DNA of 64,000 bases from Nitrospira defluvii (GCA_011525625.1 WYAX01000013.1:1-64000); one strand, 5' to 3'. Shown: positions 1 through 64,000, counted from the first letter of the stretch. Numbers and translations are program-made. The notes: generated by a model from the sequence alone, not told the origin.

Positions 1-172
1 CGCGCAAGGCCCAGAGGGTATTGCCGGCCGGTCCCACAACGGCGGGACGTCGCCCCATCAGCCGACGAAGCCCTTGAGAGAGGGTCCCGGCCAGGGAGCC
101 GTCTTGGGCATGGGTCGCGCCCAGCCGGTAACACTTGGACAACTGTTCCACTCGAACGGCCAGATCACTCAT
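1..172 (-). CDS. polysaccharide-export ABC transporter ATP-binding protein, N-terminus only
   Basis: Reading leftwards from an ATG at 172, the first 57 codons begin MSDLAVRVEQLSKCYRLG and end in a NTLWALR-like stretch. Wzt/RfbE-type ATPases that energise O-antigen or capsule export typically start this way, just before the Walker A loop. The Walker motifs lie beyond the left edge, so the family is inferred from the N-terminus alone. It is the last visible gene of a leftward operon with acyl-group enzymes, which fits export of a decorated polysaccharide. Confidence 0.7.
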   Translation of the reverse strand, partial: MSDLAVRVEQLSKCYRLGATHAQDGSLAGTLSQGLRRLMGRRPAVVGPAGNTLWALR

Positions 173-270
173 ATACACCCGCGTCTAGATTGGACTCGAA
201 AGCAAACATCCAGCGGAACATCCCCGCCCCCTGCGGTCTTGGTCGACATCGGCCGGCGAGGTGAGCCATG

Positions 271-507
271 TCAGGCGGTCACCTTGTCGGATAAAAACTG
301 CTTGAGCTCGCCGATGTTTTTCATGTCGGCCAACTCATTGCCCTTGAAGCGGATTCCGAACGCCTGTTCGATACCAAACATGAGATTGATGTGGGCGACA
401 GAGTCCCATCCTTCGATGTCCGCCGCAGTCATGTCGTCACGTAGGGTGAGGTGATCGTTGTCGAATACCTGACGAAACACGTCTTCGAGTCGAGCATGCA
501 AATCCAT
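271..507 (-). CDS. acyl carrier protein
   Basis: A 78-residue acidic protein with the phosphopantetheine site GWDSVAHINLM near residue 35; the serine of the D-S motif would carry the prosthetic group. I start at the ATG at 507 because AGGAG lies 5 bases before it; a TTG start at 519 would overlap the stop of the gene upstream. It follows the MaoC-SDR fusion by 8 bp and so belongs to the same operon. Dedicated ACPs next to FkbH-like proteins usually carry a small activated acyl group, here probably for sugar decoration rather than bulk fatty acid synthesis. Confidence 0.88.
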   Translation of the reverse strand: MDLHARLEDVFRQVFDNDHLTLRDDMTAADIEGWDSVAHINLMFGIEQAFGIRFKGNELADMKNIGELKQFLSDKVTA

Positions 508-515
508 GTGGCTCC

Positions 516-2159
516 TCAACTTGTCCCTATAGGTTGATCTCTTGGCGGTTGTCGAGCATCCGTGCCCGGCCTTTTGCAGGTGTCTCGGTCGAGAGGCTGT
601 TCCTGCTTCAGTTCAAATGTCTCGAGGATCTCGGCTGTTAGCGAATGAGGTGCCGAACAGATGTGCCGGACGAGCGAAGCGGCGACCTGTTCTACTTCCA
701 TGGCTCCCTGGCGTCCCAAGGTCGTATTGGTCTGGTCCGTCAACAATTTGGGCGGCCTGACAATCAGATGGCGTACCTTCGGGTAGTGCAGCGCCGCCCA
801 GCGGGCCAACCCCTCGACAGCACTTTTCGTGGTGACGTAGTGCGGAAACTCGGCGGGCGGCTCCGTCACAAACATGGATGAGAGCACAATGCTCCATCCT
901 CCCTGCTCGGCCAGCGTGTCGAGAAAGCTGGCCATCGGTACGGTAACCAGCGCCAGACTTCCTGCCAAGAATTCTTCAAACTGCGCCATCCGTTCCGGCG
1001 CGAACGGGAGGGGACGAATAGGCGGAGAGGCGTTGCAGATCAGCAAATCCAGTTTGCCATATCGATCGAGGATGGTCTGTCGTGCGGTCGCACACCATTG
1101 GCTGTCCGCCGCGTCTCCCTGTAGAAGGGTGATGCGGTCGGAGTCCGCCCCGAAGCTAGCTCGAACCCGATCGGCGTCCCGCGGGGAACGGTGATAATTC
1201 ATGGCGACGGAGCACCCTTGTGAGGCCAGTGCCTGGGTGATGGCCGCGCCGAGGCCACGGCTACCACCGATGACCAGGGCTACCTTCCCGCTTAGCTGTT
1301 GTGACGGAGGGAGAATGTCGGTGATCCGGTTGAGTGAGGGCTGTGGAGAGTCCTGGCGTACGAATGCCCACATCTTTGCCGTCGCACCAGGCGTGTGCCC
1401 CGAGGACAGCGAACCGGTAGTGTACAAGAGGTCAAAGCGTTCGTCGAGTTCTTGAACCACAGCCTCGTACCCGAACGGGCCGCTGTGAGATTCCAGTTCG
1501 GGAAGGAAGTTGAGGATCAATCGCCAGAAGACGGCTCGTTGTCCGGGCAGCTCCATCCCTACCAGAAAACTCGCCCACATCAAGGCTGCAATCTGGTGCG
1601 ATGTTGCACCTTTCCCTGACAGCCCCCATCTGGTGACGAGCTGCATAAACTCTTTTTCTCCAGGACTATAGTTCCCTGCCACCCTCGTCCCGGGAGTCAG
1701 GTCCGACTTCGTTCGGTTGCTGGCTTCCGCAATGGAGGGCATCTCGTAGACCTGCAGGGGGTGGGTACCTGCTGCTCCGGGAGTAAATGCAAAGGTCGCC
1801 TTCAGCATGAGGCGAGTTGCATCGTAGAGTTTGACCGTTTCGCAATCGGAGGAAGTGGCAGACACGTCGATACGGTACGATACACCGACGGCGAGGGGAT
1901 TACGAAACTCGACGGAAAGACTCTGAAGCCGTCGACCCGGGCGATCCGGTAGTTGTCCTAGCGCTGCGAGCACACCGAGTATTCCGAATACCACAGGCTC
2001 GCCATAGGGTGTCGAGCGGGCGTAGTTCTCAGAAAGGTGTAACGGGTTTCGGTCGTGGCTGGCGGCGCTGAAACCGGCGAGATCCTCACTGGTGAAGGAG
2101 ACGGCGCCGGTCCTGACACGCGAAAGGTTATCCGGGGCGTCTCGCTCAGGGCGCGTCAT
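516..2159 (-). CDS. MaoC-like hydratase / short-chain dehydrogenase fusion
   Basis: A 547-residue two-domain protein. Residues about 15-130 look like a MaoC hot-dog hydratase (FSAASHDRNPLHL contains the usual D-x-x-x-H-x-x dyad region). Residues about 290-520 are a classical SDR with the nucleotide loop GGSRGLG, the NAS motif and the catalytic YVTTK. The middle 150 residues are not recognised. The pair could reduce and dehydrate a beta-ketoacyl-ACP made with the adjacent ACP. The start ATG overlaps the stop of the FkbH-like gene (ATGA), indicating translational coupling. The substrate is unknown. Confidence 0.8.
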   Translation of the reverse strand: MTRPERDAPDNLSRVRTGAVSFTSEDLAGFSAASHDRNPLHLSENYARSTPYGEPVVFGILGVLAALGQLPDRPGRRLQSLSVEFRNPLAVGVSYRIDVSATSSDCETVKLYDATRLMLKATFAFTPGAAGTHPLQVYEMPSIAEASNRTKSDLTPGTRVAGNYSPGEKEFMQLVTRWGLSGKGATSHQIAALMWASFLVGMELPGQRAVFWRLILNFLPELESHSGPFGYEAVVQELDERFDLLYTTGSLSSGHTPGATAKMWAFVRQDSPQPSLNRITDILPPSQQLSGKVALVIGGSRGLGAAITQALASQGCSVAMNYHRSPRDADRVRASFGADSDRITLLQGDAADSQWCATARQTILDRYGKLDLLICNASPPIRPLPFAPERMAQFEEFLAGSLALVTVPMASFLDTLAEQGGWSIVLSSMFVTEPPAEFPHYVTTKSAVEGLARWAALHYPKVRHLIVRPPKLLTDQTNTTLGRQGAMEVEQVAASLVRHICSAPHSLTAEILETFELKQEQPLDRDTCKRPGTDARQPPRDQPIGTS

Positions 2160-4153
2160 CGAGGTGGGTCCCAGGAGTCAACGCTCTGCACGAACGGATT
2201 CGTCACAGGGCCGTTCATCTGCAGATCGTACATCCAGATTTCAGTCCCATCCTTGGTGTCGAGTCGGCTGAAACCCTGTTTGGGGTAGGCCTCTGCGGCC
2301 ATCGCATTCTTCGGCGTCGGAATGTAGGTGCCGCGAATCGACGTGCAGCCTAGCTCCAGTGCTCGTCGGCACAGGTGCTCCAACATGGTGGCCTCGACGG
2401 TGCGTCCGATCACCCGGCAACTCATGAGCCAGGTATCGATATCCAGAGTGCTGCCGTCGCGTCGCGCAATCATCACACTCACCAGCCCGTGATCGGCATA
2501 GCGATCGCGCAGGCGCAAGGCAAGATGCACGCAAGTCGTATCTCGGACAAAGGCTTCTAATTGAGCCGTACCATGGCGCCGGGTGGTGAGGTTGAATTGA
2601 TTGGTCTTGCCGATGAGCTGCGCAATCCGGGGCAACTGCGTCTCTTCGAAGGGGGTGACGAGGGCCTGCATCTGCAGGCTTCGATAAAAGTCCTCAATCG
2701 AGTTCGCCGAGGCTTCCAACGCTTTAATTTGAGCGCGGGCCTGATACTGGGTGGTCCGTTCGCTGTCTTCGGCCGTCATGGACGCCGTTTCCAAAAGGAG
2801 ATATTGTGAAAGCGTTCGGACGTAATACGCGGGGTCTTCAGGCATGGGAAGGACATCCACCTGGGGTAGAAACTTTCGAACGATCTCTCGTTCCACAGGA
2901 TTGTCATCCACAAAGACGAGCGAGTCCAGGCCGATTTGCAGGGTGTCGGCGATGGTCCGAATATTCTCGGGCTTGGAGTTCCAGTTCGCGATGAACAAGG
3001 CGATGTCCTGCATCTTCATTCGCATCTCGGGATGTTGCTGAAATGGCTGGATGGCATCGGCGTGATTATTTTTTGAGCAGACGGCGAGGATCACCCCTTT
3101 GCGCTTCAGCTTCAGCAGATACTCTTGGAAGGCCACAAACGCCTCGCCCTCCGCGCCGTGCCCGAGTCTAATGCCGGCCAGGCCATCCTCCGCAATCACC
3201 CCGCCCCATAAGGTATTGTCTAGGTCGAGCACCAGGCACTTCCGGCTCAAGCCGATATCCGCCGCGATAACAGCGGCCGTGTGCTTGGCGAGCAACGGCA
3301 AGGCATCCAGCGCGACGGCCTGCTTCGACATGTTCCAGTAGCGCGGGTCGCACCATCGCTGCTTGCCGATCAATGCAGAGAGGCGTTCGCAGTCCACGAT
3401 GGAGACGGCGGTTCCCGCCGCCTGTCCGAGTCCCATGTTGAGGGCTTGTGTCATCATGTAGCGGGAGCCGGGAAGCCGGGTGGCGAGATGTCCCGCGGGG
3501 ATGTCGCTGGGCAGGGCGAAATTATGCTGGACAATTCTGGCGCGGGATTGAGTGGTGACCAAATTCCAGAGCGTGGTCCACCTGGTGATCTCCGCCTGAA
3601 CCTCCGCCGTCGGGTCCGAACTGAACTCTGCGAGATGTACATCCCCTTCGTGCACCGCCAGAACCACAATGTCGGGCGAGAAGCGGTATAGCGGACTCCC
3701 TGGATCGATGATGTCCTGCTGGTATTGGCCATAGGGGCTTTCGTACAGATCAAGGCGGATGCCGATTCTGGCCGCCGCGAGGCGCAACAGTGTGCCGAGT
3801 TGCGTGGTGGTATAGCTGCCGGCGATGGCAACTTTCACTGTTCTGGCAGTCGGCCATGCGGCACGCTCAGCGTTGCGTTGAAACAACGTCCAGCCAGCCT
3901 GCCAGGCTGTATAGTCGTCGTTTGCATCAACGAGAGACAGCGCCCAGCGGCACGCTTCCGAATGGTTGCCCATCCGATCATAACATCGCGCAAGTTTCAG
4001 GCAGAGGGAGGCCGCTGCGGGTATGGTGACCGCGTCAAGGTAGGCCTGGATCGCTTGTTGGGTCAACCCTTGTCGGAGGAGAGCGTCGCCGCGAGTTTCC
4101 GGTGTGTCGGCGGACATCGCTTGCCCGGCAGGCGTGGGACTGTTCGGGGTCAT
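2156..4153 (-). CDS. FkbH-like HAD-IIIC family protein
   Basis: A 665-residue protein. The centre holds the HAD motif DLDNTLWGGV typical of the HAD-IIIC/FkbH family, followed by VCSKNN and VDDNPVER motifs. The C-terminus resembles a GNAT-type domain (around RYADHGLVSVM). The N-terminal 60-70 residues look TPR-like. FkbH proteins load a three-carbon unit such as a glyceryl group from bisphosphoglycerate onto an ACP, which fits the ACP two genes on. I place the start at 4153, just after the stop of the acyltransferase at 4164; a longer reading frame to 4270 would run deep into that gene. Confidence 0.85.
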   Translation of the reverse strand: MTPNSPTPAGQAMSADTPETRGDALLRQGLTQQAIQAYLDAVTIPAAASLCLKLARCYDRMGNHSEACRWALSLVDANDDYTAWQAGWTLFQRNAERAAWPTARTVKVAIAGSYTTTQLGTLLRLAAARIGIRLDLYESPYGQYQQDIIDPGSPLYRFSPDIVVLAVHEGDVHLAEFSSDPTAEVQAEITRWTTLWNLVTTQSRARIVQHNFALPSDIPAGHLATRLPGSRYMMTQALNMGLGQAAGTAVSIVDCERLSALIGKQRWCDPRYWNMSKQAVALDALPLLAKHTAAVIAADIGLSRKCLVLDLDNTLWGGVIAEDGLAGIRLGHGAEGEAFVAFQEYLLKLKRKGVILAVCSKNNHADAIQPFQQHPEMRMKMQDIALFIANWNSKPENIRTIADTLQIGLDSLVFVDDNPVEREIVRKFLPQVDVLPMPEDPAYYVRTLSQYLLLETASMTAEDSERTTQYQARAQIKALEASANSIEDFYRSLQMQALVTPFEETQLPRIAQLIGKTNQFNLTTRRHGTAQLEAFVRDTTCVHLALRLRDRYADHGLVSVMIARRDGSTLDIDTWLMSCRVIGRTVEATMLEHLCRRALELGCTSIRGTYIPTPKNAMAAEAYPKQGFSRLDTKDGTEIWMYDLQMNGPVTNPFVQSVDSWDPPR

Positions 4154-4163
4154 TCTGGAGTTC

Positions 4164-4835
4164 TCAGATGCGTTGCTGCATGTTGTCGATGGAGGCGGGT
4201 TCGCGAGTGGAGCTGGTGAACCGAATGATACGCGGCGCTTCGGTGAACACCCGCGCTCCTGCCGGGACATCCGCCATCACAACGACGTTGGGTCCCAGCA
4301 CTGCCCCGTCGCCGATTTTTACCGCGGCGAAGATCACCGCTCCCGGTCCTACCACTACACGGTTACCAAGCTGTGGGCCTTTGTGGAGGGTTTTTTCTCC
4401 TCCATACCCCGCGCCGATCGTGGCGCCATGCCTGATCAGGCAATCATCGCCGACCGAAGTTTTCCAGTGAAACACGATGCCGTGTTGGTGTACCAAGCAC
4501 AGCCTTCGCCCAAGTGTAACCGTGAGAGGGATCTCGATGCCGTAGTGATTGCGGACGTATCGATAGAGCCGGCCATAGACGACGAGTAGTACGCTTCTCA
4601 GCAGACCGGGCCGCTTGTTCGAGGCCCAGGTTCCGAGACGATGGACTGCGATGGCACGAAATCCGGGCATTGTCCAATCCCGCTGATTGGCGGTCCAGTC
4701 TTCTGAGATCTGGGCTGCCAAGTCTCTCACGCTTCGGTACAGGCGTAGTAGCGAGCTTAGCATGGGAAGTTCCGCAGGGTGACGCAGTCTTGTCAGCGCA
4801 TTCATGTTACGACGTTGTGCCCGTTCGCGCTGCAT
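4164..4835 (-). CDS. serine-acetyltransferase-like hexapeptide-repeat acyltransferase
   Basis: A 223-residue protein whose second half has left-handed beta-helix hexapeptide repeats (IGAGYGG, LGNRVVVGPGAVI, IGDGAVLGPNVVV) and CysE-like HQHGIVFHWKTSVGDD with candidate catalytic histidines. The first half is helical, as in CysE. It is more likely a sugar or lipid O-acyltransferase of a polysaccharide locus than a cysteine-pathway enzyme, because its neighbours are FkbH, ACP and an export ATPase. I chose the ATG at 4835 because GGAG sits 8 bases upstream; reading further upstream gives a low-complexity, non-conserved-looking extension. It is the first gene of the operon. Confidence 0.78.
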   Translation of the reverse strand: MQRERAQRRNMNALTRLRHPAELPMLSSLLRLYRSVRDLAAQISEDWTANQRDWTMPGFRAIAVHRLGTWASNKRPGLLRSVLLVVYGRLYRYVRNHYGIEIPLTVTLGRRLCLVHQHGIVFHWKTSVGDDCLIRHGATIGAGYGGEKTLHKGPQLGNRVVVGPGAVIFAAVKIGDGAVLGPNVVVMADVPAGARVFTEAPRIIRFTSSTREPASIDNMQQRI

Positions 4836-4988
4836 CTGTTCCGCTCCATGAGGTCGTGGCGCGCCTGGCTGCACGCGTGATCCAACGGAAGCCCACAAGA
4901 ATAAGAGAGGTAGACGGAGCGCATGGGATATGAAAGCGTCGGTATCTGCGTGCGTGGATGGTCTCACCAAATGCGAGTAGTTAATCCT

Positions 4989-5018
4989 ATCATATGTCCA
5001 GTTATACTGGACAGTCAA
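4989..5018 (-). promoter_or_regulatory. sigma70-type promoter of the acyltransferase-FkbH operon
   Basis: On the minus strand TTGACT (5018-5013) is followed after 18 bases by TATGAT (4994-4989), a good match to the -35/-10 consensus. Transcription would start near 4982, giving a leader of roughly 145 nt before the ATG at 4835. Confidence 0.6.
4995..5013. promoter_or_regulatory. inverted repeat filling the promoter spacer (putative operator)
   Basis: TGTCCAG-TTATA-CTGGACA is a perfect 7-bp dyad with a 5-bp spacer. It fills the 18-bp gap between the -35 and -10 boxes of the leftward promoter, a position typical of repressor operators or of MerR-type activator sites. The regulator is not encoded next to it. 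Confidence 0.55.
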
Positions 5019-5565
5019 AAAAGTAAACGTCCGGTAAAGAAATCGTTGTCGGTGCCCGCTGGTAGGCGTGTAGGTCTTGCGAGGACATGCTCTAAATCCG
5101 GTGATTCGTCCTTGTCGTAGGGACTCTACAGTATCGCCTGTGCCGCACGCGATCAAGCTGATCCGACGACCGCGCCTTCTAGAAAAATTGCTTAGCACCC
5201 GCCTCCGCGTCGACTGGTGAAACTCCTAGGGCATCATATCGTGGGTTGGTGTGCGCAGCCTAGAAGGGCCGCACTGGCTGTGAGGGGAGGGGGCAGCGGC
5301 TGCTGGTTCCCTTTCTGCTCTCGGTTGCCCACCCGACAGTTTCCTGGCTTGTATGGCAGGGGGGGGCATGGTACTATTCGCCGTCTCGCGCTGGGGCCTG
5401 GTGAGGGATGCGTTGAAATAGTTCAGGCCTGATTCGATGTTGCCTTGCCCGGGAATCTAATCGAAAGCCAGACCCAAGTCGCTCCGTTTTGTCGCGTCTT
5501 CGGCCCGTCCTTTCCCTTTCTTTCCTTCGATCAAGACAATGTCACTACCCAAGAGGAGGACCCAC

Positions 5566-5886
5566 ATGGGTTCTAAAATTTATGTTGGCGGGTTGCCCTA
5601 TTCGGCAACCGAACAGCAGTTAAGTGATTTGTTCGCGGTGCATGGGTCGGTAGAATCCGCCCGGATCATCACGGACAAGTTTACCGGCCAATCGAGAGGT
5701 TTCGGATTCGTTGAAATGGCCTCTTCCGATGAGGCGCAGAAGGCGATTTCGGCTCTCAACGGGTCGGACATGGGTGGCCGGACATTGACGGTCAATGAAG
5801 CGCGTCCGCAGGAGCCTCGTTCCGGCGGTCCCGGACGGAGCGGCGGGGGATTCAATGATCGCGGGGGCAAGCGCGATCGCTGGTAA
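5566..5886 (+). CDS. RRM-domain RNA-binding protein
   Basis: A 106-residue protein with one RNA recognition motif: RNP-2 IYVGGL at residues 4-9 and RNP-1 RGFGFVEM around 45-52, followed by a glycine/arginine-rich tail. This architecture matches the small cold- or stress-induced RNA-binding proteins of cyanobacteria and other bacteria. AGAGGAGGA lies just upstream of the ATG at 5566, which sets the start; an in-frame ATG at 5539 has no such site. It is a single-gene unit ended by a strong terminator. Confidence 0.95.
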   Translation: MGSKIYVGGLPYSATEQQLSDLFAVHGSVESARIITDKFTGQSRGFGFVEMASSDEAQKAISALNGSDMGGRTLTVNEARPQEPRSGGPGRSGGGFNDRGGKRDRW

Positions 5887-5908
5887 CGCCCACTTGTAAG
5901 TCAGATCG

Positions 5909-5941
5909 GGGCAGTCATCCTCAGGGTGACTGCCCTTTTTT
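5909..5941 (+). terminator. intrinsic terminator of the RRM gene
   Basis: GGGCAGTCA (5909-5917) pairs perfectly with TGACTGCCC (5927-5935) and is followed by six Ts. Confidence 0.9.
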
Positions 5942-6085
5942 ATGCCGCCGCATGGCGAAGGACTTTTCGGGCAGGGGGGTAATCGCGATCGAGGTATCGG
6001 CGAAGCTTTCGTTCAGGCCGGAGAGTTGAGGCTGCTTCGTCGATGAGACTCACGGAGGACAAGCCCGAGGCGTTGCCGCGACTGT

Positions 6086-6811
6086 CTATTCAAGAAGCCG
6101 GAGAGACACGTCGTCGAAATAGGTGATGGCGTCGGCTTTCGTCAACAGTCCGATCCGGCCGTTCGCAAACGTCGAGTCGCATGCGCGAAAGAGGATGGCG
6201 TCGTCGTACAGGGCTTTGATCTCGCATCCCCGCTGGACCACACGGAGCGTATGCCACCCGGTTGCCGGGAGGGGGCGGTCGATCTGCTTGACCACCTGCG
6301 GCACCCCCTTCACGACGCGGTACAGGCGAAGTTTTTGCTCGATCAGACTCGCACGCAAGAGATAGTAGTTGCGATCGTCAACTGCATGCCAGACCAGCCC
6401 ACCGCCAAAATCGGCCTTACCGGCGACTGCCAGGTAGGAGACCTCAAGGTCGATGTTCGCGCTCGCGGTTCCATCCAGCAGGAGGAGTTTGTTCGTCTGG
6501 TCGGTTCCTCTGGGCTGCACTTGCGCGAGGACTTGGGAGGCGCTTCGTGCGCGGTCGGTGATGAGAATTTTCCATTCACCGGCCGGTCGCCCATCGAAGA
6601 GCGTCCCGACGACATACGAACTGGGCAACGTCCCTGGAGCGGAACTATCGAACGTCCATTGACGTCGATGCGGAGATTCCGTGGCGGTTTCGGATGGTTC
6701 TGCCGGCAAGGATGTGGAGGGGCCGAACAGGCCTATACCGATGACGGCCAGAATCCCGCCAGCCAGGCACCGGTGCCATGGAAGACTGGTTTCGGAGAGA
6801 ACCTGGTACAT
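6086..6811 (-). CDS. secreted LamG/DUF1080-like hypothetical protein
   Basis: A 241-residue protein with an N-terminal hydrophobic segment (CLAGGILAVIGIGLFG) that looks like a signal peptide or anchor. The rest is beta-rich, with FGGGLVWHAVDDRNYYLLRA and a C-terminal GRIGLLTKADAITYFDDVSL. These resemble the jelly-roll fold of 3-keto-disaccharide hydrolase/LamG-type domains. No catalytic residues can be assigned. Start 6811 was chosen because a purine-rich AGGGA precedes it and a typical signal peptide follows. It may share a transcript with the TPR gene 137 bp upstream. Confidence 0.6.
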   Translation of the reverse strand: MYQVLSETSLPWHRCLAGGILAVIGIGLFGPSTSLPAEPSETATESPHRRQWTFDSSAPGTLPSSYVVGTLFDGRPAGEWKILITDRARSASQVLAQVQPRGTDQTNKLLLLDGTASANIDLEVSYLAVAGKADFGGGLVWHAVDDRNYYLLRASLIEQKLRLYRVVKGVPQVVKQIDRPLPATGWHTLRVVQRGCEIKALYDDAILFRACDSTFANGRIGLLTKADAITYFDDVSLRLLE

Positions 6812-6948
6812 TGAGCGTCCCTGTCCGAACTGAAGCGGTGAGGACTGTACACTAAATGAGGGCCTGGGGGCGAGTATTGCCGAACATTTCGTTCTGAGCG
6901 CTGCTTCGCGGTTACGTACAGAGACATAGGGCGAGGGAGGCAACCCTT

Positions 6949-7845
6949 TTACGGCATCTCCAATTCGCGAAGTTTCGCTTCGGCCTGCTCAAGCCATCGT
7001 CGGTTGGCCGGAGTGTCGAGTTCCAGTCGCAGGTATTGTCTCAGTTCCTGCGCGGCTTCCATGCGCTGTCCGATGCCGGCCAAAGCATGGCCGAGGTTAA
7101 ACCGGATCTTGGCGTCGTTGGGGCGCAGATGCAGGGCCGTGCGAAACTCATCAATCGCTGCCTCCGGCTGACGTTTTTCCATCAGTCCGAGTCCGAGATT
7201 GAAGTGGGCGTTCACATCGTTCGGTTGCAGGGTTGCGGCGGTTCGATACTCCGCGATGGCGCCGTCGAGATCGCCCGAAGCCTTCAAGGCGACGCCGAGG
7301 TTGTTGTGGGCGTTCACGTCGTCGGGATTCTGGCGCAGCACGGTCTTGAACTCCGCGATGGCGCCGGCGTGATCGCCCATTTCTTTGAGCGCGACTCCCA
7401 GGTCATTGTGCGCTTTCGGATCGTCCGGCTTCAGTCGTAGGGCCTCCTTGAATTCGATCAGCGCGGCGTCATGCCGGCCGATGTCCAGCAACGTGTTCGC
7501 CAAGTTGAGGTGGGCGGCGAAATAATTCGGCTGGAGACGCAGCGCATGTGTGAATTCGTCGATGGCTTGGCCGAGATCCCCTTTGAAGACAAAGGCTACC
7601 CCGAGATCGTTGTGGCGCATAGCTTCAGCGTCCGTGTCCGTCGGTTGAGTGATCTTCTCGGTGGTGGACACGATCCGTTCTTCTTCCATCGTCTGTCTGT
7701 CGGGCAGGCCGGATTTAGTTGCCGGCTTGTCCGACGGTGCCGCAAGGCCCGCCGCTCCGCAGGGCAAGGACAGACCGAGCGCCAACAGGATGAGGACCGG
7801 ACGGATATGGCATACCAGCGCCGAGTGGCGAACACCGTCTCGCAT
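6949..7845 (-). CDS. exported TPR-repeat protein
   Basis: A 298-residue protein with a signal peptide (VLILLALGLSLPCGAAGLAA) and six consecutive 34-residue tetratricopeptide repeats from about residue 75 to 280, with units such as AHNNLGVALKASGDLDGAIA. These are protein-protein interaction scaffolds, here expected in the periplasm. AAGGAG precedes the ATG at 7845 by 6 bases. It lies 189 bp downstream of the efflux operon on the same strand, but nothing ties it functionally to efflux. Confidence 0.85.
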   Translation of the reverse strand: MRDGVRHSALVCHIRPVLILLALGLSLPCGAAGLAAPSDKPATKSGLPDRQTMEEERIVSTTEKITQPTDTDAEAMRHNDLGVAFVFKGDLGQAIDEFTHALRLQPNYFAAHLNLANTLLDIGRHDAALIEFKEALRLKPDDPKAHNDLGVALKEMGDHAGAIAEFKTVLRQNPDDVNAHNNLGVALKASGDLDGAIAEYRTAATLQPNDVNAHFNLGLGLMEKRQPEAAIDEFRTALHLRPNDAKIRFNLGHALAGIGQRMEAAQELRQYLRLELDTPANRRWLEQAEAKLRELEMP

Positions 7846-8034
7846 GGGAGGCTCCTTCTACGTCGTCGCATGAGGAAGAGGGTAAAGAGGAAGAACCGGT
7901 GTCTGGTCTGTCTGGGAATTGAGAAGCCAGAACCGCACGTTGTCAGATAGCCCGATCCAGTCTGAAATTTCAAGTTGAAAGTCGGCTCATGGATTTCAGC
8001 GAGCGCGAGGGGAAGATGCGACGGGACGCACTGC

Positions 8035-9555
8035 CTACGGTGCTGCCGCGGTTCCCGGCCGGACGGCCTCACCTCCTGGGGCCTGCTGCCATCCTCCGCC
8101 TAGTGCTTTGTACAAGCTGACCATGTCTGTGAGGCGGGCACGTTCGGTTTGCGCGAGTTGCGTTTGCGCGGCCAGCATCGTCCGTTGCGCGTCAAGCACA
8201 TCCAGGTAGTTCACCAGGCCCTTGCGATATCGGACCTCCGCCAAACTCACGGCGGCATCGGCTGCCGCGGTCTGTTCGCGCTGGCGCGTTAACTGCTCAG
8301 TGCGGGTGTGGATCGAGACCAGTAGATCCGCGACCTCGCGAAAGGCCAGAAGAATGGTCTGCTGATAGCCCTCCAACAATTGTTGATAGCGTGACTCCGC
8401 GGCGTCCAGTCGTGCCACGTTGGTGCCGCCCAGAAAGATGGGCAAGGTTACCGAGGGGCCGATGCTGAAGTTTGCGCTGTTGCCCGTAAACCAGTTGGCG
8501 AACTCGGCGCTTTGGAGGCCTCCCTGGCCGGTTATGGACAGAGTAGGGAAGAAGTAGGCGCGCGCCTGTCCGATGCGGGCATTGGCAGCTTTGAGCGAGG
8601 CTTCAGCCTGCAAGATGTCGGGCCGTCGTTCGAGTAAGTGCGACGGGAGTCCGACCGGAATGTCCGGCTGGACGACGAGTGTTCGCAGTGGCGTTGGGGG
8701 AAGCCTCAACGTTCCCGGGGACGCTCCGGTCAGCACTTCCAGGCGGTGCACCTCAACGGCGCGCAAGCGAGTCACATCTGGAATTTGTCCCGCGCTTTCG
8801 GCGACCAGCACTTCCGTCCGTTTCACGTCCAGGTCTGAGGCCAACCCGACGGAGGCTCGCTTGCGGATAATGTCCAGGGAGTCTCGTCGCAGTGTGAGTG
8901 CTCGTTGGGCGATCTCGATCTGCTCATCCAATTCCCGGATGCGAAAATACGACTGCCCCACGTCGCCGATCAGTGTGAGGGCGATGGCCCGGGCATCCTG
9001 TTCAATCGCTTGCGCCTCGGCGGAGGCCGCTTCCATCCCTCGGCGGATTCGCCCCCAGAGATCCAGCTCCCAACGCAGATCGGCCGCCCCGTTCCACAGG
9101 TCGAAACTGCTGCCCGGCTTGGCGAAGACTTGCGGGCCCGGTTGCTGTCCGGTGGCCAATCCTAATCCCGCCAGCGTGTTCTTGGAGACGGAAATATTTG
9201 TGTAGCTGCCCTGCACATTGAGTTGCGGGTAGAGTCCGGCCCCGGCGGTGGTCACGGCTGCGCGACCCTCGAGGACCCGAGACACCGCCCGCCGCACGTC
9301 ATGGTTCTGGGCGAGCGCGCGCTCGATGAACTGCGTGAGCTCCTCGTTACGAAATGCCTGCCACCAGTCGGCGCTTGGTGATTTGTCGGAGTGGCTACCA
9401 GCTGTGGAGCCGGAGCTCATGTCGGTCCAGTCCGCGGGGGCGGCAATCGGCGGGCGTGTATAGGGCTGGCCCTGCAGGCAGCCAGTGACGGAGAGGGTGA
9501 GGAGGCTCGTCAGCAACAATCCCGCGCGTTGTGGTAGTGAACGTGCCGGTTTCAT
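8035..9555 (-). CDS. TolC/NodT-family outer-membrane efflux lipoprotein
   Basis: A 506-residue protein with a lipoprotein signal (lipobox LSVTGC near residue 26) and the two repeated outer-membrane-factor halves typical of RND-type NodT/OprM proteins, including PSHLLERRPDILQAEASL and LLAFREVADLL. It would form the outer-membrane channel of the adjacent ABC-driven exporter. Its ATG overlaps the stop of the HlyD gene by 4 bp, so translation is coupled. It is the last gene of the unit, with no obvious terminator. Confidence 0.93.
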   Translation of the reverse strand: MKPARSLPQRAGLLLTSLLTLSVTGCLQGQPYTRPPIAAPADWTDMSSGSTAGSHSDKSPSADWWQAFRNEELTQFIERALAQNHDVRRAVSRVLEGRAAVTTAGAGLYPQLNVQGSYTNISVSKNTLAGLGLATGQQPGPQVFAKPGSSFDLWNGAADLRWELDLWGRIRRGMEAASAEAQAIEQDARAIALTLIGDVGQSYFRIRELDEQIEIAQRALTLRRDSLDIIRKRASVGLASDLDVKRTEVLVAESAGQIPDVTRLRAVEVHRLEVLTGASPGTLRLPPTPLRTLVVQPDIPVGLPSHLLERRPDILQAEASLKAANARIGQARAYFFPTLSITGQGGLQSAEFANWFTGNSANFSIGPSVTLPIFLGGTNVARLDAAESRYQQLLEGYQQTILLAFREVADLLVSIHTRTEQLTRQREQTAAADAAVSLAEVRYRKGLVNYLDVLDAQRTMLAAQTQLAQTERARLTDMVSLYKALGGGWQQAPGGEAVRPGTAAAP

Positions 9556-10520
9556 TGTGGCGACTCCACGGCCGGTCCTCCAGCAGCGGGTTCGCGGTCG
9601 ATAAACACATCGACTTGCTGTCCGGTATAGACCGGAAACGCCGGGCGCTCAAATCGATAGATGACCTGGAGGACTCGCGTATCCACTCGTTCGGTGTTTT
9701 CTCCGGTCAACGACTTCTTCGGAACGATGTAGGGCTCAATCCGCACGAATGTCAGGGGGATCGGCTTGGCGGTATTGCCTTTCGGGTAGGCCACGGCGGG
9801 CCGATGGGGAGCCACGAGCGGAGCATTGATTTCATCCACCTCGGCGCGAACTTGGAGTTGTTGCATGTCTCCCAGTAACATCAGGGGTTCGCTTGCGCCG
9901 ATCGTGAGGGCGAATTCACCGGCTCGGACATTCACCTGGAGAATCGTGCCGGCTCGGGGTGCCCGGACGGTCAGCCGATCGAGCAACATCTGTGTTTCAT
10001 CTCGCTGCGCGATGACCTGTTTCAAGGCTGCTTCGTGGCGGGTCATGGTACGTTTGGCCATTTGAAGGGCGTACCAGGTACGTTTGATATCGTCATCGCT
10101 CACGGCCCTGCTGTCCCCCACCGCCTTGAGCCGCTTGAGTTGGGTGTTGAGGTCGCCGATACGATAGGTCTGTTCCTCGACCTGCGCTTCCGCCGGAGGA
10201 ATTGCGGCTTGGCGAGCCACGAGTTGTGCGCGAAGATCCCGATCATCCAGTTGAAAGAGCGGATCACCTTGACGCACCGGGTCCCCGACGGCGACGAACA
10301 CTTGTGTGACGAGGCCGGCGATGGGGGGACCGATGCGTACGTTTTCATTCGCGGCTTCGATAATGCCGCTCGCGGCCACGGTCGTTCCGAAGGGGGAGCG
10401 AGGTGGTTCCACAATCGGCGTCGGCATGGGTGCAGTCTTGCCGGCAGTCAGCACGCTCCAGGCGGCGAGCGCCGTGCAGGCGAGTGCGAGCCAGATGCTC
10501 AAACGATTGAGAATGCTCAT
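9552..10520 (-). CDS. HlyD/DevB-type periplasmic adaptor
   Basis: A 322-residue protein with an N-terminal membrane anchor (IWLALACTALAAWSVL), two lipoyl half-motifs (IGPPIAGLVTQVFVAVGDPV and VRAPRAGTILQVNVRAGE) flanking a coiled-coil hairpin, and a beta-barrel region. It resembles DevB/MacA adaptors that link an inner-membrane ABC pump to a TolC channel. The start at 10520 overlaps the ATPase stop as ATGA; a longer frame to 10634 would lie inside the ATPase gene. Confidence 0.9.
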   Translation of the reverse strand: MSILNRLSIWLALACTALAAWSVLTAGKTAPMPTPIVEPPRSPFGTTVAASGIIEAANENVRIGPPIAGLVTQVFVAVGDPVRQGDPLFQLDDRDLRAQLVARQAAIPPAEAQVEEQTYRIGDLNTQLKRLKAVGDSRAVSDDDIKRTWYALQMAKRTMTRHEAALKQVIAQRDETQMLLDRLTVRAPRAGTILQVNVRAGEFALTIGASEPLMLLGDMQQLQVRAEVDEINAPLVAPHRPAVAYPKGNTAKPIPLTFVRIEPYIVPKKSLTGENTERVDTRVLQVIYRFERPAFPVYTGQQVDVFIDREPAAGGPAVESPQ

Positions 10521-11275
10521 GCCATGGCCTCTTGTTGAATCGGGTGGATGCCGACGATGCGGCCGTCCGTGAGTTCCGCCATGCGATCGCCGAATTGAAA
10601 TACGCGACTGTCGTGTGTGACGACAATGACGCAACGGTCGGGGGCTCGTCCCACGTCGCGGATCAACTCCATGATTTTCTGACCGTTGGGGCCGTCGAGG
10701 GCGGCCGTCGGTTCGTCGCAGACCAGCAGTTGCGGATCATTGACCAGGGCGCGGGCGACGGCGACGCGTTGTTGTTGGCCGCCGGATAGGTTTTTGGGCA
10801 GAAATTCCGTGCGGTCGCTGAGCCCGACACGTTCGAGCATCAGCCGTCCCTTCGAGAGGGCCTCTTTCTTCCCGAGGCCATGAATCAGGAGCGGGATCGC
10901 CACATTTTCGGCCGCGGTCAGCGAGGGTAAGAGATTGAACTGTTGAAAGATAAATCCCATGCGCTGGCCACGAAACCGGGTGCGCGCATTGGGTGGCATC
11001 TGGGTCAGCGAGGCACCCAGCACGTCCAGGGTTCCTGCGTCGATGTCGAGAATGCCCGCGATGGCGGAGAGCAAGGTCGTCTTGCCGCCGCCTGATTCCC
11101 CTACCAGAAGGAGCAATTCGCCGAAATACACATCGAGGTCAATGCCTTTGAGGACGGTCACGGTGGTCTCCCCGCTGCCGAACGATTTCACGAGGCCGCG
11201 CACCTGGACGGCGGCGGTTCTGGGGGGCTCGGTGACAGGGGTTTGCGCGCGTGTGTGATCATCCATGGGCATCAC
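10517..11275 (-). CDS. MacB/LolD/DevA-type ABC transporter ATPase
   Basis: A 252-residue ATPase with Walker A GESGGGKTT, signature LSGGQQQRVAVARAL, Walker B LLVCDEPTAALD and the H-loop VVTHD. Sequence and size fit the LolD/MacB/DevA branch, which powers mechanotransmission exporters of the FtsX-like permease type. It overlaps both neighbouring genes by 4 bp. Confidence 0.95.
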   Translation of the reverse strand: MMPMDDHTRAQTPVTEPPRTAAVQVRGLVKSFGSGETTVTVLKGIDLDVYFGELLLLVGESGGGKTTLLSAIAGILDIDAGTLDVLGASLTQMPPNARTRFRGQRMGFIFQQFNLLPSLTAAENVAIPLLIHGLGKKEALSKGRLMLERVGLSDRTEFLPKNLSGGQQQRVAVARALVNDPQLLVCDEPTAALDGPNGQKIMELIRDVGRAPDRCVIVVTHDSRVFQFGDRMAELTDGRIVGIHPIQQEAMA

Positions 11276-12402
11276 CGGAACACGATCGCCGGTTCAAGGC
11301 GCGCGAGTTTGACGATACTGATCAAGGCCGAAGAGGTGCAGATGCCGAGGAGCGCGATCAGTACGACGAGGAGCAACTGCCACGTTTCTACAAAGGGCAG
11401 TCCGCCGCCTTTGGCGGATACAAATCCGAACCCTGTGGCGAGGCCGATACCGATGCCATAGCCGGTGAGTCCGACGGTAAAGGCTTGCAAGAGGATCATG
11501 CGCGCCAGCGTGAAGGTGGACGCGCCCATGGCCTTCAGCGCCCCGAACTGCTTGATATTTTCCACGGTGAACAGGTAGAACGTCTGCCCGGCGATGGCCA
11601 TGCCGACAATGAACCCGAGCAGGATGGTCGTGCCGAAGTTGATACCGATACCGGTGTTCTTGAGCACCCAGCTGATCGTCTTCCAACCGAAGTCTTGCGC
11701 GGTAAACGCGCCGAGGCCGGTTTGCTCCTGGATGCGCGCTGTCACTTCCGCATCGGAGACGCCGTCCTTGGCCTTGGCCAATACGTAGGAAAGGGTACGA
11801 CGTTCGCGTGGCACATACCGGATGGCGCGGTCGTACGTCGTGTACACGACCGGGATGTTCGTGAAGTTTTTTTGCGTCTTGGCGATGGCCACGACGCGGG
11901 CCAGTTTGTCGTTTAACTCGAATACCGTTCCGATCGCGATGACCGTGGGGCCGCCCATGCGTTCAACGGCCCATTGATCCAGCACGACGGCATCGGGCTG
12001 CAAGATGTCTTCAAACCGGCCTTCCAGGACTTCGGCGGGGCGCCCGATGAGTGTGGAGGCATCCAACCCGGTCAGCGTAATCTGGTGGTAGTCCCCGTTG
12101 GATAGCCGCGCGCGCAGTACACCTTTATACAACGGCACGGCCCATTCGACTCCGGAGACGCTGCGCACTCGATCGACGGCGGTGTCGGCAATCGGCTTCA
12201 CCTCGTCGACCTGTCCGATGCCGGGATCTGTGATCCAGAGGGGGACATTGATATTGCTGACGCTGGATTGCGACCACATCATGAGACCCCAGAAGATGGA
12301 GCCTTGTTGCACGATCAGCATCACCGCAAAGGTCAGTCCGCACAACAGCATGAGGTACTTTGCGCGGTCACCGAACAGCATTTTCAGGGCCACGTAGCTC
12401 AT
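11272..12402 (-). CDS. DevC/FtsX-family ABC permease
   Basis: A 376-residue permease: one N-terminal transmembrane helix (YLMLLCGLTFAVMLIVQQG), a periplasmic domain of about 220 residues, then three helices near the C-terminus (GINFGTTILLGFIVGMAIA, FTVGLTGYGIGIGLATGFG, LLLVVLIALLGICTSSAL). This matches DevC/MacB-type permeases lacking a fused ATPase. The start at 12402 forms an ATGA overlap with the preceding small gene; the upstream extension would lie within that gene. Confidence 0.92.
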   Translation of the reverse strand: MSYVALKMLFGDRAKYLMLLCGLTFAVMLIVQQGSIFWGLMMWSQSSVSNINVPLWITDPGIGQVDEVKPIADTAVDRVRSVSGVEWAVPLYKGVLRARLSNGDYHQITLTGLDASTLIGRPAEVLEGRFEDILQPDAVVLDQWAVERMGGPTVIAIGTVFELNDKLARVVAIAKTQKNFTNIPVVYTTYDRAIRYVPRERRTLSYVLAKAKDGVSDAEVTARIQEQTGLGAFTAQDFGWKTISWVLKNTGIGINFGTTILLGFIVGMAIAGQTFYLFTVENIKQFGALKAMGASTFTLARMILLQAFTVGLTGYGIGIGLATGFGFVSAKGGGLPFVETWQLLLVVLIALLGICTSSALISIVKLARLEPAIVFR

Positions 12403-12815
12403 GCGTGGTCCTCGCCGTCCTGGTGGTCCAGCGCATAGGCGACGACGCGCGGTGGTTGAGGAAGCTTCACTTGATCGTGGCGGTGGAAGAAGAGGGTGCA
12501 AATTCTTGCGATCGGGCATCCCCGGTGCAGGGCGATGGTCCAGAATCGTCGCACATGCTGCCCGTTGGGTTGTTGCTCTTCGTCCATGAGGCGTAATGGG
12601 CCGGGGAACGCATTGGTGAAGGTGATGTCCCTCGCAGCCAGTTTTTCGTCCAGTCCTTCCGCGAGAAAGTCCAGAATGTCACCGCACCAGGAGAACCGCC
12701 GGCCATCCCGACTGGCTTCGCCCGACGCGAGCAGCTTGCTCTGCCGTTCGACCACATAGGCCTGGATCTCGTCGCCCAGTGATTGCGGAGTCGGGGCCGG
12801 CGTACTTGGTTCCAT
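12399..12815 (-). CDS. hypothetical protein, first gene of the efflux operon
   Basis: A 138-residue soluble-looking protein with no family I recognise. It has a helical N-terminal half (SLGDEIQAYVVERQSKLL) and WCGDILDFL and FWTIALHRGCPIARIC segments. It overlaps the permease gene by 4 bp, so it is very likely translated with the pump. The start is uncertain: ATG at 12815 or GTG at 12878, neither with a strong ribosome site. It could be an accessory or substrate-handling protein, but the sequence does not say. Confidence 0.6.
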   Translation of the reverse strand: MEPSTPAPTPQSLGDEIQAYVVERQSKLLASGEASRDGRRFSWCGDILDFLAEGLDEKLAARDITFTNAFPGPLRLMDEEQQPNGQHVRRFWTIALHRGCPIARICTLFFHRHDQVKLPQPPRVVAYALDHQDGEDHA

Positions 12816-12971
12816 GTAGGAGAATACGAGCAGGGACGGTGCCAGGGGGAGAGGGGGGCTATTCGTGTTGGCGAACACATTGAAATGTCAGGCGGAAATC
12901 GTCTGTTGTCGGGAGAGATGCCTGTGGGCGGCGCGTGAAATTTGCCGAAATGTTGGCAGGTAACGGGATGC

Positions 12972-12989
12972 GCGCCCATATGTGGGCAC
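12972..12989. promoter_or_regulatory. putative activator site upstream of the efflux operon
   Basis: GCGCCCATATGTGGGCAC is a dyad with arms GCGCCCA and TGGGCAC (one mismatch) around TATG. It differs by one base from the site at the start of the adjacent sigma54-activator gene. It lies directly after that gene's stop and 94-157 bp before the possible efflux operon starts, a normal enhancer distance for sigma54 activators. No convincing GG-N10-GC promoter was found between. Confidence 0.6.
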
Positions 12990-15050
12990 TCAATGCTTCT
13001 GTTGTCGAGGGCGGGTGATCGCCAGCTTTTTCATGCGGTGCTGAAGGGTTGACCGCTTCATGCCTAAATGCTCCGCCGCGCCTTGTTTGCCGGCTAGGAC
13101 CCAATTGGTTCGAATCAGCGTATCAAGGATGTGCGCCCGCTCGGCTTCCGCCAGTGTGCGCGGGTGGGCGGCGGAGGCAGTGGTGCGCCCCAGGCCGTCG
13201 AGTTCCTCGATGGTGATAGTCGAGCCTCGGCTGACGATCACGGCGCGCTCAATGACATGCTCCAGTTCGCGCACGTTGCCTGGCCAATCGTAGGCGGACA
13301 AGGCCTTCAGTGCGGTGCTGTGAATGCGCGTCACCGGCTTACGATGCCGCTGACTGTATTTTCTGGCAAAGTGGCGGGCCAGCAGCGGAATATCTTGAAG
13401 GCGTTCGCGCAGCGTCGGAAGCCGAACCGGGAACACATTGAGGCGATAGAACAGGTCGGCACGAAAGGTATTGCGTGTGATGGCTTGATCCAGGTCTACG
13501 TTGGTGGCGGCCAGGACGCGGACATCGATCCGGATCGTGTGAGTTCCGCCGACCCGGTTGAATTCCCGGGCCTCCAGCACGCGCAGCAGTTTCATTTGCA
13601 CATCGATCGGGAGTTCTCCCACTTCATCGAGGAAAATGGTGCCGCCATGGGCGAGCTCAAAGCGTCCCAGCTTGCGGGAGGTCGCGCTGGTGAATGCGCC
13701 CTTCTCGTGCCCAAACAGTTCGGATTCGATGAGGGTGGGTGGAAGCGCGGCACAGTTGACCGTGATCAACGCCTTATGCCGACGGGGCGAAAGTCGATGA
13801 ATGGCTTGCGCCACCAATTCCTTGCCGGTTCCAGTCTCTCCGGTGATGAGCACAGTGGAATCCGTGGGGGCAACCATCTCGATGGCCCGAAGCGATTTTT
13901 GTAATGCGGGGCTATCGCCCACGAGGCTTTTCAGGTCCAGTGAGGCGCCCATTTCCTCCCGCAGGTAGACGTTTTCCTGTTCCAATTGGTCTTTGAGCTG
14001 GCGAATTTGGTCGTAGGCCGAAAGATTCGTGATCGCGTGGGACAGGTGGAAGCCGATCTGCTCGGTCAGGGTGAGGTCACGTTGAGAGAAGGCGTTTCGC
14101 CGTTTGCTTCCGATCGCGAGAAACCCATAGGGGTTTCCATGGACCAGGAGCGGGCAGAGCATCGCCGAGAAGACGCCGAGGGATTCGAAATACCGGTGTT
14201 CGGCAAATCGTTCCTGATTGTGACCCGTCAGGAGAAGGGGTTTGCCCGTGGCCAGGATTTCCGCCGCCGCCATGTGTTCGAATGGAAACTGTCGCAGGGC
14301 ATCCTGGTCGATGGCGACACCCTCGCAGGCCACGATTTCAAACCAGCGAGTATGGGGTTCTCCGACGAACCGCACCAGTCCGATCACGTCGTGTTGAAGG
14401 ACGTCGTGGAGAATCGGCTGAATCGAATAGATCAGATTGTCGAGGGTGATGGCGCCGAGAACAACCTGGCTATTGAGGGCGACCAGGGTGTCACGCTCTT
14501 CTGCCGCCAACACGGCGGTGAGGACCGGGGCGATATGCTGGCCGAACACCTCAAGGAAACTCCTGTCCTCCTCGGTAAACGAGTCTGGGGCCTCCAGGGA
14601 GACTGCCACGATCACCGCTAGTGTCTTGCCTGGTGCGCCGAGCGAAGAGTCGTCAGGCATGATGACCGGTGCCGCCAGGACCGATGAACGCCGGTAGAGG
14701 CGGGGATCAATGGCCTGGGCTTCGGTCCACGGGGCGTTGCTGAGGTCCTTGGCGAGGATGGCCTGCCTGGCATGGACTGCCGCTTCCTTGATTGTGCCGG
14801 CCGCAGGCAGCTGCGCAATGGGATAGGCGGGGGAGGTGGGGTCTCGAAAGATGTCCGATACCGGCGAAAATGCCGCGGTGGTCTCGCTATAGAGGTACAG
14901 GCCGATGGTGGAGCAACCAAGGATCGGTAAGAGTTCGTCCTGGAGGCGTTTATCAAATTGGCGCAATGTCCTTGTCTGAACCAGGGCGCTCAGGATGTGG
15001 AAGCGGTCACGCGTGTCATGCAGGGTGCCCATATGTGGGCACTCTACCAT
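12990..15050 (-). CDS. GAF-GAF-AAA+-Fis sigma54-dependent transcriptional activator
   Basis: A 686-residue FhlA-like regulator. Residues about 1-350 hold two GAF-type sensory domains. The AAA+ domain has Walker A GETGTGKE, Walker B IFLDEVGEL and intact arginine fingers in FRADLFYRLNV. The C-terminus is a Fis-type helix-turn-helix (LGMKRSTLQHRMKKL). The sigma54-contact loop reads GAFTSA (residues 451-456) instead of GAFTGA; the threonine is kept. No receiver domain is present, so it probably senses a ligand or redox state through GAF. The downstream efflux operon is the likely target. The start could also be the ATG at 15032. Confidence 0.9.
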   Translation of the reverse strand: MVECPHMGTLHDTRDRFHILSALVQTRTLRQFDKRLQDELLPILGCSTIGLYLYSETTAAFSPVSDIFRDPTSPAYPIAQLPAAGTIKEAAVHARQAILAKDLSNAPWTEAQAIDPRLYRRSSVLAAPVIMPDDSSLGAPGKTLAVIVAVSLEAPDSFTEEDRSFLEVFGQHIAPVLTAVLAAEERDTLVALNSQVVLGAITLDNLIYSIQPILHDVLQHDVIGLVRFVGEPHTRWFEIVACEGVAIDQDALRQFPFEHMAAAEILATGKPLLLTGHNQERFAEHRYFESLGVFSAMLCPLLVHGNPYGFLAIGSKRRNAFSQRDLTLTEQIGFHLSHAITNLSAYDQIRQLKDQLEQENVYLREEMGASLDLKSLVGDSPALQKSLRAIEMVAPTDSTVLITGETGTGKELVAQAIHRLSPRRHKALITVNCAALPPTLIESELFGHEKGAFTSATSRKLGRFELAHGGTIFLDEVGELPIDVQMKLLRVLEAREFNRVGGTHTIRIDVRVLAATNVDLDQAITRNTFRADLFYRLNVFPVRLPTLRERLQDIPLLARHFARKYSQRHRKPVTRIHSTALKALSAYDWPGNVRELEHVIERAVIVSRGSTITIEELDGLGRTTASAAHPRTLAEAERAHILDTLIRTNWVLAGKQGAAEHLGMKRSTLQHRMKKLAITRPRQQKH
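15025..15042. promoter_or_regulatory. palindromic operator over the start of the sigma54-activator gene
   Basis: GTGCCCA-TATG-TGGGCAC has perfect 7-bp arms and a 4-bp centre. It overlaps the first codons of the regulator gene, so binding there could block its own expression. It shares 17 of 18 bases with the site at 12972-12989 in front of the efflux operon. Confidence 0.6.
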
Positions 15051-15094
15051 GTGATGGTCATCTATGAAAAGCGAGCGGCGGTGATGAGTGGAGG

Positions 15095-16558
15095 CTAAGA
15101 GGCAGATTCAGTGCGGCGTGATTTTAATCCGTCGAGGCGTCGTGTATCCAGAGTCACGTAGATGGACTGTTCCTGTGTGACGGTCACTGCACCGGGGGCT
15201 TGGCCCTTGGCTTTTCTGACCCACTTGCGCCGGGTGTAGATCACGTCGCCCTTGCCGCTCTTCTTGAGATCGCTATAAAGCAGTGCGAGCGTGGCTGCGT
15301 CGCGCACCGTTTCGAGCGGCGGCTCTGTCCCCTTCTCAAGACGGACGATAACATGGGAGCCTGGGGTGCCACGGGCATGGAGCCACAGGTCTTCACTCCT
15401 CGCCAGGCCGAATGTCAGCTCGTCATTCTCTCGAGCATTGCGTCCGACGAAGATCGGATACCCGTCGGACGACTGAAAGCGCCGAAACGGTCCGCGGCGC
15501 GCCTCATCTGCGGAGTGCCTCTTGGCGCTGCGTGAGATGGGGTGTCTTGCCGGTCGTTCAGCATTGTCGGGTGCGACCCAGGTTCCCTGTTTGATTGCTT
15601 CGAGTTCCGTCTGTATGGGCTGAACCTCCGCTTGGATAGTGGCCAGGCGTGGCGCAATTTCCCGTTGAGCCGATACGAACTTCCGGTACTTCGCAAAGTA
15701 GGCGTCCATGTTGGCCTGCGCCCCTTTGGTCGGATCGAGAGGAATCGTCAGTTCAGGCAGTCGTTCGTCGTAATAGTCGATAACGGAGACGGTCGTCATG
15801 CCTGTTGTCAGCGAGCGGAGATTGGCCTTCAGGAGCTCGCCGTAGCGTGCATAGGGTTCGTATCGTCCAGCCTGTTCGAGATCGCGCCGGAGGGCGTCTG
15901 CGCGGCGCAGCAGCTTCTTGAGATTCTTGCGAAGGGCCGACTCCCGCTCCCGAACCTGGGTCAGGCGGGAGAGCTCTGCTTCCCGTTCTCGATAACGAGT
16001 CTCCAGTTCCGCTGACAGCGGGAAGGTCTCAGTATCGAGGGGATGGAGTATTGCGTGCTCGGGAGGGGCGATCTCCTGTGAGGAAAGACGCGCAAGAGGG
16101 GTGCTGGGGGCCTCGTAGGGCTGGTTGATTCGTCCTTCGTGTCGGCGAAGGGTCGCCAACACCCGGCCTTCCTCATCGAGAAAGAGGAGGTTGGCGTTGC
16201 GGCTGAATAATTCCGCGACCAGCGACACCGGTCCGCTTCGACTTGTCAGGTCAAGACGGATGATGCGGTCCCCGGAAACATGATGAAGGCCATCAATGCG
16301 TGCGCCTTGAATCCGCGCCCGGAGAAGTTGGCAGAAGGCCGGCGGGCTCGGCGGGTTGGGACGTGCGCGCTGCACGAGGTGCATGCGGGCCGTGCCGTCG
16401 TGCACCGAACAGAGCAGCCGGCGAGTATGGCCAGGGACACGAATTTCGAGGATGAGGCAATCGGGCAGTGGTTGAGAGATTTTCTGAATCCAGCCTTCGG
16501 CGAGGGCCGGAACCAGCTCCTGCACCATCGAACCAATTTCTGTCGCAGAGAGAGACAT
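15095..16558 (-). CDS. rqcH: RqcH/NFACT-family ribosome quality control protein
   Basis: A 487-residue protein with an NFACT-N domain (start MSLSATEIGSMVQELVPAL, DR dipeptide in SGDRIIRLD), a central coiled coil (about residues 170-320) and a C-terminal NFACT-R domain (FVGRNARENDEL, LWLHARGTPGSHVIV, GDVIYTRRKWVRK). Bacterial RqcH binds 50S subunits carrying stalled nascent chains and recruits alanyl-tRNA for tailing; it was long annotated as fibronectin-binding protein. Length is slightly below the usual 560-580. It is a stand-alone gene. Confidence 0.9.
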   Translation of the reverse strand: MSLSATEIGSMVQELVPALAEGWIQKISQPLPDCLILEIRVPGHTRRLLCSVHDGTARMHLVQRARPNPPSPPAFCQLLRARIQGARIDGLHHVSGDRIIRLDLTSRSGPVSLVAELFSRNANLLFLDEEGRVLATLRRHEGRINQPYEAPSTPLARLSSQEIAPPEHAILHPLDTETFPLSAELETRYREREAELSRLTQVRERESALRKNLKKLLRRADALRRDLEQAGRYEPYARYGELLKANLRSLTTGMTTVSVIDYYDERLPELTIPLDPTKGAQANMDAYFAKYRKFVSAQREIAPRLATIQAEVQPIQTELEAIKQGTWVAPDNAERPARHPISRSAKRHSADEARRGPFRRFQSSDGYPIFVGRNARENDELTFGLARSEDLWLHARGTPGSHVIVRLEKGTEPPLETVRDAATLALLYSDLKKSGKGDVIYTRRKWVRKAKGQAPGAVTVTQEQSIYVTLDTRRLDGLKSRRTESAS

Positions 16559-16880
16559 TATTTGTATGCCAGACCAGCCACCCGGTCATCGCTCGGGTGT
16601 TCCATCCTGTACGCCCTGCCGGTCTCCGTTCGATTGAGAGTTACTGTAGCCGATTGTACCCATTTCTGTCCCATGGGACCAATTCGGGCACAGATACAGG
16701 CATCAGGTGGCACGGTTGGGGCGTGTCGCCATTGCGCGGTAGCCGCCCGGGATGCACATGATGTTGGCGAGTCCATGGCATTCGGCTTGCTTGTACATCT
16801 GTGGCGATTGAAGAAGGGCTCGTCGCCAACAGGTCCTTTGGTGCTCCGGGGGGCCACATTGTCTCCGAAGGGAGGGACTT
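16559..16880. other. divergent intergenic region with a 12-bp palindrome
   Basis: A 322-bp stretch between rqcH (leftward) and the zinc-ribbon gene (rightward). It holds the perfect palindrome GTCCCATGGGAC at 16668-16679, about 110 bp upstream of rqcH and next to a weak leftward TACAAT box. Nothing else was recognised. Confidence 0.4.
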
Positions 16881-17108
16881 ATGACGTGCACGCGATGTGA
16901 AGGGTTGATGGTGAAAGATGACTTGATCGATCTGCAGGAGAGTTTCCATCCCATGCGGCTGCAAGGACATCGGTGCCTGAGTTGCGGCAACATCGTCGAT
17001 ACTCTGATTCAACGTCATAGAATGGTCCAGAATTCCCATCTACGTCCTGTCCCGGCTTCCGTACCGGAGAAGCCTGTCCTCTTCGATCTGATCAAGCTCA
17101 CGGCGTAG
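16881..17108 (+). CDS. small zinc-ribbon protein
   Basis: A 75-residue protein with two cysteine pairs, TCTRCEG at residues 2-8 and CLSCGN near residue 34, forming a C-x2-C...C-x2-C zinc ribbon. GGAGGG lies 5 bases before the ATG at 16881. The ribbon resembles those of short regulatory or adaptor proteins, but the ligand and partner are unknown. The next gene to the right is the HExxH protein; co-expression is possible across the intervening hairpin. Confidence 0.7.
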   Translation: MTCTRCEGLMVKDDLIDLQESFHPMRLQGHRCLSCGNIVDTLIQRHRMVQNSHLRPVPASVPEKPVLFDLIKLTA

Positions 17109-17113
17109 GAGCC

Positions 17114-17150
17114 TCCCCCGCGGGGCCATGCCCGGTGCCTCGCGGGGGGA
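17114..17150 (+). terminator. GC-rich hairpin after the zinc-ribbon gene
   Basis: TCCCCCGCG (17114-17122) can pair with CGCGGGGGGA (17141-17150) just after the stop codon. There is no T tract, so it may be a weak terminator or an mRNA-end hairpin. Confidence 0.45.
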
Positions 17151-17341
17151 TTCATCCGGCGCTTCCTGTGGTTCCACTCAATTCCGCAGCTCCGCCTAGG
17201 GCAGGAGCCCGCTCGGTTCGGTCCCATTCAGCCTCACCCTAGATACCATGTTCCCCTCCGTGGGTCGTCGGCTTGTCAGTCGACACACACTCGCGTACAG
17301 TGCGCGCGGAAAGAAAACCGGCTGAGGAGTCTTGTGCGGCG

Positions 17342-18889
17342 ATGGCCTTACTAACGGTAGACATTCTTGAGCGGCTGATGAAAGAGTTTCAGCACTCGAT
17401 GCGGAGATTGTTGGCGGATCTCTGCCGAGATTTCGAGCGAAGCTATGCCGCGGACGTTTGCACGCTGGGCCTGCAAATCGACTGGTTTCGCCGGCTTGGT
17501 CGTTCATTCACCACGGCCGAGTATAGCCATTGGAAAGTGGTCGGATGGATCGAGTCGCTCAACGACCTGTTGTACTTCGTCGATATTGTTGTGCAGGTGC
17601 GGCAGGAGCGATCGCGCCGGGACATCGCTGAACAGCTGCGAGTGGAATTTCGAGAAAAATTTTACGAGCATGGGTACGCCGATGAGATTTTCCCGGACGG
17701 CAAGCCGGATCCGCGCATGCTGTTGCCGCGCCTGACGGCGCTCTGCCAGCGACTTGCACGAGAAATCACCCAGGAGTCCGTCTGTCTTGCCCCCCGGTCG
17801 GCCTGTGATTGGGTGGCGAACCGACGATCGGATGCCTGGTTGGTGCCGTGCGATTTGAACGCGAATGTTGAGCGAGTCGAACGGCCATGGAGTTGCGCCA
17901 TCGGGACTGCGGGCGTGGCCTATGAGGCTCCGGCCCCTGTTCGGCTGGCACTCAGGCGAACGGGTGGGCAGGCGGAGTTGCTGGTCAAACCTTCCGGTAT
18001 CGATCTTCTGGTCGGGGATCGATCGTATCCGGTTGTCGCGTTCGGAAGCCGAGAACGGTGGCAGTGGCGTCGCCTGGCACCGGTCGTGCTGAGGAACACG
18101 CCATACGGCCGACTGATGCTCGGGTCGACACTGGTCTATGGTAAGGACAGGACGCCTGTGGGTGTGCGTCCGACGAAGCCGGAAGTCGCGAGGCGCATGC
18201 GTCGCGCACTGGCCGCAATTGGGTCTGCCTGGCCCGAAGGCGATCGGCTCCTGGCCCTCTTGACCTCACGCATCGTCCCGCTCAAAGCCAAGGGGGTGGT
18301 GAGTTTCAGTTACCGACATCGTCCTGGCCTCTCCGCCATCAATTGCTTCGACCGTGATCAACTCGATTTGATTGATGACCTGATTCACGAGAACAGTCAT
18401 CATCACCTCAACCTGCTGTTGCGCAAAGACGTCCTGTATCAGCACGACCATAACCAGGAGTTGTTCTATTCTCCGTGGCGGCGGAGTTTGCGGCCGTTGA
18501 GAGGTATCTTGCACGCGACGTTTACTTTTACCATGGGGGCGATGTTATTCGAGCGGTTGGTGGCCTGGGGGTCAGGGTCAAATGGCAACGCGGCCTGGAG
18601 GCGCGCTGGTCTGAGCCGGCGTGATCTCGCACGTGCGCGTTATCGTTGCCTCGAAGAGATCGAGTCGGTTCGATATTCACTCACCGATCTCGACTATGCC
18701 GGTGGCCAGTTGAAATGGCTGACTCGCGGAGGCAAGCAGCTGGTGCGACAGCTCGCCGACGTGCTCGCGCAGATCGAGCGGGTGATGGTCTCCCAGGAGG
18801 CGGAGGTGTGCCGATCGTCTTTTGGTCCGGCGCTGAGACGTCATCGGGCTCAATTGGCGCATGCGCGGGGGACGTTGGGTCTCATCTGA
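17342..18889 (+). CDS. HExxH-motif protein resembling alpha-ketoglutarate-type peptide beta-hydroxylases
   Basis: A 515-residue protein with LIHENSHHHLNLLL (HENSH at residues 349-353) followed about 20 residues later by LFYSPWRRSLRPLRGILH. That spacing, and the PWR...RP...LH block, recalls the HEXXH-motif family annotated as putative peptide beta-hydroxylases in RiPP-type clusters. In that family the two histidines bind metal. The N-terminal 330 residues are largely helical with no recognised domain. Start 17342 is the first ATG; a TTG at 17273 in the same frame is less likely. It is convergent with the next gene. The peptide substrate, if any, is not obvious nearby. Confidence 0.65.
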   Translation: MALLTVDILERLMKEFQHSMRRLLADLCRDFERSYAADVCTLGLQIDWFRRLGRSFTTAEYSHWKVVGWIESLNDLLYFVDIVVQVRQERSRRDIAEQLRVEFREKFYEHGYADEIFPDGKPDPRMLLPRLTALCQRLAREITQESVCLAPRSACDWVANRRSDAWLVPCDLNANVERVERPWSCAIGTAGVAYEAPAPVRLALRRTGGQAELLVKPSGIDLLVGDRSYPVVAFGSRERWQWRRLAPVVLRNTPYGRLMLGSTLVYGKDRTPVGVRPTKPEVARRMRRALAAIGSAWPEGDRLLALLTSRIVPLKAKGVVSFSYRHRPGLSAINCFDRDQLDLIDDLIHENSHHHLNLLLRKDVLYQHDHNQELFYSPWRRSLRPLRGILHATFTFTMGAMLFERLVAWGSGSNGNAAWRRAGLSRRDLARARYRCLEEIESVRYSLTDLDYAGGQLKWLTRGGKQLVRQLADVLAQIERVMVSQEAEVCRSSFGPALRRHRAQLAHARGTLGLI

Positions 18890-18925
18890 GAGTGGCTTGT
18901 GCAAATGTGGCGTGGAGCGAACGCG

Positions 18926-18961
18926 AACGGGCCTCGGGTTCGGGTGAGCCCGGGGCCCGTT
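18926..18961. terminator. hairpin between convergent genes
   Basis: AACGGGCCTCGGG (18926-18938) pairs with CCCGGGGCCCGTT (18949-18961), one G-T wobble in 13 pairs, loop of 10. It lies between the converging HExxH gene and the leftward hypothetical gene and could end transcription from both sides, although T tracts are absent. Confidence 0.6.
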
Positions 18962-18974
18962 GTGTGTTGTCGCG

Positions 18975-19589
18975 TTATCGTCCCCTAGCGGTCCTTCGAG
19001 CCTTTCGTGCCGGTGCCCTCTTTGTCGCCGCTCGCCTTGCGGTTCGCTTTTTTGCTCCCAACGCCACTGACCGGACCCGTACGAGGTACGAGCAGATTTC
19101 CGGATCACCTGTTTGGGGGCTCGCGGTCGGACCTTCGCTTTCCGCATGCGAGCCGGTGGGATTGACCAGGCTGAGCTGGAGGCGGATTGTTCCAAGGATT
19201 CGGGTTGGAACATTGGGCGGAGGAGCGGGCGGCTTCATGATCCCGCGCGTCGTGACCACGGAATTCGTCCCATGGACTGTCTTGCCGTTCATGAGCCCCT
19301 GCAGCGTGAGAATGCCGTGATGATTCGTGGCGTCGTTCGGGGACGGCGTCAGGGCCGGTTCCGTGAGGCCCTTCGTGATGCCGGCATGTGCGCATAATTC
19401 GCTGATTTGTGCCCCATCGGCATACTGAAACCCGTGCCTGGTCGTCAGTCGGCCAAAACCGCCGATGACGTCCTGGTAAGATCGCCCGGCGGTGACCGTG
19501 AGATTCATCCATTGGAGGTTGGTGTCCGTATCGTACGTCAGAAGCTGATCGCCACTGCCTGGAACGAGATCCTGTTGAATCAGTGCCAT
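18975..19589 (-). CDS. hypothetical protein with a DTNLQW-type domain and basic tail
   Basis: A 204-residue protein. Residues about 10-70 contain GDQLLTYDTDTNLQWMNLT and GRLTTRHGFQYADGAQISEL, a domain often met in exported PEP-CTERM-type proteins. No signal peptide is visible, so location is unclear. The last 35 residues are dominated by Lys, Arg and Ala (KKRTARRAATKRAPARKA), like the tail of histone H1-like proteins. GGAGG precedes the ATG at 19589 by about 7 bases. A tandem dyad lies 135-170 bp upstream. Confidence 0.55.
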   Translation of the reverse strand: MALIQQDLVPGSGDQLLTYDTDTNLQWMNLTVTAGRSYQDVIGGFGRLTTRHGFQYADGAQISELCAHAGITKGLTEPALTPSPNDATNHHGILTLQGLMNGKTVHGTNSVVTTRGIMKPPAPPPNVPTRILGTIRLQLSLVNPTGSHAESEGPTASPQTGDPEICSYLVRVRSVALGAKKRTARRAATKRAPARKARRTARGR

Positions 19590-19723
19590 AAGGGTCCTCC
19601 GTGTGAGCGGTCCGATCCGAGGTTCCGCAACAACTGCATCGATAGTAGCACGGCTGGTTCGCGAGGTCTCAGTTCCGTCGTGATGACCGCGGGTGAAATG
19701 TTTGTGACGATAGTGGATCGCAT

Positions 19724-19759
19724 GTATCCGAGCGGATACGAGAGTATCCCCGAAGATAC
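19724..19759. promoter_or_regulatory. tandem 20-bp dyad repeat upstream of a leftward gene
   Basis: GTATCCG-AG-CGGATAC (19724-19739) is followed by GTATC-CCCGAA-GATAC (19744-19759). The two dyads are parts of an imperfect 20-bp direct repeat, so they lie two helical turns apart on the same face of DNA. This looks like a cooperative operator for the gene starting at 19589. Confidence 0.4.
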
Positions 19760-19845
19760 GAGGGCAAAATGTGAAGCGGACCTCATAAGGCCGCAGGGAG
19801 TTTGCGACTGAGCACGCCGCCCGGGGCCCTTTTCAGCAGCTTGTC

Positions 19846-20967
19846 TCAAGGTTCGACGGTGACATCGACATACGCCGGGACACTGTCCGCACCTTTCTTG
19901 TCCGTCACGCGCAGCTTGAAGCGGAAGGTGCGGGTCTCAGAGACATAGGGGGCCACAAAAGACGGTTCCGCCATGTTGACGTCAAGCATCGCAACTTTGC
20001 TGCCCCGTACCTGACTCCACGCATAGAAGAGCGCTTCGCCCTCCGGGTCTCGGCTCTGCAATCCATTGAGGCGCACCTTGGTGCCGGCTTTGACGGTTCT
20101 GGCGACGCCGGCATCGGCGATCGGCGGCTCATTCGGCTCGGGATTCACCTCCACGCGCACATCGAGCGTGGCCTGTTTCCCTCGATTCGTCACGGTCAGC
20201 GAGGTCTTGCCGATTCCCACGATCTGGAATAGCCCGTCGGGTAACACCTTCAGGATATGGTCGTTGCCGGATGTGTAGGTTGTGCCGGTGTTGGGGGAGG
20301 ACAGTGGACGAGTGATGCCGTCTGCGAATTCACCCACCACAGGCAGCTCAAAGATCTTCCCGAGTGAATCCACGTGTCCGTAGGCAGAAGACTGTCCGCT
20401 CCGTCCGAGCTGAAGCGGCTTTTCTGTTTCAAAGTCGATCGAAAGCAGTTCGGCGGTAGGTTGGACGGTGACAAAGATTTCGTCGAATACGGTTTTCCGG
20501 CCCAGGCGTCCTTGTGAAATATCGGCAACGGCCAGGAGCCGCATGCGTCCAATGGCGTCCTGCGGCACCGGCAAGGCGCCTCCGTATGGGGGGACACGGT
20601 CGACGGTAGAGGTCAGGGCCGGCAAGGCGACGACCGGTGCCCCGGTGATGCTGTCTTTTTGCCAGTATTTGTCGGTTGCCATGGCTCCCTGGGAGGCTTT
20701 GCCCGTTCGGTCTTCACCTTGTTCTACCAGCGACTCCGTCTGTTCCGGATACCAGTAGTACCGCACTTCGACGAGGCCTGCTTCTCTCCCGGCCTCGACC
20801 TCGACGGTGGTCGATTGGCCGGAAGCCAGGGTGGCTCCGTTCGCAGGAGCCAAAATTTTGAACGCCAGTGCGTGGTGAGGCGGCAGGCACAGCAGTAGGA
20901 TCAGGGACGGTAGAATCCACGGCGCCTTATGGGGGAGAGGTACTCCTGAGGACAGGGGGCTTGTCAT
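19846..20967 (-). CDS. secreted Ig-like/PKD-domain protein
   Basis: A 373-residue protein with a signal peptide (WILPSLILLLCLPPHHALA) and a series of beta-sandwich regions. The last 90 residues (PPIADAGVARTVKAGTKVRLNG, RTFRFKLRVTDKKGADSV) match a PKD/Ig-like surface domain. The middle has a bacterial Ig-like piece (GKTSLTVTNRGKQATLDVRV). It is probably a surface or periplasmic structural protein. I start at ATG 20967 with GAGG 5 bases upstream; a GTG at 20973 overlapping the transporter stop is the alternative. It is translationally linked to the K+ transporter gene. Confidence 0.7.
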   Translation of the reverse strand: MTSPLSSGVPLPHKAPWILPSLILLLCLPPHHALAFKILAPANGATLASGQSTTVEVEAGREAGLVEVRYYWYPEQTESLVEQGEDRTGKASQGAMATDKYWQKDSITGAPVVALPALTSTVDRVPPYGGALPVPQDAIGRMRLLAVADISQGRLGRKTVFDEIFVTVQPTAELLSIDFETEKPLQLGRSGQSSAYGHVDSLGKIFELPVVGEFADGITRPLSSPNTGTTYTSGNDHILKVLPDGLFQIVGIGKTSLTVTNRGKQATLDVRVEVNPEPNEPPIADAGVARTVKAGTKVRLNGLQSRDPEGEALFYAWSQVRGSKVAMLDVNMAEPSFVAPYVSETRTFRFKLRVTDKKGADSVPAYVDVTVEP

Positions 20968-20969
20968 GG

Positions 20970-22784
20970 TCACCTCGTCAGGTGATAGGGGACGTCGGTC
21001 AAAATGACACGATCTTTGAACAAGAGGGCGCCTTTCAACATGAACGCCCGTTGATTATGGAGAATATTCTGCCACCACCGCGCAGGCAGAATCTCTGGAA
21101 TTACCACGGTGACCCAACATTCCTGGTCCTTTTGCAGCACCTGTTCGAGATAGTCCAGGAGGGAGCTCAATACGGAACGATACGGAGAGGGCAGCACGGT
21201 GAGGGGGACTCCACAACCCCACTGGGCCCATTGAATTTCCACGCGGGCGGTTTCTTCCGGGTCGACATCGACGAGGACGGCCCGAATATCGCCGGAGCGG
21301 CTGCGTGCATAGTCGACGGCGCGGATGACTGCGCGATTGACGCCTCCGATCGGCAGGACCACGATATTCCGGCGCGGCATGGGTGGGCGGTGTCCCCGCG
21401 AGAGTGCGACCTGTTCCGAGACGGCTTTGTAATGGGAATGAATCGCGCGAAAGAAGGTGATTAGGAGCGGAATCAACACGATCACGATCCAGGCGCCATG
21501 TGTGAACTTCGTGCTGGCAATGATGACGGTGGCGATGGCGGTGGTCACGGCACCGATGCCGTTCACCAGGAGCTTTTTCTCCCAGTGCGGCCCTTTTTTG
21601 ACGAGCCACCGTTTGACCATGCCGGCTTGAGAAATGGTGAAGGACAGAAAGACGCCAACGGCATAGAGTGGGATGAGCGCGTGGGTATCGCCGTTAAAGA
21701 GGACGATCAACAAGCAGGAAAACACACCGAGGATGATTACCCCGTTCGAGAACACCAGCCGATCGCCCATCATGGACATTTGGTGCGGCATGTAACTGTC
21801 GCGAGCGAGGATCGAGGCCAACCGGGGAAATCCGTTGAAGCTGCTATTCGCCGCGAGGATCAGAATGATCATCGTTGAGGCCTGCACCAAGTAGTACAGC
21901 GGACCGGTTCCGAAGGTTGCGCGCGCAATTTGAGATACGACGGTTTCATCTCCCTTTGGCACGATGCCGAAGTAATAGGCCATGGAGCTGATGCCGATAA
22001 ACAGGGTTCCGAGAATCATCGCCATGCCGAGCATGGTTAACGCGGCATTTTGGGGTTCCGGTTTCTTAAAGGCTGAGACGCCGTTGGAGATGACTTCCGC
22101 CCCGGTCAAGGCTGTGCAACCGGAAGAAAATGCGCGGAGGAGGAGAAACAGTGTGAGCGGTTCTGCCGCCGCAATGCTGGGCAATGGCTCAACACGCGAC
22201 GCGTGACCCAGCAGGATTTGAATGGCGCCGACGCCGAGCATGGCGGCGAGGGTGGCGATAAAAATATAGGTCGGGACGGCAAAAAATTTCCCTGACTCGC
22301 GAACCCCGCGCAGATTCACCACGGTGACCAAGAGGATCGCCGCAATGCCGAGTCCTTCCCGATGCGGCAGCAGGTCTGGGACCGCGGAGGTGAGTGCCGC
22401 CATGCCGGCCGCGACGCTGACGGCGACCGTCAGCACGTAGTCGATCATTAAGGCTGCGGCGGCGACCAGGCCGGACCATTCGCCGAGGTTGGACTTCCCG
22501 ACGATATAGGCACCGCCACCCTCAGGATATTCAAAGATAATCTGCCGGTAGGACATGGTCAAAATGATCAGCAGCCCGATGATGGAGAGGCTGAGTGGTA
22601 TAGAGTACCCGACCATGGCGGTCCCGGCGAGAGTCAGGACGAGCAGAATCTCCTCCGTGGCATAGGCCACTGAAGAAAGGGCGTCGGAGGAAAAGACGGC
22701 TAGGGCGAGTCGCTTGGAAAGACGTTCGTGAGCGGCTTCCTTCGTCTTGAGTGGCAGGCCAACCAGCCAGCGTTTCAAGATCAT
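20970..22784 (-). CDS. kimA: KimA-type potassium transporter
   Basis: A 604-residue APC-superfamily protein close in length and sequence pattern to Bacillus KimA: SSDALSSVAYATEE near the start, SYRQIIFEYPEGGGAYIV, AFSSGCTALTGAEVISN, NGDTHALIPLYAVGVF. About 12 transmembrane helices are followed by a cytoplasmic USP-like domain of about 150 residues ending ILHNQRAF...VPYHLTR. KimA is a high-affinity K+/H+ symporter inhibited by c-di-AMP in Firmicutes; regulation here is unknown, and no c-di-AMP riboswitch was seen upstream. It overlaps the secreted Ig-like gene. Confidence 0.88.
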   Translation of the reverse strand: MILKRWLVGLPLKTKEAAHERLSKRLALAVFSSDALSSVAYATEEILLVLTLAGTAMVGYSIPLSLSIIGLLIILTMSYRQIIFEYPEGGGAYIVGKSNLGEWSGLVAAAALMIDYVLTVAVSVAAGMAALTSAVPDLLPHREGLGIAAILLVTVVNLRGVRESGKFFAVPTYIFIATLAAMLGVGAIQILLGHASRVEPLPSIAAAEPLTLFLLLRAFSSGCTALTGAEVISNGVSAFKKPEPQNAALTMLGMAMILGTLFIGISSMAYYFGIVPKGDETVVSQIARATFGTGPLYYLVQASTMIILILAANSSFNGFPRLASILARDSYMPHQMSMMGDRLVFSNGVIILGVFSCLLIVLFNGDTHALIPLYAVGVFLSFTISQAGMVKRWLVKKGPHWEKKLLVNGIGAVTTAIATVIIASTKFTHGAWIVIVLIPLLITFFRAIHSHYKAVSEQVALSRGHRPPMPRRNIVVLPIGGVNRAVIRAVDYARSRSGDIRAVLVDVDPEETARVEIQWAQWGCGVPLTVLPSPYRSVLSSLLDYLEQVLQKDQECWVTVVIPEILPARWWQNILHNQRAFMLKGALLFKDRVILTDVPYHLTR

Positions 22785-23142
22785 GCGCCATTATGCCTCA
22801 ATTTGCCGAAGAGAGACAATGGAGCGCGACGGTTCAGCCTTGTGATCGCACCGCCTCCGGTGAATTCCGCACAGGGTGGTAGGCAGTTGGACGAGGCTGA
22901 GCCCGTGTGGATTAATGCTGCAACGATGGGGCGTGGAGGGGGCCGACAGGGTGAGGGGGTTGACAGAGACCAGGGACTTCAGTAATCTCCGGCACTTGGT
23001 TTCAACGGAGTGGCTTGCGCGCGTGATGCCGCAGGAAAATAGTCAGGATGCATTGCTCAAGATCTGAGGTTGTCATGGTCTAATTCGTAAGCGCTCACAA
23101 CTCTTTCGTTTTTCATCCAACTCTATCCAAGGAGGCCGGTCC
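22785..23142. other. divergent intergenic region
   Basis: A 358-bp gap between the leftward K+ transporter and the rightward multicopper oxidase. It contains the leftward promoter-like pair at 22790-22819. On the right side a strong ribosome site (AAGGAGG, 23129-23135) precedes the oxidase ATG; no good -35/-10 pair was found for it. Confidence 0.45.
22790..22819 (-). promoter_or_regulatory. possible promoter very close to the K+ transporter start
   Basis: On the minus strand TTGTCT (22819-22814) is followed after 18 bases by CATAAT (22795-22790), only 5 bases before the ATG at 22784. If used, the transcript would be leaderless or nearly so. Confidence 0.35.
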
Positions 23143-26100
23143 ATGGATTGTCAGTGGTTCACTCGCGTCACATTGCGCGCCATCAGCGTTATCGCTGGCG
23201 GTGCGCTTGTGTGCCTACCGCTAGCCGCGTCGGCTGAAGAGCAGCTGCACGCGGACCATGCGGTGCCTCAACACACAGCAATGTCCCATCAACTTCCGTC
23301 ATGGGCGGAGAAGTTGAAGGGGCAGACGATCGTCGAAGATTCGATGGCTGGAAAGCCGGAGCGGTCTGCGATGGTCGAGCAGCAGCACCAGCGGATCATG
23401 GAACATTTGACCAATGATCCGCAGGCGCAAGCGGTCAACACGGGTATGTTCAATACCCAGACCATGATGCACCAGTACGGGGCAGGCGGTCAGGACCTTC
23501 TCTTGATGTCTGACCCGCGAGTGGAGCCAGTGGCAATGACGGGGAACGGGAAGTGCCCAGCCACTGCGCCGGTCAAGCAGTACAACGTTTCGGCGATCAA
23601 CGTCGAGATTACGCTGAATCAATGGCTCGATTTTTACCCCGGCTACATGTACACGCTGGATGAAAATCTTGACAAGGTTCGGGCGGAAGAAACGAAGAAT
23701 CGTGAGGCGCGCGATAAAGAGGGCTTCGATCCGGGCGCGGTGATTCCCGGTGTGCAGGCCCAGTGGATTCAGCCCCTCACCATTCGCGGCAATCAGGGCG
23801 ATTGCGTCAAGATCAAGCTGAGCAACAAGTTGGAGGGTGGTGAAGACGTTAGTCTGCACATTCACGGCTCCAGCATGGTGGTGAGCGCCACCGGTGCCGC
23901 AGCTTCCACCACGAATTCCGACAGCATCGTCCAGAAGGACAAGAGTGGGGAGTTCGAATGGTACATTCATCCCAGCACGCAGGAAGGCGTGCGGCAGTTC
24001 CACACGTTCGCCAATGACCGCGAATTGACGGTGATGGGGCTCTTCGGTTCCTTCGTCGTCGAGCCGCGCGGATCCGAATACCTGGAAGCCCTGGGATCCG
24101 GTGCTCCGACACCCGCCACCAGCGGTTGGCAGGTCATGATCAAGAACGGGACCGGTCCCGACTTCCGCGAGTTCGTTCTCTACTACCATGAGGTCGGCGA
24201 CGAGGCCTTCCGCCCCGTCAACAAGAAGGGCGACTTCCTGCCTCAGCGGGATCCCCTGACCGACGCCTACCGTCCGGGCGGTCGCGCGATCAACTATCGC
24301 AGCGAGCCGTTCGGTATCAACAACATGCATGTGCAGCACGAATACTTCGGCTTCGAGGACGAGTCGATGGGGTACAGCTCGTACACCTTCGGCGATCCAT
24401 CACCCACGATCCCGCGCTCCTATATGGGCGACCCCGCGAAGTTTCGCCTGGTCCACGGCGGATCGGAAGTGTTCCACAGCCACCATCCCCATGGCGGCAC
24501 GATCCGGTGGCCGCGCAGCCCGCGCGCCATCGACGACATGAATCTGTGGACCACCAGCGCCAACGGGCCAGTCAAATACCCGGTCATTCGCGCCAAGACA
24601 GACCGTGTGGACGTGGAAGTGATCGGGCCGTCTGAAGCCCTGGACCTTGAGACGGAGTGCGGCTCGGGCCTCTGTCAGCAGCTGGCTGGAGATTTTCTCT
24701 TCCATTGTCACGTGGCGCACCATTATGTCGCGGGCATGTGGGGTTATTGGCGGGTGTATAACACCCTGCAGCAGGGCGACATGCGTAATGACGTCATGCC
24801 GGATCTGCTCGAGTTGCCCGACCGGAAAGGCCGCATCAAGGCCCCGATTACGTCGGACAAGTTAGTCGGTCAGACCGTCGATTGGTTCGGTAAGTCCTTC
24901 AAGATCGTCGAGAAGGGCAAGAGCGATTGGAAGTCGAATCCTGCCACCATCACCATCAAGGATTGGGTGGAAATGCAGTTGCCCACTATGGGCAAGCCTG
25001 GCCACAAGAACGATGAAAAAGGCCAGACGATTTCTTATGACGCCACGGTGCTGGATTGGGCCTGGGAAGGCACGCGTGCCTTGAGCGAGCCTGAGAGCAC
25101 TATCGACAACCCGAAGTACAAGTCCACTCACCCGGGCAAGCGGCATCCGATTACCTTCGAACCGTTGACCGGTAAAGTGGCATGGCCTCACCTGACCCCG
25201 CATTTCGGACGGCGTGTCATGTTCTCGCCGAACCATGTGGGCGCGCCCTGGTTGGAGATGATCCGCCGGGACGCCAACGGTGAGGAAAGCGTCGATCAGG
25301 CGCTGCCTGGTGAAAACGGCAATTGGAGCCTCTGTCCGGAGAATGCAGGACGGAAGCACTACAATGTCCACTTCATCAAGCTTCCGATCACGATTGCCAA
25401 GAAAATCGGCAAGGAGCCGCCGGTCATTGATCCGAATGGCTTGATCTATGTCTTGCACGAGGAAGAAGCGGAGATTCGAAAGAACGATGAATTGAAGTAT
25501 CCGCTGGTCGTCCGCGGCAACATTTACGATTGCGTGGACTGGACCCTGACCAGCGAATGGGACGACGATGACTACACCAACTTCCAGTCATCGAAGATCA
25601 ACACCCACTGGCATTTCCTGCAGTTCGACAACCAAGCATCCGACGGGGTGATCACCGGATTCTCCTATGAGCAATCCGTACGTCCGTTCACGATGCTGGA
25701 GAAGAAGAATGCGAAGGGTCTGCCTGTCCCGATGAACACCGTCGTGACCGCCGCCGCGAAGAAAGGCGCGAACACGATCACGGTGAAGAATGCGAAACAG
25801 TTCCACGTCGGCACACTGCTCCTTGTGGGCGCCGACAACGTGAAGGGTAATGAAATTTCACGTATCAAAGCTATCAATGGCAATGCGATTACCTTGGCCA
25901 AAGGTCTGAAGCACGATCACCCGGCCAATGACATCGTGACCGTTGAGTTTGTGCGGCAACGCTTCTGGGTCGATGCGGATGTCGGAACCGTGTTCTGGCA
26001 CGACCATGCGTTCGGCGCCACCACCTGGCCGCATGGCGGGTTCGGGACTTTCATCGCGGAACCGGTCGGTTCGACCTATCATGATCCCAAGACCGGAAAA

Positions 26101-28008
26101 TTGATCCGGAGTGGGCCGATTGCTGATATTCATACCAATGAGCCGGTCGGTCATGGTGTGAACAACAGCTTCCGTGAATTGATGGTGCAGGTGCATGACA
26201 CGGTTCCGCATACCGTCAACGTTGTGACGGCAGGCAATCCTCCCGGGCAGCCGATCGAAGTGGCGCTCGAAGCGGGGAAGACCGTGTCATTCATGATGCC
26301 AGAGAAGATTTACATGACTCCGATGCCGTTCCTAAATGGTGGCACCCACACCACAGGCAGCGGCTTGAACTTCAGGGCGGCGCCGATCGCACAGCGGTTA
26401 GCGACTAATCCTGATGTGTCACAGGCTTTCAACAGCCAGATCCATGGCGATCCGTATACGCCGACGCTCCGTGCCTATGTCGGCGATACGATGGTATTCC
26501 GTCTCTTGCATACCCTCATGAACGAGTCGATGGTGTGGACGCTGTCCGGCCACACGTTCTGGACCGAGCGGTATGCGGCAGATGCGAATCGCAAGAATTC
26601 CATCCACATCGGCATCGCGGAGCGGTATGACCTCGTGGTGCCCGAGGCTGGTGGAAGCCGGCATTTGGCCGGAGATTACATCCACTTCAACGGTCGGTCC
26701 TCGAAGTTCTCTGAGGGCGGGTGGGGCATCATTCGGGTGTTGGATAAAGAGCAGGCGGATCTGAAGAAGTTGCCTGCCGGTTTCTCCAACAAGGGTGAAA
26801 TGCCCAAGCCCTTGCCGGTGTGTCCTGCCGATGCTCCGGTGAAACACTTCAACGTCGTCGCGATGGACTTCCCTGGTATGAAGTTCAATCCGAAGGCGCC
26901 GGATGAAATCGAAGTGGACTTTGAGCGGAAGATTCTCACAACCAATCCTGAGGCCAAGATCTACGCCTTGGAGGAGGATGTCGCAAAGGTAGCCGGCGGC
27001 GCACAGCCGATGCCGTTGACCCTGCGGGTGAACGCTGGTGACTGCGTCAAGGTGCACCTGAAGAATAAGATGAAGGCGAGCAAGGCTTCCTTCTCAGCGA
27101 TCGGCCTTGCTTTCGATCCCAAGGACTCCCTGGGGGCGAACGTCGGGAACAATCCTGGTGACCAAACCGTGGTGCCGGGAGGCGAGCGCGACTACACCTA
27201 TTATGCGGATCCCTTCAACGGGGAGACCGCATCCCTGGTGTGGGATTGGGGTAATGTCATGACCAATCCGCGTAACGGTTTGTTCGGAGCGATTGTGGTC
27301 GGGCCGAAGGGGTCGAAGTACCGTGACCCGAAAACCGGCGCCGACCTGTCCACGAAGAATGCGTGGGCGGCCGACGTGATCATTGACCGGTCCATTCCGG
27401 GCAATGAAATGCGTGCGAACTACCGTGACGTGGCGTTGTTCTTCCAGGATGAAGATAACATCATCGGCACGAGTTTTATGCCGTACGTGCAGAACGTTGC
27501 GGGTCTGACCGGCGTGAACTACCGGTCGGAGCCCTATAAGTTCCGCGAAGAGCAGGGGTGTTCGCTCGGCAAGGTGTTCCAGCCGTGCAAGGCGGACAAA
27601 CCGGAAGATCCGGCCACCCCGATCATCGAGGCCCATGCCGGCGACCCGGTGCGCATCCATGTGCTGGGCGTGAGCAATGAGCAGAACGGAATGTTCAGCG
27701 TCGAAAAACATGAGTGGCCGATTGAGCCGTTCATGCGCGGCGCGGACTTGATCAGCGTCGTCGAATACTCCGGTTCGGAGGCGATCGATGCGTTCATCCC
27801 GTCTGCCGGTGGTATGTATCGCCTGCCCGGCGACTATGTGTACAGCAACCAGCGGTTGCCGTACTCGCAGTCTGGACAGTGGGGATATGTTCGGGTGTTG
27901 CCGTCCGGTGACACCAGGCTGTTGCCGCTGACCGGTGCCGGTGCTGGAACCAAGAGTGCTGAGGTCGAGCAGCCGACTCTTCATGCGATTCCGGTCGCAT
28001 CGAAGTAA
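23143..28008 (+). CDS. giant periplasmic multicopper oxidase
   Basis: A 1621-residue exported protein (signal peptide ending near LAASAEE, residue 30) built of repeated cupredoxin domains. Copper motifs visible: HIH at 239-241, HSHHPHG at 445-451 and HCHVAHHYVAGM at 521-532, the full HCHxxxHxxxxM type 1/type 3 motif. A second set follows: HWH at 822-824 and WHDHAFG with H953 and H955. The last third is cupredoxin-like but has lost the histidine motifs. This is several times a normal laccase. Such enzymes oxidise metals or phenols with oxygen; the substrate here is unknown. AAGGAGG precedes the ATG. Confidence 0.9.
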   Translation: MDCQWFTRVTLRAISVIAGGALVCLPLAASAEEQLHADHAVPQHTAMSHQLPSWAEKLKGQTIVEDSMAGKPERSAMVEQQHQRIMEHLTNDPQAQAVNTGMFNTQTMMHQYGAGGQDLLLMSDPRVEPVAMTGNGKCPATAPVKQYNVSAINVEITLNQWLDFYPGYMYTLDENLDKVRAEETKNREARDKEGFDPGAVIPGVQAQWIQPLTIRGNQGDCVKIKLSNKLEGGEDVSLHIHGSSMVVSATGAAASTTNSDSIVQKDKSGEFEWYIHPSTQEGVRQFHTFANDRELTVMGLFGSFVVEPRGSEYLEALGSGAPTPATSGWQVMIKNGTGPDFREFVLYYHEVGDEAFRPVNKKGDFLPQRDPLTDAYRPGGRAINYRSEPFGINNMHVQHEYFGFEDESMGYSSYTFGDPSPTIPRSYMGDPAKFRLVHGGSEVFHSHHPHGGTIRWPRSPRAIDDMNLWTTSANGPVKYPVIRAKTDRVDVEVIGPSEALDLETECGSGLCQQLAGDFLFHCHVAHHYVAGMWGYWRVYNTLQQGDMRNDVMPDLLELPDRKGRIKAPITSDKLVGQTVDWFGKSFKIVEKGKSDWKSNPATITIKDWVEMQLPTMGKPGHKNDEKGQTISYDATVLDWAWEGTRALSEPESTIDNPKYKSTHPGKRHPITFEPLTGKVAWPHLTPHFGRRVMFSPNHVGAPWLEMIRRDANGEESVDQALPGENGNWSLCPENAGRKHYNVHFIKLPITIAKKIGKEPPVIDPNGLIYVLHEEEAEIRKNDELKYPLVVRGNIYDCVDWTLTSEWDDDDYTNFQSSKINTHWHFLQFDNQASDGVITGFSYEQSVRPFTMLEKKNAKGLPVPMNTVVTAAAKKGANTITVKNAKQFHVGTLLLVGADNVKGNEISRIKAINGNAITLAKGLKHDHPANDIVTVEFVRQRFWVDADVGTVFWHDHAFGATTWPHGGFGTFIAEPVGSTYHDPKTGKLIRSGPIADIHTNEPVGHGVNNSFRELMVQVHDTVPHTVNVVTAGNPPGQPIEVALEAGKTVSFMMPEKIYMTPMPFLNGGTHTTGSGLNFRAAPIAQRLATNPDVSQAFNSQIHGDPYTPTLRAYVGDTMVFRLLHTLMNESMVWTLSGHTFWTERYAADANRKNSIHIGIAERYDLVVPEAGGSRHLAGDYIHFNGRSSKFSEGGWGIIRVLDKEQADLKKLPAGFSNKGEMPKPLPVCPADAPVKHFNVVAMDFPGMKFNPKAPDEIEVDFERKILTTNPEAKIYALEEDVAKVAGGAQPMPLTLRVNAGDCVKVHLKNKMKASKASFSAIGLAFDPKDSLGANVGNNPGDQTVVPGGERDYTYYADPFNGETASLVWDWGNVMTNPRNGLFGAIVVGPKGSKYRDPKTGADLSTKNAWAADVIIDRSIPGNEMRANYRDVALFFQDEDNIIGTSFMPYVQNVAGLTGVNYRSEPYKFREEQGCSLGKVFQPCKADKPEDPATPIIEAHAGDPVRIHVLGVSNEQNGMFSVEKHEWPIEPFMRGADLISVVEYSGSEAIDAFIPSAGGMYRLPGDYVYSNQRLPYSQSGQWGYVRVLPSGDTRLLPLTGAGAGTKSAEVEQPTLHAIPVASK

Positions 28009-28394
28009 GCTGATCGCATCTCGTACGAGGTGAGGAGGGGGGAGCCTGAGAGGGCTCCCCCCTTTTGTTATGGGACGGGGATTGTGTATGATCAGCAACG
28101 TGCCCTGTATGAAATCGGTGTGCGCCCCACTCACGCACACCTCGCTGTGTTGGAATGGGCTATACGATCGGACTCCGATGCGTGCCGGCGTAGTGCGAAG
28201 GAGCAGTGTGCTTCTTGAGAAGGGGATGGCTACGGCAGATTTGACGTGTCAGATACCGAAAAGCTCCGGAATGTCCTCGCGATTACGCGTAATTCGCATG
28301 ACGGACCGAAATCTCTTGGCGTGCTGCTCGGTGTGCGTCCACTGTTGGAACGGGAGTTTCCATGGCAGCGCGTGAACCGGAGGCAAGGAAGCTC
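28009..28394. other. intergenic region after the multicopper oxidase
   Basis: 386 bp holding the terminator at 28037-28068 and the leader of the next gene. No further gene or clear promoter was recognised. Confidence 0.45.
28037..28068 (+). terminator. intrinsic terminator of the multicopper oxidase gene
   Basis: GGGGGGAGCC (28037-28046) pairs perfectly with GGCTCCCCCC (28053-28062), loop of 6, followed by TTTTGTT. Confidence 0.92.
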
Positions 28395-29327
28395 ATGATA
28401 CTGATTCGAAGTCAAAGAGTTCATGCTCTCGTAATGGCGACGTTGCTATGGTTGGGACAGGTGGTGTCTCCCGTGGAAGCCTATGATGTGATCGATGTCC
28501 AGCACGGCGGCACATTGGATGGGACGGTAACGTTGGCGGGAGCGATTCCTGAGCCCAAAGGATTTAACCTGATTACCTTTCCGGACCCTATTTACTGCGG
28601 GCGGATCTCGAACGGCAAGGGTTGGCGATTGTTGCGTGATTTTATCGTGGCTCCGACAGGCGGATTGAAAAACGCGATTGTCACGCTCGAGGGGGTCGAG
28701 TCCGGGAAGGCGTTTGACATGTCCGTGCCGTTGATAGAGGCACGAGACTGCATGTTTCAGCCCTGGATCACGATTGTGCGAAATGGGCACGCAGTGGAAG
28801 TCGTGAATATGGACCCTGTGATGCACGACATCCAAGGCTATGAAACCTCGCCCGAGGCTGGAGCGCGGGTCTTGTTCAACACCCCACTGATTCTGAATCA
28901 CCAGCATCAACGCGGCAACATGCGTGCAGTCCACAACCATGCGCCGGGAAAGTCTTTGGTGGGGCCGATCTATTTGAATAAGGGCCGGCGGACGTTCTAC
29001 ATGCAGTGCGGCTTTCACGCATATATGGAGAGTTGGGCCATGGCCGTCAACAATCCCTATTATGCCGTGACGGATGAGCAGGGCACGTTCAGGATCGAGA
29101 ATATTCCGCCGGGTACCTATCAAATGGTGGTATGGCATCCGCAGGCCGGGCCTGGATCCACGCGTACTATTACGATTACCCCGGACGGAACCACGACCGA
29201 GCAAGTGGCCTTGCCGGCTCCGAAGGGAAATCGCACAGCCTACAAAGTGATGGACAATCCACGGTTTGGGCTTGAATCGTTGGGCCATCCCGTTGAGATT
29301 GAGCCCTTGGTGGAGCATCAGCACTAG
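28395..29327 (+). CDS. exported blue-copper-like protein with carboxypeptidase-regulatory-like domain
   Basis: A 310-residue protein with a signal peptide (VMATLLWLGQVVSPVEA). A cupredoxin-like core carries a histidine in VNMDPVMHDIQGYE and then FYMQCGFHAYMESW, a C-x2-H-x2-M arrangement suited to a type 1 copper site. The C-terminal 80 residues (GTFRIENIPPGTYQMVVWHP) form a carboxypeptidase-regulatory-like beta sandwich. It is a paralogue of the protein at 31615. Start 28395 has AAGGA upstream and gives a proper signal peptide; ATG 28362 is the alternative. It probably transfers electrons near the multicopper oxidase. Confidence 0.7.
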   Translation: MILIRSQRVHALVMATLLWLGQVVSPVEAYDVIDVQHGGTLDGTVTLAGAIPEPKGFNLITFPDPIYCGRISNGKGWRLLRDFIVAPTGGLKNAIVTLEGVESGKAFDMSVPLIEARDCMFQPWITIVRNGHAVEVVNMDPVMHDIQGYETSPEAGARVLFNTPLILNHQHQRGNMRAVHNHAPGKSLVGPIYLNKGRRTFYMQCGFHAYMESWAMAVNNPYYAVTDEQGTFRIENIPPGTYQMVVWHPQAGPGSTRTITITPDGTTTEQVALPAPKGNRTAYKVMDNPRFGLESLGHPVEIEPLVEHQH

Positions 29328-29343
29328 TCCAACCTGGAATCGC

Positions 29344-29973
29344 GTGTGGCGCTGGGTTATCGGAGGCTGGTTGTCGATGAGCCTCTCTCTCCCTGTCGCA
29401 GGGGATGCCTGGGTGCACGAAGCCGCCTCGGTTACTGCGATTTCGGGGCAAGTCGAGTTCTCTGCGTCGCTGGTGAAGCGGGTAGAAGGGCGACGGTTCG
29501 AAGCTCAGGTGTTCGCTAAGCATGACCGTATTCGGCTCGAATACAAGTATGCGGTCAAAACCGAACTCGGTTATTCCAGTATCGAAATCATTCGATTAGA
29601 TAAACGCGAGTCGTGGTTTGTGCTGGCCCAGCGCCGACAAGTTCTTCCGGTTCCCGTCAAGCCTGAGGAAATCCTGCCGATTCAATCCACCCTTCCTGGG
29701 GAACAACGCCGGACTCTGATCGGTGATGCCACCACCATCGGGCGTGCCTCCAGACTGTACGAGGTTGGGGTGGATTACAACGGCCGGAATGAGCGGTTTT
29801 ATGAGTGGGTCGATGTTGAAACGGGAGTCGTGTTGAAACTGGTCAGTCAGGACCGTGATTGGTCCATTGAATATCTGCGGATTCGACTCTCTCCTCAGCC
29901 TGATTATTATTTTGAGGTGCCGACTGGATATCAGCGTTGGGTTCCACAACCTACCACGCAAGAACGAGGATGA
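29344..29973 (+). CDS. exported LolA-like hypothetical protein
   Basis: A 209-residue protein with a signal peptide (IGGWLSMSLSLPVAGDA). The mature part is beta-rich with alternating strands such as GRRFEAQVFAKHDRIRLEY and an unclosed-barrel feel, with ESWFVLAQRRQVLPVPV and RFYEWVDVETGVVLKLV. This recalls LolA/DUF4412-type lipoprotein-carrier folds; the assignment is by pattern only. Start is a GTG at 29344, since the upstream TTG lies inside the previous gene; an ATG at 29377 with GGAGG is possible but cuts the signal peptide. It sits between the blue-copper-like gene and the HEAT-repeat gene. Confidence 0.5.
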   Translation: MWRWVIGGWLSMSLSLPVAGDAWVHEAASVTAISGQVEFSASLVKRVEGRRFEAQVFAKHDRIRLEYKYAVKTELGYSSIEIIRLDKRESWFVLAQRRQVLPVPVKPEEILPIQSTLPGEQRRTLIGDATTIGRASRLYEVGVDYNGRNERFYEWVDVETGVVLKLVSQDRDWSIEYLRIRLSPQPDYYFEVPTGYQRWVPQPTTQERG

Positions 29974-30003
29974 GGGCCAGTGGCACGACCAGGAAGGGAT
30001 TTC

Positions 30004-31401
30004 ATGGAATCGCAGAGCAGAAGACGCTGGATTAGGACGATCACCGGATGTATGGCCGCAGGCATGGTGTCGTGGTTCCTTGCCGCTTTCTGGCCGTTGC
30101 CCGCCATTGCGAGTTCAGTGAAGGAGGCGCAGGCCGCCTTCGACAAAAAGCAATACCAGGAAGCCTTGGACCTCCTCGAGCAGGTCATGAAGGAAAAAGG
30201 CAGTCAGCCGGAGACGAGGCGGCTGAAAGTTCGGTCATTGATTTTTCTCGGAAAGCCGAAGGACGCATTGGTCGAGTACGAACGGCATGAACAGGAATTG
30301 AAACAAGAGGATCGGCCGCTTTTAAAGGACGTGGCGCTCGGCTTCATCTATGCACTCGTGAAAGATATGCGCGAGCAAATGCGAGGCGCAGCGTATACAG
30401 CGTTAAAGGACGTTGATTCTCCCGAAACGATCCCTGCGTTGGAAGATGGGTTGAGCGATGGGTCCGGCCTGGTGCGTGCATTAGCCGCCGAAGCGTTGGG
30501 GAAACTCGATGCAGGACGGCGTTCACCGCGATTGCGCAACGCCCTGGAAGATCAGGCCGGACTGGTGAAGGCCACGGTCATCAAAGTGTTGGCGAAAAGC
30601 GATGATCCTTCGGTGATTCCGCTTCTTGAAAAAGCTTTGGTCGACGAACAGCCGGCTGTGCGTCTCGCCGCGGCAGGAGCCCTCTATCATGCCGGCCAGA
30701 GCGCGATGTGGGACAGGATACAAAAGGCTGCCGCAGCACCAAATCCGGAAGAGCGCGCCACAGCGCTGAGGATGGTGGGGGATTTGAAAGATGCGCGTGG
30801 GCTTTCGATTCTTCTGGAGGGGATGACCAGCACGCAGCCTTCCGTACGTGGAGCGGCAGCATCAGCCTTGGGAGACCTTGGGAAGATACAGGGGATACCC
30901 GCGTTGGAAAAGGCTCTCGACGACAAGATTCCAGCGGTGAAAACCTCGGCGGCGATCAGCTTAGGTGAATTGGGGGTCAAGGAGTCGCTGGTGGCGCTGA
31001 GAAAGTCCTTGGGTGATCAGAACCCCGTTGTTAAGGCAGCCGTCGTCTCGGCCTTATTGCGGGTTGGGGAGCCCTTCGAGTCTGTCGCCGGGGCATTGTA
31101 TGAACTGGCACAAAACAATGACCCCGGAACGCGTTCCGCCGCAGGGAAAGCGGCGGGGCGAGCGCATGGGGCGAATGCGCATGCTGCGGTGGAGTTTCTG
31201 GCCGGATTGCTGAAAGATCCTATTCCACGGCCGCGTATTGCCGCGGCACGCGCCCTTGGGCAAATCGGAGGGGCGCAGGTATTGCCGATTCTGAAGGCGG
31301 CGTTGCATGACGAAGATGATGCCGTTCGAGCCACGGTGGGCGGGGCGATTGTGAGGATCATGGGGCACACGAAGGCTCTGCTCACACCTCCGAAATCATA
31401 A
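30004..31401 (+). CDS. exported HEAT-repeat protein
   Basis: A 465-residue protein with a signal peptide (GMVSWFLAAFWPLPAIASS), a TPR-like helical pair (EAQAAFDKKQYQEALDLLEQ) and then about nine 30-residue HEAT/PBS-lyase-type repeats, for example VRGAAASALGDLGKIQGIPA. Such solenoids act as binding scaffolds; in the periplasm they may assemble or chaperone the neighbouring copper proteins. AGGAAGGG precedes ATG 30004; a GTG at 29980 in the same frame is less likely. It follows the LolA-like gene by 30 bp. Confidence 0.85.
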   Translation: MESQSRRRWIRTITGCMAAGMVSWFLAAFWPLPAIASSVKEAQAAFDKKQYQEALDLLEQVMKEKGSQPETRRLKVRSLIFLGKPKDALVEYERHEQELKQEDRPLLKDVALGFIYALVKDMREQMRGAAYTALKDVDSPETIPALEDGLSDGSGLVRALAAEALGKLDAGRRSPRLRNALEDQAGLVKATVIKVLAKSDDPSVIPLLEKALVDEQPAVRLAAAGALYHAGQSAMWDRIQKAAAAPNPEERATALRMVGDLKDARGLSILLEGMTSTQPSVRGAAASALGDLGKIQGIPALEKALDDKIPAVKTSAAISLGELGVKESLVALRKSLGDQNPVVKAAVVSALLRVGEPFESVAGALYELAQNNDPGTRSAAGKAAGRAHGANAHAAVEFLAGLLKDPIPRPRIAAARALGQIGGAQVLPILKAALHDEDDAVRATVGGAIVRIMGHTKALLTPPKS

Positions 31402-31614
31402 TTTCCCCAGACTATGTCGGCTGGATTTGAAGTTGACAGTGCGAGTCGGATTCCAGTATAGAGAAAACTTAGGGGCCTAGTCGTGGCCACGGGAAAGCCA
31501 CGCCACGTGTCGATGACTGTCGCAAGAGGGGCAGGGTCACCATCCCTGGTGAGTGAATGGTGACGGAGTAGCTGTTCGGTTTCGGTTAATGTTCATTACT
31601 AAGGAGGCAGTGAC

Positions 31615-32412
31615 ATGAAGAAGGGTGCGATGAAAGTAGTGTTCGGCGTTGCGGCCGCAGCATTTTTGGCTGCGCCCCTCACCTCATTTGCCGGAGGCAC
31701 GATCGCCGGGAAAGTGACCTATCCCGGGAAGGCCGAGCAGAAGGAGTTCTCCTTCTCAAAGTTTCCGAACCCGAAGTTTTGCCCGAAGAACCCGAACAAG
31801 AGCCTTATGGATGGCGATAAGCGCTTCCTCAAGACCATTGAGGTGGCTAAGGATGGTGGGTTGAAGGGTGCAGTTGTGGCCGTGGTCGATGTCGAAGATC
31901 AGGCGTTTGTGGACGGATTCAAGGGCACGGATGTGGTGGCGGAGTTCTGTGAGTTCTTGCCGTTTACTGGCGTGGTGGTGAACACCAAGCCGTTCCGCGC
32001 CGTCAACAACGATGCCGATCCTGACGATCCCAAGTCCACCCAGGGTGTGTTGCACAACCCGCACAGCTTCACGGTGAAGGGTTCCACCTCGGCCACCGGT
32101 TTCAACATCGGGTTGGCCAAGAAGGGTGACAAGCTGGAGAAGCCGGTCACGTTCCGTGGCGGCGCCGAAAAGGCTGGGTACTATCGTTTGCAGTGCGACC
32201 AGCACGAGTTCATGCAGTCCTTCTTCCTGCCGGTGTGGAATGCGCACCACGTCGTCGTGAAGGATGATGGCTCGTTCGAGATCACGGGCGTGCCTGCCGG
32301 CAAGCACAAGGTGGTCGTGTGGCATCCGTTCGTCGGCAAGGGTAAGCTCAACGAGTTTGAGATTGAAGTGGCCGAGGGTGGAACGGCTAACTTGAAGGCT
32401 GAAATTAAGTAG
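31615..32412 (+). CDS. exported blue-copper-like protein (paralogue)
   Basis: A 265-residue protein with a signal peptide (VFGVAAAAFLAAPLTSFAGG). A cupredoxin-like core contains VLHNPHSF and then YRLQCDQHEFMQSF, the same C-x2-H-x2-M spacing as the gene at 28395. The last 70 residues (GSFEITGVPAGKHKVVVWHP) form the same carboxypeptidase-regulatory-like domain. AAGGAGG lies 7 bases before the ATG. It has its own strong terminator, so it may be expressed separately and at high level. Confidence 0.75.
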   Translation: MKKGAMKVVFGVAAAAFLAAPLTSFAGGTIAGKVTYPGKAEQKEFSFSKFPNPKFCPKNPNKSLMDGDKRFLKTIEVAKDGGLKGAVVAVVDVEDQAFVDGFKGTDVVAEFCEFLPFTGVVVNTKPFRAVNNDADPDDPKSTQGVLHNPHSFTVKGSTSATGFNIGLAKKGDKLEKPVTFRGGAEKAGYYRLQCDQHEFMQSFFLPVWNAHHVVVKDDGSFEITGVPAGKHKVVVWHPFVGKGKLNEFEIEVAEGGTANLKAEIK

Positions 32413-32455
32413 ACGTTTTCCGTCAGATCTGAGGCGGGACAGCCCGCTTAAGGAA

Positions 32456-32489
32456 GGGCAGTGGTTCAATGCGAGCCACTGCCCTTTTT
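32456..32489 (+). terminator. intrinsic terminator of the blue-copper-like gene
   Basis: GGGCAGTGG (32456-32464) pairs with CCACTGCCC (32476-32484), followed by five Ts. Confidence 0.92.
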
Positions 32490-32696
32490 CTTTATGTCAC
32501 GTCCTTGTTCTCGATGATTCGCGCAAGGTTTGAGGAGGTGTTCAGCCTGTGATCCTCGCTGAAATATCTTGCCTGGTCGCCTGCGCGAGTTAGGGAGATG
32601 AAGCGGCCGAGGCTGCCCGCCGCTCGCCTTGCGTTTCTCTTTCTGAACTGGGTAAGATGACCAATTTCTACGCCACATTCTCGAAGTGGGGGGTCT

Positions 32697-33686
32697 GTGC
32701 CTCGCGAATTGTCTCTCGCCGAAGTCTTCCAGTTAGGGTACTACTGGGAGACGAAAATTCTCTTAACTGCCGTGAAGTTAGATGTTTTTTCACTGTTGGA
32801 TGGCCAGGGACACAGCGCGGCGGAACTCGCTGAGAGGCTCGGTGCCGATGAACGCACCTTGGAATTGCTCCTGAACGCATTGGTGGCCATACGACTCCTG
32901 TCAAAAAGCGGGCACACCTATGCGAATACTCCGGTGGCGCTGACCTATCTGGTCAAGCATGGGCCGCAATATGTTGGACACTTGCTTCTGCTTCACGATG
33001 CCGAGTGGGACAACTGGGGGAAGCTAGAAGAGGCCGTCCGGACCGGCCGTTCCCCAGTTACTCGGCATGTGTTTGAGACGGATCCGGCGCTAGGGGCCAA
33101 TGTGTTGTCCGTACTGCATCGCATTGGACAGCAAAGCGGGCCAGATTTGGCGAAGCGGCTGGGACTCCATCACGCTCGGACCATGTTGGATTTGGGCGGC
33201 GGGGCAGGAACCAATGCGATCGCATTCTGTCGGGTGTATCCGGGGCTGTCTGCCACGGTGTTTGACTTGGCCACCACGCTCCCGCTGACGACACGGACGG
33301 TGAAGGACGCAGGACTCGAAGATAGGATCGCACTGAAATCTGGTGATTTTAATCGGGATGCCCTTGGCGGCCCCTATGACGTGGTCTTAATGTCCGACAT
33401 CCTGCACTACCAAAATCTTGCGACCAATGCCGCGCTGGTAAAAAAGATTCACGGGCACCTCAGTCCCGGTGGCCGCTTGGTTATCAAGGACCGGTTCCTG
33501 GATCCGTCCGGTACGAGTCCGGCGTGGACGGCGGCGTTTGCAGTGCACATCCTCGTGAACACCGAACAGGGGGCCTGCTACCGCACGGCAGAAGCCATGC
33601 AATGGATGCACGATGGCGGATATGTATCGGTCGAAGAAATTGAACGGAACGCGGTGGTGCAGGGTGTCAGGCCACAGGCGGAATAG
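32697..33686 (+). CDS. SAM-dependent O-methyltransferase-like protein
   Basis: A 329-residue protein with an N-terminal winged-helix dimerisation domain (LGYYWETKILLTAVKLDVF, then LAERLGADERTLELLL) and a C-terminal Rossmann methyltransferase domain (motif I MLDLGGGAGTNAIAF near 165, VLMSDILHY, LSPGGRLVIKD). This is the acetylserotonin/hydroxyindole O-methyltransferase architecture, found in enzymes of quinone, pigment and small-molecule methylation. Start is GTG at 32697. It ends 8 bp before the DUF420 gene and so heads the respiratory locus; a quinone or heme modification role is a guess. Confidence 0.8.
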   Translation: MPRELSLAEVFQLGYYWETKILLTAVKLDVFSLLDGQGHSAAELAERLGADERTLELLLNALVAIRLLSKSGHTYANTPVALTYLVKHGPQYVGHLLLLHDAEWDNWGKLEEAVRTGRSPVTRHVFETDPALGANVLSVLHRIGQQSGPDLAKRLGLHHARTMLDLGGGAGTNAIAFCRVYPGLSATVFDLATTLPLTTRTVKDAGLEDRIALKSGDFNRDALGGPYDVVLMSDILHYQNLATNAALVKKIHGHLSPGGRLVIKDRFLDPSGTSPAWTAAFAVHILVNTEQGACYRTAEAMQWMHDGGYVSVEEIERNAVVQGVRPQAE

Positions 33687-33694
33687 AAACGACC

Positions 33695-34411
33695 ATGTTT
33701 GAATTTCTGCGACAGCCCGGATTCTTCGGGACCCATGCCACGATGGGGGCAGATCTCAGCCAGTTGATGGCCACGTTGTTCACCGGCCTCTTCATCGTCG
33801 GCTGGATTCAGGCGAAGCAGCATCGAGGACACCCTCATCATTGGTTGATGTTGGGCGGCATGATCACGATGGTGGGATTCTTCACCGCCTACTATCTGTT
33901 TCGACAATTAGGGGTCCTGGCATTTGAGGGCAAGGAAGGGTTCGGTGGGTCGCAAGCCTTGTACGACTACGTCTTTATCCCTGTGCTCACCATTCATATC
34001 ATTCTGGTGATCATTGGACTGGTCATGGCCGTCTATATGATTGTGTTGGGTTTTCGTTCTCAACAGTTCATCGGCGGAACCCGAATCCTCAGTGCCTCGC
34101 AGTTGCAAACCTCGTGGAAGAAAGTCGGCCTGATCTTTGCGGCACTCCTGACTCTGGTCATCGTCCTCTTCGGGACGCGGGTGATGTCGGCTGGGTTTTC
34201 CATGCGCAAGCTGGAGGTCTACATCGGGTTTCTCGTCCTCGTGGCTACCGTCTTCGCCGTTGAAATGGGTATTCAGCGCATCTGGCCGGACGGCGGGCAG
34301 CGACATCGTGCACTGGGCCGCTTTACCATGATTGTCTACTGTATTTTGTTTCTGACGGGCACCTTTACCTACGCCATGTTGTATATCTTGTATCCCGGAA
34401 AAATCGGGTAG
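33695..34411 (+). CDS. DUF420 membrane protein
   Basis: A 238-residue protein with six to seven transmembrane helices and histidines at the membrane face (QHRGHPHHWLMLGGM, TIHIILVIIGLVMAVYMIV, RHRALGRFTMIVYCI). The pattern matches DUF420 (YozB/CtaM-like) proteins, which are tied to cytochrome oxidase assembly in Gram-positive bacteria. Two conserved histidines could bind heme or metal. It lies 8 bp after the methyltransferase gene, at the front of the bd-like oxidase locus. Confidence 0.8.
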   Translation: MFEFLRQPGFFGTHATMGADLSQLMATLFTGLFIVGWIQAKQHRGHPHHWLMLGGMITMVGFFTAYYLFRQLGVLAFEGKEGFGGSQALYDYVFIPVLTIHIILVIIGLVMAVYMIVLGFRSQQFIGGTRILSASQLQTSWKKVGLIFAALLTLVIVLFGTRVMSAGFSMRKLEVYIGFLVLVATVFAVEMGIQRIWPDGGQRHRALGRFTMIVYCILFLTGTFTYAMLYILYPGKIG

Positions 34412-34451
34412 GGATATCGATACGGGCCATGCACGGAGCGAGTCACGGTTT

Positions 34452-34952
34452 ATGCTTGTATGCGGCTGCGGCGGCTGGATGCATACCGAAGGAGTTGAGG
34501 AGCGACTGGCAGAAGACGGACAACCGGCCTGGTTTGTCCGGACGGAATGTCGCCCCTGTCGCTGGCTGGTCGGCATCGAGGGCTCGGCGGGACAGGTCGA
34601 CGGGCTCGTGGATCGGCTCATGTGGTCTGATGATGCCAAGCATCGATTGGATCGAACCCCACCTTATGCTGTGCCGTTCTTCCGTGAGTTGGTGGAGGGG
34701 TTCGCCAAATCCAGGCAGCAGCGGGTGATCACCTATGATCTGATCGATCAGGCGCAAACCGGCGATGTCGTCGCCTGGGATCCAGAAGCGGAACAAAGGC
34801 TCGCCAATGTGCCGCCACCCGTTCGAGCTATGGCACGGGTTGAACTTGAACGGACGGCCGTCGATCGAGGGGCGCGTGTCGTGACGGTGGCGTTGATGGA
34901 AGAAGTGAAGGCGCGGTATTTCGGGATGGCGGCCAGAAACAATGAGATGTGA
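34452..34952 (+). CDS. protochlorophyllide-reductase-like C-terminal domain protein
   Basis: A 166-residue soluble protein. The N-terminus has cysteines (MLVCGCGGWM, TECRPCRWL) that could form a metal site. The C-terminal 60 residues (VAWDPEAEQRLANVPPPVRA, then MARVELERTAVDRGARVVTV) match the PCP_red domain known from light-independent protochlorophyllide reductase subunit B. The rest of that enzyme is absent, so this is not a chlorophyll gene. Similar orphan PCP_red proteins occur beside respiratory and Fe-S genes. The start is uncertain, as only a weak ribosome site precedes ATG 34452. Confidence 0.7.
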   Translation: MLVCGCGGWMHTEGVEERLAEDGQPAWFVRTECRPCRWLVGIEGSAGQVDGLVDRLMWSDDAKHRLDRTPPYAVPFFRELVEGFAKSRQQRVITYDLIDQAQTGDVVAWDPEAEQRLANVPPPVRAMARVELERTAVDRGARVVTVALMEEVKARYFGMAARNNEM

Positions 34953-35015
34953 GGAGCGCAGGAAGTAGTGAGGGGCGGAATGGGCCTTTCCTCGGTTCAC
35001 CTTGCCGTCTAAATC

Positions 35016-36101
35016 ATGCTGCATCGATTGGCATTACGGGTACTTCCAAGTTTGACGCTTGCCGTCACGGAAGATTCGGTTCGTAGACGTAAACGTCTCG
35101 TGATGTTCTTCCCCGGGTTGGTAGCGTTTGCGGTCTATCGGGCCGCAAAGCAAGGGTTTTCTCTTGCCGATCCGCTGACGCTGCTGGTGCTGTGCGGGCT
35201 GGTTTCCATGGCAACGGCCTTGTGTGCCTATCGCGTCGGGCGGGCCGTGCCATTTAGGGAATTAGTCGCGGGGGATGGAGTGCGTCGGATTGGCTGGATT
35301 GTCGTCTGGATTGGATTTGTCTACGGTGTTCAGCTGTCATTGCTGGTTCTCGCGTTGTTATGGTTGGTGGGATACGACTATCTCAAACATCCCGATGGGC
35401 CGGCCATGATGGCCCTCATCATTCCCAGTTCGGCCGTGGCTCGCGACGCATTCGAGATCGGGTACGTTCGGTGGCTTGAAGCGAATGGGCGGCCATTCGT
35501 GACGTTCCCGGACGGTGCGGCGCTGTGGGGGTTGCTGCAGCGGGCCGACCAATCGCTTGCTACCTGGGTGATAGCTGGCACGGTGGCGTGCGCCGGCTTG
35601 TCGGTCCTGACGGCGACGCTCATTGATGGGGAGTTGGCGGTACTCGGTCAAGCCGGTGTCGTCGCGCTGGCGGCAGGGACGGTCGGGCTCCTGGCGTTCT
35701 TTGCCGGTCAAGCAGAGCGGGGGGCGTGGAGGCCCAGGTTGGCCGTCACGCAATGGAGGGAACTCGTCAAATTCTGGTGGTGGCCAGGATTGGCCTTTGC
35801 CGCGACTTACTATCTGGTGTTGGTCGGAGTGGGGTTGTACGTCTTACGGCAGCCGATACTTTCCTCGGGCTTCTATGCCTGTGTGGCCGCGCTCGTCGGC
35901 GGCATGATGGCGTTGTATTGTTATTATCTCGGCGATCGGCGAGAGATTGAGAGTCGTCAACCGGGAGGCGTACCCAGTGCATTGCTGCGGTGCCCGTTTG
36001 TCATGGGCATCTTGGGCAAGTCTCGTGAATCCATTGCGGGTGCGGCTCTCCATGAATCTGCAACCGTTTTTGAGAAGAATAGCCAGAGAGTGTCGTCATG
36101 A
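35016..36101 (+). CDS. polytopic membrane protein coupled to bd-like oxidase 1
   Basis: A 361-residue protein with about eight transmembrane helices (for example IGWIVVWIGFVYGVQLSLLV, FYACVAALVGGMMALYCYYL) and no family I recognise. The first 30 residues are basic. Its last codons overlap the bd-like oxidase start (ATGA), so both are translated together and are probably a subunit and its partner. It does not show the CydB pattern clearly, yet its position is that of the second oxidase subunit. Confidence 0.65.
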   Translation: MLHRLALRVLPSLTLAVTEDSVRRRKRLVMFFPGLVAFAVYRAAKQGFSLADPLTLLVLCGLVSMATALCAYRVGRAVPFRELVAGDGVRRIGWIVVWIGFVYGVQLSLLVLALLWLVGYDYLKHPDGPAMMALIIPSSAVARDAFEIGYVRWLEANGRPFVTFPDGAALWGLLQRADQSLATWVIAGTVACAGLSVLTATLIDGELAVLGQAGVVALAAGTVGLLAFFAGQAERGAWRPRLAVTQWRELVKFWWWPGLAFAATYYLVLVGVGLYVLRQPILSSGFYACVAALVGGMMALYCYYLGDRREIESRQPGGVPSALLRCPFVMGILGKSRESIAGAALHESATVFEKNSQRVSS

Positions 36102-37966
36102 CGAAACATGTATCGGTTCCGTTCGTGATCGTGCTGCTGCTATGCGGATTCCTGTCGAGCTTCGGTGCGCTGTTGGTGAGCCCGCCGCTGCTGATGGCTG
36201 CGGACCCTTCCGCCGATGTGTATTTCCACACCCCCGGTGTGCCCAGTGGGCCTTCGGCGCCGACGGCAAACGACAATCACTACCCGCAGGTCGGTTCCCT
36301 CGACAGCCGGTTGCTGATGTGGTTCATCATTCAACAGCATACGTATTTTGGCGGGTTTGTTCTGGCGTTGCCCATCTTTTGTGTGTTGCTGGAACTGCTG
36401 GGGCTGGTCGCAAAGAATCCTGCGATGGCCTTGCGCTATGATGGACTGGCCCAGGATCTGCTGAAGGTCGCGTTGCTGGCCTTGTCCGTCACCGCCGTCG
36501 TCGGCAGTGTCATGCTGACGATGTTCATCGCGCTCTATCCCAGTTTTATGCAGTACATGGGGGGCACCTTCAAGGGCATGATGCCGCTGTATGCGCTGGT
36601 GTTTGTGGGAACCACCGCGTTGACGATTGTGTATTACTACAGTTGGGATCGCATGGCGGAGCCCGGCTTGAAGTGGGTGCATCTGTCGATTGGCGTGATT
36701 GCGGTGGTGTTCGGTACTTCCTTGTTATTACTGGCAAATGCGTGGTCGGCGTTCATGATGGCCCCGTCCGGTGTTGACGGGCAAGGCCGGTATTTGGGGA
36801 ACCCCTGGCATCTGTTGCGTTCGGCACTGTGGAGTCCGTTGAACCTCCACCGGTTTCTGGCGGATATCATGTCCGGCGGTGCCGTCGTCTTGGCCTACGC
36901 CTGTTATCGATTCTTCTCCGGGAAAAGTCAGGAAGAGCGTGCGTATTATGATTGGGTTGGATACGTGTTCCTGTTTGTGACGGTCTGTGCGCTGCTGCCC
37001 ATGCCGTTTGCCGGCTATTGGTTGATGCGATCTGTGTATGCCTACAGTCAGAGCATGGGTGTTACGATGATGGGCGGCCTGCTGACCTGGTTGTTCGTCG
37101 TGCAGGCATTGCTGATCGGCGCCCTGTTTCTGGGGGTCAATTATTATCTCTGGCAGAGCATGGGGCGGATTCGTGGTGGCGAACGGTATCGATCCTACTA
37201 TCAGTATCTGCTGCTGGCGCTGACCGGATGTTTGTTCATCTGGTTGACCCCCCACACCTTGTTGATGACCGGGACTGAAGTCAAGGCCATGGGCGGGGCC
37301 CAGCACCCGGTGATCGGCAATTACGGCGTGATGTCCTCGAAGAACGGGGCGGTCAACGTCATGATCTGCATTACGGCCTTGAGCTATATCTATTATCGTC
37401 GCGCGAATCGGACGATGACCATCTCTTGGGCTCGGGCGGGAAATCTCGCGCTGGCCGCGCTCTTCGGTCTCGGGGTAGCCCACATCATCGGGCTGTCGGT
37501 CTACGGTTTCTACTTGCCGGCGAGTCTTCGGGTAGCGCTGTCAGGGCCGCAGGCCGTGACGACGCTTCTGGTGGTCACGCTGGGGTTGTTGCTCAATCGT
37601 CGCATGTTACGTGGCGCGACGATGCATGGCCCGGTGCAATGGGGGCATATTTCGGTTCGCGGAATGGTGGGGCTGTTTGGGCTCGCTGCAGCGTTTACGT
37701 GGGTGATGGGGTTGATGGGGTACATCCGTTCATCGGGGCGGTTGGCCTGGCACGTCAACGAGTTGATGCCGGACACGTCGCCCTGGGCATTTACGCCGAC
37801 GCTTGGGTTTGCCGCGAAGATGGTGACCATTAATATGGTGCTCTTCTGGGGAGCGGTCTTTTTCTTGTTCTGGGTGTGCCAACGAGGACAGCAACCGGTG
37901 ATGCATGAGGACCTGAGCGCGGAGAAAGAGGCGGGATTTTTGCCCTCTCCTTCGCATGAAGGATAG
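36098..37966 (+). CDS. cytochrome bd-like oxidase subunit 1 (copy 1)
   Basis: A 622-residue membrane protein with an N-terminal signal-like helix and about 13 further helices. Shared with the copy at 41485 are QQH81 in FIIQQHTYFGGFVLALPIF, WVHLS, SPLNLHR, FAGYWLMR-VYAY, TPHTLLM, KAMGGAQHPVIGNYGVMS and WHVNE. The histidines are candidate heme ligands as in CydA. Proteins of this divergent type were proposed as the terminal oxidase of nitrite-oxidising Nitrospira, which often lack ordinary heme-copper oxidases. A short extracytoplasmic domain (residues 30-70) follows the signal helix. Confidence 0.82.
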   Translation: MTKHVSVPFVIVLLLCGFLSSFGALLVSPPLLMAADPSADVYFHTPGVPSGPSAPTANDNHYPQVGSLDSRLLMWFIIQQHTYFGGFVLALPIFCVLLELLGLVAKNPAMALRYDGLAQDLLKVALLALSVTAVVGSVMLTMFIALYPSFMQYMGGTFKGMMPLYALVFVGTTALTIVYYYSWDRMAEPGLKWVHLSIGVIAVVFGTSLLLLANAWSAFMMAPSGVDGQGRYLGNPWHLLRSALWSPLNLHRFLADIMSGGAVVLAYACYRFFSGKSQEERAYYDWVGYVFLFVTVCALLPMPFAGYWLMRSVYAYSQSMGVTMMGGLLTWLFVVQALLIGALFLGVNYYLWQSMGRIRGGERYRSYYQYLLLALTGCLFIWLTPHTLLMTGTEVKAMGGAQHPVIGNYGVMSSKNGAVNVMICITALSYIYYRRANRTMTISWARAGNLALAALFGLGVAHIIGLSVYGFYLPASLRVALSGPQAVTTLLVVTLGLLLNRRMLRGATMHGPVQWGHISVRGMVGLFGLAAAFTWVMGLMGYIRSSGRLAWHVNELMPDTSPWAFTPTLGFAAKMVTINMVLFWGAVFFLFWVCQRGQQPVMHEDLSAEKEAGFLPSPSHEG

Positions 37967-37988
37967 GCAAGTGATGAGGAGTATAGGG

Positions 37989-38651
37989 ATGGAAATGCGG
38001 GTATTGGTCGGTGCGATAGGGTTGTTGGGGTTGATGGGATGGTCGTCGCTTCTGGGGCAGGGTGATGTGGCTTTTGCGGCTGATCCTGGAGTCCTGGTAT
38101 TAGAAGATTTTCAATCCGCTGACCAAGGCGGATTTCCGATTGATTGGCAGCATGAGAATCAACGCAGCCAGGCGAAAGGTAGGGACGCGTACAAGATTCA
38201 ATCGGAGGATGGCCAGAGATTTCTGGCGGCGAAGGATGCTGGACAGCGTATCAAGAAGCGCAAAATTGATTGGGATCCAAAGGCGTACCCGGTCCTGACC
38301 TGGCGGTGGCGTCTCCATAAGGCCCCAAGTGGTTCTGAGCCTGTCGCGGCCGTATATGCTTCGTTGGATACGGATCTCATGTTCATTCCTGTATTTACCA
38401 AATATATCTGGAGCGCTGGAAAACCTGAGGGAACGTTCGTCGAGGGTGGCATGTTCAGTGGTTCGGAGTTGGTCGTCCAGAGCGGGGTGTTGCCGGTCGG
38501 AGAGTGGGTCGAAGAGCGGGTGAATGTCTACGAAGACTTCAAGCGAATTCACAAGCACGAGCCGCAGGAAAAAGCCTGGGGGATCTCCCTGTTTGCCGGG
38601 CCCGGAGTAGAAATCGATTTTGGCCCGGTGACGGTGGGCCCGGCTAAGTAA
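37989..38651 (+). CDS. exported DUF3047 protein
   Basis: A 220-residue protein with a signal peptide (LVGAIGLLGLMGWSSLLGQ). The mature part matches DUF3047: FQSADQGGFPIDWQHE, WDPKAYPVLTWRWRL, and the C-terminal ISLFAGPGVEIDFGPVTVG. The family is beta-rich and extracytoplasmic with unknown function, and often lies beside redox enzymes. Start 37989 has AGGAG 7 bases upstream; ATGs at 37974 and an overlapping 37956 are alternatives. It follows oxidase copy 1 by about 20 bp. Confidence 0.8.
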   Translation: MEMRVLVGAIGLLGLMGWSSLLGQGDVAFAADPGVLVLEDFQSADQGGFPIDWQHENQRSQAKGRDAYKIQSEDGQRFLAAKDAGQRIKKRKIDWDPKAYPVLTWRWRLHKAPSGSEPVAAVYASLDTDLMFIPVFTKYIWSAGKPEGTFVEGGMFSGSELVVQSGVLPVGEWVEERVNVYEDFKRIHKHEPQEKAWGISLFAGPGVEIDFGPVTVGPAK

Positions 38652-38689
38652 ATTGCTCATGGGCTCGGGTTTATGAGGATTGGGTAGCG

Positions 38690-39085
38690 GTGATAAGTCG
38701 ACCCTCAACCAGTATGTTATTTGATCTGGCCTTCGGCATCATGGTCATGGGCACAGTCGGGGCGCTGATCGGTACTTTTCTCGGTTCGGCATCCATTCCA
38801 GTAACCTCCGGAGTTGGTGTGTTGCTTGGCGCCGTGGTCGGCTTTCTGGGCGGCCGCCGATTTCTGTCCAGTATTTTGGTCGGCACGGTCTTGGGCGGCC
38901 TGCTCGCGTGGATGATCGCCGGGCTGGAAAAGGTCTCATTCGGGGCAGGCGCCGGGGCAGCCATGGGGGGCTTTCTCGGCGTGCAGATTTCGATGTTGTT
39001 GGATGTCCGGGCGGCGAGACGAGCCGCGACGGCGAGGGAAGGTGAGGACGCAGGCGCGGCTCACTCGGCGGTGACCAAATCATGA
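38690..39085 (+). CDS. glycine-rich small membrane protein
   Basis: A 131-residue protein with four glycine- and alanine-rich transmembrane segments (LAFGIMVMGTVGALIGTFLG, GVGVLLGAVVGFLGG, ILVGTVLGGLLAWMIAG, GAGAGAAMGGFLGVQI). It ends in a basic, soluble tail. The glycine-zipper pattern is seen in oligomerising inner-membrane proteins, but no family is recognised. Start is GTG at 38690; ATG 38714 is possible. It lies inside the respiratory locus. Confidence 0.6.
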   Translation: MISRPSTSMLFDLAFGIMVMGTVGALIGTFLGSASIPVTSGVGVLLGAVVGFLGGRRFLSSILVGTVLGGLLAWMIAGLEKVSFGAGAGAAMGGFLGVQISMLLDVRAARRAATAREGEDAGAAHSAVTKS

Positions 39086-39100
39086 GGCGTGAGTAAGGCG

Positions 39101-40015
39101 ATGGAAAATCGGGGTGTGCTCATCGGGTCGATTATCTTTGTGTTTGGGTCGTTCATTCTGATGATTGGAGGATTGGTCTACGAGTCCTACAAGGCTAAGC
39201 AAATGCGTCAATTGGCGCTCTCTATTGCGTCAGAAGCCAAACCCGTTGCCGCACCTGTCGCACAGGATTTTTCGATGTACAAGACCCTTGTCGGGGATGA
39301 TGGTCGGGAAATGGTGCAAATCTCCGAAGGCCCGTTCGTCATGGGGAGCCGCGATAATGACAGTGACCCGGATGAAAAGCCTGAGCATCAAGTCTATTTG
39401 AAGACCTACTTCCTTGATAAGCATGAAGTGACACAGGATGCGTACGATCGGTTTCTGAAGATGACTAGGCGGGTGAAGCGAAAAATAGAGGTCTTTGAAG
39501 ACGATCCAACCAAATTGCTGAAATCAGAATACCCTGCCATCGCAGTGACGTGGGATGATGCGGAGGCCTATTGCAAATGGGCCGGAAAGCGTTTGCCGAC
39601 TGAGGCAGAGTGGGAAAAGGCTGCTCGCGGGGAAGGAAAGCGCCGCTATGCTTGGGGTGATGAGTTTATCTCCGGGTATGCAAACATCGATGGCACAGAA
39701 GATGGGTTTCGCTACCTCGCCCCCCCCGGCTCTTTTGAGTCGGGGCGCAGCCCGTATGGAATTTACGACATGACGGGAAATGTCGGTGAATGGGTAGCGG
39801 ATGTCTATGATGAAAACTTTTATCGAGCCTCGCCCTACCGAGATCCGAAAGGGCCCGACCAGGGGGAACAACGAATCATTCGCGGTGGTTCCTGGAGAGA
39901 AACAAAACGAAATGTGCGCTCCTCGAAACGATTCCAGGCGAAACCCTGGCGACATGACATCACAATTGGATTTCGTTGTGCGAAAGATGTCGATGTCGAC
40001 ACGGTGGGGAAGTAG
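39101..40015 (+). CDS. membrane-anchored SUMF1/FGE-like protein 1
   Basis: A 304-residue protein with an N-terminal anchor helix (VLIGSIIFVFGSFILMIGGL) and a formylglycine-generating-enzyme-like domain from about residue 65: FVMGSRDNDSDPDEKPEHQV, VTWDDAEAYCKWAGKRLPTE, AEWEKAARGEG, GNVGEWVADVY, IIRGGSW, ITIGFRCAKD. The two copper-binding cysteines of aerobic FGE near the C-terminus are absent (the loop reads RGGSWRETKRNVRSSKR), so sulfatase activation is unlikely. The fold may bind a ligand or protein partner. Confidence 0.85.
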   Translation: MENRGVLIGSIIFVFGSFILMIGGLVYESYKAKQMRQLALSIASEAKPVAAPVAQDFSMYKTLVGDDGREMVQISEGPFVMGSRDNDSDPDEKPEHQVYLKTYFLDKHEVTQDAYDRFLKMTRRVKRKIEVFEDDPTKLLKSEYPAIAVTWDDAEAYCKWAGKRLPTEAEWEKAARGEGKRRYAWGDEFISGYANIDGTEDGFRYLAPPGSFESGRSPYGIYDMTGNVGEWVADVYDENFYRASPYRDPKGPDQGEQRIIRGGSWRETKRNVRSSKRFQAKPWRHDITIGFRCAKDVDVDTVGK

Positions 40016-40026
40016 TCGATCACGGC

Positions 40027-40935
40027 ATGCTGGAAACGCGCTTTAAAGTGGTTTTCCTCCTCGCGGTGCTCTTTGCCGCGAGCCTACCTATAATCGCCAT
40101 TTTTCGCGGGACGATCTCCACTCCATTTGAGGCGGCATCAACGCATTCTGAAGAGGAAGTGTCTGGCACCGCTTCAGAGGCGTCTCCCGAGGAGCCCTTG
40201 CCGGAAGAATTGGTCGTCATCCCTGCGGGGCCCTTCATCCGAGGGACGAATCAGGGCGGGTTTGATGAGCAGCCTGAGCGACAGATCTATCTTGATGAGT
40301 TCCTCATCGATCGCTATGAAGTGACCAATGCGCAATATGCGGCCTTCGTGAAGGCGACAGGCCATCGAAAATCTGGACCTCCCTCGCGGTATGCCAAGAA
40401 TCCTGGGCGTATGCGCGGCGTGAACCAGCCTGCGGTGTATGTTTCCTGGGAGGATGCTAAAGCCTACTGCGCATGGCGAGGGCGGCGCTTGCCGACCGAG
40501 GCAGAGTGGGAAAAGGCCATGCGTGGTACTGACGGTCGTCTGTGGCCGTGGGGCAACGTCGAAATGCCTGGTGGTGCAAATTGGGCTCGTATCAACGATG
40601 GGTTTGATGTGGCGGCTCCGGTGGGGCGAGTGCGAAGCGATGCCAGTCCTTATGGGGTGATGGATGGGGCTGGGAACGTGATGGAGTGGGTGGAGGATTG
40701 GTATCTCGAAGGTGCCTATGCCGCCGCTTCTGATCGGAACCCTGAAAGTCCTGAATTTGGAACGTACAAAGTATTGAGGGGAGCGGGATACACGAGTTCA
40801 GGATCAGACTTGCGTATCACCGCTCGCAGCAAAATGATGGCGGACTTTCGTGACGAAACGATTGGGTTCCGTTGTGCTCAATCCAGCGTGGAGAAGGGCC
40901 GTACGTCTGAGGGTGGGAAGGGTGGAAAATCATAG
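40027..40935 (+). CDS. membrane-anchored SUMF1/FGE-like protein 2
   Basis: A 302-residue paralogue of the preceding gene. It has an N-terminal anchor (VVFLLAVLFAASLPIIAIF), then the FGE-like domain with VVIPAGPFIRGTNQGGFDEQ, YVSWEDAKAYCAWRGRRLP, GNVMEWVEDWYLEG and ETIGFRCAQ. Again the catalytic cysteine pair is missing (GAGYTSSGSDLRITARSK). Start 40027 follows the previous stop by 11 bp; the longer frame from 39976 lies inside it. Its last codons overlap the tail of the small leftward ORF at 40930. Confidence 0.85.
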   Translation: MLETRFKVVFLLAVLFAASLPIIAIFRGTISTPFEAASTHSEEEVSGTASEASPEEPLPEELVVIPAGPFIRGTNQGGFDEQPERQIYLDEFLIDRYEVTNAQYAAFVKATGHRKSGPPSRYAKNPGRMRGVNQPAVYVSWEDAKAYCAWRGRRLPTEAEWEKAMRGTDGRLWPWGNVEMPGGANWARINDGFDVAAPVGRVRSDASPYGVMDGAGNVMEWVEDWYLEGAYAAASDRNPESPEFGTYKVLRGAGYTSSGSDLRITARSKMMADFRDETIGFRCAQSSVEKGRTSEGGKGGKS

Positions 40936-41034
40936 AAAATCAAAGTAGTAGAGGATCAGAAACACGGCCAGAATGATATTGACAACCATTCCAGCCAAAA
41001 CTATAATGTCGAACACTTTTGAGTTTTTTGCCAT
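40930..41034 (-). CDS. single-helix membrane microprotein (leftward)
   Basis: A 34-residue ORF with one strongly hydrophobic helix (IIVLAGMVVNIILAVFLILY) and a basic N-terminus MAKNSK, so the N-terminus should be cytoplasmic. AAAGGGA lies 5-6 bases before the ATG at 41034. It runs against the respiratory genes and its stop overlaps the end of the second FGE-like gene by 6 bp. Small helices of this kind often accompany oxidases (CydX, CcoQ), but no homology is claimed. Confidence 0.55.
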   Translation of the reverse strand: MAKNSKVFDIIVLAGMVVNIILAVFLILYYFDFL

Positions 41035-41135
41035 AGAAATCCCTTTAAAAATCAGATGGGTGAGGGATTTTGATTAACACAGCATAGTTGGTGTGTCAAT
41101 TAAAAATACGTACTTAAACCGTTGGGGGAATCAAG

Positions 41136-41252
41136 ATGGAAGCTGCTCAGGACGACATCTCAATTAAGATCGGAAAAATGATTTTCTACATCACCCTGGC
41201 AGTGAGCCTCTGGTTTTTTTACTGGTTCGGTGGGATTCAGTGCCCGTGCTGA
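41136..41252 (+). CDS. single-helix membrane microprotein upstream of bd-like oxidase 2 (a)
   Basis: A 38-residue ORF with an acidic N-terminus (MEAAQDDIS) and one transmembrane helix (MIFYITLAVSLWFFYWFGG), ending in CPC. GGGGGA lies about 6 bases before the ATG. Codon pattern and hydrophobic profile look genuine. Its position directly upstream of oxidase copy 2 suggests an oxidase-associated subunit. The C-terminal cysteine pair could bind a metal. Confidence 0.6.
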   Translation: MEAAQDDISIKIGKMIFYITLAVSLWFFYWFGGIQCPC

Positions 41253-41301
41253 TCCTGATCCTGGCCTTGGGAAACGTTTACTAAGTTGAAGGGGGTTTGA
41301 G

Positions 41302-41424
41302 ATGGGCCAAACAATTGTGTATTTCGTCGTCTCGATCTTGATCTGCGTCTCGTTTTTTGCGGCTGTTGATCACTTTTTGATGGATGCGCAAGGGTTGGAC
41401 TTTTGGTATCTCCTTCGAAAGTAA
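41302..41424 (+). CDS. single-helix membrane microprotein upstream of bd-like oxidase 2 (b)
   Basis: A 40-residue ORF with one N-terminal transmembrane helix (IVYFVVSILICVSFFAAVD) and a short tail FLMDAQGLDFWYLLRK. AAGGGGG lies 6 bases before the ATG at 41302. It lies 49 bp after the previous microprotein and 60 bp before oxidase copy 2 in the same orientation. It resembles the single-helix proteins of respiratory complexes in size and topology only. Confidence 0.6.
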   Translation: MGQTIVYFVVSILICVSFFAAVDHFLMDAQGLDFWYLLRK

Positions 41425-41484
41425 TTGGGGAGATAGGGTTTTGATTATGTTGTTCACATACGAGATGTATCAAGGAGGTAACCC

Positions 41485-43404
41485 ATGGGCTCTGTAACCC
41501 GCACGAAGTTGATGTCGATCATGGCGCTGTGCGCAATGATCGGCCTCCTCCTCATGCCCATCCTGGTTGCGATCCCTGCCCTTGCTGGTGACGGTGGCGC
41601 ACCGGCCGCTGATGCCAAAAAAGAGGGCGGTGAAGCAAAAATCGAGAAGGGCAAGGATGTTTATTACAAAACGGAAGGTATTGTCTCTGGGCCTCCGGCC
41701 CCAAAGACGACGGACGGTGAGAAGGACTACCCGCGATACAATTTTGAAAGTCGCGTCTTGTTGTGGTTCGCAAACCAGCAGCATCTCTATTACGGTAGCT
41801 TCGTGTTGGCCGTGCCCATCTTCTGTATGGTCATCGAATTCATGGGCGTCGTGACGAAAGATAAGGCTATGGCCAAGCGGTATGATCAGCTGGCCTATGA
41901 CTTTATTAAGATCAGCTTGACGGCCTATTCGTTGACCGCCATCCTTGGTGGGATTTTGATCTTCACTTTCTTGACTCTCTATCCGGCCTTCTTTCAATAC
42001 CTCTCTGGTATCTTCAGGCCGGTCATGCACATCTATGCATTGATGTTCGTGGCTGAGAGCGGAACGCTCTACATCTACTATTACGGTTGGGACAAGATGA
42101 AGGAGGGCTTCCTGAAGTGGATTCACCTCAGCATGTCAGTGGTCCTGAACGTCATTGGTACGATTCTGATGTTCCTTGCCAATTCCTGGATCGGGTTCAT
42201 GATGTCCCCTGCTGGCGTAGATGAGCAAGGGCGCTATCTTGGCAACATTTGGCATGTGATCCACACCGCTTTGTGGAATCCTCTCAATCTGCATCGCATT
42301 CTCGGTAACATGGCCTTCGGAGGCGGTGTTGTCGCGGCTTATGCAGCTTATCGGTTCTTGTCCGCCAAGACCGACGAAGAACGTGCTCATTACGACTGGA
42401 TGGGCTATATCGCTATGGCGCTGGGCGTAGCGTTCTTGATTCCTCTTCCATTCGCTGGATACTGGCTGATGCGTGAGGTATATGCGTATCGGCAACAGAT
42501 GGGTATCACGTTGATGGGTGGCTTGCTTGCGTGGCTGTTCATCATTCAGGCGACCATGATCGGTATCCTGTTTCTGAGTACTAACTATTATCTCTGGCAG
42601 GCATTGGGGCGGATGCGTGGCGCCGAAAAGTATCAGCGCTACATTAAGTACCTCGTCTTCTTGCTGACTTGCGGCTATCTTGTATTCATTACCCCGCATA
42701 CCATCGTCATGACTCCGGCCGAATTGAAGGCGATGGGCGGGCAGCAGCACCCCGTGCTTGGTAACTACGGTGTTATGTCGGCCAAGAATGGCGGCATTAA
42801 CGTAATCATTACCACCACCGTCTTGAGCTTCGTGTGGTACATGCGGGGCAACAAGGTTTCGACGGTCTCGTGGGCCAAATTTGGTAACATTTTCATGGGC
42901 TGTTTCTTTTTCTTTGCCTACCTTAACATCATCATGCTCGCCATTTATGGCTACTACATTCCTGCCAACGTCCGTGTTGGACTGTCAGTGCCGCAGGTCG
43001 CAACGACTCTGTCTTGCCTATTCTTCATGTTCGCCCTTAATAGCGTCATGATGAAAGGTGCAAAGCAGATGGGACCTATTGAGTGGGGTAAGATCTCGGC
43101 TCGCTCGCAGTATGCGTTGATTATGCTTGCCACCGCCTTCACGTGGATGATGGGTCTGATGGGGTATATCAGATCGTCGGTGAGGCTCTTCTGGCACGTG
43201 AATGAAATCATGCGCGACAACTCGCCATGGGCTTATACCCACACGGTAGGTTTTGCGGCGAACATGATTTCTGCCAACGTGTTGTTCTTCTGGATCAGCA
43301 TCATGTTTGTGTTTTGGTTGGGTGCCCTAGCAGCGAAAAAGGCTCCCGTCGAAGCGAAGGCCGCTGTTCCTGGCCGGGCTACCGCGCCAGCAGTTGGTCA
43401 CTAA
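41485..43404 (+). CDS. cytochrome bd-like oxidase subunit 1 (copy 2)
   Basis: A 639-residue paralogue of the oxidase at 36098, colinear over its whole length: FANQQHLYYGSFVLAVPIF (H100), WIHLSMSVV, NPLNLHRILGNMAFGGGVVA, FAGYWLMREVYAY, TPHTIVMTPAELKAMGG, QQHPVLGNYGVMSAKNGG, WHVNEIM. It has an N-terminal signal-like helix, a charged periplasmic stretch (residues 35-90) and about 13 more helices. AAGGAGG precedes the ATG. Three membrane cytochromes c follow in the same operon and are the likely electron donors, so this copy may use cytochrome c rather than quinol. Confidence 0.84.
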   Translation: MGSVTRTKLMSIMALCAMIGLLLMPILVAIPALAGDGGAPAADAKKEGGEAKIEKGKDVYYKTEGIVSGPPAPKTTDGEKDYPRYNFESRVLLWFANQQHLYYGSFVLAVPIFCMVIEFMGVVTKDKAMAKRYDQLAYDFIKISLTAYSLTAILGGILIFTFLTLYPAFFQYLSGIFRPVMHIYALMFVAESGTLYIYYYGWDKMKEGFLKWIHLSMSVVLNVIGTILMFLANSWIGFMMSPAGVDEQGRYLGNIWHVIHTALWNPLNLHRILGNMAFGGGVVAAYAAYRFLSAKTDEERAHYDWMGYIAMALGVAFLIPLPFAGYWLMREVYAYRQQMGITLMGGLLAWLFIIQATMIGILFLSTNYYLWQALGRMRGAEKYQRYIKYLVFLLTCGYLVFITPHTIVMTPAELKAMGGQQHPVLGNYGVMSAKNGGINVIITTTVLSFVWYMRGNKVSTVSWAKFGNIFMGCFFFFAYLNIIMLAIYGYYIPANVRVGLSVPQVATTLSCLFFMFALNSVMMKGAKQMGPIEWGKISARSQYALIMLATAFTWMMGLMGYIRSSVRLFWHVNEIMRDNSPWAYTHTVGFAANMISANVLFFWISIMFVFWLGALAAKKAPVEAKAAVPGRATAPAVGH

Positions 43405-43430
43405 TCAAAACGCAAACAATGAATCAATGT

Positions 43431-43483
43431 GGGAGGGTGTCTGGGATGCTCGCGCAGCCAGAGCCCTCCCCTCCTGCAGGAGG
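43431..43483 (+). promoter_or_regulatory. hairpins around the ribosome site of the diheme cytochrome gene
   Basis: GGGAGGG (43431-43437) can pair with CCCTCCC (43464-43470). Directly after, CCTCCTGCAGGAGG (43470-43483) is a perfect palindrome whose right arm is the Shine-Dalgarno GGAGG for the GTG at 43492. The site could therefore be partly hidden in the mRNA. Confidence 0.45.
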
Positions 43484-43491
43484 TTTGAGCT

Positions 43492-44811
43492 GTGATTGAA
43501 CTCATTAAATCAGCCCTGGCGATGGGATGGCCAGCATTAGGGCTTTTGATAGCCCTGATGTTTTACTTCAAGGCATCCATTTCTGATCCTGTCGCCAACA
43601 AGCGAGCAGTATTCAAGACGTTCATCGGGTTTTGGGGAGCCATGCTCCTGTTCATGGCCATTGCCAACTACAAGATGAACTTTTTCGGTGAATCGAGATT
43701 GTTGCCGGTATCTCTTGTCTTGATCACTTCCATGACGTTCATGATGGCCCTTTACTTTACGAACATCAGCGCCTTGCTGAAAATCGGAGGGTTCATGTTC
43801 TTCATCGCGGCGGCCTTGTCTGGATATGGAAATTGGCTGCCTCAAGTAGAGGGTGGTTTCCCGCCCATCGAAGAAAAGAAAGATTTTAGCAATATGCCCC
43901 AGACCGAGTTGGCCGACGAAGGTGAAAAAATCATCTTTGGTGGGGTCGGTCAAAATAAGGTTCAGGGAGCCATCGGCAAAGGTCAATGTCCGCTCTGCCA
44001 TGCTTTCCACAAAGGGATGCTTGGTGAGCGTGCGCCGAATCTCGATGGAATCCCAGAAAGAGCGGAAGCGCAGATTAATGACCCTCGGTACCACAAGGGT
44101 AATCCAGCTGCTCGTGACAGCAATCAGAAGGAAGCATTTCCAGGTTCAGGCACGGCCGAAAACGCAATTGAGTACATTGCGGAATCCCACTCATGCCCTA
44201 GCTGCTTTGTAGTGGCTGGCTTTGGGGTGAAGGGCACCAATGACAAAGAAAGTCCAATGCCGGCCATCCACAAGCCCCCAATTTCCCTGAGCCTCCCAGA
44301 ATTGGCTGCCGTTGACACGTGGCTGTATGTCCGGGAGGGACGGGAAGCTCCTGGGTTTGATGAAATTGTGAAGTCCTATGAGAAGTTCATTCCTGAGTCC
44401 GACCGCCCGAAACCACCGACGGAAGGTGACAAGGCAGCTGGGGGGGGTGGAGCAGCCTTGATGGCTGATGGAACGGAACCAGTCGATCAGATTTTTGCTA
44501 AAGGTCAGTGCGTGGCGTGTCACACGATTCCCGGAATCGCGGGTGCGACCGGTACGATTGGTCCTAAGCTGGTCGAGGGAACTAATGCTCCTCTACGGAT
44601 CAAAGATAAGGATTACAAAGGTAAGGCCAAGAGTGTTCCTGACTACATCATGGAATCGATCGTAGAGCCAAGCGCCTATGTCGTGAAGGGCTTCCCTGAC
44701 AACACCATGCCGAAGGTGTTTGGGCAAAAACTGAGCGCCGGTGCACTCAAGAAGCTTGTAGATTACCTCTCGCAGGTCCAGGAAGGGAAGGAACCTCCCA
44801 AAGCCTCCTAG
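43492..44811 (+). CDS. membrane diheme cytochrome c
   Basis: A 439-residue protein with four N-terminal helices (for example TFIGFWGAMLLFMAIANY, VSLVLITSMTFMMALYF) and a periplasmic part with two c-type heme sites: CPLCH at 166-170 and CVACH at 340-344. Between them ESHSCPSCFVV adds a CxxC pair. A glycine-rich linker separates the domains. Start is GTG at 43492 with AGGAGG upstream. It lies directly behind bd-like oxidase 2 and could pass electrons into it. Confidence 0.85.
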   Translation: MIELIKSALAMGWPALGLLIALMFYFKASISDPVANKRAVFKTFIGFWGAMLLFMAIANYKMNFFGESRLLPVSLVLITSMTFMMALYFTNISALLKIGGFMFFIAAALSGYGNWLPQVEGGFPPIEEKKDFSNMPQTELADEGEKIIFGGVGQNKVQGAIGKGQCPLCHAFHKGMLGERAPNLDGIPERAEAQINDPRYHKGNPAARDSNQKEAFPGSGTAENAIEYIAESHSCPSCFVVAGFGVKGTNDKESPMPAIHKPPISLSLPELAAVDTWLYVREGREAPGFDEIVKSYEKFIPESDRPKPPTEGDKAAGGGGAALMADGTEPVDQIFAKGQCVACHTIPGIAGATGTIGPKLVEGTNAPLRIKDKDYKGKAKSVPDYIMESIVEPSAYVVKGFPDNTMPKVFGQKLSAGALKKLVDYLSQVQEGKEPPKAS

Positions 44812-44863
44812 AGTTGAAGAGTAGTAATCTGGCTGCTATTGCGGAAGAAAGGGAGATGAGGAC

Positions 44864-45901
44864 ATGAAAGCATTAATGTCAGTCGGGGCGCTGATCGGTG
44901 TCCTTGGACTGCTCATGTTGATCGGTATGATCTTCGGAGTAGTTCCATCGAACACCGTCAGGCTCGTTGAGGGCTACATGCCCATGCAGGTGCTGAGCGA
45001 GCTGGCTGTGTTCGTCGCCGGCTTTACCGGGCTGAGCTACCTGGCCAGTTCAATGGGAATGACCATTCCGCGGTTTTGGCAGGGGGTTTTGTTCTGGGCA
45101 TTTGTCCAGACCTATCTCAAGTTCCGCATTTACCCCCCGATCCCCTTCAGCGTGCGCGCCATGTATGGGGTCGTTTCCTTTGTTGCTGTATTCATGTGGG
45201 TCTCAGCCAACGAAGAAGATTGGAAGAAATTCCGGCAACCCATTCTCAACGTGTTGGACGCTAATACCGGATTCCACAAAGCCCTTCGAACGATGTACCT
45301 AATTCTCCTGCCGATCTTGATCGGAGGCTTCTCGTTCTTGACGATGAAGCCAAGTGTGGATGAACCGATCGAGTTGCGCACGGTGCATCCAGCCCCTCCA
45401 GCGAGCACGAAGGTCCACGGCAAAACCTACACCCTTCAAACCTCGCAGAATCCCTATCGTGTAAACCTCGAAGGGAAATATGATCAGGCTTACAGCAACA
45501 AGCTGATCGTCGAGCAGGGGATGGGGCGTTTAATGGCACCCAATGCGAACCCTTGGGATGAGAAGGCTGAAGGATATTTGAAGTATGTGCGGGAAGGCGG
45601 TGAGATCTTCTTCCAGAATTGTCACTTTTGCCATGGTGACAATTTGAACGGTCGTGGACTCCATGCGTTTGCCTTCAATCCGATTCCCGCGAACTTTACT
45701 GACCCAGGCACGATTGCGCAGTTACAGGAAACATTCATTTTTTGGCGCGTTGCTAAGGGAGGAATTGGTCTTCCGAATGAAGGATTCCCCTGGGCTTCTG
45801 TTATGCCGCCATGGGAACAGCACCTAACCACCGACGAAATCTGGAAGGTGATCCTGTTCGAGTATTGGCACACGGGATACTATCCTCGGACATGGGACTA
45901 A
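44864..45901 (+). CDS. membrane monoheme cytochrome c
   Basis: A 345-residue protein with about four transmembrane helices in the first half (SVGALIGVLGLLMLIGMIFG, GVVSFVAVFMWVS, MYLILLPILIGGFSFLTM) and a periplasmic class I cytochrome domain with CHFCHGDNLNGRG (C253-H257). Distal methionine candidates lie in WASVMPPWEQHLT. It starts 52 bp after the diheme cytochrome gene and is part of the same unit. Confidence 0.85.
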   Translation: MKALMSVGALIGVLGLLMLIGMIFGVVPSNTVRLVEGYMPMQVLSELAVFVAGFTGLSYLASSMGMTIPRFWQGVLFWAFVQTYLKFRIYPPIPFSVRAMYGVVSFVAVFMWVSANEEDWKKFRQPILNVLDANTGFHKALRTMYLILLPILIGGFSFLTMKPSVDEPIELRTVHPAPPASTKVHGKTYTLQTSQNPYRVNLEGKYDQAYSNKLIVEQGMGRLMAPNANPWDEKAEGYLKYVREGGEIFFQNCHFCHGDNLNGRGLHAFAFNPIPANFTDPGTIAQLQETFIFWRVAKGGIGLPNEGFPWASVMPPWEQHLTTDEIWKVILFEYWHTGYYPRTWD

Positions 45902-45947
45902 TTCTGAATCTTACAAACAACCTGGGAGAACAGGTGTGAGGTTAATA

Positions 45948-47732
45948 ATGAGAAACTTTCTTATGAGCGTAAAGGTTTCCCCGGTTATCGGGGTAGCCCT
46001 CGGTGCCCTTCTCCTCTCCGCCAGCACTGTAGGAGTTGGTCAAGCCGAAGATCTTCCCGAGGGTTTTGCCAAGGGGGAATTGGCTCCTGCCCCTCCGGCG
46101 GAAATGATCGAATCGGGCAAGCGTGTCTACTTCACTAAATGTGTTTGGTGTCACGGTGTGGACGGTGCAGGTGATGGCCCTGGTGCTGATCGGCTGTGGC
46201 CTCGCCCTAGAAACTTCAATCAGGGCACTTTCAAAATTCGTCACACGGCGAGTGGGGAACTGCCGCTGTTCAATTACAATGAAAAGACTCCGGATAGCGG
46301 GAAGAACGATTTGTTCGATACGGTGACGCATGGTCTTCCAGGTTCGGCGATGCCACCATGGGAAGGCATCTTAACTGAGGAACAGCGAATCCAGGTCCTC
46401 TCATATGTGACGACGCAGTTGGTTAAGGACAGAAAGTTCACGGATAAACAGTCTGAGACGCAGACGGTCCTTCAGCTTGCTACGATCAAGCCTGCTGAAG
46501 CTACGGAAGACAGCATCAAGAAGGGCGCTCAACTCATCGTTGACAAGAAGTGCATTGAATGTCACGGAGTAGAGGGCCGTGGTGACGGAAATGCTTTCAA
46601 TTTGAAAGACGACTGGGGCTTCTCTATCCAGCCGGCGAACTGGCATAAGTGTTGGAATTTCCGTGGGAGCCGTCAGGACCCCTACAATGTAAGGAATATT
46701 TTCCGTACATTCTCGACGGGCGTCAACGGAACCCCAATGCCCTCCTTTGCCGATAGCACCTCGATTGAGGATCGTTGGAACATCGCAAACTTTGTCAATT
46801 CGTTGTGTGAACGTGACGAGGAAGGTAAGCCGCTTGGTATCGATCCTCTAACCGACAAGCCAAAGATCAATTTCGTTGTGCCTTCTACTGCCGTCGAAGG
46901 GGAGATTTCGAACGATCCAGAGAATGAAATGTGGAAGAAGCAGCCACGGCGCTATGTTGCGATGGGCGGTCAGATCACGCACAAGCCACGCAACTTTGTG
47001 AACCGTATCGACGATATCTGGGTGAAGTCGCTCTACAACGAAAAAAGCGTCGTGTACTTGATCCAGTGGGATGATCGGACGAAGAGCATTGCAGAAGGAA
47101 AGCTTCCTTGGGCACCGACGCAGGTTAACGTCGAGAATTTCGGCGTGAAGGAACAGGCTCCAAAGACGGGGGAGGAAGGATCGATCGCAGCGGCTCAGAA
47201 TAATTATGCCGTGTATAACGATGCTATCGCATTCCAGTTTCCGATCAAGTGGCAGGAGATTCCAGCGCCATTTAAGCCACGCTATTTGTGGGGAGACGCG
47301 AAGTTTAACGCCGACATCCTTAAATGGGAGGCGGACGGTTCCTTGCGTTCATTCAAGGGAACCGGATGGGATCAGGACTTCGAAGAACGTGATGACTTCG
47401 AGGAGAAGGTCAAGTTGTTGAAGTCCGAATGGAAAAACGGTCAATGGACCGTCATGATCTCACGTCCTCTCAAAGGGGACAAGGACGATTATGACGAGTA
47501 CACGAGATTTGATATTGGTAAGTACATCCCAATGGTGTTTTTTGCTTGGGATGGCCATAACGGAGATGCGGGTCGGAAGATGGCGGTTTCAGCCTTCTAT
47601 TATACTATCCTGCAGCCGCCGATCCCTCAGGAAGTCTACATCTACCCGGCGGTTATTGCAGTTGGCGTGGTGTTCCTGGAAGGATGGATGTTGACCCGCC
47701 GTGCCAACAAGAAAAAGGGCAAGGTGTTGTAA
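45948..47732 (+). CDS. diheme cytochrome c fused to an ethylbenzene-dehydrogenase-like heme b domain
   Basis: A 594-residue exported protein. After the signal peptide come two cytochrome c domains (CVWCHGVDGAGDG, C65-H69; CIECHGVEGRGDG, C202-H206), then from about residue 300 a domain resembling the gamma subunit of ethylbenzene dehydrogenase/NxrC-type proteins (NRIDDIWVKSLYNEKSVVYL, WTVMISRPLKG), which binds heme b. A C-terminal helix (AVIAVGVVFLEGWMLT) anchors it. It could link a periplasmic molybdoenzyme to the oxidase. Start is ATG 45948 with GAGG; GTG 45936 is possible. Confidence 0.82.
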   Translation: MRNFLMSVKVSPVIGVALGALLLSASTVGVGQAEDLPEGFAKGELAPAPPAEMIESGKRVYFTKCVWCHGVDGAGDGPGADRLWPRPRNFNQGTFKIRHTASGELPLFNYNEKTPDSGKNDLFDTVTHGLPGSAMPPWEGILTEEQRIQVLSYVTTQLVKDRKFTDKQSETQTVLQLATIKPAEATEDSIKKGAQLIVDKKCIECHGVEGRGDGNAFNLKDDWGFSIQPANWHKCWNFRGSRQDPYNVRNIFRTFSTGVNGTPMPSFADSTSIEDRWNIANFVNSLCERDEEGKPLGIDPLTDKPKINFVVPSTAVEGEISNDPENEMWKKQPRRYVAMGGQITHKPRNFVNRIDDIWVKSLYNEKSVVYLIQWDDRTKSIAEGKLPWAPTQVNVENFGVKEQAPKTGEEGSIAAAQNNYAVYNDAIAFQFPIKWQEIPAPFKPRYLWGDAKFNADILKWEADGSLRSFKGTGWDQDFEERDDFEEKVKLLKSEWKNGQWTVMISRPLKGDKDDYDEYTRFDIGKYIPMVFFAWDGHNGDAGRKMAVSAFYYTILQPPIPQEVYIYPAVIAVGVVFLEGWMLTRRANKKKGKVL

Positions 47733-47759
47733 AGATTTTTGAGAGGAAGTGAGTAATGG

Positions 47760-47796
47760 CGCGGGGGTGAGGGAACTCACCCCCGCGTTGTTTTTT
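47760..47796 (+). terminator. strong intrinsic terminator closing the respiratory locus
   Basis: CGCGGGGGTGAG (47760-47771) pairs perfectly with CTCACCCCCGCG (47776-47787) around a GGAA loop, followed by TTGTTTTTT. Confidence 0.95.
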
Positions 47797-47825
47797 GCGC
47801 TCATATTGAGTAGGAGGATTACCGG

Positions 47826-48446
47826 ATGGGTAGTCCCATCATTGAAGATGTAACCGGTGTCTTGGTCGCTGGTGGGAAAAGTCGAAGAATGGGGCGAGAT
47901 AAACGTTTCCTCAAGGTCGGTGGCGTGAGTGTATTTGATCGCTCCCTTTCGCTTTTTCAGACGATTTTTGCTGAGAATCTCGTGGCACTTGCGGAGCCGG
48001 TTGATGGACTTGAGGTGCAGGGCTGTCCCGTTGTGTATGACGTGGTGAAAAATGCTGGGAGTCTCGGAGGACTTTTAACGGGGCTCATCGCTTCTACACG
48101 GGGAAGAGTGTTTGCTATAGGTTGTGATATGCCCTTCCTGGACCAGGATGTAATACGCTTCATGTGCTCCTGTGATTCCACCGCCGATGTTGTTGTTGCG
48201 CGCCTTGAGGGCAGGTTTCACCCCATGCATGCCGTGTACTCGAAGCGCTGTGTTCCGCTTCTACAAGCCATGGCTGAGCGACGGGAACTCAAGATTCAGT
48301 CGCTATATGTCTGCAAGGAGTTGAGGATCAGGGTTTTGAGCGACGCGGATTTTCTGCATTTCCGATCGAATGTTCGGTCATTCCGGAACATTAATACCCC
48401 CGATGACTTGGCTTCCGCTGAGAACTCGAGTTCAAACGGCCGATGA
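47826..48446 (+). CDS. mobA: molybdenum cofactor guanylyltransferase
   Basis: A 206-residue protein with the nucleotide-binding start GVLVAGGKSRRMGRDKRFL and the GCDMPFL motif of MobA, which attaches GMP to molybdopterin to give the bis-MGD cofactor of the DMSO-reductase family. GGAGG precedes the ATG at 47826 by 8 bases. It overlaps the heptosyltransferase-like gene by 4 bp. Its place behind the cytochromes fits a molybdoenzyme-dependent respiration. Confidence 0.92.
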   Translation: MGSPIIEDVTGVLVAGGKSRRMGRDKRFLKVGGVSVFDRSLSLFQTIFAENLVALAEPVDGLEVQGCPVVYDVVKNAGSLGGLLTGLIASTRGRVFAIGCDMPFLDQDVIRFMCSCDSTADVVVARLEGRFHPMHAVYSKRCVPLLQAMAERRELKIQSLYVCKELRIRVLSDADFLHFRSNVRSFRNINTPDDLASAENSSSNGR

Positions 48447-49483
48447 TGGAGCACGATCCGCTGGAGAGGAGCAGGCGGAAGGTCTTGGTGATTCATCCAG
48501 CAGCATTGGGTGATGTGCTGTTGGCCCGCCCTGCGCTCCAGGCGCTCCGTCGGCGATTCGTGAATCATGAAGTCGCATTCCTTGGAGGGCGTGCGGTTGG
48601 CATGCTCTTGCACGACTGTGGAGAGGTGAATCGAGTCTTTCCTGTTGAATCGGCATACTTAGGGGAGTTATTTGCGGGAAGTGAGTACCTGAGCCAGCCA
48701 ATCCGTGGTTGGCTAGAGCAGGCTGATGTGGCAGTCGGTTGGCTGGCCGATCGTGAGGGGATTGTCACACGCACGTTGCGCGGCATTGGCGTGCAGTCGA
48801 TCCGGTTTCAACCTGTTTTGTCCGCTCTCTATCAACTTGAACATCAGGCCGATCGATATTGCGAGGCACTCGGGCTGGAAGGGGCCGAGCTACCGCTCAG
48901 TCAACGTCTCACTCTTCAATCAGGCATAAGGAAGCAGGGGAGGCAGATCTTGCAAACACTCAAGGTGCGGAGGGACACACCGCTGGTGGTGATCCACGCA
49001 GGGAGTGGCAGTGCCAGAAAGTGTATCGAGTCCTGGAGGCTTGCGCAGGTTATTAACTGGTTGATTAGGTTTGGCGCCGCTCCGTTGCTCCTGGAAGGGC
49101 CAGCTGATCAGATGTCCGTTGCGGAGGTGCTGTCCCTACTTCCGAGTACTGTGCCAGTGGTACGCGGTGAAAGTCTGTCTGTGGTTGCTGGTGTGGTGTC
49201 GCACGCGGCCCTCTATATTGGCCAGGATTCAGGAATCACGCATCTTGCTGCTGCATTGGGCATTCCAACGGTTGCGTGTTTCGGTCCAACGGATCCTCGC
49301 CGCTGGGCGCCACGTGGTTCGCATATCACCGTTCTCACCGGGTTACGTTGCGCCTGCCTGTCCTGGCGTGACGTCGAAATTTGCGGGGAGCGCGCCTGCC
49401 TGCACATAAGTCCAGAGCGCATCATCGAGGCCAGTCGAGCCTATTTGGCTGAACGAGTCCGCCCCCATTCTGAGAACGCCTGA
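48443..49483 (+). CDS. glycosyltransferase family 9 (heptosyltransferase-like) protein
   Basis: A 346-residue protein with the GT9 N-terminus VLVIHPAALGDVLLARPALQ and the C-terminal ADP-heptose-binding part (SHAALYIGQDSGITHLAAAL, PTVACFGPTDPRRWAPRG). GT9 enzymes add heptose to the LPS core. It overlaps mobA by 4 bp, although the pathways are unrelated. A promoter for argS lies just after it. Confidence 0.88.
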   Translation: MMEHDPLERSRRKVLVIHPAALGDVLLARPALQALRRRFVNHEVAFLGGRAVGMLLHDCGEVNRVFPVESAYLGELFAGSEYLSQPIRGWLEQADVAVGWLADREGIVTRTLRGIGVQSIRFQPVLSALYQLEHQADRYCEALGLEGAELPLSQRLTLQSGIRKQGRQILQTLKVRRDTPLVVIHAGSGSARKCIESWRLAQVINWLIRFGAAPLLLEGPADQMSVAEVLSLLPSTVPVVRGESLSVVAGVVSHAALYIGQDSGITHLAAALGIPTVACFGPTDPRRWAPRGSHITVLTGLRCACLSWRDVEICGERACLHISPERIIEASRAYLAERVRPHSENA

Positions 49484-49485
49484 TC

Positions 49486-49514
49486 TTGTCTCTGCAATCC
49501 TGGTGTGTTACAGT
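49486..49514 (+). promoter_or_regulatory. putative argS promoter
   Basis: TTGTCT (49486-49491) and TACAGT (49509-49514) are spaced by 17 bases and lie about 47 bp before the argS start; each box matches 4 of 6 consensus positions. Confidence 0.4.
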
Positions 49515-49560
49515 CCCGGTTTAATTTTCTCTGTTTCCACGCAGACTTAGAGGAGTCTTT

Positions 49561-51315
49561 GTGACTCAAGGGATCATTCAGGATAAAGTGAGTGCAGCGT
49601 TGACCGGAGCGTTGCTCTCTGCCAGAGAAAAAGGCCTTCTCAATCTTGAGTCGTTGCCGCCTGTGCATTTGGAGGCCCCGAAGCGGCCAGAATGGGGAGA
49701 TGTTTCCTGTACCGTTGCGATGTCTCTCTCTGCCTCGGAACGCAAAGCGCCCTTTGAAATCGCGCAGATCATACTCGATCATATTGAGCATCGAGATTCA
49801 TTGTTCGCCAGGGCTGAAATTGTGCGGCCAGGATTTCTCAATCTGACCGTTCAACCGGGGCTGTGGAAGGAAGTGCTGCATCAGATTGAAGCGCAGGGTG
49901 AGCAGTATGGACACAGTCAGCTAGGGCGAGGGCGGCGGGTCTTGGTGGAATATGTCAGTGCCAATCCGACCGGCCCCCTGCACGTGGGCCATGGGCGAGG
50001 TGCTGCCGTAGGGCAGGCGCTGGTCGGCCTGCTGAGGGCGACCGGTCATGATGTAGCGAGTGAATACTACATCAATGACGCGGGACGACAGATGAAACTG
50101 CTCGGGGCGTCCGTCCTGGCACGCTACCGGGAATCGTGCGGGCAAACGGTTTCGTTTCCGGATGATGGGTACCAAGGGGAATATATTCGCGCAGTTGCGG
50201 AACGGGTGAAGGCCGAACGGGGGGCAGCCCTGTTGTCGCTTCCCGTCGAGGACGCCGAACGGCAAAGCAGAGAGTTTGCCTATCGAGAGCTGTTGGCGCT
50301 GATTCGGCAGGACTTGGAACGATTTGGGATCAGTTTCGAGTCCTGGTTCAGCGAGGCCTCGCTGTTGTCGTCCGGTGCAGTTGAACAGGTGCTCGCTGAA
50401 CTAAAGACCAAAGAACTCCTATTCGATCAAGACGGCGCGCAATGGTTTCGCTCTTCGGCGTTTGGCGACGAAAAAGATCGGGTGGTTCGGAAGCAGGAGG
50501 GTGAGTATACGTATTTGGCTTCTGACATTGCGTACCATCGCGACAAGCTACGCCGAGGGTTTGATCTCCTCGTCGATGTATGGGGGGCGGATCACCATGG
50601 CTATATTCCACGCATGCAAGCGGTGGTGCAGGCCTATGGGCATCCGAAGGAACGGCTTCGTGTCGTCCTGGTGCAAATGGTCAATCTCTTGCGCGGCGGT
50701 CGAAAGGTGGAGATGTCCAAACGGGCCGGAGAATTCATCACTCTTCGGGAAGTTATGGATGAAGTTGGGGCAGACGCAGCCAAGTTTTTTTTCCTCATGC
50801 GCGATTCCAGCACCCACTTGGATTTTGATTTGGAGCTGGCCAAGCAGCAGTCACAGGAAAACCCGGTGTACTACGTCCAATATGCGCATGCAAGGATCGC
50901 CAGCCTCCTGCGTGTGGCCGCTTCGCGGGGCATTGAGTGTCCTCGTCCGAGTCGGGCCACGCTGGAGCTGTTGGAAGATCCGGACGAACTTGCGCTCATT
51001 CGAAAGTTATCCGCGTTTCCAGTGGTGATGGAGGCCAGCGCCGGGGAGCTGGAACCGCATCGTATGGCCTACTATCTTCGTGAGCTGGCGGGCATGGTGC
51101 ATCCCTTTTATAACAAACATCGGATTCTTCCTCCGGCTCCGGACAGTGAGCCATCTGCAGCGATCTTGCCGGACTCGGCGCCCACTCCAAATCGGGGGAC
51201 CGATACGATCCCGCCTGGTCTGACCGGGGCCCGGTTAGCGCTGATGTGGGCGGTGCAGCAGGTAGTCCGAAATGGGTTGAACGTGCTGGGTGTCTCAGCC
51301 CCGGAGCAGATGTAG
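49561..51315 (+). CDS. argS: arginyl-tRNA synthetase
   Basis: A 584-residue class I synthetase: N-terminal Add-1 domain, HIGH-type motif in VSANPTGPLHVGHGRGAAVG, ADHHGYIPRM, KMSKS-like VEMSKRAGEF and a C-terminal DALR domain ending in ALMWAVQQVVRNGLNVLGV. A proline- and serine-rich stretch of about 30 residues (PAPDSEPSAAILPDSAPTP) interrupts the DALR domain. Start is GTG 49561 with GAGGAG upstream. It begins the argS-tgt-yajC-secD-secF run. Confidence 0.97.
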   Translation: MTQGIIQDKVSAALTGALLSAREKGLLNLESLPPVHLEAPKRPEWGDVSCTVAMSLSASERKAPFEIAQIILDHIEHRDSLFARAEIVRPGFLNLTVQPGLWKEVLHQIEAQGEQYGHSQLGRGRRVLVEYVSANPTGPLHVGHGRGAAVGQALVGLLRATGHDVASEYYINDAGRQMKLLGASVLARYRESCGQTVSFPDDGYQGEYIRAVAERVKAERGAALLSLPVEDAERQSREFAYRELLALIRQDLERFGISFESWFSEASLLSSGAVEQVLAELKTKELLFDQDGAQWFRSSAFGDEKDRVVRKQEGEYTYLASDIAYHRDKLRRGFDLLVDVWGADHHGYIPRMQAVVQAYGHPKERLRVVLVQMVNLLRGGRKVEMSKRAGEFITLREVMDEVGADAAKFFFLMRDSSTHLDFDLELAKQQSQENPVYYVQYAHARIASLLRVAASRGIECPRPSRATLELLEDPDELALIRKLSAFPVVMEASAGELEPHRMAYYLRELAGMVHPFYNKHRILPPAPDSEPSAAILPDSAPTPNRGTDTIPPGLTGARLALMWAVQQVVRNGLNVLGVSAPEQM

Positions 51316-51327
51316 GACTGCCATCAC

Positions 51328-52485
51328 ATGCTGTCGTTTCGAATTACTCATGAAGAGGCAAGCGGAAGGGCTCGGGTTGGTGTTCTGACCACGTCGCGTA
51401 GTGAGGTCGCGACGCCTGCCTTCATGCCGGTGGGGTCACTAGGGAACGTACGAAGTGTGGATGGTGAGGAGCTGCTCAAGATGGGCTACGGGCTCATCTT
51501 GAACAACGCCTATCATCTCTACCTGCGTCCAGGGCACAAAATCGTCGAGGAACTGGGTGGCGTGCACCGCTTTACGGCCTGGCCAGGATCGATCCTGACC
51601 GATAGCGGCGGGTTTCAAGTGTTTAGTTTGGCCAAGTTTTGCAAGGTGACGGATGAAGGCGTGATCTTTCAATCTCACATCGACGGGTCTTCTCGGTTTA
51701 TCAGCCCGGAAACGTCGATTGAGATTCAGGAAGCGTTGGGTGCCGACATCATCATGGCGTTCGATCACGTCGTTGCCTTGCCGTCGTCGCTGGATCAAGT
51801 GCGTGACGCCTCCAACCGGACTTCGCTCTGGGCGCGTCGCTGTGTGGCTGCAAAACGCCGGACCGATCAATCATTGTTCGGGATCGTTCAGGGCGGATTG
51901 GATCGATGTCTACGAGTGGAGTCGGCACGCGATTTAGTGTCGGTCGGGTTTGATGGGTATGCCGTCGGTGGCTTGTCGGTGGGGGAGGACAAGGCCGACA
52001 TGTACGCCATGCTGGATGTGACGGTGCCGGAGCTGCCCACCCATAAACCACGGTATCTGATGGGCGTCGGCATGCCGGAGGATTTGGTGGAAGGGGTGGC
52101 GCGCGGGATTGATATGTTCGACTGTGTCGTCCCCTCGCGTCACGGTCGCACGGGCTGGCTCTTTACCTCCTTCGGGCGAGTCGTGATTAAGCAGGCCCGG
52201 TATGCCCGGGATGAGCAACCGATTGATCCGACCTGCGGCTGCCCTGTCTGCACGCGATACACACGAGCCTACCTCCATCATTTATTTGGGATCAAAGAAA
52301 TGTTAGGGGCTCGTCTCAACACGATTCATAATTTGTGGTTTTTTGCGAAGCTGATGGAGGAGATCCGCAGCGCCGTGCGGGGTGGAACCTTTCAAGAATT
52401 TCGTCGAGAATTTCATCGGACTTATGTCGTGGACCGGCCTGGCGGTGAAAGTGGGTCGGATCTCCAGAATACGAACGTGTCTTAA
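51328..52485 (+). CDS. tgt: queuine tRNA-ribosyltransferase
   Basis: A 385-residue protein with the catalytic motifs LTDSGGFQVFSL, DHVVALPSS, VQGGLD, GGLSVGE and FDCVVPSRHGR, and the zinc site CGCPVCTRYTRAYLHHL. It exchanges guanine for preQ1 at the tRNA wobble position in the queuosine pathway. It follows argS by 12 bp and precedes yajC by 23 bp; the tgt-yajC-secDF order is common in bacteria. Confidence 0.97.
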   Translation: MLSFRITHEEASGRARVGVLTTSRSEVATPAFMPVGSLGNVRSVDGEELLKMGYGLILNNAYHLYLRPGHKIVEELGGVHRFTAWPGSILTDSGGFQVFSLAKFCKVTDEGVIFQSHIDGSSRFISPETSIEIQEALGADIIMAFDHVVALPSSLDQVRDASNRTSLWARRCVAAKRRTDQSLFGIVQGGLDRCLRVESARDLVSVGFDGYAVGGLSVGEDKADMYAMLDVTVPELPTHKPRYLMGVGMPEDLVEGVARGIDMFDCVVPSRHGRTGWLFTSFGRVVIKQARYARDEQPIDPTCGCPVCTRYTRAYLHHLFGIKEMLGARLNTIHNLWFFAKLMEEIRSAVRGGTFQEFRREFHRTYVVDRPGGESGSDLQNTNVS

Positions 52486-52508
52486 CGGCAGAGCAGGCGA
52501 GGCAGGGT

Positions 52509-52829
52509 ATGTGGGATTCTGTAGCGTGGGCGCAGGGGACATCGGGTAGTGCAGGCGCGGGCGGCGGCCTCTTGTCGCTGGTTCCCTTCGTCCTCATTTT
52601 TGTCATTTTTTACTTTATGCTGATTCTGCCGCAGCAAAAACGTCGAAAGCAGGCGGACGCGATGCTCGCCGCTCTGAAGAAGGGTGACAAGGTGGTCACG
52701 GCCTCGGGCATCTGGGGGACCATCACTAACATGGGGAAAGAGACCGTGACGCTGCAAATCGCGGACACGACCAAAATCAAAATTCAAAAGGAACATATTG
52801 CTCGGTTGCGTGGTGACGAAGAGGATTGA
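52509..52829 (+). CDS. yajC: SecDF-associated protein YajC
   Basis: A 106-residue protein with one transmembrane helix (LLSLVPFVLIFVIFYFMLIL) followed by the conserved PQQKRRKQADAMLAALKKGD and an OB-like tail. YajC is the small inner-membrane partner of the SecD-SecF complex. AGGCAGGG lies upstream of the ATG. Confidence 0.95.
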   Translation: MWDSVAWAQGTSGSAGAGGGLLSLVPFVLIFVIFYFMLILPQQKRRKQADAMLAALKKGDKVVTASGIWGTITNMGKETVTLQIADTTKIKIQKEHIARLRGDEED

Positions 52830-52864
52830 CACCTGCGAATGAGACGGGAAGGATTGGCGGACGT

Positions 52865-54514
52865 ATGAAAAAAGTCGGTGGACGGTTGTTGGCTTTAGTG
52901 ACGCTGGTGGTCGTGTCGATCATCTTTTTCTTGCCCTCCTACCAACCGCTGTACAAGGAATTGCCGCGGTGGATTCGTGAAGTGCTGCCGGACAAGGGCA
53001 TTACCCTGGGCTTGGACCTGCAAGGCGGGATTCACCTCGTGCTTGAAGTGGAAGAGGATCGGGCGGTCGAAATTGCCGTGGAACGGACGGCTGCGGGGCT
53101 TCAGGATCTGCTCGTGGAGAAGAAAATTCCTGCGGAATCGGTGAAACGGACCGGTTCGTCGCAGATCACGATCGGGTTTCAAAATGCCGAATTGAAGGCC
53201 CAAGTACAGAAACTGTTGGACGACTTTCCGACGTATGTAGAAGCTGAGTCGGCCGGTTCGGCCGGTACGGTGGTGTGGGGTTTGCGGGAGGCGGAGATCA
53301 AACGGATCAAGGATTCCGCGATCAATCAGGCATTGGAAACGATTCGCAATCGTATCGACCAATTCGGTGTGGCGGAACCTTTGATTCAACGGCAGGGGCT
53401 GAAACAGGTCGTCGTGCAGCTACCTGGAATCAAGGATGCCAAGTTGGCGAAGGATCTGATCAAACAAACCGCGCTGCTCGAATTCAAACTATTGGATGAC
53501 GAAAATCAGCTCAAGTTGGACCTGCCGGGCCGCGTACAGAAAGGGAAGGAGCGAGAAGAAGCGTTTCTGAAGCAGATTGAGGGTAAGGTTCCGGAAGGCG
53601 ATCAGATTCTCTTTGAGCGCATCGTCGAAAAGGAGAGCGGACAAGAATGGCTGGCTCCCTATCTGGTGAAGAAACGGGTCATGCTGGCCGGCGATGTGTT
53701 GAGCGATGCGCGGGTTTCCATCGGACAGTTCAATGAGCCCTATGTGTCTGTGACCTTTGATGCGAAAGGCGCTCGGGAGTTCGATCGGATCACGGGCGAG
53801 AACGTCAAGAAGCGCATGGCGATCGTGCTCGACAATACCATCTACTCGGCGCCGGTCATTCAGGAGCGTATCAGCGGCGGTCGAGCCCAGATTACCGGAA
53901 CCTTTTCGATGGAGGAGGCGAACAATCTGTCGATCGTGCTTCGGGCCGGTGCGTTGCCTGCGCCGCTGAAGATCATTCAGGATCTCACCGTTGGCCCTTC
54001 GCTGGGGCAGGACTCAATCGAAAAAGGCATCAAGGCGACGCTTTTTGCGGGCCTCCTTGTGATCGTCTTCATGGCCCTCTATTACCGGTTGTCTGGGGTG
54101 ATCGCGAATTTTGCGTTGATGCTGAATCTCATCTGCCTGATCGGATCCTTGGCGGCGTTGAATGCGACGCTGACCTTGCCTGGTATTGCCGGTATCATTC
54201 TGACGATCGGCATGGGGGTCGACTCCAACGTCTTGATCTTTGAGCGTATCCGTGAAGAGCTTCGACAGGGCAAAGCGGTACGTGTGGCGATTGATGCGGG
54301 GTATGACAAGGCCTTATTGACGATCGTCGATTCGCACGTGACGACGTTGATCACCGGCTTTGCGCTGTTTCTCTTTGGTACCGGGCCGATTAAGGGATTC
54401 GCTGTGACCTTGTGCCTCGGCATCGCCATCAATCTGTTTACGGCGTTGGTCGGCACGAAGGTGATTTTCGATCTCTTCAATCAGCGCAAGAAAATTGAGC
54501 AACTCAGTATCTAA
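52865..54514 (+). CDS. secD: protein translocase subunit SecD
   Basis: A 549-residue RND-family protein: N-terminal helix (LLALVTLVVVSIIFFLPS), periplasmic P1 domain with LGLDLQGGIHLVLEVE, and C-terminal helices with GMGVDSNVLIFERIREELR and GTGPIKGFAVTLCLG. It uses the proton gradient to pull translocated proteins through SecYEG. ATG 52865 is chosen over a TTG at 52826 that overlaps yajC; GGAAGG and GGCGGA lie upstream. Confidence 0.95.
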   Translation: MKKVGGRLLALVTLVVVSIIFFLPSYQPLYKELPRWIREVLPDKGITLGLDLQGGIHLVLEVEEDRAVEIAVERTAAGLQDLLVEKKIPAESVKRTGSSQITIGFQNAELKAQVQKLLDDFPTYVEAESAGSAGTVVWGLREAEIKRIKDSAINQALETIRNRIDQFGVAEPLIQRQGLKQVVVQLPGIKDAKLAKDLIKQTALLEFKLLDDENQLKLDLPGRVQKGKEREEAFLKQIEGKVPEGDQILFERIVEKESGQEWLAPYLVKKRVMLAGDVLSDARVSIGQFNEPYVSVTFDAKGAREFDRITGENVKKRMAIVLDNTIYSAPVIQERISGGRAQITGTFSMEEANNLSIVLRAGALPAPLKIIQDLTVGPSLGQDSIEKGIKATLFAGLLVIVFMALYYRLSGVIANFALMLNLICLIGSLAALNATLTLPGIAGIILTIGMGVDSNVLIFERIREELRQGKAVRVAIDAGYDKALLTIVDSHVTTLITGFALFLFGTGPIKGFAVTLCLGIAINLFTALVGTKVIFDLFNQRKKIEQLSI

Positions 54515-54702
54515 TCGGACCGAGGTGTTCCGATTCCGGAAGGTGGTCGGGACACTGTTCTGGCGAATAGGCATAGCAATCGCAGTCACAGAATGTTCGA
54601 TGTGTCCGTCCCGCGAGGCATTTCGCATGAATGCCGCGAGGCGCTGGGAGGGCAGGGGCACGCTGGATGACAGGGTGAGCATTCTGCTAGGAGGGAGTTG
54701 GC

Positions 54703-55620
54703 ATGTTCGAGGTCTTGGGAAAAACGAATATCGATTTTATGGGGAAGCGAACCATCTCGTTTGCCATCTCCGGCATCCTCGCCTTTCTGGGAATCATCGC
54801 GGTGCTTCAAATCGGGCGTGGGGCGGCGAATCTGGGAATCGATTTTGCGGGTGGGACGGCGGTCCAGCTCAAGTTTGATCAATCGATCAGGATCGATGAA
54901 GCGCGACGCGCGCTGGAACACAACGGGTTGGGCTCTGCCGAATTGCAAGAATTTACGCAGGACAACAAGTTGCTCATTCGGGTGAAAGCGTCGACGACCA
55001 TCGAGGAGAAGGTTGCGGAGCGGGTCATGGCCGTGTTCAGCAAAGAGTTTCCCGGAAACAAGTTCGTCGTGGATTCCAGCATGGAGATCGGTCCGACGAT
55101 CGGGAGAAAGCTGCAAGAAGATGCCATGATTGCGGTGTTGATCTCCTTCGTCGGAATCGTGTTGTACATCGCGGTCAGGTTCGAGCTGCGATTCGGGGTG
55201 GCGGCCGCCTTGGCGACGTTTCACGATGTGCTGGCGGTGCTGGGCGTGTTCTACGTGTTGGATAAAGAGATTACGTTGTTGGTTGTCACGGCGTTGCTGA
55301 CGTTGGCGGGGTACTCGTTGACGGATACCGTCGTTGTGTTCGACCGGATCCGCGAGAATCTTCGCGCCCGTCGCCGCGAGGACGAGGAAACGATCATCAA
55401 TGCGGCTATTAATCAGGTGCTGAGTCGAACCATCGTGACCAGTCTCACCGTCGTGATCGTGCTCATTCCGCTGGTCTTGGCGGGGGCTGAAGTGTTGCAT
55501 GATTTTTCGTTGGCCCTGCTCGGAGGCGTCATATTCGGCACCTATTCCTCCGTCTTCGTAGCAAGCCCGTTGCTGCTGCTCTGGCCCGGTAGCGCCGGGA
55601 GCCTCCTGAAGCGTCGCTAG
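54703..55620 (+). CDS. secF: protein translocase subunit SecF
   Basis: A 305-residue partner of SecD with an N-terminal helix (ISFAISGILAFLGIIAVLQ), LGIDFAGGTAVQLKF and the C-terminal segment LTLAGYSLTDTVVVFDRIRE. GGAGG lies 7 bases before the ATG. A 188-bp gap separates it from secD; I saw no gene in it. Confidence 0.96.
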   Translation: MFEVLGKTNIDFMGKRTISFAISGILAFLGIIAVLQIGRGAANLGIDFAGGTAVQLKFDQSIRIDEARRALEHNGLGSAELQEFTQDNKLLIRVKASTTIEEKVAERVMAVFSKEFPGNKFVVDSSMEIGPTIGRKLQEDAMIAVLISFVGIVLYIAVRFELRFGVAAALATFHDVLAVLGVFYVLDKEITLLVVTALLTLAGYSLTDTVVVFDRIRENLRARRREDEETIINAAINQVLSRTIVTSLTVVIVLIPLVLAGAEVLHDFSLALLGGVIFGTYSSVFVASPLLLLWPGSAGSLLKRR

Positions 55621-55622
55621 GT

Positions 55623-55642
55623 CCCGGCTCTTTTGAGCCGGG
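55623..55642 (+). terminator. hairpin after secF
   Basis: CCCGGCTC (55623-55630) and GAGCCGGG (55635-55642) form a perfect 8-bp stem with a TTTT loop directly after the secF stop. There is no T tract, so termination may be partial. Confidence 0.5.
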
Positions 55643-55696
55643 CCTGGGGGTCCGCCTCCTGTTGTGCGAGGGCCGTTAGCCGGAGTCGCCGCACGC

Positions 55697-58600
55697 ATGC
55701 TCCTCTGGAGCCGGTCACACAGTCTCCAGCGAAAGATCATCACAGCCATCGTGATGGTCGGTCTTCTGCCGTTAGGTCTGTCTCTCGTCCTGACCTACAT
55801 CGAGGAACGCCGGGCATTACGCGAAACCATCGGCGCCAACTTCAAGGAAGTGGCGGTCGAGGCCGCCCGGCGGATCGAGATGCAGGTCACGCGCGGCATT
55901 AATGAAGCGCAACAACTCGCCGCCACGCCGTTCCTCCGTACCTCTGTGAGCGAATCCAACCGCACCTATGCCGACAAGGACGAAAAAACCGTCCAGTCCA
56001 TGATCAAGGCATGGCAGCAGCGCTGGCGTCAGCGGGATAAGCAAAGCGAGTTCCCGCTGTTCATCAACCGCATTGTGACCAACTATCTGATTCGGTGGCA
56101 TGACATCCGCAAGTCCGATTACGTCGGCATTTTTGTTACGGACAATCGCGGTGCGCTGGTTGTCAGTTCCATACCACAAGTCGAGTACTACCACGGGAAG
56201 GCGGCGTGGTGGCAGGCTGTCATGAAGCGGAATACGGGGGAGGTGTTCGTCAGCGACATCTTTTTCGATCCTGCCTTCGGAACCCATGTGGTCAACGTGT
56301 CCGCTCCGATCATCGACGATGAGCAGCATACGACGATCGGCGCCGTCACGATTCTCTTGCGTCGGGAGACATTGTTCCATTCCGTCTCCGAGGCCACGGT
56401 GGGGAAGACGGGGCATGCCATGCTGTTGAGCTCGGACGGGGTTCCGCTTGTGTGTCCGATCCTCTCGCCCGAAGAGCATGTGGTGAAACCGGAATTGGTG
56501 AGAGCGATCAGCGGACATGCGGCCGGATGGACGACGGTGGCGAATGATTCGCATGGCGGGGAGAATTCCATCGTCGGATTCGCACCGGTTCGCCTCGGAG
56601 GGGAGTTGACGCCGGAGAGCTTGGGTGGCAACGGCTGGGTGGCATTCGTCCGCCAGGACCCGGCCGAGTCCTATGCCCCGCTCGAACGGCTCGTGGTGCA
56701 GGTGACGGTGTATGGGCTCGGCGTCTTCGCGGTGCTGCTGCTCACAGGCCTGACCGTTGCGCGAAGAATCGCCCGTCCGATCAGCTTGTTGCATGAGGGG
56801 GTCCAACGAATCGGGAGCGGGCGCCTAGATCAGCAGCTGGACCTGAAGACCGGCGATGAAATCGAGCAACTTGCTGAGGCATTCAACAAAATGGCGGTGA
56901 ATTTGCGCGTCTCGTTCGAACAGATCGAACAGCGAATGGAGGATGTGCGGCGCCTCGAAGCACGGTATCGAGATCTGATCGAGCATTCACCCGAGATGAT
57001 CTACCAGTTGAACAAGGCCGGCCGGTTCGTGCATGTCAATCAAACCGGGCTGGACAAACTCGGGTATACCCTGGAGGAAATGCTCCAGATGCGTCTGTGG
57101 GACCTGGTTCCCAAGGGGCGAGAAACTGAGGTGTTGGCCTATCTCGAGCGATTGGTATCACAGGGGCGTAGTACGATTGAGACCGTGTTTGTGGCGGCTG
57201 ACGGCCGTCCGATCGATGTCGAGATTCATGCGACCGCGTTGTTCGAGAGCGGAGGAGGACTCGTCCATTCCCGGGCATTTGTACGCGACGTGACGGAAAG
57301 GCGCCTGTTGGAGGAGCAGGTGCACCGGTACACGACGCGGCTCGAACAGGCGGTCAATGAACGGACTCAGCAGTTGGTGGCGTCACAGGAGCGGTATAAG
57401 GCGCTGTTCGATTTAGTGGCAGACTCCGTCTTTATGGTGGGAGAGGACGGCGTCATCGTGGCCGTGAATAAACGGGAGGAGCAGGCGCTGGGATACTCCG
57501 AGCAGCAGATAGTGGGGCGCAGCATTCTGGATGTGGTGCTCCCCACTCATCATGACGACATGCGGGCCCTGCTTGCGAAGATTCATGCCGGCGAACGCCA
57601 GGTGCCGACGCAGGAAGTCACTGTGCGCGATGCTGCCGGTAAGGAGGCCCCGGTCGAAATGGACCTGATTCTGGTGCGTGGCAGCGACCATACTTGGGTG
57701 ATGGTCCAGCTGCGTGACATCACCGACCGGAAGCGTCTCGAACGGCAAATGCACACCTACCAGCAGGAGTTGGAGGCCAAGGTCAGTGAGCGTACGAGGG
57801 AGATTGAAGAAACCAAGCAGTACCTAGAAAATCTTCTAGAGAATGCGAACGATGTCATCTATACGCTTGATAGCGAGCAGTGTTTCACCTATGTGAACAG
57901 CAAAATCTTGTCATGGGGATATGCAAAAGAGGATCTTCTCGGGCGGCCCTATCTGGCGTTGCTCTCGAAGCGTCATCGCGGGCGTCGACTGAAGTCGACA
58001 CTGGATATCGGTGTCAAGCAGGTCTACGAAGTTGAGGTGTTGACCAAATCGGGTGAGCCTCGCTCGGTGATGGTCAGTGTGTCGCCTCTCCACGGCGTGG
58101 ACGGGGAGATTTTGGGCGTGTTGGGGATTGCCCGAGACATGACAGAGACGAAGAAGCTGGAGCAGCAGATCAGGAACTCCGAGAAGCTGGCTTCGGTCGG
58201 AAAGCTGGCAGCGGGGGTGGCGCATGAGATTAACAACCCTTTGGGTGGTATCCTGAATTGCCTCTACAACATGCGCAAGGGAACGCTCTCTCCGGCCCGC
58301 CAGGAAGAGTACCTGGCGTCGATGGAGGATGGGTTGCGTCGTGTTCAGCGGATTGTTCGCCAGCTCCTCGATTTCTCCCAGCAGCACAGTCCTGAGCTGG
58401 CGTTGGCCGACATCAATCAGGTTGTCAATCGCGTGTTGTTGCTGACGGATCATCTGCTCGTGCCCCATCGTGTGCATCTTGAAACGGATTTAGCCCCCGA
58501 TCTGCCGGAGATCATGATTGACCGGCATATGATGGAGCAGGTGCTGATGAATCTCGTGCTGAACGCGATTCAGGCCATGCGTAGCGGCGGCGTACTGACG

Positions 58601-58873
58601 ATCAGCACGATTGTGGAGGAAGCCCATTGTCTGGTTCGCGTTCGGGATTCCGGGTGTGGCATTTCTTCGTCCGTTTTGCCGCGGATCTTCGATCCCTTCT
58701 TTACCACGAAGAACGAAGGCGAGGGGACCGGGCTCGGGCTTTCCGTCAGTTTGGGCATCGTAGAGCGCCACGGGGGTCGGATTATGGTTGAGAGCGAAGT
58801 CGGGAAGGGGACTACATTTACGGTGTCGATTCCGCTGTCGACTGAACGTTATGCCATTGGGAGGTTTTCGTGA
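55697..58873 (+). CDS. multi-PAS membrane sensor histidine kinase
   Basis: A 1058-residue NtrB-like kinase. Two membrane helices (IVMVGLLPLGLSLVL and VYGLGVFAVLLLTGLTV) flank a periplasmic dCache-like sensor of about 290 residues. A HAMP domain, three PAS domains (starting near IEHSPEMIYQLN, LVADSVFMVGEDG and LENANDVIYTLD), a short coiled coil, the H-box VAHEINNPLGG (H843) and an HATPase domain (DSGCGISS, GEGTGLGLSVS) follow. It overlaps the response regulator gene by 4 bp. Start is the ATG at 55697; a GTG at 55664 is possible. Confidence 0.93.
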   Translation: MLLWSRSHSLQRKIITAIVMVGLLPLGLSLVLTYIEERRALRETIGANFKEVAVEAARRIEMQVTRGINEAQQLAATPFLRTSVSESNRTYADKDEKTVQSMIKAWQQRWRQRDKQSEFPLFINRIVTNYLIRWHDIRKSDYVGIFVTDNRGALVVSSIPQVEYYHGKAAWWQAVMKRNTGEVFVSDIFFDPAFGTHVVNVSAPIIDDEQHTTIGAVTILLRRETLFHSVSEATVGKTGHAMLLSSDGVPLVCPILSPEEHVVKPELVRAISGHAAGWTTVANDSHGGENSIVGFAPVRLGGELTPESLGGNGWVAFVRQDPAESYAPLERLVVQVTVYGLGVFAVLLLTGLTVARRIARPISLLHEGVQRIGSGRLDQQLDLKTGDEIEQLAEAFNKMAVNLRVSFEQIEQRMEDVRRLEARYRDLIEHSPEMIYQLNKAGRFVHVNQTGLDKLGYTLEEMLQMRLWDLVPKGRETEVLAYLERLVSQGRSTIETVFVAADGRPIDVEIHATALFESGGGLVHSRAFVRDVTERRLLEEQVHRYTTRLEQAVNERTQQLVASQERYKALFDLVADSVFMVGEDGVIVAVNKREEQALGYSEQQIVGRSILDVVLPTHHDDMRALLAKIHAGERQVPTQEVTVRDAAGKEAPVEMDLILVRGSDHTWVMVQLRDITDRKRLERQMHTYQQELEAKVSERTREIEETKQYLENLLENANDVIYTLDSEQCFTYVNSKILSWGYAKEDLLGRPYLALLSKRHRGRRLKSTLDIGVKQVYEVEVLTKSGEPRSVMVSVSPLHGVDGEILGVLGIARDMTETKKLEQQIRNSEKLASVGKLAAGVAHEINNPLGGILNCLYNMRKGTLSPARQEEYLASMEDGLRRVQRIVRQLLDFSQQHSPELALADINQVVNRVLLLTDHLLVPHRVHLETDLAPDLPEIMIDRHMMEQVLMNLVLNAIQAMRSGGVLTISTIVEEAHCLVRVRDSGCGISSSVLPRIFDPFFTTKNEGEGTGLGLSVSLGIVERHGGRIMVESEVGKGTTFTVSIPLSTERYAIGRFS

Positions 58874-60321
58874 AGGGGCTCAGGGTGCTCATTGTCGATG
58901 ACGAACCGTTGATGCGACTGTCCATGCTCGATGCCTTGGAGGGAGTGGGGTGTGAGGTCATGGCTGCGGCGACCGGAACCGAGGGGGTGACGGTGCTTGG
59001 TACGCGTCAGTTTGACGTGGTGATCACCGACTTGCGTCTCCCCGGTGCCGACGGGCTGACAATCTTGAAGGTCTGTAAGGAGCGGAGCCCGACGACGGAG
59101 GTCATTCTGATCACGGCTCATGCGTCGGTCGATACGGCGGTCGGTGCCATCAAGCTCGGGGCGTATGATTACATTACCAAACCTTTTCAGATGGACGAGT
59201 TGTTGCTCATCGTCGAACGGGTCGGAAAAATCATCGGGCTACGACGCGAAAACCTTGAGTTGAAAGAAGTGTTGGAGGATCGATTCAGCTTTGGCGGCAT
59301 CCACGGCTGTCATCAACGCATGCGGGCCTTGCTTGAGCGCTTGAAATTGGTGGCGGCAACCGAGTCTCCGGTGTCCATTGTCGGGGAACGTGGAACGGGA
59401 AAGGAATTGGTGGCGCATACCATCCATCTGAACAGTCCGCGACGAGATCAGCCATTGATCAAAGTCGGGTGCGGGGATCTCCCTGACAAGCTGTTGGAAG
59501 CGGAACTGTTCGGGCATGAAAAGGGGGCGTTTCCCGGTGCGCTACGCCAGCGGCGAGGTCGGTTCGAGTTGGCACACAAAGGTACGCTGCTGCTGGACGA
59601 TATCGATACGCTCTCCTCGCATCTCCAGAGCAAGTTGTGGCAACTGGTGCAGGAGCGGAAGTGTGTGCGTCTCGGTGGACGGGAACCGTTGGAGATTGAT
59701 GTGCGCATCCTCTGCGCGTCGACACAGGACTTGAAGGCGTCCGTGGCTCAGGGGCGGTTTCTCCCGCAGCTCGGTGACTATCTGACGGCCGTGCAACTCG
59801 TCGTCCCGCCCCTACGGGAACGCAGGGACGACGTGCTTGTCATTGCCGAGCATCTCCTGGAGACGATCGCGACGACGCTCCATAAGTCGCTCAAAGGCTT
59901 TTCGCAGTCGAGTCGAGATTTGCTCATGCGGTACTCGTTTCCAGACAACGTTCAGGAATTGAAGCGGATGGTCGATCGTGCCGCCGCCTCGGGACGAAAT
60001 GGAGAACTCCTCCAGCCTTGGGATCTCTGTGGCTTCCAAACCTGTCCCTTTCTTGGGGGCGCACCTCAACCCACATGCGGGTTCTGCACCGAGGGATTGG
60101 TTGAGAAGTCCCAAAAGGTTGAATCGGCGACACTCGCGACCCTGGCCGTTGCGCGGGAGGCCTTTGAGCGGGACTACATTCTTGCCGCATTACAGCAGGT
60201 GGACGGGAGCCGGACGAATGCCGCTGCGCTACTCGGGCTTTCCAGAAAAGCTCTCTGGGATAAGTGCAAACGATATGGAATCTCCTCCGCCAAGGGTGAG
60301 GCGGAGGAGGGGGAGGAGTAG
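58870..60321 (+). CDS. NtrC-type response regulator with degenerate AAA+ domain
   Basis: A 483-residue protein: receiver domain with phospho-acceptor D54 (VVITDLRLPG), AAA+ domain (Walker A GERGTGKE, residues 172-179 or so) and Fis-type HTH (TNAAALLGLSRKALWDKCKR). Deviations: the sigma54-contact loop is GAFPGA (219-224) instead of GAFTGA, Walker B reads LLLDDIDTL, and the arginine-finger segment reads FLPQLGDYL (297-305), lacking both arginines of FRxDLxxRL. Between AAA+ and HTH lies C387-x4-C392-x10-C403-x2-C406. It probably binds DNA but may not activate sigma54. Confidence 0.9.
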   Translation: MKGLRVLIVDDEPLMRLSMLDALEGVGCEVMAAATGTEGVTVLGTRQFDVVITDLRLPGADGLTILKVCKERSPTTEVILITAHASVDTAVGAIKLGAYDYITKPFQMDELLLIVERVGKIIGLRRENLELKEVLEDRFSFGGIHGCHQRMRALLERLKLVAATESPVSIVGERGTGKELVAHTIHLNSPRRDQPLIKVGCGDLPDKLLEAELFGHEKGAFPGALRQRRGRFELAHKGTLLLDDIDTLSSHLQSKLWQLVQERKCVRLGGREPLEIDVRILCASTQDLKASVAQGRFLPQLGDYLTAVQLVVPPLRERRDDVLVIAEHLLETIATTLHKSLKGFSQSSRDLLMRYSFPDNVQELKRMVDRAAASGRNGELLQPWDLCGFQTCPFLGGAPQPTCGFCTEGLVEKSQKVESATLATLAVAREAFERDYILAALQQVDGSRTNAAALLGLSRKALWDKCKRYGISSAKGEAEEGEE

Positions 60322-60322
60322 T

Positions 60323-61429
60323 CTATTCTTCTGGTTCAGGACCGCCTTCCCACAGTTTTACGGTGCGATCCCAGGAGGCGCTGGCCAAGCGCAATCCGTC
60401 CGGCGAGAGGGCGATGCCGCGCACGGGGCCGGTATGAGTCTTATCGGTTCGGAAGTTGCGGCCTGTGGCGATGTCCCAGAATCGAATGGTGCTGTCGTCG
60501 CCGGCGCTGATGAGCACTTTTCCATCAGGCGACACCGCGAGGGCGCGCACCCAGCCGTTATGCCCACGCACCACGCGGATTTCGTTCATCGTGGGCATCT
60601 CAAAGAAACGGATGGTATTGTCACGGCTGCCGGTGATCAGCATCTTGCCATCGGGGGTGAATGTCATGGCGCCGATCCAAAACTCCATCGGTTTCTGGAA
60701 TCCTCCGTCGTCTTCGATGAAGAAGCCGCGGGTTTCCGTCGAGTCTTCGGCGGTCTCTTCCCAGTGTCCATTGTGGAGAATCTTTTCTTCTCCGCTCGGC
60801 AGCACTTCCCAGATCCGGATTTTGCCGATGTCAGACCCGCTGGCGAGGTGAACGCCGTCCGGAGAGAAGGCCACGCATACCGACCAATGATGGTCATATT
60901 GGTCTTTGCCCAGGAGGGTCATGAGGTCGGTTCCGGTTGTGACTTCCCAAATTTTGATGTCTTTGTTGTGGCTGCCTCGTGCCAGCATGAGACCGTCCGG
61001 GGAGAGCGAAAGACTGCACACATTGTGATCGTAGCGCGTAAACAGAAGCTTCGTGGGCTCGCCGGTTTTCGGGTTCCAGAGGCGGATGGTGCGATCTTCG
61101 CTGCCCGAGGCCAAGGTCTGACCATCAGGTGTGAACACCAGCGCACGGATGTCGGCAGTGTGCCCGCGCAATGAACGCAAGAGCCGTCCCGTCTCAATGT
61201 CCCAGACACGGACGTATCGATCCACGCCGCCGCTGACAATCGTTTGGCCGTCTGGGGCATAGGCAACAGTCCAGATCCCATGCGAATGGCCGCGGAAAGT
61301 TTTGACCTCCCGCAAGCCGGCTTTCCAGTAGGCTAAATGGTCGACGGCGGGTTTTTCGGAGAGCCCTGCCGGAGGATTCGACGTTACAGCGAAAGGAATC
61401 GTTGAGGGCGCAGTCGTGTGGTTGCTCAT
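60323..61429 (-). CDS. WD40-repeat protein
   Basis: A 368-residue protein with seven WD40 blades from about residue 40 to 365, for example HGIWTVAYAPDGQTIVSGGV and RYVRVWDIETGRLLRSLRGH. One blade is interrupted by an acidic insertion (ETAEDSTETRGFFIEDDGG). No signal peptide is seen, so it should act as a cytoplasmic scaffold. Its stop lies 1 bp from the convergent response regulator stop, and it diverges from the HExxH gene at 61627. Confidence 0.92.
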   Translation of the reverse strand: MSNHTTAPSTIPFAVTSNPPAGLSEKPAVDHLAYWKAGLREVKTFRGHSHGIWTVAYAPDGQTIVSGGVDRYVRVWDIETGRLLRSLRGHTADIRALVFTPDGQTLASGSEDRTIRLWNPKTGEPTKLLFTRYDHNVCSLSLSPDGLMLARGSHNKDIKIWEVTTGTDLMTLLGKDQYDHHWSVCVAFSPDGVHLASGSDIGKIRIWEVLPSGEEKILHNGHWEETAEDSTETRGFFIEDDGGFQKPMEFWIGAMTFTPDGKMLITGSRDNTIRFFEMPTMNEIRVVRGHNGWVRALAVSPDGKVLISAGDDSTIRFWDIATGRNFRTDKTHTGPVRGIALSPDGLRLASASWDRTVKLWEGGPEPEE

Positions 61430-61494
61430 AAAATTCTGTGCCTCGTCCCTGTTCTGCGCGGAGGCCTGTATGGCTCCGGGCGACGCTCCGCAGT

Positions 61495-61524
61495 TTGCAA
61501 AAAACGCTGATGGGTTTGTATAAT
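61495..61524 (+). promoter_or_regulatory. sigma70-type promoter of the 61627 gene
   Basis: TTGCAA (61495-61500), 18 bases, then a perfect TATAAT (61519-61524), which places the start about 96 nt before the ATG at 61627. Confidence 0.6.
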
Positions 61525-61626
61525 CGACGACCGACTTGCTGATCGTAAGAGAACGACTGTAAGCAAGTCAAGCACAGCGCTCACGCGGATTTTGCCCCTT
61601 CACCGCAGCCAAACATGTGAGGACTT

Positions 61627-62658
61627 ATGACGACCGGAGTAGAAGTATCAAAGCCGTCGATGGAGATCCGTTTTCAGCCGGCCTTACTGCAGGAAGTCAT
61701 CGACTCCTTCATTGAAAAGACGGAGCGGGAGGGCGATCCGACCTACTATAAAGAGTTTCACGAGCTGGCCGATCCGATCTACGAAAAGTTTACATTGGAT
61801 GATCGTGAAGCCGAGTTCAAGAAACTCTATCAGTATTTGTTCGGTATTTGGGGTTTCTCCGATATCATTCGCGACGCCTTTAATGAGTTTCCTGAGCTCA
61901 AGGCCCGTGTCGGCATCGTGTTGGTCAAGGGTGTGCTCAAGGAAGATCAGGAAGGGGTCGATGTGCTTCGGAAGTGGGGGTCCGTCGAGCACGATCTTGC
62001 AAAACAATTCGAGGAAAAGGGGCTGAAGGGTGTCGGCATCAAGCTGATCCCGCGACGGTTCTACGATCCCGCGTTGACTCGGTATTGTCGTCACGAACTC
62101 ATGCATATCAACGATATGCTCGATCCGGCCTTCGGTTATGATCCCGACACCAGGGTCGGACAAAATCCCGGTGAAGAGACGCTCATTCTGCACCGCTACC
62201 GCATCCTTTGGAATATCAGTGTTGACAGCCGCTTGATCGCTGCAGGGAAAGAACCGATGCTTCAGAAGGAGGATCGGTTCAAGGAGTTCCGTTCTTGGTA
62301 TCGTAAAATTCCACCGGCTCAATTGAAATCGGTGTTCGAGGGGTTGTGGCAGACGAGCTACTTTACCCATTCGGAACTGGTGGAGATGGCGACCGATACC
62401 CTTCGCATTCTGGATCGTGCGGTGGACGTCGAGGGGGGAGAGATTCCGGAGACACAGACGAAAGTCATGTTGATGCCGGGCTTTCCTTGTCCCTTGTGCC
62501 GGTTCCCGACGTATACCTGGGTGGAAGACTTGGAGACGAAGCTGGAAAGCTACATTCTAGATTTCATTCGTGAGAACCACCCAGGCTGGGATGTCGAGTA
62601 TGGCGCCTGTGATCGTTGCGTAGAAGTCTATAAATTGCGGGCTGACGGTGTGATCTAG
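61627..62658 (+). CDS. HExxH zinc-binding hypothetical protein
   Basis: A 343-residue soluble, mostly helical protein. YCRHELMHINDML holds an HExxH motif (H156, H160), typical of zinc peptidases. A C-terminal knuckle has CPLC (288-291) and CDRC (328-331), likely a second zinc site. I do not recognise the family. It is followed at 10 bp by a ferredoxin and further on by a TorD-like chaperone, so it may help mature or process the molybdoenzyme encoded to the right. Confidence 0.65.
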   Translation: MTTGVEVSKPSMEIRFQPALLQEVIDSFIEKTEREGDPTYYKEFHELADPIYEKFTLDDREAEFKKLYQYLFGIWGFSDIIRDAFNEFPELKARVGIVLVKGVLKEDQEGVDVLRKWGSVEHDLAKQFEEKGLKGVGIKLIPRRFYDPALTRYCRHELMHINDMLDPAFGYDPDTRVGQNPGEETLILHRYRILWNISVDSRLIAAGKEPMLQKEDRFKEFRSWYRKIPPAQLKSVFEGLWQTSYFTHSELVEMATDTLRILDRAVDVEGGEIPETQTKVMLMPGFPCPLCRFPTYTWVEDLETKLESYILDFIRENHPGWDVEYGACDRCVEVYKLRADGVI

Positions 62659-62668
62659 GCGAGGTATC

Positions 62669-63274
62669 GTGACCGCTGATCCTAAGTACGGGCGTCGGGA
62701 TTTTCTGAAGGACTCCGTGGTCTCGGTGGCCAAGGCCGCGAGGGAGTTTTCGCTTCACAAGGATGCGCCCCGCGAGAAGCCTGTGGCCCCTGTCAGAACA
62801 GACTGGCTGCGCCCTCCGGGATCCGTCGACGAAACAACGTTTCTCGAACGTTGCACGCGTTGCAGCGATTGCATTGAGGCCTGCCCTCCTGGCGCCATTG
62901 TCAGCGATGGCACAAACGGCACGCCTGTAATTTTTGCCGATCAAGTTGCCTGTGAGCTTTGTGAAGATTTTCCGTGCATTGCCGCCTGTGCGACGGAAGC
63001 CTTGCTGCCGGTCACCGATTCGTTCGAAGTGCGGATGGGTCTTGCGGCCGTGTCGCACCGATCGTGTACGGCGGGCCAGGGGTGCAATGCCTGTGTGTCG
63101 AAGTGCCCTGTTGAGGCCTTGTCCATGGACTTCCATGAACTTCGTCTCATCGTCGAGCGGGAACGTTGCGTCGGGTGCGGTATGTGCGAGCAGGTGTGTA
63201 AGACCGTCAACGATCGTATCGCCGTTAAGGTGACGCCGGCGAGAAACTTGTCTGCTGGTAGGATCAGCTGTTAA
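62669..63274 (+). CDS. four-cluster ferredoxin (NapG/NapF-like)
   Basis: A 201-residue protein with four 4Fe-4S cysteine sets: CTRCSDCIEACP, CELCEDFPCIAAC, CTAGQGCNACVSKCP and CVGCGMCEQVC. The N-terminus (GRRDFLKDSVVSVAKAA) resembles a twin-arginine signal, so it may be exported with a molybdoenzyme. NapF/NapG proteins support the loading or electron supply of periplasmic nitrate reductases. Start is GTG at 62669, 10 bp after the HExxH gene. Confidence 0.85.
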   Translation: MTADPKYGRRDFLKDSVVSVAKAAREFSLHKDAPREKPVAPVRTDWLRPPGSVDETTFLERCTRCSDCIEACPPGAIVSDGTNGTPVIFADQVACELCEDFPCIAACATEALLPVTDSFEVRMGLAAVSHRSCTAGQGCNACVSKCPVEALSMDFHELRLIVERERCVGCGMCEQVCKTVNDRIAVKVTPARNLSAGRISC

Positions 63275-63367
63275 TTGAAGCGGCCGCAGGTTGAGATAGA
63301 GATGTCTCATGATTATTCAGCGTAGTGAAACATCGGCACTGATGGCGGTGAGAAAAGGAGAGAGTTC

Positions 63368-63469
63368 ATGCTTGACATCCCTCCCTCCTTTACCTATCAT
63401 ACGCCTCCTGTGCCGCAGGACTCAGATGTTGCGTGGTGTGCGAAAACTTTGCGCAACATGTTGAGGTGA
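63368..63469 (+). CDS. 33-residue small ORF before the TorD-like gene
   Basis: A short frame beginning MLDIPPSFTYHTPPVPQD and ending in CAKTLRNMLR, with AAGGAG 8 bases upstream of ATG 63368. The stop at 63469 lies 14 bp before the chaperone gene. It is proline-rich at the start and amphipathic at the end. It could be a leader peptide or a small subunit; a competing frame from 63309 also spans the area. Confidence 0.35.
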   Translation: MLDIPPSFTYHTPPVPQDSDVAWCAKTLRNMLR

Positions 63470-63483
63470 GGAGCAAGATACGT

Positions 63484-64000
63484 ATGACATCGAAACAAGT
63501 CGTGCAGCCCACCTCCCCGTCCTCCACCGCAATTGCTCCCCCCAAGGCAGTGCCTATCAAGGATTCGCCTGCTGTCGAACGCGCGCTCAATCGTAGCAAG
63601 ATATATCTTCTCTTCTCCTGGAGTCTGTTGTATCCGGAGGATGAGGAGTTTTTGGATTACCTGCAGTGTGGTGAGTTCGTCGAGGACGGAAGGGCCGCGC
63701 TGGATGGGCTCCGTCTCGCGCTCGATGGAATCGGTGGCGACCGTGCAACTCAGAAGATCGCCCTAATGAAGAAGCAGTTCGACCAGATCGAAAAGTTGGT
63801 CTCAGCCGAGTGTGTGAATTGGCAAATCGGCGATCTTCAGACGGAGCATCGTCGGGTGTTTACAAATGTGATCACGCTCGATTGTCCGCCCTACGAAACT
63901 CTGTTCGGGAATGACCACGTGTTCGCTCAATCTCACGTGATGGGCGATATCGCGGGATTTTATAAAGCGTTCGGCGTCGAGCTCTCCAAGGATGTGCACG
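63484..64000 (+). CDS. TorD/NarJ-family molybdoenzyme chaperone, 5' part
   Basis: The first 172 codons of a helical protein with CPPYETLFGND and HVMGDIAGFYKAFGVEL, the conserved TorD-family block. These chaperones bind the signal or core of DMSO-reductase-type enzymes while the molybdenum cofactor is inserted. GAGGAG lies about 11 bases before ATG 63484. The gene runs off the right edge; its client enzyme is probably encoded beyond. Confidence 0.88.
   Translation, partial: MTSKQVVQPTSPSSTAIAPPKAVPIKDSPAVERALNRSKIYLLFSWSLLYPEDEEFLDYLQCGEFVEDGRAALDGLRLALDGIGGDRATQKIALMKKQFDQIEKLVSAECVNWQIGDLQTEHRRVFTNVITLDCPPYETLFGNDHVFAQSHVMGDIAGFYKAFGVELSKDVH

Follow-up and report, generated by a model that had tools for sequence, protein, structure and literature searches.

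What role do two divergent cytochrome bd-like proteins play beside a row of membrane cytochromes c in Nitrospira defluvii? The locus bears on how Nitrospira links the oxidation of nitrite with oxygen and with reverse electron transport, and the cluster to which it corresponds is among the most highly transcribed parts (PMC6606698). An earlier note on this DNA read the locus as a cytochrome c-fed bd-like complex with a little described set of partners. The window, by which we mean the whole stretch of 64,000 nucleotides analysed, opens contig 1 of a genome of 4.6 Mb in 35 contigs. Gene content and relatives suggest that the genome belongs to the order Nitrospirales, given the match to the published Nitrospira cluster. 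It contains two NxrA frames (86% identical), with a TIGR03479 match below the cut-off, and therefore very likely belongs to a nitrite oxidiser. It also has one canonical CydA, four bd-like genes and one COX1.

The genes of the locus (Table 1) lie on the same strand and are separated by short gaps, the exception being a minus-strand frame of 34 codons. The earlier description is confirmed, its features lying at the coordinates given. Both bd-like frames are present, each with a partial Cyt_bd_oxida_I match, and five of the nine CxxCH motifs of the window, which are spread over six frames, are found exactly where they had been placed, in three genes. Pfam supports the DUF420 and FGE-like proteins, and the real microproteins are three frames listed in Table 1. 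The three membrane cytochromes c were also confirmed, with the refinement that the third is a diheme protein carrying an EB_dh-type haem-b domain, that is, alt_NxrC_2. For the polytopic partner of no recognised family, 42-77% identical across the order, neither Pfam nor PDB sequences provided a convincing relative; searches with the order-wide alignment as query likewise gave no lead for assigning a fold.

Table 1. Genes of the locus, with positions counted from the first letter of the window
Feature	Position	Strand	Characteristics
DUF420 membrane protein	33695-34411	+	Pfam PF04238, 6.1e-18
PCP_red-domain protein	34452-34952	+	Pfam PF08369, 3.5e-24; syntenic
Orphan polytopic membrane protein	35016-36101	+	about 6 TM; 4 bp overlap with copy 1 start
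bd-like copy 1 (bd1)	36098-37966	+	622 aa; Pfam Cyt_bd_oxida_I, 1.6e-16; Q402, A550 and T172 altered
DUF3047 protein	37956-38651	+	Pfam, 1.3e-15
Small membrane protein	38690-39085	+	131 aa, about 3 TM; syntenic
FGE-domain protein 1 (FGE1)	39089-40015	+	PF03781, 6.9e-60
FGE-domain protein 2 (FGE2)	40027-40935	+	PF03781, 7.7e-56
micM	40930-41034	-	34 aa, one TM; opposite strand to locus
mic1	41136-41252	+	38 aa, one TM; HMM family upstream of bd genes
mic2	41302-41424	+	40 aa, one TM; consensus D..lM..QGL; HMM family upstream of bd genes
bd-like copy 2 (bd2)	41485-43404	+	639 aa; module core; Pfam Cyt_bd_oxida_I, 5.4e-20
cytA	43492-44811	+	4 TM and two cytochrome c domains; CxxCH at 43987 and 44509; CPSCF at 44194
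cytB	44864-45901	+	4-5 TM and one cytochrome c domain; CxxCH at 45620
alt-NxrC	45936-47732	+	diheme c (46140, 46551), EB_dh/DMSOR type II gamma-like domain, C-terminal TM; Pfam EB_dh, 8.7e-12

Composition and distribution of the module

Copy 2, the two cytochromes c and the diheme/haem-b protein are the published Nitrospira bd-like_3/alt_NxrC_2 cluster, since the locus combines, in this order, a bd gene, two cytochromes c and a diheme alt-NxrC with a C-terminal TM. In N. moscoviensis, bd-like_3 is accompanied by two c-type cytochromes and the diheme alt_NxrC_2, is highly transcribed and has a bd-like duplicate a few genes off, as here; the cluster is conserved in Nitrospina and anammox bacteria (PMC6606698). 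Having been described in PMC6606698, PMC3578206 and PMC8026999, the partner set is therefore not new, and calling it little described was wrong: the central claim of the earlier note is mostly prior art. For the upstream half (DUF420, the polytopic protein, DUF3047 and FGE) and for the microproteins, no description was found in the literature searched. New here are the microprotein trio, the distribution of the module independent of NXR, and lineage-specific ligand changes for which one Nitrospirales family (f4) offers a natural contrast.

The cytochrome subunits have informative relatives. The second domain of cytA resembles Kustd1711 (PDB 7zs0, E 2e-11), a diheme protein of high potential (about +350 mV) encoded in the anammox nxr cluster; c haems of high potential would be suited to electrons derived from nitrite or comparable donors. 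The diheme part of alt-NxrC resembles PDB 6h5l_B (7e-41), and the protein matches TIGR03477 at 9.2e-16, below the cut-off of that model. The AlphaFold model of cytB has a pTM of 0.49. We also considered the CPSCF motif of cytA as a third haem site; it aligns by eye with an EPSAY segment of the second cytochrome domain and is probably no haem site. The site reads CPxC[FY] in Nitrospirales and Nitrospinia, a form not seen in other cytA.

Across 18 Nitrospirales loci from three families (f1, f2 and f3), gene order is the same wherever the contig covers the block, the mic2 of one locus (L052) being matched only with an iterated profile. The order runs from a methyltransferase through DUF420, PCP_red, the polytopic protein, copy 1, DUF3047, the small protein, FGE1 and FGE2 to micM (minus strand), mic1, mic2, copy 2, cytA, cytB and alt-NxrC. 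The last four genes keep their order in 18/18 loci holding the whole stretch. Family f4 retains FGE2 and the genes listed after it but has no copy 1 block beside copy 2; the DUF420 gene, syntenic with copy 1 in the NXR-bearing families, was not found beside copy 2 there either.

Outside the order, an alignment of distant bd2 relatives led to 80 named loci, fetched by the bd gene alone. Most are from Proteobacteria (Gallionella, Mariprofundus, Thiodiazotropha, Sedimenticola, relatives of Thiomargarita and others), joined by Myxococcota and Nitrospinota. Wherever there was room on the contig, cytA came next (74/74), followed by cytB (65/65) and alt-NxrC (60/60), so that the four-gene module is complete in all 60 loci with room for it. 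NxrA (at least 49% identity) was detected in 2 of 37 such genomes; its absence from the other 35 is a soft result, because these are draft genomes. Within Nitrospirales, 96 of 117 genomes have NxrA, compared with none of the four f4 genomes, which keep the four-gene module all the same. Family f4 is probably UBA2166, which has been named as an NXR-lacking family (PMC12342949). Judged by this distribution, the module itself is not dependent on NXR, and alt-NxrC, persisting in NXR-less genomes and in f4, looks like a part of the bd-like complex and not an NXR-specific subunit. Such a shift would make NXR-less bacteria further organisms in which to study it.

Ligand positions of the bd-like core

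The Pfam matches cover only the N-terminal half of each copy, whereas the alignment of the two copies, with 54% identity, spans most of their length. A Foldseek search with copy 2 returned nine matches with E < 0.001, all of them cytochrome bd subunit I (7oy2_C, 2.4e-7). Membership of the cytochrome bd (CydA) superfamily is thus shown by N-terminal homology for both copies and by fold for copy 2. In the alignment to E. coli CydA, the haem ligand positions H19 and H186 and the acid E107 correspond to H100, H270 and E191 of copy 2; copy 1 has H81 and H251, and its E107 column is T172, a loss found in the genus of the window. Three further His (H405, H422 and H571 of copy 2) are shared by both copies with nearly all relatives; the upstream OR-N1-like group lacks H422, and H405 is also missing in a few cases. 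Because copy 2 thus retains H100, H270, H405, H422, H571 and E191, haem binding and O2 chemistry may still be possible in it.

The quinol site is a different matter. K252 and E257 of E. coli CydA, the quinol residues, are Met in both copies, and the columns of the b558 ligand Met393 and of the haem ligand Glu445 hold Val/Ala and Leu, respectively; neither copy thus has the residues of a canonical quinol-oxidising bd oxidase (qOR). Bd-like proteins without quinol residues, with extra helices where the Q-loop would be, have been described before (PMC3578206). Such proteins are referred to as the OR-N family, in which OR-N1 and the NIDE0901-like OR-N2 form a pair regarded as the likely terminal oxidase (PMC12342949, PMC10839748). 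As the family of Murali, Gennis and Hemp (2021) is presented in PMC10839748 and PMC12342949, it likewise lacks a quinol site and has cytochrome c as proposed donor.

In the alignment with CydA and with Nitrospira bd-like proteins, the core His are kept, but copy 2 has altered Q421, F569 and H182, the first two replacing His/Tyr and His of its relatives. At these two columns (copy 2 numbering), copy 1 has Q402 and A550, and neither copy has the full-His pair. The NIDE0901-like proteins are His/His in 12/12; the named lithotroph proteins have H or Y at 421 and mostly His at 569 (Asp in a second paralogue), and other Nitrospinota have His at 421 and mostly at 569. Among 50 nitrite-oxidiser-type proteins (20 Nitrospirales copy 2 and 30 Nitrospinia), Q421 and the new H182 are invariant and F569 is present in 49, with f4 as the exception: all three f4 proteins read (L054, L217 and L218) have His569. 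Cores other than Q/F occur in two NXR-bearing proteobacterial genomes (L151, Y/H; L170, R/N). Another His, H586, was rejected as a mark of nitrite oxidisers, being present only in Nitrospirales copy 2 and replaced by Leu in Nitrospinia.

Since the NIDE0901-like and lithotroph sequences fall outside, Gln421 and Phe569 are most simply derived states. Copies 1 and 2 cluster with Nitrospinia in our tree (100/100) as a single nitrite-oxidiser-type clade; the substitutions therefore represent at most one or a few events, and their correlation with NXR rests on few independent changes. The Gln/Phe form, in which a CuB and a high-spin haem His are replaced, has been noted in bd-like proteins before, including, by the account of the same paper, those of anammox bacteria, which are anaerobes (PMC8026999). 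The NXR-region cluster of Nitrospina gracilis and Kuenenia (PMC3578206, PMC8026999) likewise combines a Gln/Phe bd-like oxidase with cytochromes c and an alternative NxrC; by comparison, the five Nitrospinia loci at hand have no detectable microproteins, and f4 reveals that Phe is not fixed in the clade.

Possible functions of the complex

Taken together, these data point to copy 2, cytA, cytB, alt-NxrC and presumably the three microproteins as components of one membrane complex. Its core would be a bd-like protein of the CydA superfamily that lacks a quinol site, and the five c haems and the haem-b domain would face the periplasm. By description, the TO_1 complex of Ca. Manganitrophus likewise has a bd-like core and a periplasmic cytochrome b subunit (PMC9040806). 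In the full-His form, which occurs in many lineages presumed to be lithotrophs of iron, sulfur or other kinds, periplasmic cytochromes c would probably supply the electrons. The core of the nitrite-oxidiser lineage has substitutions at two conserved ligand positions (H/Y421 to Q and H569 to F) and has gained H182, and there the role of main oxygen reductase may have been lost; nitrite-derived electrons would then be passed between periplasmic cytochromes and the membrane, as reverse electron flow or a safety branch. The cytochrome c-fed complex proposed earlier thus survives in part. A cytochrome c link of copy 2 is likely, given its Met residues at the quinol positions and its company of cytochromes in all 18 Nitrospirales and all 60 named loci. 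O2 reduction by copies 1 and 2 appears doubtful, because the genome has a separate full-His bd-like oxidase, a canonical bd and a haem-copper oxidase. That the complex is linked to cytochrome c while its core, in nitrite oxidisers, is not the main oxygen reductase seems to us an evenly balanced proposition. The fuller picture is more tentative: a widespread seven-part lithotroph complex (bd-like core, two membrane cytochromes c, alt-NxrC as electron entry and three microproteins) whose core nitrite oxidisers would have re-tooled from an oxygen reductase into an electron gate between cytochrome c and membrane, at the cost of two ligands and with the gain of one His.

Copy 2 could still be a cytochrome c-fed oxygen reductase, as the earlier note and the general OR-N proposal have it, with Gln and Phe merely tuning the site. 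The gene order identical to that of the full-His homologues, the five retained core His, His569 in f4 and in the lithotroph relatives, and the cytochrome c use proposed for OR-N enzymes (PMC10839748) all agree with this possibility. However, Q421 and F569 fit the published replacement of CuB and haem His, the same form is reported from anaerobes (PMC8026999), and the genome also has a canonical CydA, a COX1 and an all-His NIDE0901-like OR-N2 protein (L075:12743-14728), identified by the neighbourhood described in PMC6606698 and located in its own cytochrome locus. We regard an oxygen reductase here as possible rather than probable, and the Gln/Phe substitutions make it possible to test directly for oxygen reduction by this branch. 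Considerably less plausible is an NXR-specific quinone/cytochrome branch in which alt-NxrC would serve NXR as gamma subunit or membrane anchor (PMC6606698, PMC3578206). The strong transcription of the cluster seen in N. moscoviensis (PMC6606698) would suit this idea, as would the finding that, within the order, F569 and copy 1 go together with NXR. In one genome (G057), moreover, nxrA is preceded at a distance of 289 bp by a further gene of the copy 2 type (L077:8146-10254), and nxrB, recognised by reading, comes after nxrA; a nitrite-oxidiser-type core has thus been placed beside nxr genes at least once, which is also in keeping with the reading given above. Against an NXR-specific branch, a subunit confined to NXR should occur only with NxrA, whereas alt-NxrC accompanies the module in 60/60 loci, although 35 of 37 genomes lack NxrA, and f4 keeps it without NxrA. 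This distribution led us to reject an NXR-only subunit and sets our results apart from PMC6606698, where alt-NxrC was considered as an anchor of NXR or its gamma subunit; in our data, many NXR-less genomes have the module, and three microproteins are added to it.

Copy 1 raises a further possibility, compatible both with a core that is not the main oxidase and with an oxygen reductase. Its closest neighbour in the tree, weakly supported (86/51; 85 in another tree), is Nitrospirales copy 2, so it is most simply an old duplicate within the same clade. It has Gln in the 421 column and Ala, Gly, Ser or Glu in the 569 column. It lies beside copy 2 in the three NXR-bearing families and co-occurs with NXR within the order. 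Copy 1 may be a second, non-catalytic CydA-like half in the style of CydAA', and the two copies might form one heterodimer in which it is the structural half. As in this locus, two bd-like paralogues stand together in that of NIDE0901 and in many loci from Proteobacteria, which is in line with such a dimer, as is the loss of more ligand positions in copy 1. Yet f4 has copy 2 without a neighbouring copy 1, and copy 1 has upstream partners of its own, which leaves the heterodimer a rather unlikely arrangement.

Microproteins upstream of copy 2

When the 20,712 small frames of the fetched loci were searched with iterated profiles, three microprotein families emerged, and the trio just upstream of copy 2 recurs across phyla. 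For mic1, 75 of 77 HMM matches are followed, on their own strand and within 1.5 kb, by a bd gene, and for mic2, 93 of 94, against a background of 7.6% for this position and strand. The micM profile has 83 matches, of which 60 fall in the same 1.5 kb upstream range (45 of them on the opposite strand) and the others elsewhere in the loci; its family extends to Proteobacteria and Myxococcota. No microprotein was found in 14 NIDE0901/OR-N1-type loci or in the five loci from Nitrospinia, nor did any accompany three solo bd2 paralogues. The three resemble CydX, CydY and CydZ (PMC4325964) in being single-TM microproteins encoded beside a bd gene, but they lie upstream, three together and one on the opposite strand, so that the likeness is in kind and not in sequence. 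Neither the CydX motif YxxWxxG (by eye) nor Pfam DUF2474 was found in them, and no Pfam model above cut-off or NCBIfam match was obtained. They could serve as handles for purification.

The most conserved protein of the locus is micM, present in 107 of 117 Nitrospirales genomes in a whole-genome search and single-copy in all but one. Codon differences from other Nitrospirales are mostly synonymous (162, with 40 non-synonymous), and changes fall mainly at third positions (57/7/157 at codon positions 1/2/3); micM is therefore a constrained protein-coding frame. Together with the order-wide synteny, this codon-level constraint on the microproteins rules out a chance arrangement of the locus.

bd modules at other loci

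The window's genome carries a paralogous locus of bd-like genes (L075), which comprises an OR-N1-like gene, genes for a cytochrome c, a Rieske protein and cytochrome b, and further a NIDE0901-like gene accompanied by cytA-, cytB- and alt_NxrC_1-like genes. A search of this locus for the microprotein families micM, mic1 and mic2 found none of the three. In another genome, G057, nxrA lies immediately downstream of an additional bd2-type gene (L077). Proteobacterial loci L108, L111, L112, L114, L115, L117 and others contain two bd modules in tandem, with Asp at position 569 (bd2 numbering) of the second module's core.

Cysteine pair of cytA

The CPxC[FY] motif of cytA is present in Nitrospirales, including the NxrA-lacking family f4, and in Nitrospinia; none was seen among cytA proteins of the other lineages compared. 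Its cysteines might form a disulfide or a metal site.

Other genes in the window

Relatives of the second carboxypeptidase-regulatory-like protein (24-34% identical) were found repeatedly close to the bd module, at many proteobacterial loci. By eye, this protein has a His/Cys/Met-rich segment resembling a cupredoxin site. The in-window part of the terminal frame had no Pfam match. The protein with multicopper oxidase domains is of unusual length; possibly, it corresponds to the multicopper oxidase reported within this bd-like cluster (PMC3578206).

Features and their coordinates
Feature	Location	Basis
Multicopper oxidase-domain protein, 1621 aa	window 23143-28008	domain match
Periplasmic carboxypeptidase-regulatory-like protein, first of two	window 28362-29327	
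Periplasmic carboxypeptidase-regulatory-like protein, second of two	window 31615-32412	
CPxC[FY] cysteine pair in cytA	window 44194-44208	
Frame start, TorD/NarJ-like	window 63433-64000	by eye
Extra bd2-type gene, then nxrA, response regulator, nxrB	L077 (G057:C5) 8146-16036	
Paralogous locus of bd-like genes	L075 (G000:C32:494500-514000)
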